A stretch of DNA of 64,000 nt from Microbispora sp. H13382 (GTDB lineage Bacteria > Actinomycetota > Actinomycetes > Streptosporangiales > Streptosporangiaceae), in contig NZ_JABBXA010000007.1 in NCBI RefSeq assembly GCF_014161445.1, positions 62,001-126,000 of the forward strand, read 5' to 3'. The notes beneath the pieces were generated by a model. The model saw only the letters and a list, made by a program, of their open reading frames with translations. It did no database searches and was not told where the DNA came from. Every line of letters begins with the position of its first letter. The first letter of the stretch is position 1. Positions 1 through 64,000 of the stretch are shown piece by piece. A program made the position numbers and the translations under genes.

Positions 1-673
1 CGGCCCGCATCTTCCTGGCCTCGGCGAGGGCGTCCTCGTCGATCGTCTCGGGCTTCTTCCACAGCAGCCCGCGCAGCCCGCCGGGCGACAACCGGAATCC
101 CCTGCGCTCGGCGGACAGGGGGCGGGCGTCGCAGAAGACCCGCATGAAGCCGCCGAGCCCGTCGTACCAGTCGTGGTTGCCGGGCACGGCGAAGATCGGG
201 GCCGGGTAGTCCTTGTACGCCCGGAAGAACTTGTCGCGGTACTCGTTGCCCGAGCCGGTCGGGTAGATCACGTCGCTCGCGATGACGGCGAACGAGGTGC
301 CCTCGCCGAGTTTGAGCATCCCGGGCACCACCGCGTACTGCGAGGCGTCGCCCTCTCCGGTGTCGCCGAGCACCAGGAACGAGAACTCCTCGCCCAGGTC
401 GAGGCGCACCCGGAAGTCCTCGTCGACGCCGCGCTCGCGCTGCGATGCCAGCCAGCGGCGGCGCACCTGCGGCGAGGGGTCGCCGAACAGCTGGGCGAGG
501 ACCTCGTTGCGCGAGCGCCACAGCGTCGCGGGGTTCAGCCAGCTGAAGGAGTTCCGGTCGGGCCGCAGCGCGTCGAAGGAGCCGATTTCCTGGCAGTCCC
601 AGCCCGCTCCGGCCTGCGACACCCGTGACGAGACCTGCTTCCCCCGCGCGGCGGCCGCGCCCACATCGACCAT
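1..673 (-). CDS. Metallophosphoesterase, C-terminus beyond window
   Basis: Calcineurin-like phosphoesterase, cut by the window edge; the first 224 codons are present. Visible metal-site blocks are LGDTGEGD (about residues 96-103), a degenerate SDVIYPTGSGNEY block where the family usually has GDxxY, and PGNHDWYDG. The GNHD motif is diagnostic of the family; its substrate cannot be told from this part. The start is the ATG at 673, because a TAG lies in frame just upstream. It begins 19 bases after the stop of the AGPS-like gene on the same strand, so the two are probably cotranscribed. The SDVIY block (Ser where Gly-Asp is usual) is a small oddity. Confidence 0.85.
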   Translation of the reverse strand, partial: MVDVGAAAARGKQVSSRVSQAGAGWDCQEIGSFDALRPDRNSFSWLNPATLWRSRNEVLAQLFGDPSPQVRRRWLASQRERGVDEDFRVRLDLGEEFSFLVLGDTGEGDASQYAVVPGMLKLGEGTSFAVIASDVIYPTGSGNEYRDKFFRAYKDYPAPIFAVPGNHDWYDGLGGFMRVFCDARPLSAERRGFRLSPGGLRGLLWKKPETIDEDALAEARKMRA

Positions 674-692
674 GGGAACAATCTTGGCGTCT

Positions 693-2291
693 CTAGGGGA
701 TAAGCACACCCGGGTTGAGGATCCCGGCGGGGTCGAGCCGTTCCTTGATCCCCCGCAGGATCTCGCCGCCCAGGTCGCCGATCTCCGCGGCGTACGCCTC
801 GCGGTGGTCGCGGCCGACGCCGTGGTGGTGTGAGATCGTGCCGCCCGCCTGCACGATCGCCTCGTTCGCGGCGTGCTTGGCCGCCGCCCACTGCGCGAGC
901 GGGTCGGCGGTCTGCGCGGTCACCACGGTGAAGTACAGCGAGGCCCCCGTGGCGTAGACGTGGGAGATGTGGCACATGACCAGGGGCGAGCCCAGCGCGC
1001 CGAGCAGGGCGAGCCGTACGGCGTCGTACAGGCGCGGCAGGTTCGACCAGAAGCCGGCGGTCTCCAGCGTCTCCACGGTCGCCCCGGCGGCCAGCAGGGA
1101 GTCACGCAGGTAGGGCGCGGAGAACCGGCCCTGCGCCCACTTCTCCCCCGGCTCCGGTCCCAGGTGGACGCCGCCCGCCTCGGCCAGCACGGCGGCGGCC
1201 CGGTCCCGCCGGTGGGCCACGTCGCCCGGGGCGCCCTCGAAGCCCGCCACCAGCAGGCAGCCGGAGTCGCGGCCGGCCGCGCCGAGATCGGCGGGCTTCG
1301 CCAGCCCGACCATGGTCTCGGTCTCGTCCGACAGCCGCAGCACCGTGGGGGGCGGGCCCTCCTGCGCGAGCCGCCGCACGGCCGCCGTCCCCGCCGCGAA
1401 GCTCCCGAACCGCCAGCCCTCGTACGCCCTGACGGCCGGAGTGCGGTGCACCCGCAGCCGCAGCGAGGTGATCACCCCGAGGGCGCCCTCGGAGCCCAGG
1501 AACACCTGGCGCAGGTCGGGGCCGGCGGCCGACCTGGGCGCGCGGCCGATCTCCAGCGTGCCCCGGGGCGTCGCGACGGTCAGACCGGCGACCATGTCGT
1601 CGAACCTGCCGTACCCGGCCGAGGCCTGCCCACTGGACCTGGCCGCCGCGAACCCGCCGAGCGTCGCGTACTCGTACGACTGGGGGAAGTGCCCGAGCGT
1701 CAGCCCGTGCCCCGCGAGCAGCTGCTCGGCCTGCGGCGCGCGCAGGCCCGGCTCCAGCTCCGCGACCATGGACACGGGGTCGACGGAGACGAGCCGGTTG
1801 AGCCTGGCCAGATCCAGCGCGACCACGCCCGCGAAGCCGTGCCGGGCCGCGACGAGCCCGCCGACCACCGAGGTGCCGCCGCCGAACGGCACCACGGCCA
1901 CCCGGTGCTCCGCGCACAGGCGCAGCACGGCGGCCACCTCGTCGTGAGAGCCGGGGAGCACGACGGCGTCGGGCGCGTCCGAGGCGTCCCCCGCGCGCAT
2001 GAGCAGCAGGTCGGGGGTGGACTTGCCCCGGGTGTGGCGGATGCGGGCGTCGTCGTCGGCTCGCACGTGCTCGTCCCCCACCACGGTGGCCAGCGCGGCC
2101 AGGACGGGCGGCGGCAGCGCCACGGGCGGCAGCCGCACCTCGCCGAACGTCGCCGCCGGCACGGCGGGTGCCCGGACGCCGAGGAGCTCGGCGAGCAGGT
2201 CACGCACCGGCGCGGGGAGCTCGGCGGCCTTGGCGGGATCGCCCCAGCCCGACCAGAGCATGGGTTCCGCCGAGGTGAGAGGGGTTTCCAT
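693..2291 (-). CDS. FAD-binding oxidase, alkyldihydroxyacetone-phosphate synthase-like
   Basis: 532-residue flavoenzyme of the FAD_binding_4 / FAD-oxidase_C type. The pyrophosphate-binding stretch VPFGGGTSVVGG lies in the N-terminal third, and near the C-terminus is ISHHHGVGRDH, the histidine cluster characteristic of alkylglycerone-phosphate synthases (AGPS). AGPS swaps the acyl chain of acyl-DHAP for a fatty alcohol, the committed step of ether lipid synthesis; some bacterial homologues act on other 2-hydroxy acids, so the substrate is inferred. I chose the ATG at 2291 because a GGAGG lies 9 bases upstream; a longer start at 2321 would run over the promoter palindrome. It is divergent from glpD, which fits a glycerol-phosphate/ether-lipid theme. 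Confidence 0.9.
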   Translation of the reverse strand: METPLTSAEPMLWSGWGDPAKAAELPAPVRDLLAELLGVRAPAVPAATFGEVRLPPVALPPPVLAALATVVGDEHVRADDDARIRHTRGKSTPDLLLMRAGDASDAPDAVVLPGSHDEVAAVLRLCAEHRVAVVPFGGGTSVVGGLVAARHGFAGVVALDLARLNRLVSVDPVSMVAELEPGLRAPQAEQLLAGHGLTLGHFPQSYEYATLGGFAAARSSGQASAGYGRFDDMVAGLTVATPRGTLEIGRAPRSAAGPDLRQVFLGSEGALGVITSLRLRVHRTPAVRAYEGWRFGSFAAGTAAVRRLAQEGPPPTVLRLSDETETMVGLAKPADLGAAGRDSGCLLVAGFEGAPGDVAHRRDRAAAVLAEAGGVHLGPEPGEKWAQGRFSAPYLRDSLLAAGATVETLETAGFWSNLPRLYDAVRLALLGALGSPLVMCHISHVYATGASLYFTVVTAQTADPLAQWAAAKHAANEAIVQAGGTISHHHGVGRDHREAYAAEIGDLGGEILRGIKERLDPAGILNPGVLIP

Positions 2292-2313
2292 GTCCGTGAC
2301 GCCTCCAGGTAGG

Positions 2314-2327
2314 TTACTCAAGAGTAA
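2314..2327. promoter_or_regulatory. Palindromic operator between AGPS-like gene and glpD
   Basis: TTACTCAAGAGTAA has perfect 6-base arms (TTACTC / GAGTAA) around AA. It sits midway between the two divergent starts, about 22 bases from each. Its size and symmetry suit a TetR- or GntR-type repressor controlling both genes. No such regulator is encoded nearby in the window, so the binding protein is unknown. Confidence 0.5.
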
Positions 2328-2348
2328 TCCCCAAGTAGTGGAGAGGGC

Positions 2349-3893
2349 ATGAACTCCTCACTCAATGCCGCCAGGCGCCTCTGGGAGCTCGGTGAGGCGC
2401 GCACGGACGTCGTCGACGTGCTCGTGGTCGGCCTGGGGGCGACGGGGGCCGGAGCGGCGCTCGACGCCGCCTCACGCGGGCTGTCGGTGGCCGCCGTGGA
2501 CGCTCACGACCTGGCGTTCGGCACCTCCCGGTGGAGCTCGAAGCTGATCCACGGCGGGCTGCGCTACCTCGCGAGCGGGCAGGTCGGCGTGGCCCGGGAG
2601 AGCGCGGTGGAGCGCGACGCCCTGCTGCGCTTCACCGCGCCCCATCTGGTCTCCGCCCACCCGTACCTGCTGCCGCTGACGCCGGCCGTCCCCCGGGCCC
2701 GGGCCGCGACCGTCATGGCGGGCTACCGCCTGGGCGACGCGCTGCGGGCCGCCGCGGGCACGCCGCGGCGGCTGCTGCCGGGGCCCACCCGGCTGGGGGC
2801 GGAGCGGGCCCTCACGCTCGCCCCGGCCCTGCGCGCGGACGGCCTGCGCGGGGCGCTGCTGTCGTGGGACGGCCGGGTGGTGGACGACGCCCGCCTGGTC
2901 GTCGCGCTGGCACGGACGGCCGCCGCCCACGGCGCGCGGATCCTCACCCGCTGCCGGGCGCTGACCCTGGCGGGGGACGGCGCCCGGGTGCGTGACGAGC
3001 TGACCGGCGAGGAGTTCGACATCCGGGCCCGCGCGGTGATCAACGCGACCGGCGTGTGGGCCGGTGGGCTGACGCCATCGGTGGCGCTGCGCCCCTCACG
3101 GGGCACGCACCTCGTGCTGCGCCCCGGGGCGCTCGGCGCGCTGCGCGCGGGGCTGCACGTGCCGATCCCCGGCGAGCGCGCCCGCTTCGCGCTGGTGCTC
3201 CCCCAGGCCGACGGGCGCGTCTACGCCGGGCTGACCGACGAACCGCTGGACGGCCCGATCCCCGACGTCCCCGAGGCGCCCGAGAGCGACGTCGCGTTCC
3301 TGCTCGAGGTCCTCGGGACGGCACTGGACCGGCCGCTGTCCCGCGCGGACGTCGCCGGTGCCTTCGCCGGGCTGCGGCCCCTGGTCGACACGACCGACAC
3401 GACCGACACGACCGACACGACCGACACGACCGGCGCGCGGGCCTCCGCCGGCGGGCCGACGGCCGACCTGTCCCGCCGCCACGCCGTACTGCGCTCGCCG
3501 GACGGCGTCGTGACGGTCGTGGGCGGGAAGCTCACCACCTACCGGCGGATGGCCGAGGACGCCGTCGACGCCGCGTGCCCCCACGCGCGTGCGAGCCGTA
3601 CGGCGCGGCTGCCCCTCGTGGGGGCCGGACCGGTGCGGCCGGGCACGCCCGGGCGGCTGGCCCGCAGGTACGGCTCGGAGGCCTGGGCGCTGCGCGAGCT
3701 GATGCGCGCGGACCCGGCGCTGGCCGAGCCGGTGGCGCTGGGGATCACCCGGGCCGAACTGGTGTGGGCCGTGCGTCACGAGGGCGCTTTGGACACCGCC
3801 GACCTGCTGGACCGGCGGACGAGGATCGGCCTGGTTCCCGAGGACCGGGCGGCGGCCCTCCCCGCCGCCGAGGCCGCCCTCGCCTACTCCTGA
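2349..3893 (+). CDS. glpD: Glycerol-3-phosphate dehydrogenase, FAD-dependent
   Basis: 514-residue aerobic GlpD/GlpA-type enzyme that oxidises glycerol-3-phosphate to dihydroxyacetone phosphate and passes electrons to the quinone pool at the membrane. The N-terminal dinucleotide fold VVGLGATGAGAALDAASRG and the substrate/FAD block SRWSSKLIHGGLRYL are typical, as is GGKLTTYRRMAEDAVD before the helical C-terminal DAO_C domain. Length is normal for the family apart from an inserted run of five DTT tripeptides around residues 347-361. The start ATG has GGAGAGGG just upstream. DHAP made here is the precursor for the neighbouring divergent AGPS-like enzyme, so the pair may link glycerol catabolism with ether lipid formation (inference). 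Confidence 0.93.
   Translation: MNSSLNAARRLWELGEARTDVVDVLVVGLGATGAGAALDAASRGLSVAAVDAHDLAFGTSRWSSKLIHGGLRYLASGQVGVARESAVERDALLRFTAPHLVSAHPYLLPLTPAVPRARAATVMAGYRLGDALRAAAGTPRRLLPGPTRLGAERALTLAPALRADGLRGALLSWDGRVVDDARLVVALARTAAAHGARILTRCRALTLAGDGARVRDELTGEEFDIRARAVINATGVWAGGLTPSVALRPSRGTHLVLRPGALGALRAGLHVPIPGERARFALVLPQADGRVYAGLTDEPLDGPIPDVPEAPESDVAFLLEVLGTALDRPLSRADVAGAFAGLRPLVDTTDTTDTTDTTDTTGARASAGGPTADLSRRHAVLRSPDGVVTVVGGKLTTYRRMAEDAVDAACPHARASRTARLPLVGAGPVRPGTPGRLARRYGSEAWALRELMRADPALAEPVALGITRAELVWAVRHEGALDTADLLDRRTRIGLVPEDRAAALPAAEAALAYS
3387..3431 (+). repeat. Five perfect copies of a 9-bp unit inside glpD
   Basis: GACACGACC is repeated five times without a mismatch, encoding Asp-Thr-Thr x5. 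Length changes stay in frame. Identical copies suggest recent slippage; it lies in a loop just before the region leading to the GGKLTTYR motif. Confidence 0.95.
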
Positions 3894-4041
3894 CGCGCGG
3901 CCGCGTCCGCACCGCCGCTCGCCCTCGGCCTGAGTACGACGCCCTCGTGCCGCGGATTCGGACGGCCACGGCTGCATCCGGACAATTATGGATTTAATGG
4001 GGATTTGCAGCCCTGCCTCCGCACCCTCTTCCACAAGTCGC

Positions 4042-4060
4042 TAAGGTAAGTCTTACCTAA
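4042..4060. promoter_or_regulatory. IdeR/DmdR iron box
   Basis: The 19-mer TAAGGTAAGTCTTACCTAA is a near-perfect palindrome and matches the actinobacterial iron-box consensus (TTAGGTTAGGCTAACCTAA) at 15 of 19 positions. It ends 26 bases before the start of the sucrase-ferredoxin-like gene, the right place to repress it when Fe2+ is plentiful. Confidence 0.85.
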
Positions 4061-4086
4061 GAAACGCGAGAGAAGGACGGGACCGG

Positions 4087-4992
4087 ATGGCCAACGGGTG
4101 CGAGCACCCCGCCGCCTGCCACTCGGGGGAGGCGCCGATCCTGGCGAGCGCGACCAAGAAGGGCCGTTTCTGGCTGCTCATCGAGCACGCGGGGCCCTGG
4201 GCCGCGGAGCTGGAGGAGTGCCGGCTGCCCGAGGATGTCCACCGGCTGGTCTCCCGCGCCAGGGCACTGGACATCCGGCCGCAGCTGATCCGCCGGCCCG
4301 GCCGCCGCGAGGCCCTCACCGGCCCCCTGCACGTCTACGTCGCCGCCGCCGCGGTGGACCACCCGTGGCTCGCGGAGGGCTTCCTGGAGCGCCCCGACGA
4401 TCTTGACCTGGGCGCACTCGTGCACGGAGTGGTTCCGGAGTCCTGCATACTGGTGAACGAGCCGATGTACCTGGTCTGCACGCACGGCAGGCACAACGCG
4501 TGCTGTGCGCGCCTCGGACTCCCGCTGGCCCGGTTCCTGGACGAGAACCTGCCCGGCGAAGTGTGGGAAACCACACATGTCGGCGGCGATCGATACGCCG
4601 CCAACCTCGTATGCTTGCCACACGGGCTTTACTACGGCAGCATGTCTCAGGCTGCTGCGATCGCGGCGGCAAACGCGTACCGGCACGGCGAGGTCGTCCT
4701 CGACCGTTTCCGGGGACGCGCGGGTATCCCTGAGCCACTGCAGGCCGCCGAGCACTTCGTCCGGGCGCATACCGGCGAGATCTCGGTCGGCGGGGTGGCC
4801 GTGGAATCCTCCCGGTCGGTTGACGACACCACGATCTGCGTCGTGCGGCGCACGACGGAGCGTGGGACGTCGCGATTCCGGGTCGTGGTCGAACCCGCGG
4901 TGTTCACGGCACCGTGCGGAATGACTTGCGCCGACGGAATCCCGACCTACAGGTTGGCCGAACTGAGCGAGCTCACGCCGGTATTGACCTGA
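4087..4992 (+). CDS. Sucrase/ferredoxin-like family protein, iron-regulated
   Basis: 301 residues matching the Sucrase/ferredoxin-like family (thioredoxin-fold [2Fe-2S] proteins related to yeast Apd1). Recognisable blocks are LVCTHGRHNACCARLG (about residues 125-140), which supplies candidate cluster cysteines, and THVGGDRYAANLVCLPHGLYYG (about 158-179) with a candidate His ligand. The second His of the Apd1-type HxxxH motif is Asp here (HVGGD), so the exact ligands are uncertain. An iron box directly upstream implies induction under iron starvation. With the family fold this suggests a role in iron handling, for example reduction of ferric siderophores, but no substrate is proven. It is monocistronic, with a 116-base gap before whiB. 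Confidence 0.88.
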   Translation: MANGCEHPAACHSGEAPILASATKKGRFWLLIEHAGPWAAELEECRLPEDVHRLVSRARALDIRPQLIRRPGRREALTGPLHVYVAAAAVDHPWLAEGFLERPDDLDLGALVHGVVPESCILVNEPMYLVCTHGRHNACCARLGLPLARFLDENLPGEVWETTHVGGDRYAANLVCLPHGLYYGSMSQAAAIAAANAYRHGEVVLDRFRGRAGIPEPLQAAEHFVRAHTGEISVGGVAVESSRSVDDTTICVVRRTTERGTSRFRVVVEPAVFTAPCGMTCADGIPTYRLAELSELTPVLT

Positions 4993-5108
4993 GGGCTCCT
5001 GCCTGGAGCCGGGAACACCACGGCCTATCCCGGCGTTGGCACAAGGGACGCCACAAGCGTCCAAAGCGGCACGAACACTGAAATACCTCTCACCAAAGGT
5101 GGTTTCTC

Positions 5109-5423
5109 ATGTCTCAGGTACGTCGGCAGCTCGCCCGCCCGCGCCCCAGCTGGGGTTGGCAGGATGATGCCGCGTGCCGGGGAGAGGACCTGGTGCTGTT
5201 CTTCGGTCCTGACGGTGAGCGTCAGCCCGAGCGCGACATCCGGGAGCGCAAGGCCAAGGCCATCTGCGCCCAGTGTCCTGTGCGAGCGGAGTGCCTCGAC
5301 TACGCGCTCTCCCGGCCGGAGAAGTACGGCACGTGGGGCGGCCTCAACGAGGACGAGCGCGCGTCCGAGCGTCGCCGCCGTATGCGCCGCGCCGCCAGCG
5401 CCGGCATCAGCGCCGTCGCCTGA
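5109..5423 (+). CDS. WhiB-family [4Fe-4S] transcription factor
   Basis: 104-residue Wbl protein. The four cluster cysteines are C23 (AACRGED), C53, C56 and C62 (CAQCPVRAEC); the beta-turn GTWGGLNEDER follows, and the C-terminus is strongly basic (RRRRMRRA), the usual DNA-contact tail. Wbl proteins sense redox/NO and bind the principal sigma factor region 4 to control development or stress genes. I cannot assign it to a numbered WhiB class with confidence. A Shine-Dalgarno AAAGGTGG lies 6 bases before the ATG. It is followed by a strong hairpin and is convergent with rsgA. Confidence 0.95.
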   Translation: MSQVRRQLARPRPSWGWQDDAACRGEDLVLFFGPDGERQPERDIRERKAKAICAQCPVRAECLDYALSRPEKYGTWGGLNEDERASERRRRMRRAASAGISAVA

Positions 5424-5456
5424 GCGTTTTCCCCTTCCCCGACACGCGTCACCGCT

Positions 5457-5506
5457 GGGCGCCCCGCGTGCCGTCCCCCGAAGAGGACGGCGCACCCGGG
5501 GCGCCC
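5457..5506 (+). terminator. Strong hairpin after whiB
   Basis: Two arms of about 20 bases (5457-5476 and 5485-5506, with small mismatches) form a GC-rich stem around the loop CCCGAAGA. It lies 34 bases after the whiB stop, as expected for an intrinsic terminator of the high-GC type without a U tract. Confidence 0.72.
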
Positions 5507-5518
5507 TTCGTGTGCCTT

Positions 5519-5592
5519 CCGTCCCACCGCGTCCACCTCGTCCCACCGCGTCTCACCGCGGCCGGTGGGCACGGCACGCCGCGGTGGGACGG
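5519..5592 (-). terminator. Inverted repeat with direct repeats beyond rsgA
   Basis: CCGTCCCACCGCG (5519-5531) and its exact reverse complement (5580-5592) flank a second direct copy of GTCCCACCGCGTC at about 5540-5552. It ends 8 bases beyond the rsgA stop. It could terminate rsgA transcription; alternate pairing among the copies is possible. Confidence 0.5.
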
Positions 5593-5599
5593 CGCCGTC

Positions 5600-6715
5600 C
5601 TACGGGCGACTTCTGCCCCGCATCTGTTTGTGGATGACCTTCCACTTGCGGGTCTCCTCGGCGCGCAGCCGGGCGTCGGTCCGGCGGGCCATCCAGGCGG
5701 CCTCGCGCCGCAGCCTGTTCCAGCTCTCCAGCCGCCGCTCGGGCAGCTCGCCCGACTCCACCGCGGCCAGCACGGCGCAGCCCGGCTCCTCATGGTGCCG
5801 GCAGTCGGAGAACCGGCAGCCCTCGGCCAGTTCCTCGATGTCGCCGAAGACCAGGCCGACGCCCTCGCTCATCTCGTACAGTCCGACCCGGCGGATGCCG
5901 GGGGTGTCGATGACGAGCCCGCCGCCGGGCAGCGGGATGAGCTGCCGGTGGACGGTCGTGTGCCTGCCCCGCCCGTCGGCGGCCCTGACCTGCTGGGTCT
6001 CCATGACCTCCGCGCCGGCGAGTGCGTTGACGAGCGTCGACTTGCCCGCGCCCGACGGTCCGAGGACCACGGCGGTCCCGGCGGCGCCGAGGTGGGCACG
6101 CACCAGCTCCACCCCGTCGCCGGTGAGTGAGCAGACCGGATGGACGTCGACGCCCGGCGCCGCCGCCTCGACGTCGGCAAGGAGATCGCCGAGTCCCTGT
6201 TCGAAGAGATCGGCCTTGGTGACGAGCACGACCGGACGGGCGCCGCTCTCCCAGGCGAGCGCCACGAGGCGCTCGATCCTGCCGAGATCGGCGAAATCCG
6301 TGGCGTGCATGGACGGCTCGGCCACGAAGACCACGTCGACGTTGGCGGCCAGGACCTGGCCCTGGCCGTCGCCCGACAGCCCTCCGCGCGAGTCGCGGCT
6401 CACCCCGCCCCGGACGAAGGCCGTACGGCGGGGCAGCACCTCGGCCAGTTCGTAGCGGCCTCCGTGGGATGAGGACAGGTCGAGCCGGTTGAGCGCGACC
6501 CAGTCCCCCACGCACGGAAGCGCGAGCGGGTCGGCCGCCGCGGCCCTGCGTACGCGGGCGCCGAACCGCGCCTGATGGGTTCCGTCGGCGGCGATGACCT
6601 CGGCGGCGCCCCGGTCGACCCGGGCCACACGCGCGGGAACGGCGCCGCCGGGCAGGTCGGGGAGCTGCTCCGCGAGCCCCTCGTGCCAGCCGAGAAGAGA
6701 AAGATCGTTGAACAC
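5600..6715 (-). CDS. rsgA: Ribosome small subunit-dependent GTPase A
   Basis: 371-residue circularly permuted GTPase that checks late 30S maturation and drives RbfA/immature subunit release. Order of motifs: N-terminal OB-fold (about 25-100), G4 VTKAD, then G1 P-loop GPSGAGKST, the switch region with GRGRHTTVHRQL, and G3 DTPG, confirming the G4-G1-G3 permutation. The C-terminal zinc knuckle CRFSDCRHHEEPGC has the Cys-Cys-His-Cys set. The start is GTG at 6715 with GAAGGG about 13 bases upstream, a wide spacing, so a slightly different start is possible. It is separate from glyA by about 285 bases and a terminator. Confidence 0.95.
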   Translation of the reverse strand: MFNDLSLLGWHEGLAEQLPDLPGGAVPARVARVDRGAAEVIAADGTHQARFGARVRRAAAADPLALPCVGDWVALNRLDLSSSHGGRYELAEVLPRRTAFVRGGVSRDSRGGLSGDGQGQVLAANVDVVFVAEPSMHATDFADLGRIERLVALAWESGARPVVLVTKADLFEQGLGDLLADVEAAAPGVDVHPVCSLTGDGVELVRAHLGAAGTAVVLGPSGAGKSTLVNALAGAEVMETQQVRAADGRGRHTTVHRQLIPLPGGGLVIDTPGIRRVGLYEMSEGVGLVFGDIEELAEGCRFSDCRHHEEPGCAVLAAVESGELPERRLESWNRLRREAAWMARRTDARLRAEETRKWKVIHKQMRGRSRP

Positions 6716-6951
6716 TGCTGGTGAACACCCTTCGGAAACCGGGCGTCCCAGCGAGAGGAGACTAGGCGGACACCCGGGAGTTGACGGACGGCATGGTCAT
6801 CAGAAAGACCCGCATAGTCCTCACCTCCCTGGTCCTGGCCGCACAGATCGCGGCGATGGGGGAACACTAGCAGCCCGTCAGCCGCTCCCCGCAAGCGAAT
6901 TAATCCGCTTCATCACACCGCAGGCGATTCGGCTGACCGCCCGGTACGGGA

Positions 6952-6982
6952 ACGGCTCCCCGCCACCTTCGCGGGGAGCCGT
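6952..6982 (-). terminator. glyA terminator hairpin
   Basis: ACGGCTCCCCGC (6952-6963) pairs perfectly with GCGGGGAGCCGT (6971-6982) around a 7-base loop, 18 bases beyond the glyA stop. The 6716-6951 stretch between this and rsgA shows no convincing gene. Confidence 0.82.
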
Positions 6983-7000
6983 CGCGGACGATCCGGGTGA

Positions 7001-8260
<1,260 letters not shown>

Positions 8261-8290
8261 GGCGCCTTCCTTCTCCACGTCGACTCTTCG

Positions 8291-8397
8291 GCGGCGACCC
8301 AGGCGCACGGCCTCCGCGAATTCGCTCCCCGGTGGTGCCCCACCTAGCGACGCGCCACAGCAGCACGTCAGCGCCAGTCGCGATGCCTCCAACCCTA
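8291..8397 (-). ncRNA. ZTP (pfl) riboswitch upstream of glyA
   Basis: On the minus strand the leader carries the conserved pfl elements in order: GCATCGCGACTGGCG (8386-8372), a variable linker, the hairpin GGTGGGGCACCACC followed by GGGGAGCGA (about 8344-8322), and CGCCTGGGTCGCCG (about 8306-8291). These match the known ZTP/ZMP-sensing aptamer, which often precedes glyA, folD and pur genes in actinobacteria. Only about 30 bases separate the aptamer from the glyA start, which suggests control of translation start or of a nearby hairpin. Confidence 0.88.
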
Positions 8398-8431
8398 TCC
8401 GAGCGCGCCTCGCCGGAAAGCCGAGTGCGCC

Positions 8432-9865
8432 TCAGGCGTCAGATATCGACACATTCCGGAAGACACCCAGGCGGGGGATGTCGACGTCCACCGACTCCGC
8501 CTCCTCGGGCACGGACGCGTAGACCGCGTAGAACCGCATCTCCTCACCGGAGCGCACCGCCGTGACCCCGGAGCTGCACACGCACGCGCCGTCCTTCCAG
8601 GTGGGGTAGAGGGGCTCCTTGCCCCCCGGCGTCGTCAGGCCGACCCGGGACACCGAGTAGTCGAGCGCACTCCTGCCGAAGTCGTCCATGAAGATCCAGG
8701 CGTTCGGACCCCTGTTCGTGAGCGCCCACCTCAGCCGGACGTCGCCGTCGCGCAGCCGGACCGCTTCGGTGATCTGGACCCGCATCGGATTCTTATCGAT
8801 CTCCATGTCACGGGTGGTCGCGGGCGTGCCCGGAAGGTTGCCCTTCGGCTCCCACGGCCGGACGATGACCAGCGCCGTCGCGGCGGCGGCCAGGGCGAGC
8901 ACCGCCGCCGCGAGGTACGGCCACAGGCGCCGCCCGCGCCGGCCCGGCGGAGCGGAGGCCGCGAGGGTGGCCGCCGGGGCGACGACCGGGGTCCAGGTGT
9001 CCCCGACCACCCGGGTGGCCGTCTCGATCCCGGCGCTCTCCCTGCCGAGCAGGGCGTCGAGGAGCCCTTGGGCGGTGGGGCGCCGGGCCGGGTCCTTGTC
9101 CAGCGCCCGCTCCACCAACGGCCGCAGGCGCTCGTCGAGGCCGTCGAGCCGCGGCGGCCGGGACACCACGCGGAAGAGCACCTCGGTGGGGGTGCCGCCG
9201 CCGAAGGGCGGGCTGCCGGTGCCGGCGTAGGCGATCACGCACCCCCAGGCGAAGACGTCGGCCGCCGCCGTGATCGGTTCGCCGCTCGCCTGCTTCGGGG
9301 CCATGTATGAGGGGGTGCCCACGACGGAACCCGTCCGGGTGGCGTCGGCGTCGGCCAGCCGGGCGATGCCGAAATCGATCACTTTGGGCCCGAGCACGCC
9401 GAGCAGGATGTTCGACGGCTTCAGATCCCGGTGCACGACGCCGGCCGCGTGGATGGCGACCAGGGCGGCGGCCGTCGCGACGGCCAGGGCCTGCAGGCTT
9501 CCGCCGGTGAGCGGACCCTGATCCCTGATCAGCGAGCCGAGGTCGGGCCCTTCGACGTACTCGGTGACCAGATACGCCTGGTCACCGTCCAGTCCGGAGT
9601 CGAGCACGGCCGCGGTGCAGAACGGGGCGACCCGTTGGGCGGCCTGCGCCTCCTGGGCGAACCTGCGCCGGAACTCCGGCCCGGCCGCCAGTTCCGGGCG
9701 CATGATCTTGACGGCCACCGGCCGGCCCGACGGATCACGCGCGAGATGGACGATTCCCATCCCGCCCTCACCAAGCCGCCGTAGCAGTGTGTAACCCCCG
9801 ATCGAGGGCCGCGGCGACGCCGGGGACGTCGACGCGTCGTCAGTGGGAGGAATCGGCGTCGTCAC
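8432..9865 (-). CDS. Transmembrane Ser/Thr protein kinase with altered APE motif
   Basis: 477 residues. Kinase domain about 25-280: glycine loop LGEGGMGIV, K53 (VAVK), E72, HRDLKPSN with D147, DFG with D164. The APE motif reads APK (K191) instead of Glu, which normally makes a structural salt bridge; the paralogue next door has the normal SPE. A single TM segment, WPYLAAAVLALAAAATALVIV, is followed by about 120 residues outside the membrane containing CVC. It starts with GTG at 9865 behind a weak AGG. It lies 74 bases downstream of a paralogous kinase in the same direction, an evident tandem duplication. Targets are unknown. Confidence 0.9.
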   Translation of the reverse strand: MTTPIPPTDDASTSPASPRPSIGGYTLLRRLGEGGMGIVHLARDPSGRPVAVKIMRPELAAGPEFRRRFAQEAQAAQRVAPFCTAAVLDSGLDGDQAYLVTEYVEGPDLGSLIRDQGPLTGGSLQALAVATAAALVAIHAAGVVHRDLKPSNILLGVLGPKVIDFGIARLADADATRTGSVVGTPSYMAPKQASGEPITAAADVFAWGCVIAYAGTGSPPFGGGTPTEVLFRVVSRPPRLDGLDERLRPLVERALDKDPARRPTAQGLLDALLGRESAGIETATRVVGDTWTPVVAPAATLAASAPPGRRGRRLWPYLAAAVLALAAAATALVIVRPWEPKGNLPGTPATTRDMEIDKNPMRVQITEAVRLRDGDVRLRWALTNRGPNAWIFMDDFGRSALDYSVSRVGLTTPGGKEPLYPTWKDGACVCSSGVTAVRSGEEMRFYAVYASVPEEAESVDVDIPRLGVFRNVSISDA

Positions 9866-9939
9866 CTGCCTAATGGTGGCGGATAGATCAGTCTTTCGCG
9901 TCGAATTCCCGGACTGTACGGACTACGGCGGCGGTCCGG

Positions 9940-11382
9940 TCAGCCGTCATAGATCGGAACGTCGGCGAAGAGCCCGAACCCGGGGACGTCGACCCCGATC
10001 GTCTCCAGGTCCTGCGGTACGCCGGTGTACGTGGCCCAGAGAGGGAGCACGTCACCCGGATGCAGCCACTGGGCCGGAAGGGCGACGCACACGCAGCGGT
10101 CGTCCTTGCGCGCGGGCAGGAACTTCGACCCGCTGGGCGGGTCCACGAGGCCCGCGCCGGACAGTTCGTCGCCGAACAGGTCCCTCGGCCACCACGATCC
10201 CTCGCTGCCGGTCATCGTGACCGTCCACTGGACGGTCACCGAGGTCCCGCGGCGCTTCACGGCGTCGACCGTGACGTGGAGCGGATGCCCGTTGACCTTG
10301 ATGTCCCTGGACGCCAGCGGGCCTTTCGGCGGCGTCGTCCCGCCGCCGAAAGGACGCAGTGCGAAGATCAGGACCGCGGCGGCCACCGCGAGCGCCCCGC
10401 AGACCGCCGCCACCGGCGCCCAGCGGCGGCCGCCCCGCCTGTCCGTGCCGGCTTCCGCGCCGCCCGCCTTCGCGCCGTCCCCCGCGGCGCCCGCACGGCG
10501 GGTCGTCTCGGCGGGGGTCGCCCAGATGTCGCTGACGATCCTCGTGGCGGCCTCGACCGCCACCTCCTCCCGGCCGAGCAGCCGGTCGAGGAGCCGCTGG
10601 GCGCTCGGCCGCCGGCCGGGGTCCTTGTCCAGCGCCTGCTCGACCAGGGGCCGCAGGCGCTCGTCGAGCCCGGTCAGGTACGGCACGTGGTGCGCGACCC
10701 GGTAGAGGACCTCGGGCGCGGCGCCGCCGCCGAACGGCGGCCTGCCGGTCGCGGCGTACGCGATCACGCAGCCCCAGGCGAAGACGTCGGCCGCGGAGGT
10801 CACCGGCTCCCCGCGCGCCTGTTCCGGGGACATGTAACTGGGCGTCCCGATCACGGTCCCGGTCCGCTCGGCCAGCGTGTCGGCGAGCTGGGCCACGCCG
10901 AAGTCGATCACCCGGGGGCCGAGGGGCGAGAGCAGGATGTTGGACGGCTTGAGGTCGCGGTGCACGATCCCCGCCCCGTGGATGGCGGCGAGGGCGGTCG
11001 CGACGCCGACGGCGAGCGCGTCGAGGTTGGAACCGGACAGCGGGCCCTGCGCGTCGATGACCGACGACAGGTCCGGGCCGTCGACGTACTCGGTGACGAG
11101 GTAGTGCCGGTCGCCGTCCCGCCCGGCGTCGAGGAGCGGCGCGGTGCAGAACCTGGCGACCCGCTGGGCGGCCTCCGCCTCCTTGCGGAACCGGGCCCGG
11201 AACTCCTCCTGGGTGGCCAGCTCCGATCGCATGACTTTGAGGGCCACCTGGCGGCCCCGCGGGTCCCTGGCGAGATAGACGATGCCCATGCCGCCCTCCC
11301 CCAGGCGGCGTACGGGGACATAGGGGCCGATCGTGCGCCGGTGGGTCGCTGTGGGGTCGCCGGCGGAAGGCTGCGCGTCCAT
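9940..11382 (-). CDS. Transmembrane Ser/Thr protein kinase (paralogue)
   Basis: 480 residues from the ATG at 11382, which has GGAAGG 9 bases upstream; an ATG at 11391 abuts that site and is less likely. PknB-type kinase domain with LGEGGMGIV, VALKVM lysine, HRDLKPSN, DFGVAQ and a normal SPEQ. An Ala/Gly-rich juxtamembrane region precedes one TM helix (APVAAVCGALAVAAAVLIFAL). The extracellular domain (about 110 residues) resembles that of the downstream kinase: beta-rich, with DDRCVCVA matching DGACVCSS there. No PASTA or other named sensor domain is seen. It is 32 bases downstream of the YihY gene and may be cotranscribed with it. Confidence 0.92.
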   Translation of the reverse strand: MDAQPSAGDPTATHRRTIGPYVPVRRLGEGGMGIVYLARDPRGRQVALKVMRSELATQEEFRARFRKEAEAAQRVARFCTAPLLDAGRDGDRHYLVTEYVDGPDLSSVIDAQGPLSGSNLDALAVGVATALAAIHGAGIVHRDLKPSNILLSPLGPRVIDFGVAQLADTLAERTGTVIGTPSYMSPEQARGEPVTSAADVFAWGCVIAYAATGRPPFGGGAAPEVLYRVAHHVPYLTGLDERLRPLVEQALDKDPGRRPSAQRLLDRLLGREEVAVEAATRIVSDIWATPAETTRRAGAAGDGAKAGGAEAGTDRRGGRRWAPVAAVCGALAVAAAVLIFALRPFGGGTTPPKGPLASRDIKVNGHPLHVTVDAVKRRGTSVTVQWTVTMTGSEGSWWPRDLFGDELSGAGLVDPPSGSKFLPARKDDRCVCVALPAQWLHPGDVLPLWATYTGVPQDLETIGVDVPGFGLFADVPIYDG

Positions 11383-11414
11383 CGACGCCATCCTTCCACC
11401 GCTGTCGGTATGGA

Positions 11415-12383
11415 TCAGCCTTTACCGGATTTGCGGTGATGGTGCTCGTCCCTGCTGGCACCGCCGAGCGGCCACAGCCGGTCCACCTCCGCGTTCAGGG
11501 TCGCCCCGATGAGCACGGCGAGCGCGGTGATGTAGAGCCACAGCAGCACGGCGATCGGCGCCGCGAGCGAGCCGTAGATCGACAGCGGGGTGAACCAGGC
11601 CGCCAGCACCTCGCGCAGGAACGCGGCGCACACGATCCAGATCACCAGCGCCAGCACCGACCCCGGGGTCTCGCGCCACCAGCGCGTCCGGTGCGGCACG
11701 CTCACGTGGTACAGCACGGTGAGCACCAGCACCGAGCCGATGACGACCACGGGCCAGTAGAGGACGTTCACGAGCACGGCGTATCTGGGCAGGGCGTTGG
11801 ACATCAGGGTGGGCCCGATGACCAGGACCGGCATGACGACCAGCCCGATCACCAGCGCGGCGAGGTAGAGGAAGAACGACAGCACCCGGGTGCGGATGAT
11901 CCCCCGGGTCTCCCCCAGCCCGTACGCGATGGATATCAGGTCCACGTAGACGAACAGGGCACGGGAGCCGGACCACAGCGACAGCAGGAAGCCGACGGAG
12001 ATCAGCGAGACCTGCCCGCCGCTCAGCACGTCGGCGAGCAGCGGCTTCACGACCCGCTCGACGGTGTTGTGGGTGAACAGCAGCTCCGACTGGGCCACGA
12101 CCCAGCTTCTGATCTCACCGACGGTGGACTCGCCGATCCACCCGCTGAGATGGCCCATGACGCCGAGCAGCCCGAGCACGAACGGCGGCAGCGACAGCAG
12201 CGCGAAGAACGCCGCCTCGCCCGCCAGGCCGGTCACCCGGTAGTTGACGCCGGCCATCGTGGTCGCCTTGACCAGGGACCAGATGTTCGTGTCGCGCAGC
12301 CACGTCAGGCGCGCCCGGGCGATCGTCATGCCCTTGCGCGTGTTGCGCCGAGGCCTGCGCGACGGCGCGTCCGTGGAGGTCAT
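11415..12383 (-). CDS. YihY/BrkB-family inner membrane protein
   Basis: 322 residues with six predicted TM helices. It carries the family hallmarks: an N-terminal amphipathic segment followed by GLAGEAAFFALLSLPPFVLG, a central SLWSGSRALFVYVDLISIAYG block, and the C-terminal YGSLAAPIAVLLWLYITALAVLIGATLNAEVDRL. The family was once called RNase BN by mistake; its function is unresolved (a transport or envelope role is assumed). I took the ATG at 12383 rather than the upstream TTG at 12392. The C-terminal tail is His/Lys-rich (DEHHHRKSGKG). It is first in a probable three-gene unit with the two kinases. Confidence 0.92.
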   Translation of the reverse strand: MTSTDAPSRRPRRNTRKGMTIARARLTWLRDTNIWSLVKATTMAGVNYRVTGLAGEAAFFALLSLPPFVLGLLGVMGHLSGWIGESTVGEIRSWVVAQSELLFTHNTVERVVKPLLADVLSGGQVSLISVGFLLSLWSGSRALFVYVDLISIAYGLGETRGIIRTRVLSFFLYLAALVIGLVVMPVLVIGPTLMSNALPRYAVLVNVLYWPVVVIGSVLVLTVLYHVSVPHRTRWWRETPGSVLALVIWIVCAAFLREVLAAWFTPLSIYGSLAAPIAVLLWLYITALAVLIGATLNAEVDRLWPLGGASRDEHHHRKSGKG

Positions 12384-12565
12384 GGCACCCAATCGGTCAT
12401 GAGAACTGGGCTGTACCCGCTGCCGGGGCGCTTAGTACGTGACCTGCGAGCGGATTGTCGCCGCCCAGAATAGGGGCCCCTGCCCTCCTCTCGCGAGGAT
12501 CGCTCACGAACCGTTCACCGTGCCCCCTTGTCATTCGCCCGTGACAGGGGGTGAACAATGGAGAC

Positions 12566-12700
12566 ATGATCTGCCCAGCGTGCAGGGAGCACCGGCACGA
12601 GGAGTGCCGCGGCGGGTCCTGGTGCGACTGCCAGCACCAGGAGCCGTCCGAGAGGGACCGCGAGGCCGAGCCGCCGGAGAACTGGATGCGCAAGGGGTGA
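12566..12700 (+). CDS. Small cysteine-rich protein (44 aa)
   Basis: Short gene: it begins MICPACREHRHEEC and continues through GGSWCDCQHQ to an acidic tail ending NWMRKG. CxxC at the N-terminus plus CxC and several His look like a small zinc-binding fold. GGAG lies 5 bases before the ATG. I recognise the general type (actinobacterial small Cys-rich hypothetical proteins) but no function. It precedes the sulfur assimilation leader by 84 bases. Confidence 0.62.
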   Translation: MICPACREHRHEECRGGSWCDCQHQEPSERDREAEPPENWMRKG

Positions 12701-12733
12701 CGACCCCGCGTCACATTGCCGTCACAATCCCGC

Positions 12734-12763
12734 ATCCTGGACACGAACTTGGACATCCAGGAT
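12734..12763. promoter_or_regulatory. Inverted repeat at the sulfur operon promoter
   Basis: ATCCTGGA (12734-12741) and TCCAGGAT (12756-12763) are exact inverted copies 14 bases apart, bracketing the -35 element of the leader promoter. A dimeric regulator bound here would block or contact RNA polymerase. The regulator is unknown. Confidence 0.45.
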
Positions 12764-12777
12764 CTCAGAGGTATCGT
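12749..12777 (+). promoter_or_regulatory. Predicted promoter of the sulfur assimilation operon
   Basis: TTGGAC (12749-12754), a 17-base spacer, and TATCGT (12772-12777) fit the actinobacterial housekeeping consensus. The expected start of transcription falls at about 12784-12785, on or next to the A of the leader-peptide ATG, so the leader mRNA should be leaderless. Confidence 0.6.
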
Positions 12778-12784
12778 TTGGGAC

Positions 12785-12868
12785 ATGCCAGCGGACCCGT
12801 TGCTCGTCGTGCGACGCCACGTCGATCTCCTGCGTGTCCGTAGCGCGATCTGTATCGACGCCGGCTGA
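12785..12868 (+). CDS. Cys-type leader peptide of sulfur assimilation operon
   Basis: 27 codons: MPADPLLVVRR then HVDLLRVRSAIC then IDAG. The RHVDLLRxxSAxC pattern is the actinobacterial putative leader peptide that precedes cysteine/sulfur genes, with a near-terminal Cys codon. Ribosome stalling at that codon when Cys-tRNA is low is the presumed attenuation mechanism. The next 146 bases to sirA would hold the switch; I did not resolve a clear terminator/antiterminator pair by eye. Confidence 0.75.
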   Translation: MPADPLLVVRRHVDLLRVRSAICIDAG

Positions 12869-13014
12869 CCGTCGCCCTCCGCTGATCCATTCGGGCGCTC
12901 GGCCAGGCGTCGTTTTCGTATGCCCTCACACTCGACGGCGAGGTGAGAGGCCGCCTGCGCCGGGTCCCGCCGAACACCGATCTCAGACCGAGCCTCGGAG
13001 AAGGACGTGTGCCC

Positions 13015-14697
13015 ATGAGCACCCCGGCCCGCCCGGCGAACCGCCATCACAAGCGCCCGCGTGGCGAAGGTCAGTGGGCTCTCGGTTACCGTGAGCCGCT
13101 GAACAAGAACGAGGAGAACAAGAAGGCCGACGACGGGCTGAACGTCCGCCAGCGCATCATCGACATCTACTCGAAGGGCGGCTTCGACTCCATCGACCCC
13201 GCCGACCTGCGCGGCCGCTTCCGCTGGTACGGCCTGTACACCCAGCGCAAGCCGGGCATCGACGGCGGCAAGACGGCCGTCCTGGAGCCCGAGGAGCTCG
13301 ACGACCGCTACTTCATGATCCGCATCCGGACCGACGGCGGCCAGCTCAGCCTGGAGCAGCTCCGGGTGATCGCCGACGTCTCCAACGATTACGCCAGGGG
13401 CACCGCCGACGTCACCGACCGGCAGAACATCCAGCTCCACTGGGTGGAGATCGAGTCGGTGCCGGACATGTGGACGCGCCTGGAGGCCGTGGGCCTGTCC
13501 ACCACCGAGGCGTGCGGCGACACCCCGCGCGGCATGCTCGGCTGCCCCCTCGCGGGGATCGACGCCGACGAGGTGATCGACGGACGGCCCCAGCTGCAGG
13601 AGATCCGCGAGCGGTACATCGGCGATCCGGCGTTCTCCAACCTGCCGCGCAAGTTCAAGACCGCGATCAGCGGCTGCGCCGCGCACTGCACGGTCCACGA
13701 GATCAACGACATCGCGTTCGTCGGCGTGCAGAACGAGCAGGGCGAGGCCGGCTTCGACCTGTGGGTGGGCGGCGGCCTGTCGACCAACCCGATGTTCGCC
13801 AAGCGGCTCGGCGTGTTCGTCCGGCCCGAGCAGGCGCACGAGGTGTGGGCCGGGGTCACCGGCATCTTCCGCGACTACGGCTACCGCCGGCTGCGCGGCA
13901 GGGCGCGGCTGAAGTTCCTGATGAACGACTGGGGCCCGGAGAAGTTCCGCGAGGTGCTGCAGACCGAGTACCTCAAGTACGAGCTGCCCGACGGCCCGGC
14001 CCCCGCGGCGCCGCGGGGAGACCGGCGCGACCACGTCGGCGTCCACCTCCAGCGTGACGGCAACTACTATGTCGGCTTCGCGCCCCGGGTGGGCCGGCTC
14101 AGCGGCGACCTGCTGCACCGCATCGCCGACATCGCCGAGCGCCACGGGTCCGGCCGGGTGGCGACGACGGTCGAGCAGAAGATGGTCATCCTCGACGTCG
14201 CGCCCGACCGGGTGGAGTCCATCGTGGCCGAGCTGGAGGCCGCCGACCTGCGGGTCAACCCCTCCACGTTCCGTCGCCAGACGATGGCCTGCACCGGCAT
14301 CGAGTACTGCAAGCTCGCGATCGTGGAGACCAAGAACGCCGCGTCGGAGCTGATCGACGAGCTGGAGCGGCGCCTGCCGGACTTCGCCGAGCCGCTGACC
14401 ATCAACATCAACGGCTGCCCGAACTCCTGCGCCCGCATCCAGACGGCCGACATCGGCCTCAAGGGCCAGCTCGTGGTCAACGACAAGGGTGAGCAGGTCG
14501 AGGGCTACCAGGTGCACCTGGGCGGCTCGTTCGGCCTGAGCCCGAGCTTCGGCAGGAAGGTCCGCGGCCTCAAGACCACGGCCGAGGACCTGCCCGACTA
14601 CGTCGAGCGGGTCGTACGCAACTACGAGAAGCAGAAGAACGAGGGCGAGTCCTTCGCCGAATGGGTCAAGCGCGCCGACGAGGCCGACCTCAAGTGA
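13015..14697 (+). CDS. sirA: Ferredoxin-sulfite reductase
   Basis: 560-residue siroheme/[4Fe-4S] enzyme that reduces sulfite to sulfide with six electrons from ferredoxin. It has two repeats of the ferredoxin-like and nitrite/sulfite reductase domains; the cluster cysteines are in CTGIEYC and GCPNSC near the C-terminus, spaced as in the family. The Arg/Lys siroheme contacts (DVTDRQNIQLHW) are present. The ATG at 13015 has GGAGAAGG upstream; an in-frame start at 12943 lacks such a site. The overlapping zinc-ribbon gene, cysH and the chelatase form one operon supplying enzyme, sulfite and siroheme. Confidence 0.95.
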   Translation: MSTPARPANRHHKRPRGEGQWALGYREPLNKNEENKKADDGLNVRQRIIDIYSKGGFDSIDPADLRGRFRWYGLYTQRKPGIDGGKTAVLEPEELDDRYFMIRIRTDGGQLSLEQLRVIADVSNDYARGTADVTDRQNIQLHWVEIESVPDMWTRLEAVGLSTTEACGDTPRGMLGCPLAGIDADEVIDGRPQLQEIRERYIGDPAFSNLPRKFKTAISGCAAHCTVHEINDIAFVGVQNEQGEAGFDLWVGGGLSTNPMFAKRLGVFVRPEQAHEVWAGVTGIFRDYGYRRLRGRARLKFLMNDWGPEKFREVLQTEYLKYELPDGPAPAAPRGDRRDHVGVHLQRDGNYYVGFAPRVGRLSGDLLHRIADIAERHGSGRVATTVEQKMVILDVAPDRVESIVAELEAADLRVNPSTFRRQTMACTGIEYCKLAIVETKNAASELIDELERRLPDFAEPLTININGCPNSCARIQTADIGLKGQLVVNDKGEQVEGYQVHLGGSFGLSPSFGRKVRGLKTTAEDLPDYVERVVRNYEKQKNEGESFAEWVKRADEADLK

Positions 14698-14849
14698 CGA
14701 CCGAGAGGGCGGCGCCGTTCTACTGCCCGTACTGCGGCGAGGAGGACCTGGAGCCCTACGTGACCGAGGAGGAGAGCCACGGATGGTACTGCAGGTCCTG
14801 CGCCCGCGCCTTCCGGGTGAAATTCCTCGGCCTCGGCGTGCGTTCGTGA
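14694..14849 (+). CDS. Small zinc-ribbon protein in the sulfur operon
   Basis: 51 residues starting at the GTG that overlaps the sirA stop (GTGA), so translation is coupled. CPYCGEEDLEPY and WYCRSCARAF give two CxxC knuckles separated by about 20 residues, a classic zinc ribbon. Small proteins like this sit between sirA and cysH in many actinobacteria; their role is unknown (a rubredoxin-like or metal/sulfur trafficking part is possible). Confidence 0.8.
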   Translation: MTTERAAPFYCPYCGEEDLEPYVTEEESHGWYCRSCARAFRVKFLGLGVRS

Positions 14850-14909
14850 TCCCCGAAGGCTTTCGTCCAATCATCCGATGAATCAGTGAACGACGTGTGA
14901 GGAGTAACG

Positions 14910-15638
14910 ATGTCGGTGGCGGAGATAGAGGCAGGACTGGAGCGGCAGCGGGTCACGCTGGACCTTCAGGGCATCGTGGAGTCCGCGGCGCGCTTCCTTG
15001 AGGACGCGCCCGCCCGGGAGATCATCCGCTGGGCCGCGGCCACCTTCGGCGACCGCCTCTGTCTCACCTCGTCGATGAGCGACGCCCTGCTGATCGACCT
15101 GGTCAGCAGGGTCAAGCCCGGCGTCGACGTGCTGTTCATCGACACCGGCTACCACTTCGCCGAGACCATCGGCACCCGGGACGCGGTCGAGGCGGTCTAC
15201 CAGGTCAACGTGATCAACGTGAAGCCGTCCAGGACCGTCGAGGAGCAGGACCGCGACCTCGGGCCGCGCCTGTACGGGCGCAACCCCGACCTGTGCTGCT
15301 ACCTGCGCAAGGTCGAGCCGCTCAACCGGGCGCTGGAGCCGTACCTCGCCTGGGTGTCGGGCATCCGCCGCGACGAGTCGCCCACCCGCGCGAACACCAA
15401 GGTCGTGGAGTGGGACGCCAAGCGGCAGATGGTGAAGGTCAACCCCATCGCCCGGTGGACCCAGGAGGACGTCGACAACTACATCGCCGACAACGGGGTC
15501 CTGATCAACCCGCTGCACTACGACGACTACCCCTCGATCGGCTGCGCCCCCTGCACCCGCCGCGTGGCGCCGGGCGAGGACCCGCGCAGCGGCCGCTGGG
15601 CCGGCCTCGGCAAGATCGAATGCGGCATCCACCTGTGA
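14910..15638 (+). CDS. cysH: Adenylylsulfate (APS) reductase
   Basis: 242-residue PAPS-reductase-family enzyme. Cysteines C129-C130 and C212-C215 (CC...CAPC) are the [4Fe-4S] ligands that mark the APS-reducing type, and C238 in the C-terminal KIECGIHL is the catalytic nucleophile. It reduces APS to sulfite using thioredoxin, feeding the sirA product. The start ATG has GAGGAG at the proper distance. It overlaps the chelatase start by four bases. Confidence 0.95.
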   Translation: MSVAEIEAGLERQRVTLDLQGIVESAARFLEDAPAREIIRWAAATFGDRLCLTSSMSDALLIDLVSRVKPGVDVLFIDTGYHFAETIGTRDAVEAVYQVNVINVKPSRTVEEQDRDLGPRLYGRNPDLCCYLRKVEPLNRALEPYLAWVSGIRRDESPTRANTKVVEWDAKRQMVKVNPIARWTQEDVDNYIADNGVLINPLHYDDYPSIGCAPCTRRVAPGEDPRSGRWAGLGKIECGIHL

Positions 15639-16378
15639 CCGTCCCGCACGAAGGCGCGCCGCTGGTCGCGGTGGCGCACGGGTCCCGCGACCCGCGCGCC
15701 GCCGCGACCGTGGAGGCGCTGCTCGACGGCGTACGGCGGGCGCGGCCCGACCTGGACGTCCGCGCCGCCTATCTCGACCACGCCACGCCCTCGCTGCCGC
15801 AGGCGCTGTCCGGGCTGGACGAGGCCGTCGTGCTCCCCCTGTTGCTCACCGCCGCCTACCACAGCCGCGTGGACATCCCGGCGGCGCTGCGGGAGGCGGC
15901 AGGCCGCGCCCCGCGACTGCGGGCCGTCTGCGGCCCCACACTCGGCCCGCATCCGCTGCTCGTCCGGGCCCTCGAACGCCGCCTCGCCGAGGCCGGCGTG
16001 GAGATCGGCGACCCGGAGACGGCCGTGGTGCTCGTCTCGGCCGGCTCCAGCGACCGCCGGGCGAACGCGACGATCGCCGCCGTCGCCCGCGAGTGGGCGC
16101 GCACCCGCCCCTGGTGGTCGGTCACCGCCGCCTACGCCTCGGCCACGGCCCCCACGCCCTCGGACGAGGTCGTACGGCTGACGCGTGCGGGCGCCCCGAG
16201 GGTCGTGGTGGCGCCGTACCTGCTGGCCCCCGGCTATTTCGCCGACAAGGTGGAGCGCGACACCCTGGAGGCCGGGGCGCACGCCGTGGCCGGCGTCCTC
16301 GGTCCCGCTCCCGAACTTGCCGCGCTCCTGCTCGAACGGCACGCCCAGGCCGTGCGCGCCGCCTCCGAGGCCGCCTGA
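15635..16378 (+). CDS. Sirohydrochlorin chelatase, CbiX-type
   Basis: 247 residues starting at GTG overlapping the cysH stop. Two tandem CbiX-like domains: the first has the metal/catalytic His in VAVAHGSRDPRAAAT and the LLLTAAYHSRVDIP signature; the second half (SAGSSDRRANATIAAVARE, and PYLLAPGYFADKVERD) mirrors it, including the APGYFADK loop. In this operon it most likely inserts Fe2+ into sirohydrochlorin to make siroheme for sirA. A cobalt role cannot be excluded. Confidence 0.88.
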   Translation: MTVPHEGAPLVAVAHGSRDPRAAATVEALLDGVRRARPDLDVRAAYLDHATPSLPQALSGLDEAVVLPLLLTAAYHSRVDIPAALREAAGRAPRLRAVCGPTLGPHPLLVRALERRLAEAGVEIGDPETAVVLVSAGSSDRRANATIAAVAREWARTRPWWSVTAAYASATAPTPSDEVVRLTRAGAPRVVVAPYLLAPGYFADKVERDTLEAGAHAVAGVLGPAPELAALLLERHAQAVRAASEAA

Positions 16379-16545
16379 CGCCACAGTGGGATCACGCCCG
16401 TCGCGTGCGTGCCCGCGCCCGGGCCGTCGACGGTGGTAGCCCTGCGAAGCCGTGCGAGGCCGAAGGCGGCGAAGCGCGGCGGACCGTCATCGGCTCCGGG
16501 GTCCGCCGCGCTCACTCTGAACACGCTACGGCGTGCCTGCAGGGA

Positions 16546-17919
<1,374 letters not shown>

Positions 17920-18516
17920 CGTTGTGTTCCTCCTTGTCGAGCTCTGACATAGAACGCCTCACCCCGGGCGCCGGCCACCGTGGTGGAGTGAAGCCCCGCG
18001 GTTTCCGGGGTGGAGGCGCCGAGGAGCTCCAGCCCGGTAGTGCGCCTGCCAGGTCGCAGGCGGCTCGCCAAGAGACTGTGCAGGGGTTTCGCCGAGGGCC
18101 GGCCCGGCTCGGAGGTGATGCTTGGCGGCGCCGACATCGCCGGTCGGGCGTGCCGGACCTCGATGTGTGGCCCGTAAGGGGCAGCCGTGACGTGGTGCCG
18201 TGGGGGTCGCAGGCAATCCGGTCGCTTCCGCGCGGGGCGTCCCGTTGTTAACGCTAACATTCTGTCTGCCGGTCGAGTCCCTCTCCGTCGGGGTGGGTGG
18301 CGGTGGTGTCGGGCGGAGCAAATACGAGACAGAGCGCCGCTGTCAAGCGCCCGGCGCACCCGTTCGCGTCGACCCCATGATTCCGAGCGTGGGCTGACTG
18401 GGCGTTGTCGCGAGGCGGCTCAACGGATCGGCGTTACCCGTGGTGAAATTTTCATTCATGCCGCGAAGGAACTCGCCGCCGGGCACGGCGGGCTGACCGG
18501 ACCAGGGAGGCCCGGA
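17920..18516. other. Intergenic region with long esterase leader, no gene seen
   Basis: About 600 bases between the esterase start and the end of the DUF1707 gene. I see no credible coding frame. The esterase-proximal 300 bases are GC-rich with several possible hairpins but match no riboswitch class I could recognise. The one clear element is the palindrome at 18246-18259, listed separately. Confidence 0.5.
18246..18259. promoter_or_regulatory. LacI-type operator candidate
   Basis: TGTTAACGCTAACA has perfect TGTTA/TAACA arms around ACGC. Palindromes with the central CG and TTA/TAA arms are typical of LacI-family sugar repressors in actinobacteria. It stands 327 bases before the esterase start, so either the transcript has a long leader or the site acts at a distance. 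Confidence 0.45.
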
Positions 18517-19218
18517 TCAGTGCAGGCCGTGGTGGCGGCGGTCGGGGAGGTCGTATCCGCCGTAGCCCGGGCTCCGGCGGCGCTCCTGCCACCACTCGCT
18601 CCACGCGTGCCAGCCGCGCTTGATCGGCTTGGCCCGGGAGTCGCCGATGATCTTAACGTCGCCCATGAGCACGTACGCCGTGACCTTGACCACGGGAGCG
18701 GACTGGCCACGTGGGGCCTCGACCACCTGGACCTTCTTGTCCCCCATGATCGTGACGCCGGAGAGCTGGACGTCGACGCCGTCCGGCACGATGATCTTCA
18801 CGTCACCCATCACGCACGTGGCGACGATGTCCACCTCACGCCCGCGCACCTCGGCCTCGCGCAGGTCGAGGACCACGTCGCCCATCACGCAGACCGCGCC
18901 GAGGCCGTCGTCGATCCGCCACGTGCCGGTCCTCTTGGCGTCGCCCATCACCGCCACGATCCACTTGCGCGTCCTGCTGAGCGGGGCGGCCGGCGCCACA
19001 GGAGCGGGGGCGGAGACGGGGGCGGAGACGGGGGCGGCACCCGGCAGGTCGGCGGTGATCTGGGCGAGTTCGCCGTGGGTCTGCGCCAGGTAGGCGGCCT
19101 CGGTACGCTCGGTCAGTTCGGCGAGGGTCAGCCGTCCCTCCGTGGACGCCACCCGCAGCCGCTCCACCACGGACTCGCGTTCGGCGTCGGATGCCCGCAT
19201 TCCACCCGGATCAGTCAC
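18517..19218 (-). CDS. DUF1707 protein with LiaF-like beta-helix tail
   Basis: 233 residues from a GTG at 19218. The N-terminus (RASDAERESVVERLRVASTEGRLTLAELTERTEAAYLA) is a DUF1707 helical domain. After an Ala/Pro/Val linker, five MGD repeats (AVMGDAKRTG, CVMGDVVLDL, CVMGDVKIIV, TIMGDKKVQV, VLMGDVKIIG) build the short beta-helix seen in LiaF C-termini. There is no TM segment, so it is probably cytosolic or peripheral. LiaF-like proteins sense cell-envelope stress; that role here is inferred. The frame stays open upstream, but homologues of this kind begin near the SDAERE block. Confidence 0.87.
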   Translation of the reverse strand: MTDPGGMRASDAERESVVERLRVASTEGRLTLAELTERTEAAYLAQTHGELAQITADLPGAAPVSAPVSAPAPVAPAAPLSRTRKWIVAVMGDAKRTGTWRIDDGLGAVCVMGDVVLDLREAEVRGREVDIVATCVMGDVKIIVPDGVDVQLSGVTIMGDKKVQVVEAPRGQSAPVVKVTAYVLMGDVKIIGDSRAKPIKRGWHAWSEWWQERRRSPGYGGYDLPDRRHHGLH

Positions 19219-19348
19219 GCCCTTCACCGTATCCCGGCCGGTGCCGCTCCCCCATCCTCCTCGGGAACGATCCCGCAACCGTTCCCGGGTGCGGCGGGAG
19301 GACGATCCCTGACGACGACGCCGCCCGGGGCTGTGTGAGCATGGAAAC

Positions 19349-20887
19349 GTGACCCGCAGCAGGTTGCTCGAGGCGATAGCGGGAGGGGACGTCGCGCGGG
19401 TGGCGGCGATGCTGCACCCGGACACCGCCGTGAACCCCGCTCAGGGAACGACGCCGCTCTACCGGGCGGCCGTCGCCGGTCACCACGACATCGTCAGGCT
19501 GCTGCTGGAGTACGGCGCCGACCCCGACCGGCCGAGCGGGGGGCACGAGGAGGGCCTTCCGCTCTGCGCCGCGGCGTGCTGGGACCACGCCGAGACCGTG
19601 CAGGCGCTGCTCGACGGCGGCGCCGACCCCGACGCGGCGGAGGAGGGCGGCTGGACGGCCCTGCTGTGGGCCTCGGCCAACGGCAACCTCGAGTCGGCCG
19701 ACATCCTGCTCGACGCGGGGGCCGACCCCGGCCGGGCCGACGACGACGGCGACACCCCGCTGACGCTGGCCGCGATCTTCGGGGCGTACGGGATCGTCTG
19801 GTCGCTGCTCGAGCACGGCGCCGACCCGTCCGCGCCCGGCTGGGACGGCGCGACCCCGCTGGAGATCGCCACACGCCTCGCGGCGGTGGACCTCGAAGCC
19901 ATGTTGCGCGAGGAGGTCTCCGCGAGGGTGGAGGGCGAGCACACCGTGCTGGTGGCGCACGGCTCCGCGCCGGACGGCACCCGGCGGGTCACGGTCGAGG
20001 CGCGAGGCGCCGACGGCGGCTACTCGATCACCCGCCAGCGCGGGCACGCCGCCGTCGCGACGGTCCTGGAGTCGGCGCTCGGCCTGCGACCGCCCGCGGA
20101 TGCGCTCCTCAGGCGCGTGCTGCCGTACCGCGACCTGGACGAGGACGACGAGACGTGGTGGGCCGCCGTCCACGCGCTGCAGTCCCGCCACGATGAGAAG
20201 ACCTTCCTCGCGCTGGCCCGGCTGTGCGAGAGCGACGACCCGGTGGAGCGGGAGTTCGGTGTCGACGTGCTCGCGGAGTTCGGCCAGGAGACGCGGCCCG
20301 GCCGGGAGGCGGTGCGGGAGACGTGGATCGGCCAGGAATCGGGGCCCGGCCGGGACGCGGGGCGCGCTCCCGACCGGGACCGCACTCTGACGATCCTCCG
20401 CGACATGGCCCGGCAAGAGATCGAGCCGGCGGTCGTCGAGGCGCTGCTGCACGCGTTCGGCCACCACGCCGACGAGCGGGCGCTCCCCGAGGTGCTGAGC
20501 ATCGTCAACAGCCCGGGCCGGAAGCCGACCGCCCACGATCCCATCGCGCTCGCCGCGGTCCTGCCTCCGGACGACGAGGACGGGCTGGCCACGCTGATCC
20601 GGCTGAGCGAGTGCCCCGACGACGAGGTGCGCGACTGGGCGACGATGGGTATCGCGGGCCTGGCCGCCGACACCGCCCGCATCAGGGACGCCCTGATCAC
20701 ACGGCTGGCGGACCGCGATCTGACGACGGTGGCCGAGGCCGCGCGGGGCCTGGCCGGGCGCGGGGACCGGCGCGCGCTCGACGGCATCCACCGGGTGCTG
20801 TGCGAGGCGGGGGCCGACCAGGACTACGCGCGCGATCTCGCCCTGGAGGCGGCCCAGGAGCTCGGTCTGGAGATCTCGGGCGCCTGA
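19349..20887 (+). CDS. Ankyrin-repeat and HEAT-repeat protein
   Basis: 512 residues. Residues about 10-190 hold four or five ankyrin repeats with the TPLYRAAVAGHHDIVRLLLEYGADPD pattern; a middle beta-rich part (about 195-240) follows; the C-terminal half (about 240-510) has helical HEAT-like repeats. No signal or TM segment. It is a cytosolic protein-binding scaffold of unknown partner. The GTG start at 19349 is inferred from domain completeness; no strong ribosome site precedes it. Divergent from the DUF1707 gene (130-base gap). Confidence 0.87.
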   Translation: MTRSRLLEAIAGGDVARVAAMLHPDTAVNPAQGTTPLYRAAVAGHHDIVRLLLEYGADPDRPSGGHEEGLPLCAAACWDHAETVQALLDGGADPDAAEEGGWTALLWASANGNLESADILLDAGADPGRADDDGDTPLTLAAIFGAYGIVWSLLEHGADPSAPGWDGATPLEIATRLAAVDLEAMLREEVSARVEGEHTVLVAHGSAPDGTRRVTVEARGADGGYSITRQRGHAAVATVLESALGLRPPADALLRRVLPYRDLDEDDETWWAAVHALQSRHDEKTFLALARLCESDDPVEREFGVDVLAEFGQETRPGREAVRETWIGQESGPGRDAGRAPDRDRTLTILRDMARQEIEPAVVEALLHAFGHHADERALPEVLSIVNSPGRKPTAHDPIALAAVLPPDDEDGLATLIRLSECPDDEVRDWATMGIAGLAADTARIRDALITRLADRDLTTVAEAARGLAGRGDRRALDGIHRVLCEAGADQDYARDLALEAAQELGLEISGA

Positions 20888-21019
20888 CCGGACCCGGACT
20901 CCGCCCGGTGTTTGTCCCGGCCGCGCGGAGTGTTGAGATGGAGTCCCAGCAATAACGGACTCCCCGCATCGTGGACGTCCCGCATGGACGAGTCACGGCA
21001 TCGACCGCAGGAGGACCCA

Positions 21020-22630
21020 GTGACCCACGACGTGACCAACCAGGTGCCCCAGCTGACCGGCCACGACGTCTCGGCCGATCACGCGCTGCTGGAGGGGCTC
21101 GCCAGGGAAGGGGCGGACTGGGCGACCGGAGAGCTGCGTCAGCTCGGCCTGCTGGCCGGCTCGGCGAAGGCGCAGGAGTGGGGGCGGCTGGCCAACGAGC
21201 ACCCGCCCGTCCTGCGCACCCACGACCGGTACGGCAACAGGATCGACGAGGTCGAGTTCCACCCGGCCTGGCACGAGCTCATGGCGGTCGCGGTCGAGAG
21301 CGGCGCGCACGCCGCCCCCTGGACGTCGGCACGGCCGGGGGCACACGTCGCCAGGGCCGCCAAGTTCTTCACCTGGTCCCAGGTCGAGGCCGGGCACGGC
21401 TGCCCGATCTCCATGACGTACGCCGCCGTGGCCGCGCTGCGGCACTCGCCGTCGCTGCGGGCGGAGTGGGAGCCGCTGCTGGCCTCCCGGACGTACGACT
21501 TCGGGCTGCGCCCGCCGCAGGAGAAGCGGGGCGTGCTGGCCGGGATGGCGATGACCGAGAAGCAGGGCGGCTCCGACGTGCGGGCCAACACCACCCGGGC
21601 CGAGCCGCTGGGCGACGGCAGCTTCGCCCTGACCGGCCACAAGTGGTTCAACTCCGCCCCGATGTGCGACGTGTTCCTGGTGCTGGCGCAGGCCCCGGGC
21701 GGGCTGTCGTGCTTCCTGCTCCCCCGCGTGCTGCCCGACGGCACCCGCAACGCGATGCGGCTGATGCGGCTGAAGGACAAGCTCGGCAACCGGTCGAACG
21801 CCTCCGCCGAGGTCGAGTACGACGGCGCCGTCGCCTTCCTCGTCGGCGAGGAGGGCCGGGGCGTCCGCACGATCATCGAGATGGTGAACATGACCAGGCT
21901 CGACTGCGTGATCGGTTCGGCCGCCGGCATGCGGTACGGGCTGACGCAGGCGCTCCACCACGCCCGTCACCGCGAGGCGTTCGGCCGGACGCTGGCCGAG
22001 CAGCCGCTGATGCGCTCCGTGCTCGCCGACCTGGCGCTGGAGTCCGAGGCGGCGACCACGCTCATGACGCGCCTGGCGGGGGCGACCGACCGGGCGATCC
22101 GGGGCGACGCGGCCGAGGGCCTGTTCCGGAGGGCCGCGCTCGCCGCCGCCAAATACTGGGTGTGCAAGCGGGCGCCGGTCCACGCGGCCGAGGCGCTGGA
22201 GTGCCTCGGGGGCAACGGCTACGTCGAGGAGTCGCAGATGCCCCGGCTGTTCCGCGAGTCGCCGCTGAACGGCATCTGGGAGGGCTCGGGCAACGTGGCC
22301 GCCCTCGACCTCATGCGGGTGCTGGCCAGGGAGCCGGAGGCGGTCGAGGCGTTCTTCGCCGAGGTGGCGGCGGCCGAGGACAGACGGGTCGCCGACGCGG
22401 CCGAGCGGGCGCTCAAGACGCTCGCCTCGGCGGGAGAGGCCGACGCGCGCCGGGTGGCCGAGGAGATGGCGCTGGTCCTGCAGGCGTCCCTGCTCGTACG
22501 GCACGCCCCCGCCGCGGTGGCCGACGCGTTCTGCGCCTCGCGCCTGTCCGGCGACTGGGGGCGCGCCTTCGGCACGCTGCCGACCGGCCTCGACCTCGAT
22601 GCGATCCTCGACCGCGCGGCGCCGGCGTGA
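21020..22630 (+). CDS. Acyl-CoA dehydrogenase, AidB-like
   Basis: 536 residues from the GTG at 21020, which has GCAGGAGGACC upstream; the frame is open from 20912 without such a site. AidB-family features: MTEKQGGSDVRANTT, LTGHKWFNSAPMCDVFLVLAQ, MRLKDKLGNRSNASAEVEYD, and the C-terminal LGGNGYVEESQMPRLFRESPLNGIWEGSGNV. The AidB subfamily is longer than ordinary acyl-CoA dehydrogenases and in E. coli belongs to the alkylation response, although its enzymatic role there is weak. Here it could be a true fatty-acyl or isovaleryl dehydrogenase; no neighbouring gene decides this. Confidence 0.92.
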   Translation: MTHDVTNQVPQLTGHDVSADHALLEGLAREGADWATGELRQLGLLAGSAKAQEWGRLANEHPPVLRTHDRYGNRIDEVEFHPAWHELMAVAVESGAHAAPWTSARPGAHVARAAKFFTWSQVEAGHGCPISMTYAAVAALRHSPSLRAEWEPLLASRTYDFGLRPPQEKRGVLAGMAMTEKQGGSDVRANTTRAEPLGDGSFALTGHKWFNSAPMCDVFLVLAQAPGGLSCFLLPRVLPDGTRNAMRLMRLKDKLGNRSNASAEVEYDGAVAFLVGEEGRGVRTIIEMVNMTRLDCVIGSAAGMRYGLTQALHHARHREAFGRTLAEQPLMRSVLADLALESEAATTLMTRLAGATDRAIRGDAAEGLFRRAALAAAKYWVCKRAPVHAAEALECLGGNGYVEESQMPRLFRESPLNGIWEGSGNVAALDLMRVLAREPEAVEAFFAEVAAAEDRRVADAAERALKTLASAGEADARRVAEEMALVLQASLLVRHAPAAVADAFCASRLSGDWGRAFGTLPTGLDLDAILDRAAPA

Positions 22631-22718
22631 GCCGACCGGCCATGCCGGTGAGCCCGGCGCACCGGCGGCGGCGTTAAGGTCACTGTGGATAGGCTCCGCT
22701 TACTGAAGGGATATCGCC

Positions 22719-23147
22719 ATGGCGACCACTCGTACCGCGACGACGCAGTGGAAGGGCGCGCTGCTCGACGGTTCGGGCACCGTCTCGCTCGACTCCTCCG
22801 GCGTCGGCACCTTCGACGTCTCCTGGCCCTCCCGGGCCGAGCAGGCCAACGGCAAGACGAGCCCGGAGGAGCTGATCGCGGCCGCCCACTCCTCGTGCTT
22901 CTCGATGGCCCTGTCCCACGGCCTGGCCCAGGCGGGCACCCCGCCGCAGTCGGTCGAGACCCGGGCGGACGTGACCTTCCAGCCCGGTGAGGGCATCACC
23001 GGCATCGTGATCTCCGTACGGGCCCAGGTGCCCGGCATCTCGGCCGAGGACTTCCAGCAGGCCGCCGAGACGGCCAAGGCGAACTGCCCGGTGAGTAAGG
23101 CGCTCGCCGGCACGACGATCAGCCTCAAGGCCGAACTCGTCGGCTGA
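22719..23147 (+). CDS. OsmC/Ohr-type peroxiredoxin
   Basis: 142 residues. The two reactive cysteines are C60 (HSSCFSMAL) and C123 (ANCPVSKAL), spaced as in OsmC/Ohr thiol peroxidases that detoxify organic hydroperoxides. The SPEELIAAAHSSCF signature is nearer the OsmC/YhfA branch than Ohr. Stands alone between an AidB-like gene and glgX, closed by a very strong terminator. Confidence 0.93.
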   Translation: MATTRTATTQWKGALLDGSGTVSLDSSGVGTFDVSWPSRAEQANGKTSPEELIAAAHSSCFSMALSHGLAQAGTPPQSVETRADVTFQPGEGITGIVISVRAQVPGISAEDFQQAAETAKANCPVSKALAGTTISLKAELVG

Positions 23148-23156
23148 GCGTCAGCG

Positions 23157-23193
23157 GGGAGCCCCCGCCGGACCCGGTCCGGCGGGGGCTCCC
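23157..23193 (+). terminator. OsmC gene terminator
   Basis: A perfect 18-base inverted repeat (23157-23174 and 23176-23193) with a one-base centre, 9 bases after the stop. Almost entirely G and C; no U tract, as usual in this group. Confidence 0.85.
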
Positions 23194-23262
23194 GCATTCC
23201 CGGGCGAGAGCAGGGGTCGTCGCGGGTGCACGATTCGCCCCGGCAGTGGAGAATGAGGTTAC

Positions 23263-25380
<2,118 letters not shown>

Positions 25381-25560
25381 TCTACGCGCGCCGCGCATGG
25401 GCGGCCGGTCCCGGGTGGGCACCGTACGGCCGTGCGCGGGCCGCCTTGGCGGGTCTGTGGTGGACCCGTTGTGCCCGTCCCGCCCGGCGTGACCGTTGGG
25501 ACGAACGCGGCACTGACCCCCATAAGGGACTATCGCGCCCAGTTCGTTACCCTCAGGCGG

Positions 25561-26487
25561 GTGACCAGGACATCAGTGCAGGCCGGCCTGCCGCCGAAGC
25601 CCCGGGCGGCGGTGGTGCGGGACGCCCTCGGGGTGGGCACGGCCGTCGGCCTGTCCGGCTTCGCGTTCGGCGTCACCTCGGCGGGCGCGGGGATGAGCGT
25701 CGTGCAGACCTGCGTGCTGTCGCTGTTCGTGTTCACCGGGGCGTCCCAGTTCGCGCTGGTGGGCGCGCTCGGCACCGGCGGGAACCCGCTCGCCGCCGCG
25801 GCAGGGGCGCTGCTGCTCGGCGTCCGCAACGCCTTCTACGGGCTGCGGCTGTCGCAGTTGCTGGGGCTCCCCGCGGCGGTCCGTCCGTTCGCCGCGCAGT
25901 GGGTGATCGACGAGACCTCCGCCGTGGCCCTGGCCCAGTCCGACCGGCGCCTGGCCCGGCTCGGGTTCACGGTCACCGGGGCCAGCCTGTACGCCGGCTG
26001 GAACATCACCACGTTCCTGGGCGCGCTGGGCGCCTCCGCGCTGGGCGACCCGGCGGCCTGGGGGCTCGACGTCGCCGGCCCGGCCGTCTTCCTCGCCCTG
26101 CTCCTCCCCATGCTCCGGGGCCGCTCCGCCGCGCCCGACGTTCCCGGGCCCGATGCCTCCGGGGCCGATGCCTCCGGGGCCGATGCTTTCGTCCCCGGCG
26201 GCATTGCCGGCGAGCGGCCGGTCGCGAAGACGGGCCCGGCGGGCACAGGTACGCCCGGAGGCACGTCCCGGGGCACGTCCGGGAGCACGGCCTTCCCGCG
26301 GCAGGAGGCGGCGGTGGCGGCGCTGGCCGTCGTGCTGGCCCTCGCCTGCGTGCCGTTCGTGCCCGCGGGCGTGCCGGTGCTGGTGGCCGTGCTCGCCGCA
26401 CCGGCCGTGCTCGCCGTGTCCCGGATCCGTGCCCGCCGCCGTGTCCGCCGCCGTGCCCGCCGCTCGCCTCAAGGAGGACGCCGATGA
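25561..26487 (+). CDS. azlC: Branched-chain amino acid exporter subunit AzlC
   Basis: 308 residues. AzlC family: GTAVGLSGFAFGVTSAGAGMSVVQTCVLSLFVFTGASQFALVG is the first TM pair with the FTGASQ motif, and AAGALLLGVRNAFYGLRLSQLLGL the next. A low-complexity hydrophilic loop (about residues 196-240, with repeated GADAS) is inserted before the last helices. It pairs with AzlD to export branched-chain amino acids or analogues. I chose GTG at 25561; the frame is open further upstream. The end overlaps the azlD start (ATGA). Confidence 0.9.
   Translation: MTRTSVQAGLPPKPRAAVVRDALGVGTAVGLSGFAFGVTSAGAGMSVVQTCVLSLFVFTGASQFALVGALGTGGNPLAAAAGALLLGVRNAFYGLRLSQLLGLPAAVRPFAAQWVIDETSAVALAQSDRRLARLGFTVTGASLYAGWNITTFLGALGASALGDPAAWGLDVAGPAVFLALLLPMLRGRSAAPDVPGPDASGADASGADAFVPGGIAGERPVAKTGPAGTGTPGGTSRGTSGSTAFPRQEAAVAALAVVLALACVPFVPAGVPVLVAVLAAPAVLAVSRIRARRRVRRRARRSPQGGRR
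26152..26186 (+). repeat. 15-bp tandem repeat inside azlC
   Basis: GATGCCTCCGGGGCC occurs twice in tandem plus a partial third copy, encoding DASGA repeats in the loop of AzlC. In-frame expansion of a disordered loop. Confidence 0.9.
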
Positions 26488-26789
26488 TCTGGGCCGCGAT
26501 CGTGGTCACCGCCGCCGGGTGCTACGCGGTGAAGCTGCTCGGGCTCTCAGTGCCGGCGGCGATGCTCGAACGGCCGCTCGTACGCAGGCTGGCCGCGCTG
26601 GTGCCGATCGCGGCGCTGGCCGCGCTGATCGCCCTGCAGACCTTCGCCGACGGCGGCACGCTCGTCGTCGACGCCCGGGCCGCCGGGCTCGCGGCGGCGG
26701 CCGTCGCCCTGCTGCTGCGCGCGCCGTTCCTGGTGATCGTCGCGGTCGCCGTCGTCGTCACCGCCGCCGTCCGCGCCCTCACCGGCTGA
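26484..26789 (+). CDS. azlD: Branched-chain amino acid exporter subunit AzlD
   Basis: 101-residue small membrane protein with three to four TM helices (WAAIVVTAAGCYAVKLLGL; LAALVPIAALAALIALQTF; and the C-terminal pair). AzlD always partners AzlC. AAGGAGG lies upstream of the ATG, which overlaps the azlC stop by four bases. Convergent with the ligase gene. Confidence 0.9.
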   Translation: MIWAAIVVTAAGCYAVKLLGLSVPAAMLERPLVRRLAALVPIAALAALIALQTFADGGTLVVDARAAGLAAAAVALLLRAPFLVIVAVAVVVTAAVRALTG

Positions 26790-26867
26790 CCCGCCGCCCC
26801 GGCCAGGACCGGCCAGGATCGGGCCGTACGCCACGCGCGTGGCGCGCCCGGTGCCGCGGCGGGACGG

Positions 26868-27977
26868 TCAGCGGGCGAGGATCTTGTCGAGGTCGTAGCT
26901 CACCGGGCGGTCGAGCTGCTCGTAGGTGCAGGACGCGGGAGTGCGGTCCGGCCGCCAGCGGCGGAACTGGGCGGTGTGGCGGAACCGGTCGCCCTCCATG
27001 TGGTCGTAGGCCACCTCGACCACCCGTTCGGGCCGCAGCGGGATGAACGACAGATCCTTCTTGGCGTTCCACCGCGACACGGCGCCGGGCAGGCGCTGGC
27101 CCTCGGCGCCGCCCGCGGCGACCTCGGCCCAGTGTCCCCACGGATGCTCGCTCAGGTCCCGCACCCGGTACGGCGCGAGCTCCTCGACGAGCTCCTCACG
27201 GCGCTTCATCGGGAACGACGCCGCGACGCCCACATGGTGCAGGCGGCCGTCCGGTGAGTAGAGCCCGAGCAGCAGCGACCCGACGACCGGCCCGGACTTG
27301 TGCTCGCGGTAACCCGCCACCACGCAGTCGGCCGTCCGCTCGTGCTTGACCTTGAACATCACGCGCTTGTCCGGCGTGTACGGCTGGTCGCCCGGCTTCA
27401 CGACGATGCCGTCGAGTCCGGCGCCCTCGAACGCGTCGAACCACTCGGCGGCCCGGCCCTCGTCCTGGGTGACCGGCGTGAGCCGTACGGACCGGCCCGC
27501 GCCCGCCAGCGTCTCCTCCAGCCGCGCCCTCCGCTCGGAGAACGGCGCCTCCATGAGGTCCTCCGTCGCGGTGGCGAGCAGGTCGAAGGCGACGAACGAC
27601 GCGGGCGTGTTCTCGGCCAGCAGCCGCACCCGCGACTGCGCGGGATGGATGCGCTGCTGCAGCGCGTCGAAGTCGAGCGACTGTCCCCTGATCAGCACGA
27701 TCTCGCCGTCCACCACGCACTTGGGCGGCAGCTCCCGCCTGACGGCCTCGACCAGCTCCGGGAAGTAGCGCGTGAAGGGCCGCTCGTTCCTGCTGCCCAG
27801 GAAGACCTCGTCGCCGTCCCGGAAGACGATGCAGCGGAAACCGTCCCACTTCGGCTCGTAGTAGAGCGTGCCGTCCTGCTTCGGCAGCGCCTTGACGGCC
27901 TTGGCGAGCATCGGCGCGACCGGCGGCACGACCGGCAGCTCCAGGTCGGGAATCTGCGGCTCAACCGGAAGCTTCAT
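26868..27977 (-). CDS. ligC: ATP-dependent DNA ligase, LigC-type
   Basis: 369 residues. Nucleotidyltransferase motif I is EPKWDGFR with adenylated K43; motif III FVAFDLLA, motif IV DGIVVK and motif V FKVKHERTADCVV follow, then a C-terminal OB fold with motif VI-like RHTAQFRRWRPD. No polymerase or nuclease domain is attached, and the length matches mycobacterial LigC. LigC works with Prim-PolC in gap repair (known for Mycobacterium); a candidate partner lies at 33460-34473. It begins inside the end of the reductase gene (17-base overlap), so the two are coupled. Confidence 0.92.
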   Translation of the reverse strand: MKLPVEPQIPDLELPVVPPVAPMLAKAVKALPKQDGTLYYEPKWDGFRCIVFRDGDEVFLGSRNERPFTRYFPELVEAVRRELPPKCVVDGEIVLIRGQSLDFDALQQRIHPAQSRVRLLAENTPASFVAFDLLATATEDLMEAPFSERRARLEETLAGAGRSVRLTPVTQDEGRAAEWFDAFEGAGLDGIVVKPGDQPYTPDKRVMFKVKHERTADCVVAGYREHKSGPVVGSLLLGLYSPDGRLHHVGVAASFPMKRREELVEELAPYRVRDLSEHPWGHWAEVAAGGAEGQRLPGAVSRWNAKKDLSFIPLRPERVVEVAYDHMEGDRFRHTAQFRRWRPDRTPASCTYEQLDRPVSYDLDKILAR

Positions 27978-28698
27978 CCTGCGTCTCCCTGATGTATCGG
28001 CAGAAGAGGAAGCCGTCCTCCTCGAGCACCTGGGCGAGGGTCAGCGGCGTGTGCGATGCGACGCCGTCCAGTATGCGCGCCGCGTCGCCGCCGGTCAGCA
28101 GCGGGCTCACGGTCAGCGCCAGTTCGTCGACCAGGCCGGCGGCGGCGAGCTGCGCGTTCACCCGGGGGCCGCCCTCGCACAGGACGCGGCCGAGCCCCCG
28201 GTCGCGCAGCTCGCTCACGGCGGTCGCGAGATCGACCGCCTCGTCGCCCGCGACGATCAGGTCGGCCCGCCCCGCCGCCTCCTCGCGCCGGTCCTTCGGC
28301 GCCGACTCCGTCGTGATCACGATCGTCCGGGCGTACGGCTCGGTCTCGGTGAACAGCGGGGCCTCGAGGTCGAGGTCGAGGCGGCGGGTGACGACGGCGA
28401 TGGGCGGCGCCGGGGGCCTGCCCTCCCGCAGGGCCCGCCACGACTCGCGGGGGCGGGCCGGGCGGTATCCCTCCGTGCGGACCGTCGCGGCCCCGGCCAG
28501 CACCACGTCGGCCAGGCCGCGCAGCAGTCCGAAGATCCGCTTGTCGGCCCGGCCGGACAGGCCCTCCGAATGGCCCTCGACCCAGGCCGCGCCGTCGGCG
28601 CTGGCCACCATGTTGAGGCGCAGCCAGTGGTCGCGCGGGTAGGCGTAGGCGGCGGGGATGTCCGGCTCGTCCTCGGAGTAGGGGTGGATGCGGCGCAC
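27961..28698 (-). CDS. RibD C-terminal-like pyrimidine reductase
   Basis: 245 residues, dihydrofolate-reductase-like fold of the RibD C-terminal domain. Motifs: LNMVASADGAAWVEG (substrate strand), GAATVRTEGYRP, and RVLCEGGPRVNAQLAAAGLVDEL (NADPH/GG motif). It lacks the deaminase half, so it may reduce the riboflavin intermediate in trans or another pteridine-like compound. I set the start at GTG 28698 with AGGAAG upstream. It overlaps ligC. Confidence 0.88.
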   Translation of the reverse strand: MRRIHPYSEDEPDIPAAYAYPRDHWLRLNMVASADGAAWVEGHSEGLSGRADKRIFGLLRGLADVVLAGAATVRTEGYRPARPRESWRALREGRPPAPPIAVVTRRLDLDLEAPLFTETEPYARTIVITTESAPKDRREEAAGRADLIVAGDEAVDLATAVSELRDRGLGRVLCEGGPRVNAQLAAAGLVDELALTVSPLLTGGDAARILDGVASHTPLTLAQVLEEDGFLFCRYIRETQDEASG

Positions 28699-28792
28699 GC
28701 TTCCTACAGTGGCACACCGCACCGACAAGACCGCCCACGACGCCCCGGCCCACGCTCGTCGCCGCGGCGACCACCCGCGCCCCGCTCCGACT

Positions 28793-28825
28793 CACCGCCA
28801 CCGCCACCGCCACCGCCACCGCCAC
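28793..28825. repeat. Hexanucleotide microsatellite
   Basis: CACCGC is repeated five times plus CAC between the divergent reductase and tyrosinase-like genes. Simple slippage repeat; no role assigned. Confidence 0.9.
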
Positions 28826-28942
28826 GGGCGCTTTGTCCCGCGGCCGACACGGCCCGAAATTCACGGCCCGGCGGCTTTCTCGTTCTAGTCTTTGCGCCGG
28901 TCGGACCAGGCCACGGGACGCGGCGACATCCGGGGGGCGGAA

Positions 28943-29863
28943 ATGCGGGGGCCGAGCAGGCGGGAGATGCTGGCATCGGCGTTGTGGGGCACGGCGGCGA
29001 TGGCGCTGGGGACGGGCGGGACGGCGGCGCACGCGGACCCGGCCCGGCCGCCGGCCCGCCGGCGAGCCGGTGACATGACCACAGGCCGACGGGCCGGTGA
29101 CATGACCACCCGCCGGCGGGTCGGCGACATGACCACCGCGCAGTGGGCGGCGTTCGTCCGGGCGGTGCGCGCGCTCAAGGCGCGGGGAACCTACGACGCG
29201 CTGGTCGGGACCTACGCGGACGGCTTCGCGACCACCCATGCCAACGGCTACTTCCTGCCCTGGCAGCGCAGATACCTCCTGCACTTCGAGCGGGAGCTCC
29301 GGCGCGTCGATCCGGCCGTGTCCGTGCCGTACTGGGACTGGCCCCTCGACGGCCGGGCGCCGGCGCGCTCGGCGGTGCTGTCGAAGGAGTATTTCGGGGG
29401 GAACGGAAGCGCCGCGCGCGATCACGCCGTGCTCGACGGCGCGTTCGCGGGGTGGACCGCCAAGATCCCGCGGACTCATCCGCTCCGGCGTTCCTACGCC
29501 GACGGCGAGACGATTCCCGCGTGGGGCACCCCCGAGGTCATCGCGAACATGCTGAAGAATCCGAGTTTCCAGGTGTTCAACATGCAGCTGGAAATCCACA
29601 TCGGAGCCGTGCAGATGGGCATCGGCGGCGATTTGGCCCAGCCCGCCGCCCCGAACGACCCCCTCTACTGGGTCGTCGCCTGCTTCGGCGACCTGCTGTG
29701 GCACATGTGGCGCTCCCGGCATCCCGGGGCCCCGATCCGGTCGGCGTACGGGAACGTCACCGAGGAGAGCCGGCTGCCGCGGTACGGCGACACGGTAGCG
29801 GGCGTCCTGGACATCGAGAAGCTGGGCTACCACTACGACGGGGCGTGGCCGCGCACCCGCTGA
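28943..29863 (+). CDS. Tyrosinase-fold protein lacking most copper ligands
   Basis: 306 residues with a Tat signal (SRREML then a hydrophobic run to AHA, about residue 30). The tyrosinase frame is clear: FLPWQRRYLLHFERELRRVDPAVSVPYWDWPLDG and NDPLYWVVACFGDLLW. Against MelC2 of Streptomyces, the six copper histidines read: CuA Y91, H99, Q108; CuB Q215, H219, A246. Only two are kept, so a type 3 dicopper centre is not expected. No caddie protein (MelC1) is adjacent. A 9-residue RRAGDMTT repeat stands between signal and domain. ATG at 28943 has GGGGGG upstream. Likely a secreted pseudoenzyme or one with another chemistry. Confidence 0.85.
   Translation: MRGPSRREMLASALWGTAAMALGTGGTAAHADPARPPARRRAGDMTTGRRAGDMTTRRRVGDMTTAQWAAFVRAVRALKARGTYDALVGTYADGFATTHANGYFLPWQRRYLLHFERELRRVDPAVSVPYWDWPLDGRAPARSAVLSKEYFGGNGSAARDHAVLDGAFAGWTAKIPRTHPLRRSYADGETIPAWGTPEVIANMLKNPSFQVFNMQLEIHIGAVQMGIGGDLAQPAAPNDPLYWVVACFGDLLWHMWRSRHPGAPIRSAYGNVTEESRLPRYGDTVAGVLDIEKLGYHYDGAWPRTR
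29060..29140 (+). repeat. 27-bp tandem repeat x3 in the tyrosinase-like gene
   Basis: Three consecutive 27-base units encode RRAGDMTTG, RRAGDMTTR and RRVGDMTTA. The third copy flows into the folded domain (MTTAQWAAF, where tyrosinases have LTAEEKRRF), so the first two look like duplications of the domain start. Confidence 0.9.
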
Positions 29864-30100
29864 CGCCGAGCCCCCTCCCCCTCCGCCCGAGCGGAGAGCC
29901 TCACCGCGCGTACAACCGGCGCGGATGGGAACGGCAGGCAGAGGGGGCCGTGGCGATGAGGCTCGATCGTCGGGCGTCCGACGAGCCCGGAGCCGATCGA
30001 GCGGAAGCGGGTCGTACCGCCGCGGCCCCGCCCGCACGGAACGCCGGCCGATGTGACGGGGCTGAGGCGGCGGGACCGCTGTGACGGGGGGACAGGACAC

Positions 30101-30934
30101 ATGTGCCGCTGGCTGACCTACACCGGCTCGCCGATCGCCCTGGAGAAACTGCTCTACGAGCCGGAGAACTCACTGATCGACCAGAGTCTCCACGCGAGGT
30201 ACGGCGAGGAGACGGTGAACGGCGACGGGTTCGGGGTCGGCTACTACAGCGACGGCGGCGTGCCGCCCGCGGTGTTCAAGGACACCAAGCCCGCGTGGGG
30301 CGACCGCAACCTCCGCGAACTCGCCCGCCACGTCCAGTCGCCGCTGTTCATGGCGCATGTGCGCGCGTCCTCCGGAACGGCGATACAGCAGACGAACTGC
30401 CATCCGTTCAGGTACGGCCCCTGGTTGTGGATGCACAACGGCGCGATCCGCGAGTTCGGCCGTCTCAAACGGGATCTCGTCCTGGCCGTCGCCCCGGACC
30501 TGTTCCCGGCGATCGAGGGGTCCACGGACTCGGAGGTCATGTTCTTCCTGGCGCTCACGCTGGGGCTGCGCGAGGACCCGCCGGGGGCGGTGGAGCGGAT
30601 GGCCGGTCTCGTGGAGCGGACGGCGCGCCGGCACGACGTGGACAACCCGCTCCAGATGTCGCTGGCCGCGTCGAACGGGGAGTGCGTGTGGTCCTTCCGC
30701 TACTCCAGCGACGGTCGTTCGCGGTCGCTCTTCCACAGCGCGAACACCCAGACTCTCCGGCACCTGCATCCGGAGGTGTTCGGGTCGGTGGATCTCTCCG
30801 ACGACGCGCGGCTCGTCGTGTCCGAGCCCCTGCGTGACCTGCCCGGCATGTGGCTGGAGGTTCCGGAGTCGACGTACACGGTCGTCAAACCGAGTTTTTT
30901 CGATATGCACCCATTCAGACCAGTTACGCCCTGA
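30101..30934 (+). CDS. Class II glutamine amidotransferase (YafJ-like)
   Basis: 277 residues starting MCRWLTYTG; Cys2 becomes the N-terminal nucleophile after Met removal, which fixes the start at 30101. NGDGFGVGYYS, FMAHVRASSGTAIQQTNCHPF and MHNGAIREF are the glutaminase-site blocks of stand-alone Ntn amidotransferases. It yields glutamate plus ammonia, with the ammonia acceptor unknown. The stop is adjacent to the glutamate decarboxylase gene, so the glutamate formed could feed it directly (inference). Confidence 0.92.
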   Translation: MCRWLTYTGSPIALEKLLYEPENSLIDQSLHARYGEETVNGDGFGVGYYSDGGVPPAVFKDTKPAWGDRNLRELARHVQSPLFMAHVRASSGTAIQQTNCHPFRYGPWLWMHNGAIREFGRLKRDLVLAVAPDLFPAIEGSTDSEVMFFLALTLGLREDPPGAVERMAGLVERTARRHDVDNPLQMSLAASNGECVWSFRYSSDGRSRSLFHSANTQTLRHLHPEVFGSVDLSDDARLVVSEPLRDLPGMWLEVPESTYTVVKPSFFDMHPFRPVTP

Positions 30935-30961
30935 ATGACTCGAGACGGAGAGGAGCGGACG

Positions 30962-32365
30962 GTGACTCCACGGGAAGGCAGGCAGGTCAGGCAGCGGCCG
31001 GTATGGGTCAACCCGTTGTTCGGGGCGACCGACCCCGCCTCCGGGATCACGGCGGTCCCTCCCCGGCGCCGGCTGCCGGAGGGGCCCACGGCACCCGCCA
31101 CCGTGTCCCGGCTCATCCGCGACGAGCTGATGCTCGACGGGAACCCGCGGCTGAACCTCGCCACGTTCGTCAGCACCTGGATGGAGCCGGAGGCGCACGC
31201 GCTCATGGGCGACACGGCCGACAGGAACCTCATCGACAGGGACGAGTATCCCGCGACCGCCGAGCTGGAGCAGCGCTGCATCCCGATGATCGGCCACCTG
31301 TGGAACGCCCCCGACCCCGACGCCTCGGTGGGGACCTCCACCGTCGGGTCCAGCGAGGCGTGCATGCTCGGCGGGATGGCGCTCAAACGCCGCTGGATGC
31401 GGCGCAACACCGGCCGCTACTCCGCCGGGGCGCGGCCCAACCTGGTCATGGGCGTCAACACCCAGGTGTGCTGGCAGAAGTTCTGCAACTACTGGGAGGT
31501 GGAGCCCCGCATGGTCCCCATGGAGGGCGACCGGTTCCACCTGGGCGCCGAGGAGGCCGCCGGGCACTGCGACGAGAACACCATCGGCGTCGTCACCGTC
31601 CTGGGCTCCACGATGGACGGTAGCTACGAGCCGATCGCCGGCATCTGCGCGGCGCTCGACGCGCTCGAGGAACGCACCGGGTGGTCCGTGCCCGTGCACG
31701 TGGACGCCGCGTCGGGCGGGATGATCGCCCCCTTCCTCGAACCGGACCTGGTGTGGGACTTCCGCCTGCCACGGGTCGCCTCCATCAACGTCTCGGGGCA
31801 CAAGTACGGGATGGTCTACCCGGGGCTCGGGTGGATCCTGTGGCGGGACCGGGACGCGCTCCCCGGTGACCTGGTGGAGCACGTGGACTACCTCGGCGGA
31901 GACGTGGCGACGTTCACGCTCAACTTCTCCCGGTCCGGATCGCAGGTCGTCGCGCAGTACTACAACTTCCTCCGGCTCGGTTACGAGGGGTTCCGCGAGG
32001 TGCAGGGCGCCCTCCGGCGGGTGGCGACCCATCTCGCCGAGCGGATCGAGGACCTCGGCTGCTTCCGGCTCCTCACGCGGGGCGACCAACTGCCGGTGTT
32101 CGCCTTCACCACCGGCGAGGACGTCACCCGGTTCAACGTCTACGACGTGTCACGGCGACTGCGGGAGTGGGGCTGGCTGGTGCCGGCCTACCCCTTCCCG
32201 CCCAACCGGGACGACCTGCACGTGCTGAGGGTGGTGTGCCGCAACGGCTTCTCGCTCGATCTGGCCGACCGCCTGGCGGACGACCTTCGCAGCCTGTTGC
32301 CCTGGCTGCACAAGCAGCCCGCCCCCGTGTTCGGCCCGGACGCCGCGACGAGCTTCCACCACTGA
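30962..32365 (+). CDS. gadB: Glutamate decarboxylase
   Basis: 467-residue PLP enzyme converting glutamate to GABA and CO2, consuming a proton. PLP lysine is K281 (VSGHKYG); VGTSTVGSSEACMLGGMALKRRW and HVDAASGGMIAPF are typical of E. coli-like GAD. The C-terminus ends SFHH, resembling the FKHT tail of E. coli GadB, whose penultimate His caps the active site at neutral pH. I chose GTG at 30962 with GGAGAGGAG upstream; an ATG at 30935 directly after the amidotransferase stop is the alternative. No GadC-type antiporter is in the window. Confidence 0.95.
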   Translation: MTPREGRQVRQRPVWVNPLFGATDPASGITAVPPRRRLPEGPTAPATVSRLIRDELMLDGNPRLNLATFVSTWMEPEAHALMGDTADRNLIDRDEYPATAELEQRCIPMIGHLWNAPDPDASVGTSTVGSSEACMLGGMALKRRWMRRNTGRYSAGARPNLVMGVNTQVCWQKFCNYWEVEPRMVPMEGDRFHLGAEEAAGHCDENTIGVVTVLGSTMDGSYEPIAGICAALDALEERTGWSVPVHVDAASGGMIAPFLEPDLVWDFRLPRVASINVSGHKYGMVYPGLGWILWRDRDALPGDLVEHVDYLGGDVATFTLNFSRSGSQVVAQYYNFLRLGYEGFREVQGALRRVATHLAERIEDLGCFRLLTRGDQLPVFAFTTGEDVTRFNVYDVSRRLREWGWLVPAYPFPPNRDDLHVLRVVCRNGFSLDLADRLADDLRSLLPWLHKQPAPVFGPDAATSFHH

Positions 32366-32485
32366 CACACACCACGGGCACACACCACGGGCACACACTG
32401 ACGCTGACACGCACTGACGTAGGCCGGTGCGGTGGCGCCGCTCCCCGGACCGGCTCCGGAACGGGGACAGCCCCGGACCGGGAAC

Positions 32486-32519
32486 ATCGCGGCGGCGACG
32501 ATGTCGTCGCCGCCGCGAT
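32486..32519 (+). terminator. gadB terminator hairpin
   Basis: A perfect 16-base inverted repeat (32486-32501 / 32504-32519) with a two-base centre, 120 bases after the gad stop. Between them is a duplicated CACACACCACGGG stretch and nothing else recognisable. Confidence 0.78.
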
Positions 32520-32644
32520 CGGAAAGCCCGGAACCGGGAGAGCGGGGCCGCCGCGCGTTCCGGCCAGGCCGGTGCCCCCGGTGTGCCCGCGGTGACCGGC
32601 GGCGTGGCCGGACGCGCGTGCCTCACGGCCCCGTCGGACGGGCG

Positions 32645-32902
32645 TCAGCCCCTGGTGGTCGTGGTGGCGCGGGTCCGGCCGGCCGTCTGGCCGACGGTCT
32701 CCTTCTCCCTCTCCTGTGCCTGGCGAGCGGACCTGGACAGGTCCTCCAGCTCGTGCGCGGTCTCCTCGAACTCCTGCGCGGCCTCCCGGCTCATCCTGCT
32801 GACGAGCCTGCGGCCGCGGACGGCCATGTCCTCGTACACCTCGCCGGCCTTGGCCAGGGCGTAGGGGCCGACGCCGGCGAGGGCGCAGAACGGCTTGGAC
32901 AT
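32645..32902 (-). CDS. Small helical hypothetical protein (85 aa)
   Basis: From the ATG at 32902 (AGAGGATCACC upstream). Residues 1-20 are mildly hydrophobic; about 30-75 form one long charged amphipathic helix (SREAAQEFEETAHELEDLSRSARQ) likely to coil; the end is Thr/Arg-rich. I do not recognise the family. Confidence 0.6.
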   Translation of the reverse strand: MSKPFCALAGVGPYALAKAGEVYEDMAVRGRRLVSRMSREAAQEFEETAHELEDLSRSARQAQEREKETVGQTAGRTRATTTTRG

Positions 32903-33033
32903 GGTGATCCTCTTGACCGGTGTTGTCACTTGGTCACTCTCCATAAATATCGGTCTGGCGGCGGCTTCCACCTGTTTCAACCAGGGGAGAACGGCCCGCT
33001 CTCCTCGCCGGGCGCGCGGCCGGGGCCCGGCGG

Positions 33034-33201
33034 TCAGGAAGGCGGCGTGCCGAGGGACTGCGTCCCGGACCTGATGTTGTCCGCGGCCTGCGCCGGACTG
33101 ATGTCCGCGGCCCTGGAGGCCTTTCGCAGATCCGTCCAGGTGATGTGGTCGGGATTGCCGTGGTCGTCGTCAGGCTCGCCGCAGCCGCAGCTCAGGCACA
33201 T
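33034..33201 (-). CDS. Small cysteine-rich protein (55 aa)
   Basis: Starts MCLSCGCGEPDDDHGNPDHIT: four candidate ligands in the first 16 residues (C2, C5, C7, H14) and an acidic stretch, followed by a short helical segment. The N-terminal signature is one I have seen in small actinobacterial and cyanobacterial hypothetical proteins; its function is unknown. The upstream 33202-33459 stretch shows no gene. Confidence 0.65.
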   Translation of the reverse strand: MCLSCGCGEPDDDHGNPDHITWTDLRKASRAADISPAQAADNIRSGTQSLGTPPS

Positions 33202-33459
33202 CCGGGTGTCTCCCCCCGCTCGGTCTCGTACAAGGCGGCCCCGCCCCCGGCAGCGGTGCGAGGGCGAGGCGCTTGGGTGTTCCAGGTTCGTCCGTGTGCG
33301 GTCTTGCCCGGGGACGAGCGCCCGCTCCCCCGTCGGCGAGCGCTCACCAGGACAATCCCCGCACCCGCCTCCAGGGACACCGGGCGGAAATGCAAGAGCC
33401 GATCAAGAGCGGAGACAGGCGGACAAAAGCCAGATCGTGCCGGCACACGGGACGGAGGG

Positions 33460-34473
33460 TCACCCGGCCGCGTCCTCGCCTTCGGCCGGTCTCGCCTTGG
33501 ACGGCTGCACGCGCCTGGGCTCGCCGGGCATCTTCGGGTAGTTCGGCGGATACGGCATGTCGCCTCGTTCGTCGGCGTCGTACCACTCCAGCAGCGTGCC
33601 GATGTCGCAGGCCCGGTCGTCGATCGCCCGCTGCACGTCGCCGAGCTTGGCGAACCGCTCCGGCATCGTCCTGATGTCGAAGTCGCGCGGGTCGCAGTCG
33701 GCCAGCTCCTCCCACGTCACGGGGGCGGAGACCCGCGCGTCGGGCCGCGCGCGGACCGAGTAGGCGGCCACCACCGTCCGGTCGCGGGCGTTCTGGTTGT
33801 AGTCGATGAAGACCTTCTCCCCCCGCTCCTCCTTCCACCAGGCGCTCGTCGCGAGAGGCGAGCGCCGCTCGACCTCGCGGGCGAAGGCGATCGCGGCGTA
33901 CCGCACCTCGGTGAAGGTCCAGCGGGGCTCGATGCGCACGTTCACGTGGATGCCCCGGCTGCCCGAGGTCTTCGGGAAGCCCGTCATGCCCAGCTCGTCG
34001 AGGATCTCCTTGGCCGTGAAGGCCACCGCACGGGCCTGTTCGAACGAGGTGCCGGGCTGCGGATCGATGTCGATACGCAGCTCGTCGGGGTGGTCGAGGT
34101 CGGCGCGGCGCGCGTGCCAGGGGTGGAAGTCGATCGTGCCGAGGTTGGCGCACCACGCGATGGCCGCCACCTCCGTCGGGCAGAACGCGTCGGCCGTGCG
34201 CCCGCTCGGGAAGCGCACCGTGACGGTCTCGATCCAGTCGGGATGCCGGGGCATCCGCTTCTGGTAGATCGCGTCGGTGCCGACGCCGTCGGGGTGCCGC
34301 TTGAGGTAGGTCGGCCGCTCCCGCAGGGCGCGCAGCACGCCGTCCCCCACGCTCACGTAGTACTCCACCAGGTCACGCTTGGTGGCGCCGATCTCCGGGA
34401 AGTAGACCTTGTCCGGGTTGGTGACCTTGACCGTGCGGCCACCCACCTCTATCTCGATGTACGGCGAAGCCAT
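33460..34473 (-). CDS. LigD-type DNA polymerase/primase domain protein
   Basis: 337-residue stand-alone archaeo-eukaryotic primase-type polymerase, like the LigD polymerase domain or Prim-PolC. Catalytic carboxylates lie in RIDIDPQPG (DxD), with the third in the VFIDYNQN block; SGSRGIHVNV holds the nucleotide-binding His, and FHPWHARR precedes. It fills gaps with NTPs/dNTPs in end joining or base excision repair. No ligase or nuclease domain is fused and no Ku gene is nearby, so pairing with the LigC at 26868-27977 is plausible. ATG start at 34473. Confidence 0.92.
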   Translation of the reverse strand: MASPYIEIEVGGRTVKVTNPDKVYFPEIGATKRDLVEYYVSVGDGVLRALRERPTYLKRHPDGVGTDAIYQKRMPRHPDWIETVTVRFPSGRTADAFCPTEVAAIAWCANLGTIDFHPWHARRADLDHPDELRIDIDPQPGTSFEQARAVAFTAKEILDELGMTGFPKTSGSRGIHVNVRIEPRWTFTEVRYAAIAFAREVERRSPLATSAWWKEERGEKVFIDYNQNARDRTVVAAYSVRARPDARVSAPVTWEELADCDPRDFDIRTMPERFAKLGDVQRAIDDRACDIGTLLEWYDADERGDMPYPPNYPKMPGEPRRVQPSKARPAEGEDAAG

Positions 34474-34880
34474 GGATCGACCCTATAGGGAGGAGGGGGT
34501 CCGTCCCGGGCTGCCGACGGCGGCCGGACCGGGCGCTCCCACGGCCGCGCCCTACCGGCGCAGGCGCGTGGTCGCGTACGGCGCGCTCGCGTTCGGCTGC
34601 GCCGTACGCGACGGGACGGACCACGACGGCCGCCCGTGGGCGGCCTCCTCTCACCGTCCGGCGGCGTCCAGCACGGGTCGGGTGCTTCGCCGCCCTGACG
34701 GCGGTGCGGGCGACCGCCTCCGCGCGGGTGCGGCGATCAGCCCCTCGTCAGTGAAGACGCCGGAAGACCGGGGAAAGGATGCCTCGCACCGTGAACATCT
34801 GCCGGGAAGATCCCCGGCCGCCGCGGGGTTCCTCAGTTCGTAATCCCCGCGAGGGGCCACAGAAGGCAGGGTGGTGAGCT
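34474..34880. other. Intergenic region, no convincing gene
   Basis: About 400 bases. A long plus-strand frame is Arg/Ala/Pro-rich and resembles no family, so I leave it out. Near the msrB side, CGCGGGG (34823-34829) and CCCCGCG (34846-34852) can pair as a small leader hairpin. Confidence 0.5.
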
Positions 34881-35282
34881 ATGGAGAAGATCGTCAAGAG
34901 CGACGCCGAGTGGCGCGCGCGGCTTTCCCCCGAGGAGTACCGGGTCCTCCGGCAGGCGGGGACGGAGCGTCCGTTCAGCGGCGAGTACGTCGACACCAAG
35001 ACCGTCGGCGTCTACTCCTGCCGCGCGTGCGGGGCGGAGTTGTTCCGGTCGGAGACCAAGTTCGAGTCGCACTGCGGCTGGCCGTCGTTCTACGAGCCGT
35101 CCGAGTCGGACGCCGTCACGCTGCACGAGGACGACTCGCTCGGCATGCGCCGGGTGGAGGTCCGCTGCGCCCGCTGCGACTCGCACCTCGGGCACGTGTT
35201 CCACGGCGAGGGCTATGCCACGCCGACGGACGACCGGTACTGCATCAACTCCGTGTGCCTGAATCTGCGGCCGGCCGGCTGA
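34881..35282 (+). CDS. msrB: Peptide-methionine (R)-S-oxide reductase
   Basis: 133 residues. Zinc site C47/C50 and C96/C99 (CRAC, CARC), HCGWPSF substrate block with C65, GHVFHGEG, and RYCINSVCL with catalytic C121. It repairs the R form of methionine sulfoxide. Complete and of normal length; convergent with the next gene, only 3 bases between stops. Confidence 0.96.
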
Positions 35283-35285
35283 GGG

Positions 35286-35891
35286 TCACTTGGGCTTGGG
35301 GTAGGTGACCCGGCAGTCGTCGTCGTCCGGCCCGAGGACGTTGGCGAGGACGGGATTGCCGTTCTCGCCGAACCGGGACTGGACGAACACGACGGGGTTG
35401 GCCTCCCCCCGCTCGGCCAGGTACTCCAGGCCGCGCTTGCACAGCGTGATCGCGGTCTTGGAGTTGTCGGCGTTCTCCGGCAGGTTCGTGTAGATGCGCA
35501 GGTAGCGGCCGGTGGTGCGGATGTCCTTGACCCGCTTGGCCGTCTTGTCGTTCCACCTGCTGCGGAAGTAGGCCTCCGCCTTCGTGTCGGTGTACTTCGA
35601 CGGTCCCGACGCCTTGTGCTCGGCGGCCTTTTTGTCCTTTTTCTCCCGCTTGGCGTCGGCCTTCTCGCCGGTGTCGACGCTGGCGACGGTCAGCTCCCCC
35701 GCCGGGGAGGCCTGCGGCACGGGCGCGGCGACCGCGCGCTCGGGGGGAGCCGCGTCGGAGCGGGACAACGGCCAGGCGATCGCGGCGGCTCCGACCGCGA
35801 AGGCGGCCACCCCCAGCGACACCTCGACGACGTGCGAACGGGCCCGCCTCTTGCGGCGGCGCCCCCTGGAACGTGCCAGCCCGCTTGTCAC
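35286..35891 (-). CDS. Membrane-anchored hypothetical protein
   Basis: 201 residues from GTG 35891. A highly basic N-terminus (RSRGRRRKRRARS) precedes one TM helix (about 20-42); then a Pro/Lys/Asp-rich linker (KREKKDKKAAEHK) and a folded part of about 100 residues with YFRSRWNDKTAKRVKDIRTTGRYLRIYTNLPEN. The C-terminal part reads like a small alpha/beta secreted domain; two Cys (CKRGLEYL and DDDCRVTY) may form a disulfide. Family not recognised. Confidence 0.8.
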   Translation of the reverse strand: MTSGLARSRGRRRKRRARSHVVEVSLGVAAFAVGAAAIAWPLSRSDAAPPERAVAAPVPQASPAGELTVASVDTGEKADAKREKKDKKAAEHKASGPSKYTDTKAEAYFRSRWNDKTAKRVKDIRTTGRYLRIYTNLPENADNSKTAITLCKRGLEYLAERGEANPVVFVQSRFGENGNPVLANVLGPDDDDCRVTYPKPK

Positions 35892-36035
35892 TCTGCCTCA
35901 CATAGACGTCGATCCTTCGTCACAGTATGGCAAAGACTTCCGGCGGCCAAGACCGTTTCCGACGTTTCGCGCACGGTCCGCCAGAATGTCCTTTCTGAAC
36001 GGGTCAGTGGTGCCCGCCGTTCGGAGGGAGGGTGC

Positions 36036-37883
36036 GTGCCGGCCGTCATGTCCTGGCTCGTGTTCGGGCTGGCCTGCGTCCTGGTCGCGGCGGGCGGGGC
36101 GCTTGGCGGCGCCGACCCGATGGACGCGGCGCTCGCGCTCGGTTTCACCCCCCTCGGCGCCTACCTCCTGTCCCGCCGCGAGGGCGGGGCGGTGGGGCCG
36201 TGCTGCCTGGTGACCGTGCTCGGCGCGGCGGCCTACTTCGCGGACTCCTACGCCTCGCGGCCGGATCTCCCCGGCGCCCCGTGGGCCGCCTGGGTGGGCG
36301 CCTGGGTCTGGGCCCCCGCCCTGCTGACCGTGAGCGGCGTCCTGCTGCTGCTCGTGCCGGACGGCCGCCTGCCCGGCCGGGCCTGGGTGCCGGTGGCGGC
36401 GACGGGAGTGGCCGCCACCGCGGCGTTCACGGTCGCGGCCGCACTGGTGCCGGAAGGCGTGGACCGGCCGTTCTCCGTCGAGGCCCTGGCGCCGGTGCGC
36501 GACGCGCTGCCGGCGGTCATCGTGATCCTGGCCGCGACCTCGCTCGCCTGCGCGGCCGCGCTCGTCGTCCGTACGGCGCGGGCGCAGGGCGAGCAGCGCA
36601 CCCAGCTGCTGTGGATCTGCCTCGGCGCCGCCGCGTTCGTGGCGGGGGTCTTCCTGCCGGCCGTCGTCCGGCTGCCCGCCGCCGGCGTGCCGTTCATCCT
36701 GGCCCTGCCGGCCTGCGTCGGCGTGGCGATGCTCCGCCACGACCTGTACGGGACCGGCCCGTGGCTGCGCCGCGCGCTGACCCTGGGGCTGCTGGCGGGG
36801 GCGCTGGCCCTGCTGTACTTCACGGTCGACGGGCTCACCGGGGCGCACGTCGCCGCCGCGGCGGCCGTGGCGGTCGCGGTCGAGCCGCTGCACCGCTGGC
36901 TGCGCCGGGCCTCCGGCCGCATCCTGTACGGCGGCGGGCCCGACCCCGAGGCCGTCCACGCCCGGCTGGGCGCCCGGCTGGCCGCGACCTCGGAGCCCGG
37001 GGAGATCCTCGCCGCCGTCGCCGACGCCGTGGCCGAGGCGACCCGGGCCCCGTACGTACGGGCCGAGCTGGGCGCGCCGGGCGAGCCGTTGAAGGTCGTC
37101 GAGCGGGGCACACCCGCCCCGCTCGGCGTGTCGGTGCCGCTGCGCTTCCAGGACGAGGTCCTCGGCGCCCTGGGCGCGTCGGGAGGCGACGCACGGGTGC
37201 TCGCCCCGCTCGCGTCGCACGCCGGGGCCGCGCTCGCCGCCGCCCACCGCGCCGCGGCGCTGCAGCGTTCGCGCATGCTGCTGGTCACGGCCAGGGAGGA
37301 GGAGCGGCGACGGATCAGCAGGGACCTGCACGACGGGCTTGGCGCCTTCCTCGCGGGCATCGGCTTCACCGTCGACGCCGCGGGCAACGCGCTCAAGGCC
37401 GACCCGGATCGGGCGCGGGGCCTGCTGACCCAGATCAGGACCCAGGTCGCCGAGGCGGGCGCGGGCGTACGCCGCCTGGTGCGGGGGCTGAGGCCGCCCG
37501 AGCTGGCCCAGCTGGGCCTGACCGGCGCCGTGGAGCACACCGCGGCGACGCTGGGCGACGGCGGGGTCGAGATCGAGATCACCGCGGAGGACGTGGGCGG
37601 CCTGCCGGCCGCCGCGGAGGTCACGGCCTACCTGGTGGCCCGCGAGGCGCTCACGAACGCGGTGCGCCACGGCGCGCCCCGCCGCTGCGCCGTACGGCTG
37701 GGCCGGGTCGCGGGCGGGTTCGAGCTCAGCGTGCGCGACGACGGGCGGGGACTCGGGCCGCAGGCCGTTCCGGGAGTCGGCCTGACCTCGATGCGGGAGC
37801 GGGTGGAGGAGCTGGACGGAAAGCTGACGATCGACGCCGCCCCGGGCGGCGGAACGGTGGTGACCGCGTGGATTCCCCTGTGA
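36036..37883 (+). CDS. Sensor histidine kinase, NarL/LiaS-type
   Basis: 615 residues. About eight to nine TM helices in the first 290 residues, a GAF-like segment (about 300-400), HisKA_3 with the phospho-acceptor His in EEERRRISRDLHDGLG, and HATPase (EALTNAVRHGAP, VRDDGRGLG, VGLTSMRERVEELDGKL). The GTG at 36036 has GGAGGGAGG upstream; an ATG 12 bases later is too far from that site. It overlaps the response regulator by four bases. The signal is unknown. Confidence 0.9.
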   Translation: MPAVMSWLVFGLACVLVAAGGALGGADPMDAALALGFTPLGAYLLSRREGGAVGPCCLVTVLGAAAYFADSYASRPDLPGAPWAAWVGAWVWAPALLTVSGVLLLLVPDGRLPGRAWVPVAATGVAATAAFTVAAALVPEGVDRPFSVEALAPVRDALPAVIVILAATSLACAAALVVRTARAQGEQRTQLLWICLGAAAFVAGVFLPAVVRLPAAGVPFILALPACVGVAMLRHDLYGTGPWLRRALTLGLLAGALALLYFTVDGLTGAHVAAAAAVAVAVEPLHRWLRRASGRILYGGGPDPEAVHARLGARLAATSEPGEILAAVADAVAEATRAPYVRAELGAPGEPLKVVERGTPAPLGVSVPLRFQDEVLGALGASGGDARVLAPLASHAGAALAAAHRAAALQRSRMLLVTAREEERRRISRDLHDGLGAFLAGIGFTVDAAGNALKADPDRARGLLTQIRTQVAEAGAGVRRLVRGLRPPELAQLGLTGAVEHTAATLGDGGVEIEITAEDVGGLPAAAEVTAYLVAREALTNAVRHGAPRRCAVRLGRVAGGFELSVRDDGRGLGPQAVPGVGLTSMRERVEELDGKLTIDAAPGGGTVVTAWIPL

Positions 37884-38521
37884 TCAGGCTGCTCGTCGTC
37901 GACGACCACCCCGTGGTCCGCGACGGCCTCGGGGCGCTGATGTCGACCGTGGAGGGCATCGAGGTCGTCGCGGTGGCCGAGGACGGCCGCCGGGCGCTCG
38001 CGGCCGTCCGCGAGCACTCCCCCGACGTCGTGCTGATGGACATCGCGATGCCGGACATGGACGGCATCGAGGCGACCCGGCGCCTGTCCGCCGGGCCCCG
38101 TCCGCCCAGCGTGATCATGCTCACGATGTCGGACGACGACCTGTCTCTGCTGGCGGCCGTCCGCGCGGGGGCGAGGGGCTATCTGCTCAAGAACGCCGCC
38201 CAGGACGACGTGGTCGCCGCCGTGCGCGCGGCGGCCCGGGGGCAGGCCGTCTTCGGGACCGGCGCGGCCGAGGCCGTGATCAAGCTGCTGCACGCGCCGC
38301 CCCGGGTGTCCCCCCGGCCGTTCCCCGCGCTCACCGAGCGGGAGTACGAGATCCTCGAACTCGTCGCGCAGGGCCTGGGCAACCAGGCGGTCGCGGCGCG
38401 CCTGGGCGTCAGCCCGAAGACCGTGGCCAACGCCGTGTCCGGCGTCCTGGTCAAGCTCGGCGTACGCGACCGCGCCGAGGCGGTCGCCGCCGCGCGGGCG
38501 GCGGGACTCGCGCCGGGCTGA
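37880..38521 (+). CDS. LuxR/NarL-type response regulator
   Basis: 213 residues. Receiver 1-120 with D8, D9, phospho-accepting D54 (VVLMDIAMP) and K (GYLLKNAA); LuxR HTH about 145-205 (LTEREYEILELVAQGLGNQAVAARLGVSPKTVANAVSGVLVKLGV). It starts at the GTG overlapping the kinase stop. The downstream membrane protein gene is a likely target, but no site was identified. Confidence 0.93.
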   Translation: MIRLLVVDDHPVVRDGLGALMSTVEGIEVVAVAEDGRRALAAVREHSPDVVLMDIAMPDMDGIEATRRLSAGPRPPSVIMLTMSDDDLSLLAAVRAGARGYLLKNAAQDDVVAAVRAAARGQAVFGTGAAEAVIKLLHAPPRVSPRPFPALTEREYEILELVAQGLGNQAVAARLGVSPKTVANAVSGVLVKLGVRDRAEAVAAARAAGLAPG

Positions 38522-38641
38522 GCCCGTTCCCGCGGGGTCGGGAGGCGTTCCCGGGCCCGCGGGACCATCGGCTCCTCCGGCCGGGAACGTCGCGGCCCGA
38601 ATCTGGACGGGCAACGACATCACCCTCCGGAGGAGAACGTC

Positions 38642-39262
38642 ATGGACGCCACCGCGTCGCCCCACACCCCCGCCACCGCGCACCCTCGGGCCGCGCGTAC
38701 GGACGACCCGGCGGGCGGGAGGCCCGCCGCCGCCTCGGTCGTCGCCGCGCCGCTCGTCGCCGCAGCGGCGTCGCTGACGCTCGGTGTGACGCAGCTCCTG
38801 CACACGCAGACGGTGCCGTTCGCCTCGGCGGGCGACTACGTCGCCGAGGGCGCGTACGCCCTCTACCTGGTCGCGGCGATCGGGGCCGTCCTCGCCCTGC
38901 GCCGCGTCCACCGCCCGGCGCGGGGCTGGGGGCGGACCGGCGACGCCGGTGCGCTGCTGTACGGCCTCGGCCACGCGGTCGTGGCGGTCCCGGTGACCGC
39001 CACCTTCGTCCTCGCCACGAACCCGCCGGACCCGCTCGGCGCGCTGTACGCGCCGGGGATCGTGCTGTGGCTGGCCGGCCTGGTCCCGCTCGCGGTCGCG
39101 GTCTTCCGCTGCGCGCTGGTTCCCCGCGCGGTCGCCGTGGTCCTCCCGGCGACGCTGCCGCTGGCGATGGCCCTGGGCGCGGCGGGGCCCCTGGTCGAGG
39201 CCCTGACCTGGGCCGTCCTGGCGTTCGCGATCGTCAGGGAAGCGCGGCGACGAGTTCGCTGA
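38642..39262 (+). CDS. Multi-pass membrane protein
   Basis: 206 residues: about 30 hydrophilic Ala/Pro/His residues, then five to six TM helices, ending in [15 protein letters not shown] lies 8 bases before the ATG. The 120 bases upstream hold an imperfect GC-rich inverted repeat. The last 29 bases overlap the 3' end of hemQ on the other strand. No family recognised; it follows a two-component system and may be its output. Confidence 0.75.
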
Positions 39263-39935
39263 CCGGCTTGCGGGTGCCCGTGTAGAAGGGGATCTCCACC
39301 CTGGTGTGCCGCCTCGCCTCGGCCCCGCGCAGGTGGCGCATCAGGTCGACGATGCGGTGCAACTCGTCGGCTTCGAAGGCGAGCATCCACTCGTAGTCGT
39401 TGAGCGCGAAGCACGCGACCGTGTTGGCCCGCACGTCGGGGTAGTCGCGGGCCATCTTCCCGTGCTCGGCGAGCATCGTGCGGCGCTCGGAGTCCTCCAG
39501 CAGGTACCACTCCAGCGACCGCACGAAGGGGTAGACGCAGACGAAGCCCCTGGGCTCCTCCTCGGCCAGGAAGGCCGGGACGTGGGACTTGTTGAACTCG
39601 GCCGGGCGGTGCAGGGCCATGGCCGACCAGACCGGCTCGCTCGCGCGGCCGAGCGTGGTGCGGCGGAAGCGGGTGTAGGTCTCCTGCAGGTCCTCGGGCG
39701 AGGGGGCGTGCCACCAGAACATGAAGTCGGCGTCGGCGCGGAACCCGGCCACGTCGTAGCAGCCGCGGGTCGTCACGTCCTTGCCCGCCGCCTGCGCGAG
39801 CAGTTCCTCGACCTCGTCGGCCACGCCGTCGCGGGCGGCGGGAAGCTGGTCGCGCAGCCGGAAGACCGACCACATGGTGTATCGAATGACCAGGTTGAGA
39901 TCGCGTGCCTTGGGCCGCGGGGCAGGCTCCGTCAT
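39234..39935 (-). CDS. hemQ: Coproheme decarboxylase HemQ
   Basis: 233 residues of the chlorite-dismutase-like fold. It decarboxylates coproheme to heme b with peroxide, the last step of the coproporphyrin-dependent pathway of Gram-positive bacteria. [27 protein letters not shown] is the HemQ heme-proximal region, and [12 protein letters not shown] carries the catalytic Tyr expected in the FVRSxEWYLL motif. It follows hemY after a strong hairpin. Confidence 0.95.
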
Positions 39936-39967
39936 GCCTCCATTCTGCCGGTACGACGCGGTGGTCC

Positions 39968-40006
39968 GGCCGCCGGGTGCCTTCCCGGGGGAGGCACCCG
40001 GCGGCC
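39968..40006 (-). terminator. Hairpin between hemY and hemQ
   Basis: GGCCGCCGGGTGCC (39968-39981) pairs perfectly with its complement at 39993-40006 over an 11-base loop. It falls 20 bases beyond the hemY stop and 33 bases before hemQ. It looks like a terminator, so it may lower hemQ expression relative to hemY, or act as an mRNA processing or stability element. Confidence 0.7.
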
Positions 40007-40025
40007 GCGGCGGCCGCGCGTCCGG

Positions 40026-41456
40026 TCAGGCGTCGGAGGCCGCCGCCGCCCGGCCGCCCCGCAGGTGCTCCACGACGAGCTTGGCGGCGGTGCGGGCGGT
40101 CGCGACGCAGGCCGGGATCCCGAGGCCCTCGTACGCCGCGCCGCAGACGGCGAGGCCGGGCTGCCCGGCGATCGCGGCGCGCACACGGGCGATCCGGTCG
40201 AGGTGGCCCACGTCGTACTGCGGGAGCCCGCCGCCCCAGCGGGTGACCCGGGTGTCCAGCGGCAGGCCCCGCACGCCCATGATCTCGGCCATCTCGTTCA
40301 TCGCCAGGGCGGTCAGCTCGGCGTCCTCGCGCTGGAGCACGAGCTCCTCGCCCAGGCGGCCGACCGAGCACCGCACGATCACGACGTTGCGGTCGGCCTC
40401 GGCCAGGTGCGGCCATTTGACGCTGCTGAACGTCGCGGCCTTGACCGGCCTGCCCTCGACCGGCGGCACGAGGTAGCCGCTGCCCTCCGGCGGCTCGGGG
40501 AAGGCCGTACGGGGATAGGCGAGGGTGATGATCGCCATGCTGGCGTACTCGATCCCGGCCAGTTCGGCCGCCGCCTTCGGCACCTCGCGCCGGAGCAGGC
40601 GGGAGGCGGGCCGCGCGGGGACCGCCAGGACGACCGCGTCGGCGTCGATCACCTCCTCGTCCCGGGTGGGACCGGTGACCAGCCGCCAGCCGTCCGGCGT
40701 CCGGATCAGGTCGCGTACGGTGACGCCGGTGCGGATCTGCGCGCCCGACTCCTTCGCCACGGCGGCGGGCAGCGACCCCAGGCCGCTCCTGAGCGTGGTG
40801 AACACCGGCCCGGCGTCCGCGGGCGCCTCGGCGGCGATGCTCCTGGCCGCCTGCAGCAGCGACCGCTCGGTGCGGGCGGCGGCGGCGATCCGCGGCATGG
40901 TCGCGTCCAGCGACAGCATCTCGGCCCGGCCCGCGTACACGCCGCCGAGCAGCGGCTCGACCAGCCGGTCGACGACCTCGCCGCCCATCCGGGCCCGGAT
41001 GTAGGCCGCCACGGAGACGTCGCCGGTCACGAGCGTGGGCGGCAGGAACTGGTCGAGGGGCACCCGGGCGAGCCCGGCCGGCGACAGGACGCCCGAGCGC
41101 GCGAGGGCGACCACGTCCGAGGGGACGCCCATCACCTGCTGCCGGGGCAGCGGGCGCAGCGATCCGCGCGACAGGACGGCGGCCCGCGTCGTGCCCGGGT
41201 CCACCAGGTCGTCGCCGAGGCCGGCCAGCCGGGCCAGTTCCTTGCCCTCGGGCCGCCGCGCCAGCATCGACTCGGCGCCCGCGTCGACCTCCACCCCCGC
41301 CACCTGCGATGCGTAGAGCTTGCCGCCGACCCTCGGCGCCGCCTCCAGCACTGTGATCCGCAGGCCGGCGTCGGCCCGGTTCAGGTGCAGCGCCGCGGCC
41401 AGACCCGCGATGCCCCCGCCGACGACGACCACATGACGACCCGCAATCCCGTCCAT
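40026..41456 (-). CDS. hemY: Coproporphyrinogen/protoporphyrinogen III oxidase
   Basis: 476-residue FAD oxidase (HemY/CgoX). GRHVVVVGGGIAGLAAALHLNR at the N-terminus binds FAD; MLARRPEGKELARLAGLGDDLVDP and the C-terminal GLAVCGAAYEGLGIPACVATARTAA are family blocks. With hemQ adjacent the substrate is most likely coproporphyrinogen III. ATG 41456 is the first codon before the dinucleotide fold. Confidence 0.94.
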   Translation of the reverse strand: MDGIAGRHVVVVGGGIAGLAAALHLNRADAGLRITVLEAAPRVGGKLYASQVAGVEVDAGAESMLARRPEGKELARLAGLGDDLVDPGTTRAAVLSRGSLRPLPRQQVMGVPSDVVALARSGVLSPAGLARVPLDQFLPPTLVTGDVSVAAYIRARMGGEVVDRLVEPLLGGVYAGRAEMLSLDATMPRIAAAARTERSLLQAARSIAAEAPADAGPVFTTLRSGLGSLPAAVAKESGAQIRTGVTVRDLIRTPDGWRLVTGPTRDEEVIDADAVVLAVPARPASRLLRREVPKAAAELAGIEYASMAIITLAYPRTAFPEPPEGSGYLVPPVEGRPVKAATFSSVKWPHLAEADRNVVIVRCSVGRLGEELVLQREDAELTALAMNEMAEIMGVRGLPLDTRVTRWGGGLPQYDVGHLDRIARVRAAIAGQPGLAVCGAAYEGLGIPACVATARTAAKLVVEHLRGGRAAAASDA

Positions 41457-41605
41457 GGGGAAAAACTATCGGCCCGTGCGCGCGGCTCCCGCACCGGCGC
41501 GGGGCGTGTCCGCCGCGAGGCGGGAACTTCGCCGCCACAGAAAGAGCACAGATAGTCACCCACTGGAACAGTCCCTGACAAAGCGGTCGGGAAGGCAAGA
41601 TTCTC

Positions 41606-41634
41606 AGAAACTTTTCACCTGTAGGGCAAAAAGT
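41606..41634 (+). promoter_or_regulatory. Shared element A, upstream of ROK gene
   Basis: AGAAACTT, four bases, CCTGT, then GCAAAAAGT. Related elements stand in the 49.6-49.9 kb divergent promoter. It ends 90 bases before the ROK start; element B ends 88 bases before its gene. Proposed binding site of the ROK regulator (autoregulation). Confidence 0.5.
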
Positions 41635-41723
41635 AAGGGTTTGCTGTAATAAAGTTGATGTCGTCGGAGCAGAAGTAGAGTCACTTCTGGCACGCACCCC
41701 GATTCCCCGACCCGAAGAGCGGC

Positions 41724-42911
41724 GTGAAGCGAATGACGGCTCGCCCCGAGAACCCGCACCAGGCGCGGCTCCTGCGCCTCCTGCGTCAGGACGGCGCGCG
41801 CTCGCGCGCCGAACTCGGCGAGGTGGCCCGTCTGTCACCGTCGAAGCTCGCACTCGAGCTCGACCGGCTCAACAAGCTGAACCTCCTCGAAACCGGCGGC
41901 CTCGCGGCCTCGCGTGGCGGCCGGCGGTCGGGCATCGTGCGGATCGCCTCGCACCTGCGTTTCGTCGGCATCGACATCGGCGCCACGTCCATCGACGTGG
42001 GGGTGACGAACGGCGAACTGGAGGTGCTCGGCCACCTGTCGAAGCCGGCGGACGTGCGGGACGGCCCCGAGGCGGTGCTGGAGCAGGCCCTCGATCTCGT
42101 CGGCAAGCTGCGGACCGGCGAGACGAGCGAGATCCACGGTGTCGGCATCGGGGTGCCCGGTCCGGTGAGCTTCCTCGACAGGACGCCGGTCTCGCCGCCG
42201 ATCATGCCGGGCTGGGACCGCTTCCCGGTGCGGGAGACGCTGAGCCGGGAGTTCGGCTGCCCGGTGCTCGTGGACAACGACGTGAACATCATGGCGCTCG
42301 GCGAGCTGCACGCCGGGCTCGCCAGGGCCGTCGGCGACTTCCTGCTCGTGAAGATCGGCACCGGCATCGGCTGCGGCATCGTGGTCGACGGCGAGATCTA
42401 CCGCGGGGTGACGGGCAGCGCCGGCGACATCGGCCACATCCGGGTGTCGGAAGGCGGCCCCCTGTGCACGTGCGGCAACACCGGCTGTCTCGAGGCCTAC
42501 TTCGGCGGCGCGGCGCTGGCCCGCGACGCCCTGGCCGCGGCGGAGTCGGGCGAGTCCCCCTTCCTCGCGGAGCGGCTCACGCACGAGGGCACGCTGACGG
42601 CCGAGGACGTCGCCGCGGCCGCGGCCTCGGGCGACGCCGCCGCCGTACGGATGATCCGCGAGGGCGGCCGGCACGTGGGCCTCGTGCTCGCGTCCCTCGT
42701 GAGTTTCTTCAACCCCGGCCTGGTGATCATCGGAGGCGGGGTCGCCGGTCTGGGCCACGCGCTGCTCGCGGAGATCCGCAGCGTCGTCTACCAGCGCTCG
42801 CTGCCGCTGGCCACCGGCAACCTGCCCATCGTCTTGTCCGAGCTGGGCGACACGGCCGGGATCGTCGGCGCCACCCGCCTGATCAGCGACCACGTCTTCT
42901 CCGCCGAGTGA
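41724..42911 (+). CDS. ROK-family transcriptional regulator
   Basis: 395 residues. Winged HTH about 10-65 (HQARLLRLLRQDGARSRAELGEVARLSPSKLALELDRL), then a full ROK kinase-like domain: VGIDIGATSIDVGVTNG (phosphate loop), DNDVNIMALGE (catalytic Asp), TGIGCGIVVDG and the zinc motif CTCGNTGCLE. ROK repressors bind a sugar or sugar phosphate and leave DNA. Kinase residues look intact, so residual sugar-kinase activity is possible. Convergent with the ebo operon, separated by a bidirectional terminator. Candidate operators lie at its own promoter and at the 49.6-49.9 kb divergent region. GTG 41724 is used; ATG 41733 is possible. Confidence 0.92.
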   Translation: MKRMTARPENPHQARLLRLLRQDGARSRAELGEVARLSPSKLALELDRLNKLNLLETGGLAASRGGRRSGIVRIASHLRFVGIDIGATSIDVGVTNGELEVLGHLSKPADVRDGPEAVLEQALDLVGKLRTGETSEIHGVGIGVPGPVSFLDRTPVSPPIMPGWDRFPVRETLSREFGCPVLVDNDVNIMALGELHAGLARAVGDFLLVKIGTGIGCGIVVDGEIYRGVTGSAGDIGHIRVSEGGPLCTCGNTGCLEAYFGGAALARDALAAAESGESPFLAERLTHEGTLTAEDVAAAAASGDAAAVRMIREGGRHVGLVLASLVSFFNPGLVIIGGGVAGLGHALLAEIRSVVYQRSLPLATGNLPIVLSELGDTAGIVGATRLISDHVFSAE

Positions 42912-42953
42912 GCCGCGCGGCACCGCGTGCCGCGCTCCCTCCGGACGCCGAAC

Positions 42954-42982
42954 GGCCGCCGTCCCCTGCCGGGACGGCGGCC
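42954..42982. terminator. Bidirectional terminator, ROK gene and ebo operon
   Basis: GGCCGCCGTCCC (42954-42965) and GGGACGGCGGCC (42971-42982) pair perfectly around a five-base loop, between the two convergent stops. Confidence 0.85.
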
Positions 42983-42998
42983 GGTCCACGTAATCCTG

Positions 42999-44324
42999 TC
43001 AGCCCTTGAGCAGCTGCGTGAGCAGGCCCTTCACCTCGGTCGCGGCGTACGCGTCCTTGTCGAAGGGGCCCAGCAGCACCGGTCCGTCCGCCGCCGCGTC
43101 GGGCAGGCGGCCGTGGCTGCCGCGCACCGGGGCCGGGTCGAGCGGCACCACCGACATCTTGTAGCGCATGCCCATCTTCTTGCGGGCCAGCGCCGTGCCC
43201 GCGCGCAGCTTCACCAGCGGGTCGTTCGGATCCATGAACAGCTCCGCCGGGTCGTAACCGGGCTTGCGGTGGATCTCCACGAGCTTCGCGAAGTCGGGCG
43301 CCCGGTCGTCGGACAGCCAGTAGTAGTACGTGAACCAGGCGTCCGGGTCCGCCACGGCGACCAGATCACCGGCCCGCTCGTGGTCGAGGCCGTACCTCGC
43401 CTTGCCCTCCTGGTCCAGGACCTCGTCCACGCCCTGCAGCTCAGCCACGATGTCCCGTACGCGGGGCAGGTCGGCGGTGTCGTTCACGTAGACGTGGGCG
43501 ACCTGGTGGTCGGCGACCGCGAAGGCCCGCGAGGCCCAGGGGTCGAGATACTCCATGCCGTCCTGGGTGTAGACCTCCAGCAGCCCGGCCCGGCGCAGCG
43601 CGCGGTTGACGTCGACCGGGCGGGAGGCGTTGGTGATGCCGTACTCCGACAGCACGACGACGGTGGCGTCCTCCCGCAGCAGCGGCGCGAGCGCGGCGTC
43701 GACCTCCCGGGCCGCCGCGATCGCCTGCGGCGCGTCGGGGCCGAAGCGCTGCAGGTCGTAGTCGAGGTGCGGGATGTAGACCATGAGCAGGTCGGGCCGC
43801 TCCTTCGCGAGGATCCGGCGGGCGGCCGCGATGATCCACTTGGACGAGGTGATGCTCGCCGTCGGCCCCCAGTAGGTGAACAGCGGGAACTCGCCCAGCC
43901 CGGCCACCAGGTCGTCGTGCAGCGACGGCGGCCTGGTGTAGCAGTCGGGCTCCTTGCGCCCGTCGGCGTAGTAGATCGGGCGCGGGGTGACGATGAAGTC
44001 GCTGGAGCCGCCCATGGCGTACCACCAGCACACGTTGGCCGTGCGGATCCCGGGCACCGCGTCCCACAGCTGCTCGCCCTGGATCAGCCGGTTGTGCTGC
44101 CGCCACAGGAAGACCTCACCGAGGTCCCTGAAGTACCAGCCGTTGCCGACGATGCCGTGGTCGCGCGGCATCGAGCCGGTCAGCAGGGTGGCCTGCACGG
44201 AACAGGTCACGGCGGGCAGCACGGGCTTCAGGGACGCGGCGGCCCCCACTTTCGCCACGTTCGGCATGTGCGCCAGCAGGCGCGGGGTCAGGCCGACGAC
44301 GTTCACGACGACGACGGGCGCCAT
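42999..44324 (-). CDS. eboF: Nucleotide pyrophosphatase/phosphodiesterase family protein (EboF-like)
   Basis: 441 residues of the alkaline phosphatase superfamily (type I phosphodiesterase/nucleotide pyrophosphatase). Nucleophile Thr in LPAVTCSVQATLLTG, GIVGNGWYFRD, metal ligands in YIPHLDYDLQRFG and VVVLSEYGI, and a C-terminal metal His in SHGRLPD. No signal peptide, so it acts in the cytoplasm. Such a protein is the last gene of ebo clusters. A plausible task is releasing phosphate or a nucleotide from the pathway intermediate. Its ATG overlaps the eboE stop by one base. The product is unknown. Confidence 0.87.
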   Translation of the reverse strand: MAPVVVVNVVGLTPRLLAHMPNVAKVGAAASLKPVLPAVTCSVQATLLTGSMPRDHGIVGNGWYFRDLGEVFLWRQHNRLIQGEQLWDAVPGIRTANVCWWYAMGGSSDFIVTPRPIYYADGRKEPDCYTRPPSLHDDLVAGLGEFPLFTYWGPTASITSSKWIIAAARRILAKERPDLLMVYIPHLDYDLQRFGPDAPQAIAAAREVDAALAPLLREDATVVVLSEYGITNASRPVDVNRALRRAGLLEVYTQDGMEYLDPWASRAFAVADHQVAHVYVNDTADLPRVRDIVAELQGVDEVLDQEGKARYGLDHERAGDLVAVADPDAWFTYYYWLSDDRAPDFAKLVEIHRKPGYDPAELFMDPNDPLVKLRAGTALARKKMGMRYKMSVVPLDPAPVRGSHGRLPDAAADGPVLLGPFDKDAYAATEVKGLLTQLLKG

Positions 44325-45445
44325 CAGATCTCCTTAAGTCCGAGGGCGGCGAGCCGCCGCCGGGTCCAGTCCAGCTCGGCCGCGACGCCCTCGGCGACGT
44401 CGACCGGGCCGGGCAGCACGCTCCAGGTGTAGGTCTCGACCTCGAGGTGCCGGGTGAGGGGGGCGGTGAGGCCCCCGTCCGGGGTCATGAGCCGGCCCAG
44501 CAGGTCCTCCAGGTACGGAGCCGTCGTGGTGAGCGGCGGCGGAGCCGCGGCGTGCAGGGGCATGTGGAAGTGCGTGCGCCACGGCAGGTCCACCGGGAGC
44601 CCCCCGGCCAGCGCCTCGGGCAGGTCGTCGGCGTACCCGGCCGTGCAGCGGGTCTGGTGGAGGTACCGCTCCTCCTCGTACGCCGCCAGGGCGGACTGGC
44701 CGCCCGGGGGCGCCTCGACCGCGGCCGACACCTGGAGCTTCACGATCGGCAGTCCCAGGGCGGCGGCGTCGGCGGGCTCCTCGAGACCGACGGCGAGGTG
44801 GCAGGCGTCCAGGCAGACACCGAGGTACTCGGGGTCGGCGCCGCCCAGCAGCGCGACGGCCTGCGGGGTGGTCTCCACGATGCAGCCCGGTTCCGGCTCG
44901 AAGCCGACGCGGATCGTCTTGCCGGTGCGCTCCGCCAGCGCCCGCAGGCCCCGGGTGAGCGCGCCCAGGTTGGCGTCGACCGCCGCGGCCTTGTCCGGCG
45001 TCCACTCCGTGCGCCAGGCGAGGGGCAGCGTCGAGATCGAGCCCTCGGTCACGTCGTCCGGCAGCAGCACGGCGAGGATCTCGGCCAGGTCGAGGGTGTA
45101 GGCGAGCCGCTCCGGCTCGGCCCAGTCGGGCCGGTACACCCGGAGCTTCACGACCTGGTCGTGGAAGCCCTGATAGGGGAAGCCGTTGAGGGTGACGACC
45201 TCCAGCCCCAGCTCGTCCAGCCGGGCGCGCAGCCGCGCCAGCTCGCCGGGGTCGGCCCGCAGCGCCCGCGCCGCGCGGGACGACAGCCACAGCCCGAGGC
45301 CGAGCACCGGGACGCCGGTCAGCGCCCGCACCCGGGCGGCGACCCCGGAGAGCTGCCCGTGAATCCCGTCGAGGTCCTCGGCGGGGTGGACGTTGGTGCA
45401 GTAGGCCAGGTGGACGACGGAGCCGGAGGGATGCAGCAGGCGCAT
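44324..45445 (-). CDS. eboE: EboE-type metabolite traffic protein, TIM barrel
   Basis: 373 residues from ATG 45445. VVHLAYCTNVHPAEDLDGIHGQLSGVAARV at the N-terminus is the EboE signature; the barrel follows AP-endonuclease-2 xylose-isomerase-like folds, with metal-site residues in VGFEPEPGCIVET, LGVCLDACHLAV and IVKLQVSAA. Late HFHMPLHAAAPPPLTTTAPYLEDLL and LEVETYTWSVLP blocks are also typical. In the cyanobacterial ebo cluster this family is needed for precursor movement in scytonemin synthesis (established for Nostoc). Two bases separate it from eboB. Confidence 0.9.
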   Translation of the reverse strand: MRLLHPSGSVVHLAYCTNVHPAEDLDGIHGQLSGVAARVRALTGVPVLGLGLWLSSRAARALRADPGELARLRARLDELGLEVVTLNGFPYQGFHDQVVKLRVYRPDWAEPERLAYTLDLAEILAVLLPDDVTEGSISTLPLAWRTEWTPDKAAAVDANLGALTRGLRALAERTGKTIRVGFEPEPGCIVETTPQAVALLGGADPEYLGVCLDACHLAVGLEEPADAAALGLPIVKLQVSAAVEAPPGGQSALAAYEEERYLHQTRCTAGYADDLPEALAGGLPVDLPWRTHFHMPLHAAAPPPLTTTAPYLEDLLGRLMTPDGGLTAPLTRHLEVETYTWSVLPGPVDVAEGVAAELDWTRRRLAALGLKEI

Positions 45446-45447
45446 TG

Positions 45448-46290
45448 TCAGCGCGTCCCGCGCAGGATCGTGTTGCCCTCGTAGTCGCCGCCGGACTCGA
45501 CGTCGTCCAGGTGCAGGCGCCCGCTCTGGCCGTAGAACTCCACCGGGTTCTGCCACAGCACCCGGTCGACGTCCTCGTCGGTGAACCCGGCGGCCAGCAT
45601 GGCGTCGCCGACCTGGCGGGTCTTCAGCACGTCGCTGCGCCCCCAGTCCGCGGCGGAGTTCACGATCATCCGCTCGGTGCCGTACTCCTTGAGGATCGCC
45701 ACCATCCGGTCCGGGTCCATCTTGGTGTCCGGGTAGATCGAGAAGCCCGCCCAGCAGCCGGCCTCCAGGACCATGGCGACGGTCAGCTCGTTGAGGTGGT
45801 CGACGAGGACCTTGCCCGGTTCCATGCTCTTGACCACGTCCAGCGTGCGGCGGGTCCCGGCCGCCTTGTCGCGGTGCGGCGTGTGCACGAGCACCGGCAG
45901 GCCGTGCTCCTCGGCCAGCGCGAGCTGGGCCTCGAAGACGCGGTCCTCCTCCGGCGTCACCGAGTCGTAGCCCACCTCGCCGACCGCCACGACGGAGTCC
46001 TTCAGCAGGTAGCGGGGCAGCTCGTCCAGCACGGCGACGCACCGCGGGTCGTTGGCCTCCTTCGGGTTGAGGGCGAGCGTGCAGTGGTGGCGGATGCCGT
46101 ACTGCGCGGCGCGGTAGGGCTCCCACCCCAGCAGCGCGTCGAAGTAGTCGAGGAAGCTGCCGACGTTCGTGCGCGGCTGGCCGAGCCAGAAGGCGGGCTC
46201 CACGACGGCACGGACCCCGGCGGCGTACATGCGCTCGTAGTCGTCCGTCGTGCGGGACGTCATGTGGATGTGGGGGTCGAAGATCCTCAT
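45448..46290 (-). CDS. eboB: TatD-family metal-dependent hydrolase (EboB)
   Basis: 280 residues. The amidohydrolase/TatD metal site is seen as DPHIHM (residues 5-10), VGEVGYD, VLVHTPHRDKAAG, DHLNE and the late NSAADWGRSD. EboB proteins form their own branch of TatD; here the Arg/Lys-rich HTPHRDK loop suggests a phosphorylated or acidic substrate (inference). Six bases downstream of eboA. No signal peptide. Confidence 0.9.
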   Translation of the reverse strand: MRIFDPHIHMTSRTTDDYERMYAAGVRAVVEPAFWLGQPRTNVGSFLDYFDALLGWEPYRAAQYGIRHHCTLALNPKEANDPRCVAVLDELPRYLLKDSVVAVGEVGYDSVTPEEDRVFEAQLALAEEHGLPVLVHTPHRDKAAGTRRTLDVVKSMEPGKVLVDHLNELTVAMVLEAGCWAGFSIYPDTKMDPDRMVAILKEYGTERMIVNSAADWGRSDVLKTRQVGDAMLAAGFTDEDVDRVLWQNPVEFYGQSGRLHLDDVESGGDYEGNTILRGTR

Positions 46291-46296
46291 CGGGAA

Positions 46297-46800
46297 TCAG
46301 AGCCTCTCGAAAACGTCGGGGGGAACGGGCCGTCCGGCCGCACGGCGCTCGGCGGCGAAGTCGGCGAGCATGCGCCGCAGTTCGTCGTCGAAGCGCCGGT
46401 CGAGGCCCTCGACCGACGCGAGCGGAACGGACATGAAGACGCACTTGAGCACGCCCTGACGGAAGGCGTGGTCGTCCAGCCAGGCCGAGCCGTACGGGCC
46501 GAGCGCGGCGGCGACCAGCCGGGTGTCGTTGGTGCGCAGGGCGTCGTGGATGAGCGGGAGAGCGGCCGGACCGAGGTCGAGCCGCGCGAGCGCCTCCAGG
46601 ATCTCCAGCCGCTCCCCCGCGTCGCCCTGCCAGTAGAGCTTCGTGATGGCCGCCACCGGGTCCGGCAGGGTCTTTGTGAGCGCTCTCAACAGCTCGGCAC
46701 GGGCGTCTGGGCCGCCCTCCCGCGCGGCCCGCGGGAACAGCGCGTAGACGGTCTCCGGGTCGCGCTCAACGTCGGCTACGGCCTGCGCCAGCCAGGTCAT
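46297..46800 (-). CDS. eboA: EboA-domain protein
   Basis: 167 residues, all-helical, rich in Leu/Ala/Arg. TWLAQAVADVERDPETVYALFPRAAREGG and the block DTRLVAAALGPYGSAWLDDHAFRQGVLKCVFMSVPLASVEGLDRR are recognisable EboA features. Biochemical role unknown; the repeat-like helices suggest a protein adaptor for the cluster. ATG 46800 has GAGGAGGG upstream and lies 35 bases inside the end of the isomerase gene. Confidence 0.9.
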   Translation of the reverse strand: MTWLAQAVADVERDPETVYALFPRAAREGGPDARAELLRALTKTLPDPVAAITKLYWQGDAGERLEILEALARLDLGPAALPLIHDALRTNDTRLVAAALGPYGSAWLDDHAFRQGVLKCVFMSVPLASVEGLDRRFDDELRRMLADFAAERRAAGRPVPPDVFERL

Positions 46801-47617
46801 GTGCCCTCCTCAGGAATTCGATCGACCTTCGCGCCACGTCGGGCGCCGCGTGGCTGTGCCTGGCCAGCTCGACGGCGACCAGCCCGCCGAAGCCGTCGAG
46901 CGCGGCGAGCGCGGGCGGGAAGTCGATCTCGCCCTCGCCGAACTCGAGATGCTCGTGGACGCCTCGCCGCATGTCCTCGATCTGCACGTGCACGAGGTGC
47001 GGCAGCGCCCGTTCGACGCATTCGGGCACGTCGTACGGCTCCAGGCAGCGGCAGTGCCCGATGTCGAGGGTGAGGCCGAATCTCGCATGGCCGCCGAGCA
47101 GGCCGCGCAGCCGTTCGTATCCGGCCAGGTCCGCCACGAGCATCCCCGGCTCGGGCTCGAATCCGAGCGTGACGCCCACCTTGTCGGCCTCGCCGAGCAG
47201 GCGCTCGCACTGCCGGACGAGCCGGTCCCACGCCTCGGCCTCGGGCACCTGCGGCGGCCGGATGCCGCTCCAGAGGTGCACCACGGGCGCGCCGAGGTCG
47301 GCCGCGATCCGCATCGCCTCGCACAGGAAGCGCACGCGCGCCTCCGCGTCATCGTGCAGCAGCGTCGGGTAGTGCTTGCGCCGGGGGTCGAGCGCGTACC
47401 TGCCGCCCGTCTCGACGGCGAGGGACAGGCCGAGCCGCCGCGCCAGCGCCGCGATCCGCCCGACCTCCGCTGCGGAGGCGCCGGGCATGAGGTGCCCGTG
47501 GTCGAGCGTGACCGCCGCGCCGGTGTAGCCGAGGTCGGCGAGCACCTCCAGCGTCTGGTCGAGCGGATGGTCGCGGAAGCCGTTGGTGCAGTAAGCCCAG
47601 TTCATAGGCACGCTCAC
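46766..47617 (-). CDS. Sugar phosphate isomerase/epimerase-type TIM barrel
   Basis: 283 residues, AP_endonuc_2 fold. Metal-binding residues are visible in LGFEPEPGMLV (Glu), GLTLDIGHCRC (Asp/His), HVQIEDMRRGVHEHLEFGEGEIDF (Gln/Asp, His, Glu). MNWAYCTNGFRDHPLDQTLEVL resembles the EboE beginning (AYCTN), so the two may share ancestry or substrate. It should isomerise or epimerise a keto sugar or inositol-like compound. GTG 47617 overlaps the eboC stop; ATG 47605 is an alternative. Confidence 0.88.
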   Translation of the reverse strand: MSVPMNWAYCTNGFRDHPLDQTLEVLADLGYTGAAVTLDHGHLMPGASAAEVGRIAALARRLGLSLAVETGGRYALDPRRKHYPTLLHDDAEARVRFLCEAMRIAADLGAPVVHLWSGIRPPQVPEAEAWDRLVRQCERLLGEADKVGVTLGFEPEPGMLVADLAGYERLRGLLGGHARFGLTLDIGHCRCLEPYDVPECVERALPHLVHVQIEDMRRGVHEHLEFGEGEIDFPPALAALDGFGGLVAVELARHSHAAPDVARRSIEFLRRAHDLAGAGRSRR

Positions 47618-48459
47618 GACGTGGCCACCTTCGCCGACAGCCAGCGGCCGGCCGGCAGCGCGGCCAGCAGCGCCGCCGCCTGGGCGAACCTGCCCCGCCC
47701 GGCCACCGCGGCCGCCTGCAGCGGGATCAGGCCGAGGATGCTCATCCGCACCGCCTGCCGCACCTGCTCGGGGTCGGGGTCGGCGCGCAGCGCCAGCTGG
47801 GCCCGGCCGGCGGTGGCGAGGTAGCCGGCGATCATCACGGCGGCGCCCAGCCGTCCCGCCGTCTCACCGTGGCGGCAGGCGACCGCCGCCAGCGCCGCGG
47901 ACGCGCCGGTCGCGGTCAGCGCCTGGACGACGGTCGCGGGGGTCGCGCCGTCCACCTCGGCCCGGCCGAGCAGGGTGATGCCGTAGGTGTGGGCGCCGAC
48001 GGCCAGCGCCATCGGGGCCGCCGCCCGGGTCCGCGGTCCCGCCCCGAGCAGCACGTCGAGCGCGCGGCAGGCCGCCATCGCGGCCGGGCCCGCCACGGTG
48101 TGCTTGAGACGCAGGTCGTAGGCCCACGCGGCGCCGGCGAGCAGGCCCGCGAGCGCGAGCCCGCGCCGTCCGCCGGCGACCGCGGCGGTGGCCACCCCGG
48201 CGCCGGTCAGGGCGACGGCGAGGCCGAGCGCCCCTTCCGGGCTGATCCTGCCGGAGGGGATGGGCCGTTCCGGGCGCTCCTTCGCGTCGAGCTTCCGGTC
48301 CGACCAGTCGTTGAGCGCCATGCCGGCCCAGTAGAGCAGCACCGACGCGGCGGCGAGGCCGGGCCGTGCCGACCGTCCGGCCACCGCCGCGCCCGCGAGC
48401 GTGTCACCGGGGACGGACAGCGCGGCGGGCGCGCGGACCAGCTCCAGCCAGGCCTTCAC
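47614..48459 (-). CDS. eboC: EboC, UbiA-family prenyltransferase
   Basis: 281 residues, about nine TM helices. First Asp motif NDWSDRKLDAKERPERPIPSG (residues about 50-70) binds the prenyl diphosphate through Mg2+; second YDLRLKHT (about 114-121) is the shorter EboC version of DxxxD. UbiA enzymes transfer a polyprenyl chain to a soluble acceptor at the membrane, so this enzyme probably anchors the cluster product to lipid. Overlaps the synthase gene (ATGA). Confidence 0.9.
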   Translation of the reverse strand: MKAWLELVRAPAALSVPGDTLAGAAVAGRSARPGLAAASVLLYWAGMALNDWSDRKLDAKERPERPIPSGRISPEGALGLAVALTGAGVATAAVAGGRRGLALAGLLAGAAWAYDLRLKHTVAGPAAMAACRALDVLLGAGPRTRAAAPMALAVGAHTYGITLLGRAEVDGATPATVVQALTATGASAALAAVACRHGETAGRLGAAVMIAGYLATAGRAQLALRADPDPEQVRQAVRMSILGLIPLQAAAVAGRGRFAQAAALLAALPAGRWLSAKVATS

Positions 48460-49598
48460 AGCCGTTCACCCGTGATCGATTGTGCGAAGTCGACCAGCCG
48501 GGCGTACTGGGTGGGCAGGTCGTGTCCCGCGCCGCCCAGCGGGTCCTTGAAGAAGTAGCCGAGCTCGGGGAGCACGCCGCTGTGCCCGGCCTCGTGGGCC
48601 CGCGCGACGAGGCGGGCGAGGTCGAGGACGAGCGGGGCGGCCAGCGTCGAGTCGCAGCCCTGCCAGGTGAACTGCATGGTCATGCGGACGCCGAGGAACC
48701 CCTCGAACGTGATGTGGTCCCAGGCGGTCTTCCACTCGCCGAGGTCGGCGACGTAGTCGATGTGCGTCAGGCCCTCGACCTCCTCGCCCACGATCGCGGG
48801 GACGGCCCGCGCCTTGCTCGCCGACTTGCTCTCCCGGGCCGCGGGATCGGCCAGCGTGGCGCCGTCGCCGCCACCGAGCAGGTTGAGCCCCGACCACGAG
48901 CGCACGCGCAGCGCGCGGCCGGCGAACATCGGCGCGAGCGCGCTCTTGACCAGCGTCTCCCCGGTCTTACCGTCGCGTCCCGCGTACGGCACGCCGTTGC
49001 GCCGCGCCAGTTCGTCGAGGGCGGGAGGCGTCGGGCCGGCGGACGGGGTGAACGCGACGTAACCGCACCCGGCGGTGAAGGCCGCGTAGGCGTACAGGGA
49101 GCTGGCGGGCAGCGGGTCCTGCCCCGACGCGAGCGCCTCCTCCAGGTCGGAGAGCCGCGCGTGCGACACCTCGGCGGGAGGCTCGGTCGACGACACGTCC
49201 ACCACGACGACGTGGGACAGGCCGTGCCGCTCCCGGAAGTCCGTGATGTCGGCGGCCAGCCGCCGCGCGGCATCGGCCTGGCTCTCCTCGCCGGGCACGT
49301 AGCCATGCCTGCTCTCGGCCTCCACGGCGTCGAGGTCCGCGGCGAGCAGGGTCGTCAGGACGGGAGGGAACACTCCCGCCTGGGCGAGCATCTCGGCCCT
49401 CTTGCGCAGTGGGGTCCCGACCACGTCGTGACCGCCGAACACCAGGTCGCCCAGAGGAGCGAAGCCCCCGGGGAAGCCGGCGGCCTCGATGACGCACCCG
49501 GTGGGCGCAGCCGCTCCCGCACGGACCGCCGCCGCCCCGACTACCGCCGTGGTCGCGACGGACCCCCGGGCGCCGACCAGCCAGACACCGATGGGCAC
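48456..49598 (-). CDS. Inositol-3-phosphate synthase-like protein
   Basis: 380 residues from GTG 49598 (GGGAGAG upstream). N-terminal NAD site PIGVWLVGARGSVATTAVVG; central SSLYAYAAFTAGCGYVAFTPSAGPTP and GRDGKTGETLVKSALAPMF; C-terminal FEGFLGVRMTMQFTWQGCDSTLAAPLVLDLARL, all of the archaeal/actinobacterial Ino1 group. It would cyclise glucose-6-phosphate to inositol phosphate; as the operon head it may give the polar headgroup that eboC prenylates (inference). A longer frame reaches 49841 but runs through the promoter. Confidence 0.92.
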   Translation of the reverse strand: MPIGVWLVGARGSVATTAVVGAAAVRAGAAAPTGCVIEAAGFPGGFAPLGDLVFGGHDVVGTPLRKRAEMLAQAGVFPPVLTTLLAADLDAVEAESRHGYVPGEESQADAARRLAADITDFRERHGLSHVVVVDVSSTEPPAEVSHARLSDLEEALASGQDPLPASSLYAYAAFTAGCGYVAFTPSAGPTPPALDELARRNGVPYAGRDGKTGETLVKSALAPMFAGRALRVRSWSGLNLLGGGDGATLADPAARESKSASKARAVPAIVGEEVEGLTHIDYVADLGEWKTAWDHITFEGFLGVRMTMQFTWQGCDSTLAAPLVLDLARLVARAHEAGHSGVLPELGYFFKDPLGGAGHDLPTQYARLVDFAQSITGERL

Positions 49599-49648
49599 TG
49601 TAACTCTCCCGTCAACTCGGGTATGAAGGATGACCCCGGAACATTCGG

Positions 49649-49678
49649 ATACTAAGAGGCATCTTTCGTCGCTGACAA
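49649..49678 (-). promoter_or_regulatory. Predicted promoter of the ebo operon
   Basis: On the minus strand, TTGTCA (49678-49673), an 18-base spacer, and TAGTAT (49654-49649) fit a housekeeping promoter, with a leader of about 40 bases to the GTG. The -35 lies inside element C, so a bound repressor would occlude it. Confidence 0.6.
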
Positions 49679-49690
49679 GAAAAAGTTTCC
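49661..49690 (-). promoter_or_regulatory. Shared element C, upstream of ebo operon
   Basis: Read on the minus strand: GGAAACTTTTTCTTGTCAG, then CGACGAAAGAT. It shares GAAACTT, TTC and TGTCAG in the same order with element B. A nearby AAAGTTCAAAG (49703-49713) recurs as AAAGTTCAAAA at 49840-49850. Confidence 0.5.
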
Positions 49691-49858
49691 AGCAGGCTAC
49701 GGAAAGTTCAAAGCTCGCGCCCCGGAACGATGATCCCGGGCCCCCGGCCGCCGACCACCCCCGCCGAGTCCCGCCCCTCGGACGGTCGCCGTCGCCGCCC
49801 TTCTCCCTGCGCTCCTCCGACTTTGTCCTCAGATAACACAAAGTTCAAAAGATCATGA

Positions 49859-49886
49859 AGAAACTTCTTCCCTGTCAGACAAAAGT
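49859..49886 (+). promoter_or_regulatory. Shared element B, upstream of secreted pair
   Basis: AGAAACTTCTTCCCTGTCAG followed by ACAAAAGT, 88 bases before the Tat-exported TIM-barrel gene. It matches element A (AGAAACTT....CCTGT....CAAAA) and element C. Candidate operator for the ROK protein. Confidence 0.5.
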
Positions 49887-49973
49887 GGCGTAGCTTGCTC
49901 GCCAAGTGCACCCGCGGCCTGGCCGCGTCATCGGGGGATCAAGGTTCTTCACGCAGATGGAGTTGGCAAGACG

Positions 49974-51122
49974 ATGAGTGCGTACGAAGAAGAGATGGAG
50001 TCGGCGGGCAACCTCGGACGCCGGCTGGGGCTCAGCCGCCGCCAGCTGCTCGCGGCCACGACCGGCATGGCGGCGGCCGCCGCCGTGGCGGCCGCCGGTC
50101 CGATGAAGTCGGTCGCGCGTGCGGCGACCACGGGCAACGGCCCGAACGGCATTCTCATCCCGCCGCCGCGGCGCGGCATCATCCTGTACACGGTCCGCGA
50201 CGCCATCTCCCGTGACCCGCTGTCCAGCAGCCTCCCCTCCGGCTTCCGCGCCGTGTTCGAGGAGCTCGCCCGCATCGGCTACGCGCAGGTGGAGTTCGCC
50301 GGCTACAGCCAGCACCGCAACGCCGAGGGCGGCGCCAGCCTGGAGAGCATCGAGGGCGCCAAGCTGCTGCGCGGCTGGCTGGACGACAACGGCCTGGTCG
50401 CCCAGGGCAACCACGGCTTCATCCCCGGCTCCTGGCCGCTGAGCCAGGCCGACCTGGACCGCTTCAAGCTCCACCTGGAGATCGCCAACATCCTCGGGAT
50501 GGCCCACGTCGGCACCGGCAGCGACCCGACCGGCAGCGCCTACAAGGCCGACTGGGACGTCGCCGCGGAGAAGTGGAACGCGCTCGGCGAGATCGCCACC
50601 GCCGCGGGTCTCAAGCTGTACACGCACAACCACGACGTGGCCTACAGCTTCCTGCTCGACAGCGGCCCGCTGGACGACCGGGGCCGCCCCACCCGCTCCT
50701 CCGGCATCCGCCGCCTGGAGTACTTCCTCCAGATCACCGACCCCAAGCACGTCTGGCTCGAGATGGACATCTTCTGGGCCCACGTCGCGCAGTACAAGCA
50801 CAAGACCTTCACCGCCCCGGACGGGTCCACCCAGACCCAGGTCTTCAACCCGCTCGGCGTCGTGCAGGCCCAGACCAAGCGGTTCCCGCTGTTCCACGCC
50901 AAGGACGGCAAGATCAACACCGGCACGGCCAACGGCTACGACATGGTTCCGTTCGGCACCGGCGACATCGACTACGCGGCGTTCCTCCGCGGCGTCGGCG
51001 CCAAGGGTTACCACAACCCGATGTACGAGCAGGACACCGCCCCCGGCGGCACCGCGAACCCGGCGCAGTCCCTGCAGTACGCGGACCTGAGCTACCAGAA
51101 CATGTCCGCCCTGCGCGGCTGA
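49974..51122 (+). CDS. Tat-exported sugar isomerase/epimerase-like TIM barrel
   Basis: 382 residues. Tat signal LSRRQLLAATTGMAAAAAVAAAG with cleavage near ARA (about residue 50). The barrel is AP_endonuc_2-like: LARIGYAQVEFAGY (Glu), GLKLYTHNHDVAY (His/Asp), VWLEMDIFWAHVA (Glu/Asp) and FPLFHAKDG (His) outline the metal site. Folding before export fits a metalloenzyme. Divergent from the ebo operon, with the sugar dehydrogenase gene 113 bases downstream; probably acts on an extracellular sugar or on the exported cluster product. Confidence 0.9.
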   Translation: MSAYEEEMESAGNLGRRLGLSRRQLLAATTGMAAAAAVAAAGPMKSVARAATTGNGPNGILIPPPRRGIILYTVRDAISRDPLSSSLPSGFRAVFEELARIGYAQVEFAGYSQHRNAEGGASLESIEGAKLLRGWLDDNGLVAQGNHGFIPGSWPLSQADLDRFKLHLEIANILGMAHVGTGSDPTGSAYKADWDVAAEKWNALGEIATAAGLKLYTHNHDVAYSFLLDSGPLDDRGRPTRSSGIRRLEYFLQITDPKHVWLEMDIFWAHVAQYKHKTFTAPDGSTQTQVFNPLGVVQAQTKRFPLFHAKDGKINTGTANGYDMVPFGTGDIDYAAFLRGVGAKGYHNPMYEQDTAPGGTANPAQSLQYADLSYQNMSALRG

Positions 51123-51235
51123 CGACTTCGACGAATGACGAATATGGCGGACCGCCACGCGTTCGACCCGTTCCACCGGCACGCGGCGGCCCGCCTTTCC
51201 CTGCCACCCCCCTGAAAAGAAGAGGCGCAGCAGAC

Positions 51236-54200
51236 TTGAAGCGTACTCGCATTCTGGGCGGCGCTCTCGCCGCCGCGTTGACGCTCCCGATGGCGGCGGC
51301 GCTCACCGCCGCACCGGCGCAGGCGCACGAAGACGCCCTGCACTGGGAGAACTACGAGAAGGTCACGCTCACCAAGGACGTCGGCGAGCCGATCGACATG
51401 GCGATCCTGCCGGACAGCCGGGTGCTGCACACCGCCCGCAACGGCGACATCCGGATGACCGACCCCGCCACCGGCGTGACGAAGATCATCAACAAGATCG
51501 GCGTCTACAACAACTCCGAAGACGGTCTGCAGACGATCGGCGTCGACCCCGACTTCGCGACCAACAAGTGGGTCTACGTCTACTACGCGCCCAAGAAGAT
51601 GACCGCGCCGTACCCGGAGGAGACCCCGACCGGGTCGGCGCCCAACTCCCTGCCCGCAGGCGCGGACGAGTCGTACTGGAACCAGTGGAAGGGCTACAAC
51701 CAGCTCTCCCGGTTCAAGTGGGACGGTGAGAAGCTCGACCTGTCCACCGAGCAGGTCATCATCAAGGTCGAGACCAACCGCGGGCAGTGCTGCCACGTCG
51801 CCGGCGACTTCGACTGGGACGACGACGGCAACCTCTACCTGTCCACCGGGGACAACACCCCGGCCAGCACGCCCGGCGCCAACGGCATGGCCCCCAACAA
51901 CGACGCCCCCGGCATGAACCCGGGCTTCGACGCCCGCCGCGGCGCCGGCAACTCCAACGACCTGCGCGGCAAGATCCTGCGGATCAAGGTGGGCGAGGAC
52001 GGCTCCTACACCGTTCCCGACGGCAACCTGTTCCCGAAGGGCACGGCCAAGACCCGGCCGGAGATCTTCGCCATGGGCGTTCGGAACCCGTTCCGCATCG
52101 ACGTCGACCCGGGGACCGGGACGGTGTCGTGGGGCGACTACGGACCGGACGCCGGCGCCGCCGACCCCAACCGCGGCCCGATGGGGTACGTCGAGTGGAA
52201 CGTCACCCCGATCAGCAAGCCGCTCAACGCCGGCTGGCCGTACTGCCACGGCGACAACTTCAACTACAACAACTGGGACTACGCGACCTCGAAGCCGCGT
52301 GAGTGGTTCGACTGCGGCGCCGGCCCGACCAACACCTCCCGCTGGAACACCGGCCTGGACAAGCTCCCGCCCGCGGTTCCCGCCGACCTGTACTACGGCG
52401 ACCGCGCGGGCGACCAGCCGGCGGAGTGGGCCGGGCTGACCGAGTTCGACCCGGTGCAGAACGGCCAGGGCCCGATGGGCGGTCCCGTCTACCACTACGA
52501 CGCCGACAACCCCTCGGCCACCAAGTTCCCCGCGTACTGGGACAAGAAGTTCTTCTTCGCGGAGTTCTCCCAGGACTACCTGGCGGCGTTCACGGTGACG
52601 GGCTCCGACGGGCCGGTGACCAAGATCGAGCACTTCCTGCCGAACGCCGAGCTGACCAAGATGGCGATGCCCATCACGGACAACCCGATCGACATCGAGT
52701 TCGGCCCCGACGGCGCGCTGTACGTGCTCGACTACGGCGACGGCTTCTTCCGCGCCAACCCCGACTCGGGTCTGTACCGCATCGACTACTCGCCCGGCAA
52801 CAAGGCCCCGCAGGCGAAGATCACCGTCGACAAGACGTCGGGCAGCAACGCGCCGCTCACCGTCCAGTTCAGCGGCGCCAAGTCCACCGACGCCGAGGCC
52901 GGCGACCTGACCTACGAGTGGGACTTCGACGGCAACGGCAGCTTCGACGCCACGGGAGTGACGGCGAGCCACACCTACGACAAGCTCGGGCAGTACACCG
53001 CCCGGCTCCGCGTCACCGACGCGGGCGGCAGGTTCGGTCTCACCACCATCGAGATCACCGTCGGTAACACCGCACCCGAGGTCAGCATCGAGACTCCCGG
53101 CGACGGCGGCTTCATCGACTGGGGCAACGCGGTTCCGCTGAAGGTCAAGGTGACCGACGCGGAGGACGGCGACAACCCGACCTGCAGCCGGGTGCAGTGG
53201 ACCTTCGGCCTCGGCCACGACACGCACGCCCACCCGATCACCACCGGCACGGGCTGCACCGTCACCTGGGCGACCCCCGCGGACGCCCCCGAGCACGGCG
53301 TGACCGAGAACATCTTCGGCGTCGTCGTGGTGAGCTACCGCGACAACGGCGCCAGCGGCATTCCCGGCGCCTCCAGCGACGCGAGCCTGATCCTCAACCC
53401 CAAGCTCATGCAGGCCGAGCACGGGGACGACAGCAAGGGCGTCACCAAGACCCAGGACGAGACCGCCTCCGGCCTCAACAAGGTCACCTCGTTCGACGCC
53501 GGCGACTACATCGGCTACGACCCGGTGAACCTCGCCGGGATCACCTCGGTGAAGACCGTGGCCAGCGGCGCGGGCACGCTGTCGCTGCGCTGGAACTCGC
53601 CGGCCGCGACCCCGTTCGCGACCGTCGCGATCCCGGCCGGCTCCGGCTGGCAGACGGTGACCACCGCGCTGAACAACGCCCCCACGGGCAGCGGCAAGCT
53701 GTACGTCACCTCGACCGGCGGCGTGGAGGTGGACGCGTTCACCTTCGTGGGCGACGGCGTCGCCGACAAGACCCCGCCGACCGTGACCGCCACCCTCAAC
53801 CCGGCCCAGCCGACCGGTGAGAACGGCTGGTACAAGGGCAACGTGTCGATGACGGTCACCGCGACCGACAACGGCACGGTGGCGAGCCGGCAGTACTCGG
53901 TCAACGGCGGCACCACCTGGCTGAACGCCAACAACGCGGTGACGCTGAGCACCGAGGGCACCACCGAGGTCCGCTACCGGGCCACCGACAGCGGCGGCAA
54001 CGTCTCCCAGATCGGCACCATCACGGTGAAGATCGACAAGGCCGCGCCCGCGCTGACCGTGAGCGGTGTCGAGTCCGGCGACCACGGCAGCTCGACCTCG
54101 ATCACTCCCGTGTTCTCCGCCACGGACGCCACGTCCGGGGTGGCGAGCGTGACCGCCGCGATCGGCGACCTGCAGGTCACCTCGGGCGAGCCGCTCCCGC

Positions 54201-54553
54201 TGTGGAAGCTGCCGCTCGGCGAGAACGAGCTGGTCGTGACCGCCAAGGACAAGGCCGGCCACGTCACGGAGAAGAAGTCGACCTTCACGGTCACGACCTC
54301 CTTCGACGACCTGGACGCCCTGCTGAAGGCCTTCAAGACCGCCGACACGGTGACGGGTGACACGGGCAACGTCCTGAGCACCCAGCTCGACCAGGCGGTC
54401 AAGGAAGCCGGCAAGGGCAAGAAGGACGACGCGATCAAGGCCCTGGAGCGGTTCGTCGGCTTCGCCGGCGACGCCAAGCGGGTGACCGACAAGGCCGTCG
54501 GCGACGCGCTCGTCCGCGACGCGCAGGCCCTGATCGAGCAGCTGCGCGGCTAG
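51236..54553 (+). CDS. Secreted sugar dehydrogenase with PKD, CBM, Ig-like and FIMAH domains
   Basis: 1105 residues from TTG 51236. Signal peptide to AQA (about 32); soluble glucose/sorbosone dehydrogenase propeller about 35-520 (DMAILPDSRVLHTARNG, NLYLSTGDNT, GVRNPFRIDVDPGTGTVSWGD); PKD about 522-615; a segment with MQAEHGDD and FDAGDYIGYDPV like CBM6 about 720-840; an Ig/OmpL47-like part (RQYSVNGGTTWLN); and a C-terminal helical FIMAH-like domain (about 1020-1105). It would oxidise sugars outside the cell while bound to polysaccharide. PQQ use is expected from the family, not shown. AGAGG lies upstream of the TTG. Confidence 0.92.
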   Translation: MKRTRILGGALAAALTLPMAAALTAAPAQAHEDALHWENYEKVTLTKDVGEPIDMAILPDSRVLHTARNGDIRMTDPATGVTKIINKIGVYNNSEDGLQTIGVDPDFATNKWVYVYYAPKKMTAPYPEETPTGSAPNSLPAGADESYWNQWKGYNQLSRFKWDGEKLDLSTEQVIIKVETNRGQCCHVAGDFDWDDDGNLYLSTGDNTPASTPGANGMAPNNDAPGMNPGFDARRGAGNSNDLRGKILRIKVGEDGSYTVPDGNLFPKGTAKTRPEIFAMGVRNPFRIDVDPGTGTVSWGDYGPDAGAADPNRGPMGYVEWNVTPISKPLNAGWPYCHGDNFNYNNWDYATSKPREWFDCGAGPTNTSRWNTGLDKLPPAVPADLYYGDRAGDQPAEWAGLTEFDPVQNGQGPMGGPVYHYDADNPSATKFPAYWDKKFFFAEFSQDYLAAFTVTGSDGPVTKIEHFLPNAELTKMAMPITDNPIDIEFGPDGALYVLDYGDGFFRANPDSGLYRIDYSPGNKAPQAKITVDKTSGSNAPLTVQFSGAKSTDAEAGDLTYEWDFDGNGSFDATGVTASHTYDKLGQYTARLRVTDAGGRFGLTTIEITVGNTAPEVSIETPGDGGFIDWGNAVPLKVKVTDAEDGDNPTCSRVQWTFGLGHDTHAHPITTGTGCTVTWATPADAPEHGVTENIFGVVVVSYRDNGASGIPGASSDASLILNPKLMQAEHGDDSKGVTKTQDETASGLNKVTSFDAGDYIGYDPVNLAGITSVKTVASGAGTLSLRWNSPAATPFATVAIPAGSGWQTVTTALNNAPTGSGKLYVTSTGGVEVDAFTFVGDGVADKTPPTVTATLNPAQPTGENGWYKGNVSMTVTATDNGTVASRQYSVNGGTTWLNANNAVTLSTEGTTEVRYRATDSGGNVSQIGTITVKIDKAAPALTVSGVESGDHGSSTSITPVFSATDATSGVASVTAAIGDLQVTSGEPLPLWKLPLGENELVVTAKDKAGHVTEKKSTFTVTTSFDDLDALLKAFKTADTVTGDTGNVLSTQLDQAVKEAGKGKKDDAIKALERFVGFAGDAKRVTDKAVGDALVRDAQALIEQLRG

Positions 54554-54559
54554 CCAGAC

Positions 54560-54601
54560 GTCCCGTGGGTTCCGGCCCGGCCCGGCCGGGACCCACGGGA
54601 C
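54560..54601 (+). terminator. Terminator of the secreted pair
   Basis: GTCCCGTGGGT (54560-54570) pairs with ACCCACGGGAC (54591-54601); the inner CCGGCC bases extend the stem. It starts 7 bases after the stop. Confidence 0.8.
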
Positions 54602-54698
54602 CCCATCCCAGCCCAGGCGCCGGCGACCGCGGTGGCATCGTGATGCCATCGTGATCGCCGGCGCTGAACTATGCCCGCCGGTGATCCGATGTAAGGGC

Positions 54699-55760
54699 AT
54701 GAGGCGAATCCGGTACGGCGCGGCGGCCCTGACGGCCGTCGCCTTTCTGCTGACGGGGTGCGGCGGCGCGGAGGACATGTCGAGCAGCAGCGGGGCGGCC
54801 GACAGCGGCGGCGCGCCCGCGGCGCCGGCCGCGGACGCTCCCATGAAAGGGCCCACCGCGCAGAGCGCGGAGCGGTCCGCCGCGGACGGCGAAGGCGGCG
54901 GACAGGAGAAGACCCGAATCGATCCGGCCGACCGCGCGATCATCTACCAGGCCGAGCTCACCGTCGAGGCCAAGGACGTCACCGCGGCGGCCGACCGCGC
55001 GAAGACGATCGTGACGGGCGCGGGCGGGTACGTCGCCGAGGAGCGCAGCGACTCCTATTCGGGCGGCCAGCACGCGGTGGTCACGTTCAAGGTTCCTCCG
55101 GCCCGCTACGCCGACGTGCTGGCCCAGCTCGGACGAGACCTCGGGAAACGCAAGTCGATGCGGCAGAACGCGCAGGACGTCACCGAGGAGGTCGCCGACG
55201 TCGCCAGCCGGGTGAAGTCGGCCGAGGCCGCGCTCGGGCAGTTCCGCACGCTGCTGTCGAAGGCGAACAAGATCGGCGAGATCCTGGAGATCGAGCGGGA
55301 GATCACCAACCGCGAGGCCGAACTGGAGTCGCTGCAGGCCAGGCAGAAGGCGCTGGAGGCGCAGACCGGCATGGCCACCGTGACGCTCACCCTCGTGCTC
55401 CCGCCGGAGTCCTCGGCCCGGCCCACGAGGAAGGAGGACCCGTCCGGCTTTCTCGGCGGGCTGCGGACCGGATGGGACACCCTCACCACCTCCACCCTGG
55501 TGGCGCTGACCGTGCTGGGCGCGCTGCTGCCCTGGCTGGTCGTGGCCGGGCTGGTGTGGCTGGTCGTCCGGACCGTCATGCGCCGGATGCGCCGCCGTAC
55601 CGCTCCGCCCGCCGGTGCCGTGCCCCCCGGTGCCACGCCCTACAGTGCCGTCCGCTCGGGTCCCCCCGTGCCTCCCGGACACGGGCCCGCCTCCGCCGCT
55701 GACGAGGCCCCGGACGCCCGGGACGAGAGCCGGGCGTCCGGGCACACTCCGCGCGGGTAG
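54699..55760 (+). CDS. DUF4349 lipoprotein
   Basis: 353 residues from ATG 54699. Lipobox LLTGC with C21; Ser/Gly/Ala-rich tether; DUF4349 about 85-250 (RAIIYQAELTVEAKDVTAAADRAKTIV, coiled-coil REITNREAELESLQARQKALEAQTGMATVTLTLVLP); then one TM helix about 265-290 and a basic/Pro-rich tail. The family is often found in actinobacterial membranes; function unknown. Convergent with hemE, four bases between stops. A frame extension to 54651 lacks a signal sequence. Confidence 0.9.
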   Translation: MRRIRYGAAALTAVAFLLTGCGGAEDMSSSSGAADSGGAPAAPAADAPMKGPTAQSAERSAADGEGGGQEKTRIDPADRAIIYQAELTVEAKDVTAAADRAKTIVTGAGGYVAEERSDSYSGGQHAVVTFKVPPARYADVLAQLGRDLGKRKSMRQNAQDVTEEVADVASRVKSAEAALGQFRTLLSKANKIGEILEIEREITNREAELESLQARQKALEAQTGMATVTLTLVLPPESSARPTRKEDPSGFLGGLRTGWDTLTTSTLVALTVLGALLPWLVVAGLVWLVVRTVMRRMRRRTAPPAGAVPPGATPYSAVRSGPPVPPGHGPASAADEAPDARDESRASGHTPRG

Positions 55761-55764
55761 GACC

Positions 55765-56802
55765 TCAGCGGGCCGACGACTCGTGGACGAAGTCGGTGAG
55801 CCGGGCGAGCTGGTCGGGGTCGGTCGAGGGAAGCACGCCGTGGCCGAGGTTGAACACGTGCCCCTCGGCCACCCTGCCCCGTTCGAGCACGTCCCTGGCC
55901 CGCCCCTCGACGACCTCCCAGGGCGCGAGCAGGATCGCCGGGTCGAGGTTGCCCTGCAGGGCCTTGCCCGCGCCCACGCGGAGCGCGGCCTCGTCGAGCG
56001 GCACCCGCCAGTCGACGCCCACCACGTCGGCGCCGGCCTCGCCCATGAGGCCGAGCAGCTCGCCGGTGCCGACGCCGAAGTGGATGCGCGGCACGCCGAG
56101 GTCCGCCAGGCCGGCGAAGATCCGGCTGGTGTGCGGCAGCACGTAGGAGCGGTAGTCCTGCGGCGCGACCGCGCCGACCCACGAGTCGAAGAGCTGGACG
56201 GCCGAGGCGCCCGCCGCCACCTGGACGCGCAGGAAGGCGAGCGTGATCGCGCCGAGCCGGTCCATCAGCTCGTGCCACAGCTCGGGCTCGCCGTACATCA
56301 TGGCCTTCGTGCGGTCGTGGCTCTTGGAGGGGCCGCCCTCGATCAGATACGACGCGAGTGTGAAAGGCCCTCCGGCGAAGCCGATCAGCGGGGTCCCGCC
56401 CAGCTCCCCGGTGAGCGCGCCGACCGCCTCGGTCACGTACGGGACGTCGTCCGGCTCCAGCGGGCGCAGGACCTCCATGCCCGCCTTGTCGCGGATGGGG
56501 GTCCCGACGACGGGACCGACGCCCGGCTTGATGTCGAGGTCGACGCCGATGGCCCTGAGCGGCACCACGATGTCGCTGAAGAAGATCGCCGCGTCCGTGC
56601 CGTACCTGCGGACCGGCTGCATCGTGATCTCGACCACGAGGTCGGGTGTGGCGCAGGCGGTGAGCATCTCGACGCCCGCGCGCACCCTGCGGTACTCGGG
56701 CAGCGACCGCCCGGCCTGGCGCATGTACCACACCGGGGTGTGCGGGACGGGCTCGCGCCGGCAGGCGCGGACGAAAACGGAATCGGCGAGCTGGGGTTTC
56801 AC
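55765..56802 (-). CDS. hemE: Uroporphyrinogen decarboxylase
   Basis: 345 residues. [43 protein letters not shown] and the C-terminal [14 protein letters not shown] are all signatures. It makes coproporphyrinogen III, the substrate of hemY, which with hemQ lies about 14 kb away on the same strand. In many actinobacteria these genes are close together, so the material between may be an insertion. A CRP-type site stands 112 bases upstream. Confidence 0.97.
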
Positions 56803-56913
56803 GACACCAGCCTGCCATGCCCGGGGGGCGCCCGGTGCCCGGACCCATGACCTGGGGTTCCAGAACGACGCGAGAAAGGTCGCTCATCGCGTAAGGTGAA
56901 CCCCATCCCCTCC

Positions 56914-56929
56914 TGTGAGTCGTCTCACA
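56914..56929. promoter_or_regulatory. CRP/FNR-type site upstream of hemE
   Basis: TGTGAGTCGTCTCACA fits TGTGA-N6-TCACA exactly. In actinobacteria cAMP-responsive Crp/GlxR proteins bind this consensus. It lies in the hemE-DUF3000 divergent region, 112 bases from the hemE start. Confidence 0.6.
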
Positions 56930-57339
56930 CCTCGGCAATGTGTTCGCCAATCGGCCATCCGGCATCGATTCCAATACCACTTTCGAGACACGCCGAGCGC
57001 GATGCGGGGAAATGTCGCCGGGACGTGCCAACGTCGGATCAGTCCCGAGCGACCGCCACGACCGTGGATCCGACGAGAGGCCCCGGAGCGATGACTTCGA
57101 TGTGGAGTTCCCCCGAACGCCGCACTGAGCGCTGTGCCGGCAGCGACGCCGCGCGCCCCGCCCGCCCGAGCCGCGCGGACGGCTGCGGCGACCGCCGGGA
57201 CCGCACCCTCGGACGCGGCCCGGCGCGGACGCCCGCCCGGGTGACGGCTCGACTGGCGGCGACGGTTTGACGACCTGCGATGCCCCCCACAGCCACCCCC
57301 CTGCTTCGCGCCATCCCGAATCCGACCTACTCTTCCGTC
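56930..57339. other. Intergenic stretch between hemE and DUF3000 gene
   Basis: The first 100 bases are less GC-rich than the surroundings and probably contain the hemE promoter. The rest is GC-rich, and its open frames are Arg/Pro/Ala-biased and unlike known proteins. No gene called. Confidence 0.5.
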
Positions 57340-57936
57340 ATGACCCTCGGTGAGCCGCCGGCGCCTCCCGCCGCCTTCAGGCGCGCGCTGGAGACGTTGC
57401 GCCCTGCCGAGGTACGGCCGGAGATCGAGCTGGAGGACATCCCCGCCCCCCAGCGGCTCGCGCCGTACTCCGGAGCCGTCGGGGCGTCCGTGTACCGTGA
57501 CGACGACGAACTCGCCGTCGGTCGTCTGATCATGCTGTTCGACCCCGAGGGCCAGCGCGGCTGGGAGGGGCCGTTCCGCCTCGTCGCCTACGTACGCGCC
57601 GACATGGAGCCGGAGATGACCACCGACCCGCTGCTGGGGCCGGTGGCCTGGAGCTGGCTGACCGAGGCGCTCGACGCCCACGGCGCGCGGTACGCCGCGG
57701 TGGGCGGCACGGTCACCCGCGCCGTCTCGGAGGGGTTCGGCGGCAAGGCGGACGACCCCGTCACCACCGAGATCGAACTGCGCGCCTCGTGGTCCCCGCT
57801 CGACGAGGACCTGTCGCCGCACGCGGCCGCGTGGTGCGACCTCATGTGCCTGGCCGCGGGCATCCCCCCACTGCCGCCCGACGTCGCGACGCTGCATCCG
57901 CGTCCCGCCCGCCGAGATGATCCGAAAGTTCCATAG
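57340..57936 (+). CDS. DUF3000 protein
   Basis: 198 residues, DUF3000 (actinobacteria only): FRRALETLRPAEVRPEIELEDIPAPQRLAPYSGAV, GRLIMLFDPEGQRGWEGPFRLVAYVRADME and LRASWSPLDEDLSPHAAAWCDLMCLAAG. Function unknown. ATG 57340 lies 6 bases after TACTCT, a good -10 for a leaderless mRNA; an ATG at 57280 is an alternative. Three bases before ribonuclease D, so cotranscribed. Confidence 0.88.
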   Translation: MTLGEPPAPPAAFRRALETLRPAEVRPEIELEDIPAPQRLAPYSGAVGASVYRDDDELAVGRLIMLFDPEGQRGWEGPFRLVAYVRADMEPEMTTDPLLGPVAWSWLTEALDAHGARYAAVGGTVTRAVSEGFGGKADDPVTTEIELRASWSPLDEDLSPHAAAWCDLMCLAAGIPPLPPDVATLHPRPARRDDPKVP

Positions 57937-57939
57937 CCC

Positions 57940-59163
57940 GTGACAGAACCCGTAGTCCAGCCCCTGTTGGAGCCGCGCGAGGGAATCCCGCCCGTCATCG
58001 AGGACTCCGCCGCGCTCGCGGCCGCCGTGGACGCCTTCGCCCGCGGGACGGGACCGGTGGCCGTCGACGCCGAGCGCGCCTCCGGATACCGCTACAGCGG
58101 CCGTGCCTACCTGGTGCAGCTGCGCCGGGCCGGCGCGGGCACCGCGCTGATCGACCCGATCGGCTGCCCCGACCTGTCCGCGCTGGACGAGGCCGTGAGC
58201 GACGCCGAGATCGTCCTGCACGCGGCCAACCAGGACCTGCCGTGCCTGGCCGAGCTGGGCTTCCGCCCGCGGCGGCTGTTCGACACCGAGCTGGCCGGGC
58301 GGCTGCTCGGCTACGAGCGGGTGGGTCTGGGAACCATGGTCGAGCTCGTCCTCGGCCTGCGGCTGGAGAAGGGGCACTCCGCGGCCGACTGGTCGTCCCG
58401 CCCGCTACCGGAGGACTGGCTGCGTTACGCGGCGCTCGACGTGGAGGTGCTGGTCGAGCTGCGCGACGTCCTTCACGAGGAGCTGACCGCCACCGGCAAG
58501 CTGGGATGGGCGCTGGAGGAGTTCGCGTCGATCCTGGCCGCCCCCACCCTTCCCCCGCGTACCGACCCGTGGCGGCGCACCTCGGGCATCCACCGCGTGC
58601 GCACGCTGCGCGGGCTCGCGGTGGTGCGGGAGCTGTGGACGCTGCGCGACCAGATCGCGCGGGAGGCCGACCTAGCACCGGGACGGGTGCTGCCCGACTC
58701 GGCGATCGTCCAGGCCTCCCTCGACCAGCCGCGCACGACCAAGGCCCTCACCGACATCACCCCGTTCGTCGGCCGCAGCGCCCGCCGCCACCTCAACGAC
58801 TGGCTGGCGGCGGTGAACTGGGCCCGCACGATGCCGGAGCAGGCCCTGCCGCAGCCCGTGGGGCCGGGTGACGGCCCTCCCCCGGCCAACCGGTGGGCCG
58901 ACCGGGACCCCGCAGCCGCCAGGCGCCTCGCGGCGGCACGGACCGTCGTGGCGGCGCTCGCCGACGAGCACCGCATGCCGACGGAGAACCTGCTCCAGCC
59001 CGACGCCGTACGCAGGCTGACGTGGGAACCGCCCGTGCCGATCAGCGAGGAGACCGTGGGCGACCGGCTGCGCGAGCTGGGCGCGCGGGACTGGCAGATC
59101 GGCCTGACCGTCCATCCGCTGACCAAGGCGCTCGAACGGCTGGAGATCAAGGGCGAGGTGTGA
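57940..59163 (+). CDS. rnd: Ribonuclease D with HRDC domain
   Basis: 407 residues. DEDD exonuclease about 20-200: VAVDAERASGYRY (D, E), HAANQDLPCL (D), DTELAGRLLG and YAALDVEVLVEL (Y, D). HRDC domain about 215-300 (LRGLAVVRELWTLRDQIAREADLAPGRVLPDSAIV) and a second helical repeat to the end. It trims tRNA and stable RNA 3' ends. GTG start, one base before the VOC gene at the other end. Confidence 0.94.
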   Translation: MTEPVVQPLLEPREGIPPVIEDSAALAAAVDAFARGTGPVAVDAERASGYRYSGRAYLVQLRRAGAGTALIDPIGCPDLSALDEAVSDAEIVLHAANQDLPCLAELGFRPRRLFDTELAGRLLGYERVGLGTMVELVLGLRLEKGHSAADWSSRPLPEDWLRYAALDVEVLVELRDVLHEELTATGKLGWALEEFASILAAPTLPPRTDPWRRTSGIHRVRTLRGLAVVRELWTLRDQIAREADLAPGRVLPDSAIVQASLDQPRTTKALTDITPFVGRSARRHLNDWLAAVNWARTMPEQALPQPVGPGDGPPPANRWADRDPAAARRLAAARTVVAALADEHRMPTENLLQPDAVRRLTWEPPVPISEETVGDRLRELGARDWQIGLTVHPLTKALERLEIKGEV

Positions 59164-59164
59164 C

Positions 59165-59560
59165 ATGCGGGGATGCGGCCCGGACGTGGAGTCCCCCTTC
59201 GGCTACGTCCTTCACCACGTGCAGCTCGCCATCCCGCCCGGCGTGGAGGACGACTGCCGCCGCTTCTACGTGGGCCTGCTCGGCATGACCGAGATCGGCA
59301 AGCCCCCCGCGCTCGCCGCGCGCGGGGGCCTGTGGGTGCGGGCCGGCGCCCTGGAGATCCACCTCGGTGTGGAGGAGGACTTCCGCCCCGCGCGCAAGGC
59401 GCACCCGGGCATCCTGGTGACCGGCCTGGACGACCTCGCCGCGCGTCTGGAGACCGCCGGAGTCGAGGTCGCCTGGGATCCGCACTTCCCCGGCCATCGT
59501 CGCTTCTACGCCCACGACAACGTCGGCAACCGGCTCGAGTTCCTCTCCCCGGAGACCTGA
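59165..59560 (+). CDS. VOC-family (glyoxalase-like) protein
   Basis: 131 residues, two beta-alpha-beta-beta-beta modules. Candidate metal ligands are His in VLHHVQLAIP, ALEIHLGVE and Glu in RLEFLSPE; the N-terminal CRRFYVGLLGMTEI is typical. May be an isomerase, ring-cleavage or resistance protein; substrate unknown. Follows rnd by one base. Confidence 0.88.
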   Translation: MRGCGPDVESPFGYVLHHVQLAIPPGVEDDCRRFYVGLLGMTEIGKPPALAARGGLWVRAGALEIHLGVEEDFRPARKAHPGILVTGLDDLAARLETAGVEVAWDPHFPGHRRFYAHDNVGNRLEFLSPET

Positions 59561-59583
59561 CCGGCGCGTACGACCGGCGATTG

Positions 59584-59598
59584 GAAATGAAGCATTTC
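59584..59598. promoter_or_regulatory. Palindrome upstream of ECF sigma gene
   Basis: GAAATG-AAG-CATTTC, perfect 6-base arms, 53 bases before the sigma factor start. AT-rich for this genome; may be an operator or part of the promoter. Confidence 0.35.
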
Positions 59599-59651
59599 GG
59601 CCTGGCTCGGTAAGTACAGGTGACCGCAGACGCCAGGAAAGGCCGAGATGC

Positions 59652-60221
59652 ATGACAACTACCCGCGAAGTCGTCGCGGCGGATGATGCGACCCTCATCG
59701 GGAGATCGCTGCACGAGCCGGAGGTCTTCGCCGTCCTGTTCGACCGGCACGCACCACTCCTCCACCGCTATGTGACCAGGCGGCTGGGGCCCGGCGAGGC
59801 GGAGGACGTCGTGGCCGACACCTTCCTGGCCGCCTTCCAGAGCCGGGACGACTACGACCTGGGCCGCCCCGACGCCCGCCCGTGGCTGTACGGCATCGCC
59901 TCCAACATGATCGGGAAACGGCGGCGCGCCGAGGCCGGCCTCTACCGCGCGTACCTCCGCAGCGGCGTCCATCCGGGGGAGATACCGGGCGGGCAGGTGG
60001 AGGACGGAGTCAACACCCTGGCCGTCAACCGGCCGCTGGCGCGGGCCCTGATGCGGCTCAAACGGGCCGACCGCGACGTGCTGCTGCTCGTCGCCTGGGC
60101 CGGGCTGAGCTACCAGGAGGTCGCCGAGGCGCTCGCGATCCCCCCGGGCACGGTCGCCTCGCGGCTCAACCGGGCCCGCAACCAGATTCGCCGGGATCTA
60201 CCAGAAGGAGAATGGCAGTGA
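59652..60221 (+). CDS. ECF RNA polymerase sigma factor
   Basis: 189 residues. Region 2 about 20-90 (VLFDRHAPLLHRYVTRRLGPGEAEDVVADTFLAAFQ, RPWLYGIASNMIGKRRRAE); region 4 about 125-180 (ALMRLKRADRDVLLLVAWAGLSYQEVAEALAIPPGTVASRLNRARNQIRRDL). It overlaps its partner gene by four bases. No zinc anti-sigma domain is seen downstream, so control may be transcriptional or through the partner's soluble N-terminus. Confidence 0.93.
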   Translation: MTTTREVVAADDATLIGRSLHEPEVFAVLFDRHAPLLHRYVTRRLGPGEAEDVVADTFLAAFQSRDDYDLGRPDARPWLYGIASNMIGKRRRAEAGLYRAYLRSGVHPGEIPGGQVEDGVNTLAVNRPLARALMRLKRADRDVLLLVAWAGLSYQEVAEALAIPPGTVASRLNRARNQIRRDLPEGEWQ

Positions 60222-60856
60222 ACGCGCTCACCAGCATGTGGCAGGCCGTACCCGCGGCCTCGCAGGACGACCTCGCCGGGGCCAGGCGGCGGCTGCTGGA
60301 CGGGATGCACGCCCGGCGGCCCGCCATCGCCGCCTCCCGGCGGCGGGTCGTCACGGCCCCTCGGCTGCTGATCGCGGCCGGCGTCGCGGCGGCGGCCGTC
60401 ACCGCACCGCTGGTCGCCGGCGGCGGGACCCCGGCGTACGCCGTGACCGAGAACCCCGACGGCACGATCACGGTGGCTCTCAACGAGATGCGCGACCCCG
60501 AGGGACTGCGGGCCGATCTGCTGGCGGCCGGCGTCACGGCCGACGTGTCGTTCCTGGCGCCGCACACGCGGTGCGCCGACTCACGGTTCGAGGGCGTGGA
60601 CCCTTCGTACGGGTCGCGGGGCCACACGGAGGCGCAACTGCGGAACGGCGTGGAACGGTGGCGCTCGTTCGAGGCGGCCCAGGTGGTCGACGTCCGTGAG
60701 ATCAGGATCCGTCCGGAGTTCATCCGGCCGGGCGAGACGCTCGTCCTGGAGTTCCGCGACAACCAGGACGCGCGGCGGCCCTGGCGGCTCGGCGCCTGGC
60801 TGGCCAGGACCGGCTCGCCTGTGAAGCCCTGCACGCCCGTCCCGGACGCCGGCTGA
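60218..60856 (+). CDS. Membrane protein cotranscribed with ECF sigma factor
   Basis: 212 residues from GTG 60218 (AAGGAG 7 bases upstream). A cytosolic N-terminus of about 45 residues, one TM (APRLLIAAGVAAAAVTAPLVAGG), and an extracytoplasmic domain with two Cys (TRCADSRF and VKPCTPV). The layout (sigma gene, then short cytosolic part and TM) matches anti-sigma-like partners found in actinobacteria, but I see no known anti-sigma motif. Confidence 0.82.
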   Translation: MNALTSMWQAVPAASQDDLAGARRRLLDGMHARRPAIAASRRRVVTAPRLLIAAGVAAAAVTAPLVAGGGTPAYAVTENPDGTITVALNEMRDPEGLRADLLAAGVTADVSFLAPHTRCADSRFEGVDPSYGSRGHTEAQLRNGVERWRSFEAAQVVDVREIRIRPEFIRPGETLVLEFRDNQDARRPWRLGAWLARTGSPVKPCTPVPDAG

Positions 60857-60887
60857 ACCTGCCCGCGTCGTCCCGGTACGGCCGGAA

Positions 60888-60934
60888 GCTCCCGGAGGTA
60901 CGCGACCGGCAGTGGCCGGCGTACGTCCGGGAGC
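60888..60934. terminator. Bidirectional hairpin between convergent genes
   Basis: GCTCCCGGA (60888-60896) and TCCGGGAGC (60926-60934) with inner complementary GTACGC/GCGTAC and CCGGC/GCCGG segments form a long stem between the sigma operon and the secreted hydrolase gene. Confidence 0.72.
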
Positions 60935-60987
60935 CTCCTCTCCCCGCAGGGGCGTCTCGGCCGCGCGGCCCGAGGCGCCCCGCGTGA

Positions 60988-63399
60988 TCAGGTCGCGTCG
61001 TCGTCGGTGACGACGAGCCGGGCGAAGCCGTCGCCGATCGTCGCGTTGACCGGCGCCGAGGCGACCACCTGGTAGGACTGCGGCGCGGACGCCACCGCGG
61101 TGTCGCCGTCGACCGGCACCCGGAAGGACGCCTCCAGGGCCCCGGCCGCGATGACGACCTCCTGCGCCGCCGAGGTGATCACCGGGGCGGCCCCGGTCGC
61201 GATCGACTGGACGTTCACCGTCACCGGCGTGTCGCTCTTCTCCGACAGCCGCACGGTCATCGTGGCCGTGCCCGGCCCGTCGCCCTCGTCCACGGTGGCG
61301 CCTTCCACCGACACCTGCGGCAGCCTGTCGGTGCGGGCCACACCCGCGGCCATCGTGGTGAAGGCCAGATCGGAGAGGTAGACCGTGCCCTTCCGGCTCG
61401 CGCCCGAGATCCGGATCTCGCTGATCTGCTGCGGCTTGACGCCGGTGAGCGAGCTCAACGGGACGCGGACCGTGCGCAGCCAGGTCTTGGGCAGCGGCGA
61501 GGCGGTGCCGGGGAACGCCGTGAGCGCGTCGCCGACCTCGGACACCTTGACCGTGTGGGACGCGCCCCGCTTGTCGACGATCTCGACCGCGAGGTCCACG
61601 TCGCCTGTCGCCGTCTCGTCCCTCGCCGCGCGGAAGGTGAGCGCGTCGTAGCGGGAGACGTTCTGGTCCGGCGTGTCCAGCGGCACCGTCACCGTGCCCG
61701 TGGGGTCGTTCCAGGAGAACCGCAGCACCGGTGTCGAGGCGACGTTGTTCGCGTACGTCGCGGGCGTCCAGGACGGCGCCTGCGAGGTGGTCAGCGTGGA
61801 GGCGCAGGACGGCAGGCCGCTCTGCGGCGAGCGGTCGAGCATCCCGGCGCAGACGACCGCGGCGGCCGAGCCGGAGATCCGCGCGGACGTCGACGGCGAC
61901 GTGAAGGGGGCCACGTCGAGGCGCTTGCCCGCGGGCGCCTGGGCGACGGCGTGCACGACGGCCCGCCCGGCGGAGGCGGCGGTGCCGCCGCTGCCGTCGA
62001 ACAGCGGCAGCAGGCCCTGCTCGCCGTTTTGGACCAGGCGGAAGAACCCGGCGATGTACGCCGTGCCGACCGCGTACTGCTCGGCGGCGGTCAGCCGTGA
62101 CGGGGCGGCGCCGCCGCAGACCGGGTCGTCGCGCTTCGACCAGTCGTCGGACGCGGGCGCGTGCGCCACGCCCGGGGTCCACTCGGTGTTGAAGAAGTTG
62201 TGGTCGGCGCCCATGACCATCAGCGAGGAGCGGAAGGCCGGGTCGCCGGCGTCGGCGTACCGGGAGTCGTCGTAGAAGTGCTGGCCCTGCTGGTTGGAGA
62301 CGTCCCCGTCGCAGTACGGCAGGATGACGGCCATCGGCGTGCCGGGCAGGGTCGCCCGCGCGAAGTCGGTCGGCGCGAGCGGGAGCACCGCCCTGATCCC
62401 GTACGGCCTGGCCCGGCCGGCGTTCATCAGCGCGGCCTTGACGACGCCCTCGCCCCCGCGCGAGTGGCCCATCAGGCCGACGTCGGCCATGTCGAGGCGG
62501 CCCCTGAAAAGGCTCACCAGCTTCGCGTCGCCCACGCCCTTGCCGGCGTCGGCGAGCAGGTCGAGGTGCCGCATGACGACCTCGCCCCGGGCCAGCGCGC
62601 CCCGGTCCTCGCTGTAGGGGTTGTCCGCGGCGTTGACCCCGTTGGCGCTGACCGACACGACGACGTACCCGTGACTGGCCAGCACGTCGGCGGGGCCGTC
62701 GTAGCCCTGGTAGCTGGCGATGGGCCGCTGCCCGGCCGGGCACGGCCACTGGCTGTTGGACGTCGTCCAGGCCGTGGGGTTGTAGCAGGCCGAGTGGCGG
62801 CCGTGCAGGAAGACGACCAGCGGGCGCCTGCCGCGGGCGCCCTCCGGCAGGTAGACCTTCGCCCGGATCTCGGCCTGACGGCCGCCGAGTCCCGCCAGGG
62901 CGATGGCGGTGTCGCCGAGGTCGTACTCGTCGTGCCGCACGGCGTAAGGACCGGGCGCGGCCGGATCGACGGGCGTCGGGGCCTTCTTGCCGTGCGACTT
63001 GGGGGGCTGCGGGGCGGCCTTGCCGATGCCCGCCACGGTGGTCTCGGGCACCTCGCCGTTCCAGGCGACGTCGACCGACGACGCCGTTGCGACGGCGGGG
63101 TCGGGGGTGACGACCGTCAGCGTCATGCCGTCGGGCGACTCCTCGGCCGGGCCGAGGAGGCGGCCGTCCGCCGCGAGTTCGGGGACCGCGTCGCGGACCG
63201 GCAGCGGGTTGTTCAGGTGGAGCGTGACCCGGTGGCCGCCGCTGACGGGTTCGACGGTCCAGGTGCCGTCCCCGCCACTCGGGCCGGCCGGTGCCGGCGG
63301 CGCGGCGTGCGCGGGTCCCGTGAGGAGGGGGATGGACAGGGTCGCGGCCGTGACGGCCGCGGCGAGCGCCTTGGTCAAGGCGCGCACAGGAGAGCGCAT
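60988..63399 (-). CDS. Large secreted alpha/beta hydrolase with Calx-beta-like tail
   Basis: 803 residues from ATG 63399 (AAGGAA upstream; a TTG at 63420 is less likely). Signal peptide to AHA (about 32). A beta-rich N-terminal domain and a Pro/Lys linker lead to an alpha/beta hydrolase about 160-450: VFLHGRHSACYN, GPADVLASHGYVVVSVSANG, GHSRGGEGVVKAAL with nucleophile Ser, YCDGDV (acid), GADHNFFN (His). A galactose-binding-like region about 510-670 and a Calx-beta-like domain about 690-800 follow. Secreted esterase or peptidase of unknown substrate. Confidence 0.9.
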   Translation of the reverse strand: MRSPVRALTKALAAAVTAATLSIPLLTGPAHAAPPAPAGPSGGDGTWTVEPVSGGHRVTLHLNNPLPVRDAVPELAADGRLLGPAEESPDGMTLTVVTPDPAVATASSVDVAWNGEVPETTVAGIGKAAPQPPKSHGKKAPTPVDPAAPGPYAVRHDEYDLGDTAIALAGLGGRQAEIRAKVYLPEGARGRRPLVVFLHGRHSACYNPTAWTTSNSQWPCPAGQRPIASYQGYDGPADVLASHGYVVVSVSANGVNAADNPYSEDRGALARGEVVMRHLDLLADAGKGVGDAKLVSLFRGRLDMADVGLMGHSRGGEGVVKAALMNAGRARPYGIRAVLPLAPTDFARATLPGTPMAVILPYCDGDVSNQQGQHFYDDSRYADAGDPAFRSSLMVMGADHNFFNTEWTPGVAHAPASDDWSKRDDPVCGGAAPSRLTAAEQYAVGTAYIAGFFRLVQNGEQGLLPLFDGSGGTAASAGRAVVHAVAQAPAGKRLDVAPFTSPSTSARISGSAAAVVCAGMLDRSPQSGLPSCASTLTTSQAPSWTPATYANNVASTPVLRFSWNDPTGTVTVPLDTPDQNVSRYDALTFRAARDETATGDVDLAVEIVDKRGASHTVKVSEVGDALTAFPGTASPLPKTWLRTVRVPLSSLTGVKPQQISEIRISGASRKGTVYLSDLAFTTMAAGVARTDRLPQVSVEGATVDEGDGPGTATMTVRLSEKSDTPVTVNVQSIATGAAPVITSAAQEVVIAAGALEASFRVPVDGDTAVASAPQSYQVVASAPVNATIGDGFARLVVTDDDAT

Positions 63400-63578
63400 C
63401 GGTTCCTTTTTCGAGTGCAATGCCCCAAGAAAGCCACTCTCGTGAGTGGTTCTTGAGGTTTGTGAAGTTGCATCCCGAATGAGATCGTCACCGGCGACAT
63501 GTACTGATTCCGACCGGTTTCCTGCCGGTTAACGATCTTTCACCGGCCCCGATGGCCCCACCGATCCCCGAGACCGGT

Positions 63579-63621
63579 TACCGACCAGTAGCATAGGCCT
63601 CCGGAAGCTACCGACCAGTAG
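63579..63621. promoter_or_regulatory. Tandem operator before thiolase gene
   Basis: TACCGACCAGTAG occurs twice (63579-63591 and 63609-63621), exactly 30 bases or about three helix turns apart; with the preceding base the second copy is CTAC-N6-GTAG. It overlaps the ribosome site of the thiolase. Resembles TetR-type sites of fatty-acid degradation genes. Confidence 0.55.
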
Positions 63622-63631
63622 GAGCGAACCC

Positions 63632-64000
63632 GTGCCTGCGTCCCGTGAAGTCGTCTTCGTCGACGGCGTTCGGACGCCTTTCGGCAAGTCGGGCCCGAAG
63701 GGCCTGTACGCCGAGACGCGTGCCGACGACCTGGTAGTCCGCGTCATCCGCGAGCTGATGCGGCGCAACCCCGGCCTCCCCCCGGAGCGGGTGGACGAAG
63801 TGGCCATCGCGGCCACCACCCAGATCGGCGACCAGGGCCTGACGATCGGCCGGTCCGCGGCGGTGCTCGCCGGCCTGCCGAAGTCGGTCCCCGGCTACGC
63901 CATCGACCGCATGTGCGCCGGCGCGATGACCGCCGTGACCACGGTGGCGGGCGGCATCTCCTTCGGCGCGTACGACGTGGCCATCGCCGGCGGCGTGGAG
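63632..64000 (+). CDS. fadA: Acetyl-CoA acyltransferase (thiolase), N-terminal part
   Basis: First 123 codons, cut by the window end. REVVFVDGVRTPFGKSGPKGLYAETRADDLVV and the active-site block YAIDRMCAGAMTAV, with Cys nucleophile, are typical of beta-oxidation thiolases. It cleaves 3-ketoacyl-CoA to acetyl-CoA and a shortened acyl-CoA. GTG start at 63632 with TAGGAG upstream. Confidence 0.95.
   Translation, partial: MPASREVVFVDGVRTPFGKSGPKGLYAETRADDLVVRVIRELMRRNPGLPPERVDEVAIAATTQIGDQGLTIGRSAAVLAGLPKSVPGYAIDRMCAGAMTAVTTVAGGISFGAYDVAIAGGVE

Follow-up and report, generated by a model that had tools for sequence, protein, structure and literature searches.

The ebo operon (eboABCDEF) has been described in eustigmatophyte plastids, Bacteroidota, Cyanobacteria and other groups (PMC5133447, PMC6282210). 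A cellular role, precursor transport across the membrane, is known only for Nostoc, whose ebo mutants fail to export the scytonemin monomer and accumulate this one monomer and not pathway steps (PMC6282210). In Pseudomonas, deterrence of nematodes has been attributed to the edb cluster (PMC6282210). An isoprenoid-cyclitol product of ebo was proposed independently (PMC5133447), and a cyclitol lipid carrier has also been suggested (PMC6282210). The product is not given in the available parts of the 2016 and 2018 ebo papers, the word 'inositol' is absent from the available text of PMC5133447, and our literature searches returned no later answer. A homologue of EboC farnesylates aromatic quinolines in vitro, and ebo clusters of the actinobacterium Saccharomonospora are shown in the same paper (PMC9235831). 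The cyanobacterial and Pseudomonas clusters enter our comparison through these papers.

Here, a window of 64,000 nucleotides from Microbispora sp. H13382 was analysed, in which seven packed minus-strand genes (42999-49598) encode, in order of transcription, Ino1, an EboC-like protein, a TIM barrel, EboA, EboB, EboE and EboF. All seven reading frames are intact (unknown residues were taken as alanine in the scans) and keep the coordinates of an earlier note on this DNA, which had described the genes as overlapping or nearly touching. The junctions bear this out, measuring -4 nt for Ino1/EboC, -4 nt for EboC/TIM, -35 nt for TIM/EboA, +6 nt for EboA/EboB, +2 nt for EboB/EboE and -1 nt for EboE/EboF. 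A comparison of gene order with other genomes, which the same note had proposed as a check, found all seven genes in the same order at 57 of 80 named loci, which exceeds chance; a large part of the other 23 is cut by contig ends. About 50 nt upstream of the GTG start of Ino1 lies a promoter-like site on the minus strand (49649-49678), which is a consensus match and nothing more (9 of 12 positions; one site against a mean of 0.1 in shuffles), and we infer that a single promoter may drive the whole operon.

Profile searches placed the shared proteins with differing firmness. The earlier note had called 46297-46800 EboA and 44324-45445 EboE, and had accepted that assignment to other families would speak against it; the profiles return these same two families. 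EboA (minus strand, 167 aa) scores 153.3 bits with the EboA domain model NF035938 (cut-off 50) and misses the full-length family model NF035937 (65.5 bits, cut-off 320), while EboE (minus strand, 373 aa), a xylose-isomerase-like TIM barrel, scores 376.9 bits with NF035939 (cut-off 250). The calls for EboB (45448-46290, minus strand, 280 aa, TatD/amidohydrolase-type) and EboF (42999-44324, minus strand, 441 aa) stand on Pfam (PF01026, TatD_DNase, 56 bits; PF01663, type I phosphodiesterase family, 198.5 bits), on their place in the operon and on their resemblance to the corresponding genes in clusters that carry eboE and EboA annotations, although neither protein matched an NCBIfam Ebo model. 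The name eboC has to be weakened to EboC-like: the UbiA-type prenyltransferase encoded at 47614-48459 (minus strand, 281 aa) reaches 340.8 bits with NF045897, the model of the sister family "SCO3242 family prenyltransferase" (cut-off 260), against 138.5 bits with the EboC model (cut-off 250). Its Asp motifs are retained in 48/48 full-length rows.

Key positions are also kept in two further proteins, with HxH, E, H, H and D of EboB present in 109/109 rows and E154, D185, H188 and E250 in 95/95 rows of the extra TIM barrel (46766-47617, minus strand, 283 aa; PF01261, 119.5 bits), a sugar isomerase/epimerase-like protein that partners Ino1 in this variant. The structure model of EboA is helical and confident (mean pLDDT 97.8), and a search against the PDB returned nothing at E 0.001. 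Membership in a known fold family was therefore rejected, the best match having E 0.23, and EboA can be described only as a predicted helical repeat of HEAT/ARM-like type.

The first gene (48456-49598, minus strand, GTG start, 380 aa) encodes an Ino1-type myo-inositol-1-phosphate synthase (MIPS) with both MIPS Pfam domains (PF07994, 160.9 bits, cut-off 25; PF01658, 112 bits, cut-off 27), whose best solved relative is MIPS 1u1i from A. fulgidus (E 1.9e-63). Residues K258, K262, K290, K351 and N239 are invariant in 84/84 rows, and the positions mutated in 3qvw, 3qvx and 3qw2 are retained; K258 and K290 presumably have the catalytic roles known from MIPS. The conservation alignments comprised 84 Ino1 and 105 EboF rows, each including the window, and excluded the haloarchaeal loci. 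The family also contains 6k96, an enzyme giving a five-membered cyclitol phosphate, and although the operon protein is much further from it (E 2.2e-14), its existence leaves room for a product of this Ino1 other than myo-inositol 1-phosphate.

A housekeeping function of this gene could be ruled out, because the genome has a separate, true mycothiol-type Ino1 elsewhere (692.8 bits with TIGR03450). Ino1 might instead do no more than enlarge the inositol pool, as a passenger in an operon that needs no cyclitol or draws on the shikimate pathway for its ring, by way of AroB. The genome does have aroB, and both Ino1 and EboD are missing from six of the 92 uncut ebo-like loci (L025, L059, L074, L140, L043 and L083). 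We judge this alternative very unlikely, since Ino1 is the first gene and overlaps eboC by 4 nt, and the 17 strong relatives found in 396 actinobacterial genomes all start 4.1-5.2 kb from EboE, with a drop in score from 310 to 213 bits after them.

The earlier note had also reported eboD as missing from the window, and had named an intact eboD-type gene of this operon as evidence that would count against its reading; the absence holds for the window and for the genome as well. No EboD/AroB-type gene was found in the operon by profile search, and an eboD elsewhere was ruled out by a whole-genome search with PF01761, whose single match is aroB (TIGR01357, 356 bits, cut-off 305) in an aroC-aroK-aroB-aroQ cluster. 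A census of 117 loci, 25 of which were set aside as cut, places this absence in a pattern. Among the 92 loci counted, 76 have Ino1 and the extra TIM barrel, 9 have EboD and in every case (9/9) no extra TIM barrel, 7 have other combinations, and none has both sets. Dropped beforehand were a lone EboE relative (L038), an Ino1 without ebo genes (L141), a repeat of L132 (L136) and short pieces mostly from the same places (L001-L023, L044, L045). The counts overstate independence, because the rows are related and most named loci are from Streptomyces. Ino1 plus the extra TIM barrel in the place of eboD is thus the usual actinobacterial arrangement and not a damaged or odd operon. Such sets also occur in Gemmatirosa and in three haloarchaea, the latter without clear EboE and EboA, while EboD-bearing sets were found in further phyla. 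In the Ino1 tree, the Gemmatirosa and haloarchaeal rows are joined only at 94/92, the bootstrap is unsettled and the branch of the mycothiol outgroup is very long, so we claim no direction of transfer.

This swap pattern, the protein families and the conserved catalytic residues of Ino1, EboB and the TIM barrel can be taken as established at the level of sequence. They point to a swapped cyclitol source, that is, a non-orthologous replacement of the cyclitol-forming step by an unrelated enzyme, which we consider quite probable. That one position of the operon can be filled by either of two unrelated enzymes that form cyclitols lends independent support to a cyclitol core.

We infer each reaction of the following pathway, and the order of the reactions, from gene content. 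In the classical operon, the ring would be made by EboD, a sugar phosphate cyclase with sedoheptulose 7-phosphate as its posited substrate. In the variant, Ino1 would convert glucose 6-phosphate, a cheap first substrate which the swap thereby names, into myo-inositol 1-phosphate, the likely entry point of the pathway. The MIPS product retains its phosphate and has no ketone, and known sugar phosphate cyclases differ in this respect; for this reason the products of Ino1 and EboD cannot match without further steps. The extra TIM barrel may remodel the inositol ring by isomerisation, epimerisation or dehydration, after which EboC and the other proteins common to both forms, EboA, B, E and F, would take it over. 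EboC, in the membrane, would add a prenyl chain, EboA might serve as a helical scaffold, and the resulting isoprenoid-cyclitol lipid could act as a carrier or anchor at or outside the membrane. We give an even chance to the proposal as a whole, an Ino1-type ebo variant in which an unrelated enzyme performs the cyclitol step towards an isoprenoid-cyclitol lipid; that the operon product is a prenylated cyclitol lipid is plausible, if slightly short of an even bet.

The same enzymes could instead make a finished, strain-variable meroterpenoid derived from inositol, with Ino1 supplying the core and the ebo enzymes and changing neighbours decorating it. In S. camelliae, an aromatic prenyltransferase, a methyltransferase and a multicopper oxidase follow just after the operon, and P450-like reading frames, recognised by eye, lie beside the Ino1-less copies L025 and L074. 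We take SCO3237-SCO3243 to be the S. coelicolor copy of the operon, in view of the family name and of the labels of two of its genes. A published list names those two, SCO3242 (transferase) and SCO3243 (myo-inositol phosphate synthase), alongside the CDA antibiotic cluster (PMC3610822), and the nematode deterrence ascribed to edb would also suit a secondary metabolite. Yet the same core is found in actinobacteria, Gemmatirosa and haloarchaea and, in its EboD form, in further phyla, which fits a common compound better than a variable one, and the accumulation of a single monomer in Nostoc speaks against this reading as well; we consider a secondary metabolite unlikely.

EboF, a member of the alkaline phosphatase superfamily, raises a separate question. 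Its predicted model resembles phosphonoacetate hydrolase 3szy (Foldseek E 2.1e-19), and T40, kept in 105/105 rows, aligns with the residue mutated in 3t02. Three PhnA active-site positions are substituted, with Q192, E227 and Y228 in 105/105 rows, and we take these to be the metal-ligand His and Asp-His positions of PhnA/ENPP enzymes. EboF thus has the fold and the nucleophile of a two-metal PhnA/ENPP phosphodiesterase and lacks its metal-binding His and Asp-His. These residue assignments come from alignments, the model having pLDDT <50 at residues 335-368 and 385-395; the alignment does not reach the first metal-binding Asp of PhnA, for which we claim nothing. The altered active site is a testable lead.

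A second such lead is the recurrence of sugar-oxidation neighbours. Two divergent plus-strand genes lie outside the operon, a TIM-barrel gene (49974-51122; PF01261, 69.7 bits) whose product carries what looks by eye like a twin-arginine signal at its N-terminus, and a gene for an apparently secreted GSDH-PKD-CBM6 protein (51170-54553; PF07995, 103.7; PKD_4, 54.3; CBM_6, 52.6 bits). Relatives of the former adjoin ebo in many Streptomyces loci, the neighbour family being present in 55/109 loci and 39/59 loci with long flanks. One explanation is that the operon lipid serves as cofactor or carrier for extracellular sugar oxidation by the GSDH, ThuA and TIM-barrel proteins encoded nearby, the cyanobacterial counterparts being ScyE and the scytonemin monomer. 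With rounded genome sizes and a distance of 10 kb chosen after the pattern had been seen, GSDH lies within 10 kb of EboE in 11/19 genomes (0.37 expected; 5/10 families, P ~7e-6) and ThuA near it in 8/19 (0.23 expected; 3/10 families, P ~8e-4). In haloarchaea, GSDH stands beside the Natronococcus set, ThuA in Halocatena, and Gfo/Idh and a 3-keto-disaccharide hydrolase in Haladaptatus. A ScyD/ScyE-family gene (243.2 bits) is directly upstream of Ino1 in two of four annotated Streptomyces plasmid regions, and ScyE belongs to the beta-propeller clan and is predicted to be periplasmic (PMC4870267). Against this, proximity is not function, the enrichment covers Ino1-type and not EboD-type loci, and GSDH is missing within 10 kb in 8/19 genomes, some of them with short contigs there. 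The neighbours were rejected as proof of function, since none of those tested occurs in 5 of the 11 long-flank genera. We regard this explanation as distinctly unlikely.

In a wider version, the EboD and the Ino1 forms would both make a cyclitol-derived prenyl lipid, and this lipid would assist secreted oxidoreductases of the beta-propeller type as their cofactor or carrier in the membrane; these enzymes would be GSDH in actinobacteria and haloarchaea and ScyE in cyanobacteria. EboF would then have been reprogrammed, to a phosphotransferase or to a binding protein, and would not be a classical two-metal hydrolase. This version seems decidedly improbable to us; if true, it would mean a new kind of lipid cofactor common to archaea, bacteria and algal plastids.

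The convergent plus-strand gene on the other side, encoding a ROK-family regulator/kinase-like protein (41724-42911; PF00480, 206.8 bits) outside the operon, has counterparts adjoining ebo in several other loci. Together with the sugar-oxidation neighbours, it would suit plain sugar or inositol catabolism, with the isomerases, the TatD-like hydrolase and the phosphodiesterase breaking down a sugar conjugate under ROK control. However, both the cyclitol synthase and the membrane prenyltransferase are of a biosynthetic kind, and the export defect of the Nostoc mutants does not fit degradation, which leaves catabolism extremely unlikely.

Compared with known systems, the operon shares with the classical ebo operon its tight clustering, EboA and EboE by profile, and EboB and EboF by family and genomic setting, on which grounds its prenyltransferase is also EboC-like; it differs in that eboD gives way to Ino1 with a second TIM barrel, and in that the prenyltransferase falls in the SCO3242 family, below the EboC cut-off. 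For actinobacteria, fusions of EboA with a xylose-isomerase-like part have been described (PMC5133447), and the two domains are adjacent here too, but as separate genes overlapping by 35 nt. With mycothiol-type Ino1, the operon enzyme shares Pfam families and scores far below the TIGR03450 cut-off (39.1 bits against 638). Archaeal and bacterial MIPS, represented by that of A. fulgidus, resembles it over its full length and at the catalytic positions, but in actinobacteria the operon enzyme, with its predicted MIPS activity, is genomically tied to ebo. EboF, finally, has fold and nucleophilic Thr in common with PhnA/ENPP phosphodiesterases, whereas D-x3-H and D-H of PhnA are replaced by D-x3-Q and E-Y throughout its alignment.

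The seven minus-strand ORFs of the window operon (42999-49598) are all intact, with junctions of -35 to +6 nt, in agreement with the overlapping or nearly touching genes described in the earlier note, and one promoter-like site lies upstream of Ino1, the myo-inositol-1-phosphate synthase (MIPS)-type gene; from sequence, we infer that the operon forms one transcript. Profile searches supported the proposed assignments of EboA (153.3 bits, cut-off 50) and EboE (376.9 bits, cut-off 250), while the proposed EboC stood as a prenyltransferase of the SCO3242 family (340.8 bits, cut-off 260) but fell below the cut-off of the EboC model (138.5 bits vs 250). The EboB and EboF calls are based on Pfam families, gene order, and likeness to clusters in which eboE and EboA are annotated. 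The EboE protein is 94, 92, and 89% identical to those of the closest named loci, all from Microbispora, which share the HemY, HemQ, and ROK neighbours of the window. Just past the ROK gene, hemQ and a protoporphyrinogen-oxidase-type gene (39234-41456), a pair kept in three Microbispora loci, are probably unrelated to ebo. Elsewhere in the same genome (contig C14, L038:16681-17640), a 319-aa EboE relative lies beside a ClpC-like gene, identified by eye, and no other ebo gene match was found in that stretch.

The claim that eboD, encoding the classical sugar phosphate cyclase, is missing was borne out for the whole genome: a PF01761 search gave a single match, which is aroB (TIGR01357, 356 bits, cut-off 305), is flanked by aroK-like, aroC, and aroQ genes, and was thereby ruled out as eboD. 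Because EboD, a defining part, was tested for and is absent, the operon is classed as a variant rather than a classical ebo operon. Among 19 ebo-bearing actinobacterial genomes, the same search yielded additional cyclase matches in some, those within 10 kb of ebo being confined to G381, and none in G318, a genome 82% complete.

EboE matches were found in 19 of 396 Actinomycetota genomes (18 above the cut-off), and 19 of the 20 regions retrieved were ebo clusters. Ino1 heads the same seven-gene order in 16 of these clusters; the exceptions are L025, a second ebo copy alongside one with Ino1 in the same genome, L043, in which the EboE and EboC matches are broken and Ino1 gave no match, and L028, with EboD in place of Ino1. 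All seven genes occur in order in 57/80 named loci. A search of the 396 genomes with the window Ino1 gave matches of at least 310 bits in 17, all starting 4.1-5.2 kb from EboE, the next among the matches listed scoring 213 bits. Since all 17 lie near EboE and the second Ino1 of the window's genome is of the mycothiol type, this Ino1 class goes with ebo in the Actinomycetota genomes searched.

Of 117 loci, 25 are cut, and the counts refer to the 92 uncut ones, which are related rows, the named ones mostly Streptomyces. Ino1 occurs with TIM, the additional TIM-barrel isomerase-like protein, in 76, and without it only in L056, where EboC and EboF likewise gave no match; nine have EboD without TIM, four have TIM but neither Ino1 nor EboD (L025, L059, L074, and L140), and two have none of the three (L043 and L083). 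The Ino1+TIM and EboD sets were never found together in an uncut locus (0/92). EboD sets are found in Pseudomonadota, Deinococcota, Bacteroidota, and one actinobacterium. The Ino1+TIM set is present in Gemmatirosa, in a different gene order, and in three haloarchaea, with relatives of EboB, EboC, and EboF and two TIM-like proteins, clear EboE or EboA not being found in these three. Haladaptatus, which has the haloarchaeal set with no Ino1 nearby, counts against a clean rule. On four haloarchaeal plasmids (L137-L140), the ebo-like sets comprise TatD, UbiA, two TIM barrels, and EboF, with Ino1 in three of them and an annotated EboA or EboE in none. L025, L059, and L074 are Ino1-less copies in Streptomyces-type genomes, adjoined by Gfo/Idh/MocA genes (L025 and L059), ThuA (L059), or P450-like frames (L025 and L074). 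In Ketogulonicigenium (L142:12545-14591), two Gfo/Idh/MocA genes adjoin EboD on the same strand and might provide an oxidation step for the cyclitol.

Of the divergent neighbours in the window, one encodes a TIM-barrel protein and the other a GSDH-PKD-CBM6 protein; in Streptomyces pseudovenezuelae, the operon is bordered on one side by a TIM-barrel gene and on the other by two genes, one for GSDH-PKD-CBM6 and one for ThuA+3-keto-disaccharide-hydrolase. Within 10 kb of EboE, a distance picked after the fact, GSDH occurs in 11/19 genomes (0.37 expected; 5/10 families, P about 7e-6) and ThuA in 8/19 (0.23 expected; 3/10 families, P about 8e-4). Among 59 named long-flank loci, GSDH is present in 42, covering 6/11 genera, the remaining five genera lacking every neighbour tested for. 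Related genes adjoin the clusters of Natronococcus, Halocatena, Haladaptatus, and Ketogulonicigenium. In two of four annotated Streptomyces plasmid regions, a ScyD/ScyE-family gene (243.2 bits; L126:3170-4372 and L127:3156-4355) immediately precedes Ino1, which echoes the cyanobacterial scy-ebo pairing, and the operon is followed by a multicopper oxidase gene; only 1/59 named long-flank loci has a ScyE match. Nostoc ScyE has been assigned to the beta-propeller clan and is predicted to be periplasmic (PMC4870267, available text).

By alignment, the window Ino1 has K, K, and N at the sites mutated in the Archaeoglobus fulgidus MIPS crystals 3qvw, 3qvx, and 3qw2, and K258, K262, K290, K351, and N239 are invariant across 84 non-haloarchaeal ebo Ino1 rows. 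Also kept are TIM E154, D185, H188, and E250 (95/95 rows), the EboB metal motifs (109/109), and the EboC Asp positions (48/48 full-length rows, many others being too short to use). The predicted EboF model (mean pLDDT 81.2) has a phosphonoacetate hydrolase fold (Foldseek E 2.1e-19) and keeps the nucleophilic threonine, the site marked by mutant 3t02. The D-x3-H and D-H residues of PhnA, which we take to be metal ligands, correspond to D188-x3-Q192 and E227-Y228 in all 105 EboF rows, which include Gemmatirosa as well as five EboD-type loci spanning three phyla; because these positions are substituted throughout, it is doubtful that EboF would use the standard two-metal mechanism. EboF has been called a putative hydrolase in PMC5133447, in whose available text 'active site', 'nucleophile', and 'residues' do not occur. 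The EboA model (pLDDT 97.8) consists of helices throughout and gave no PDB match at E 0.001, which agrees with the TPR-like prediction and scaffold idea in section 7 of PMC6282210.

The best-supported reading is that Ino1 and TIM would supply a cyclitol in EboD's stead, that EboC would add a prenyl group, and that the remaining Ebo proteins may process the product or hold it at the membrane. Quinolines can be farnesylated in vitro by an EboC homologue (PMC9235831, available text), which leaves the natural acceptor open. Genes of Ino1-form operons are annotated singly in public plasmid records; no description of this form was found in open-access literature searches on ebo, SCO3242, or inositol synthase, and 'inositol' is absent from the available texts of PMC5133447, PMC6282210, and PMC9235831. 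Actinobacterial EboA has been reported as fusions with a xylose-isomerase-like part (PMC5133447). An isoprenoid-cyclitol product (PMC5133447) and a cyclitol lipid carrier (PMC6282210, section 7) have been proposed for ebo, and the exchange of EboD for Ino1 provides new support specifically for the cyclitol part of this proposal.
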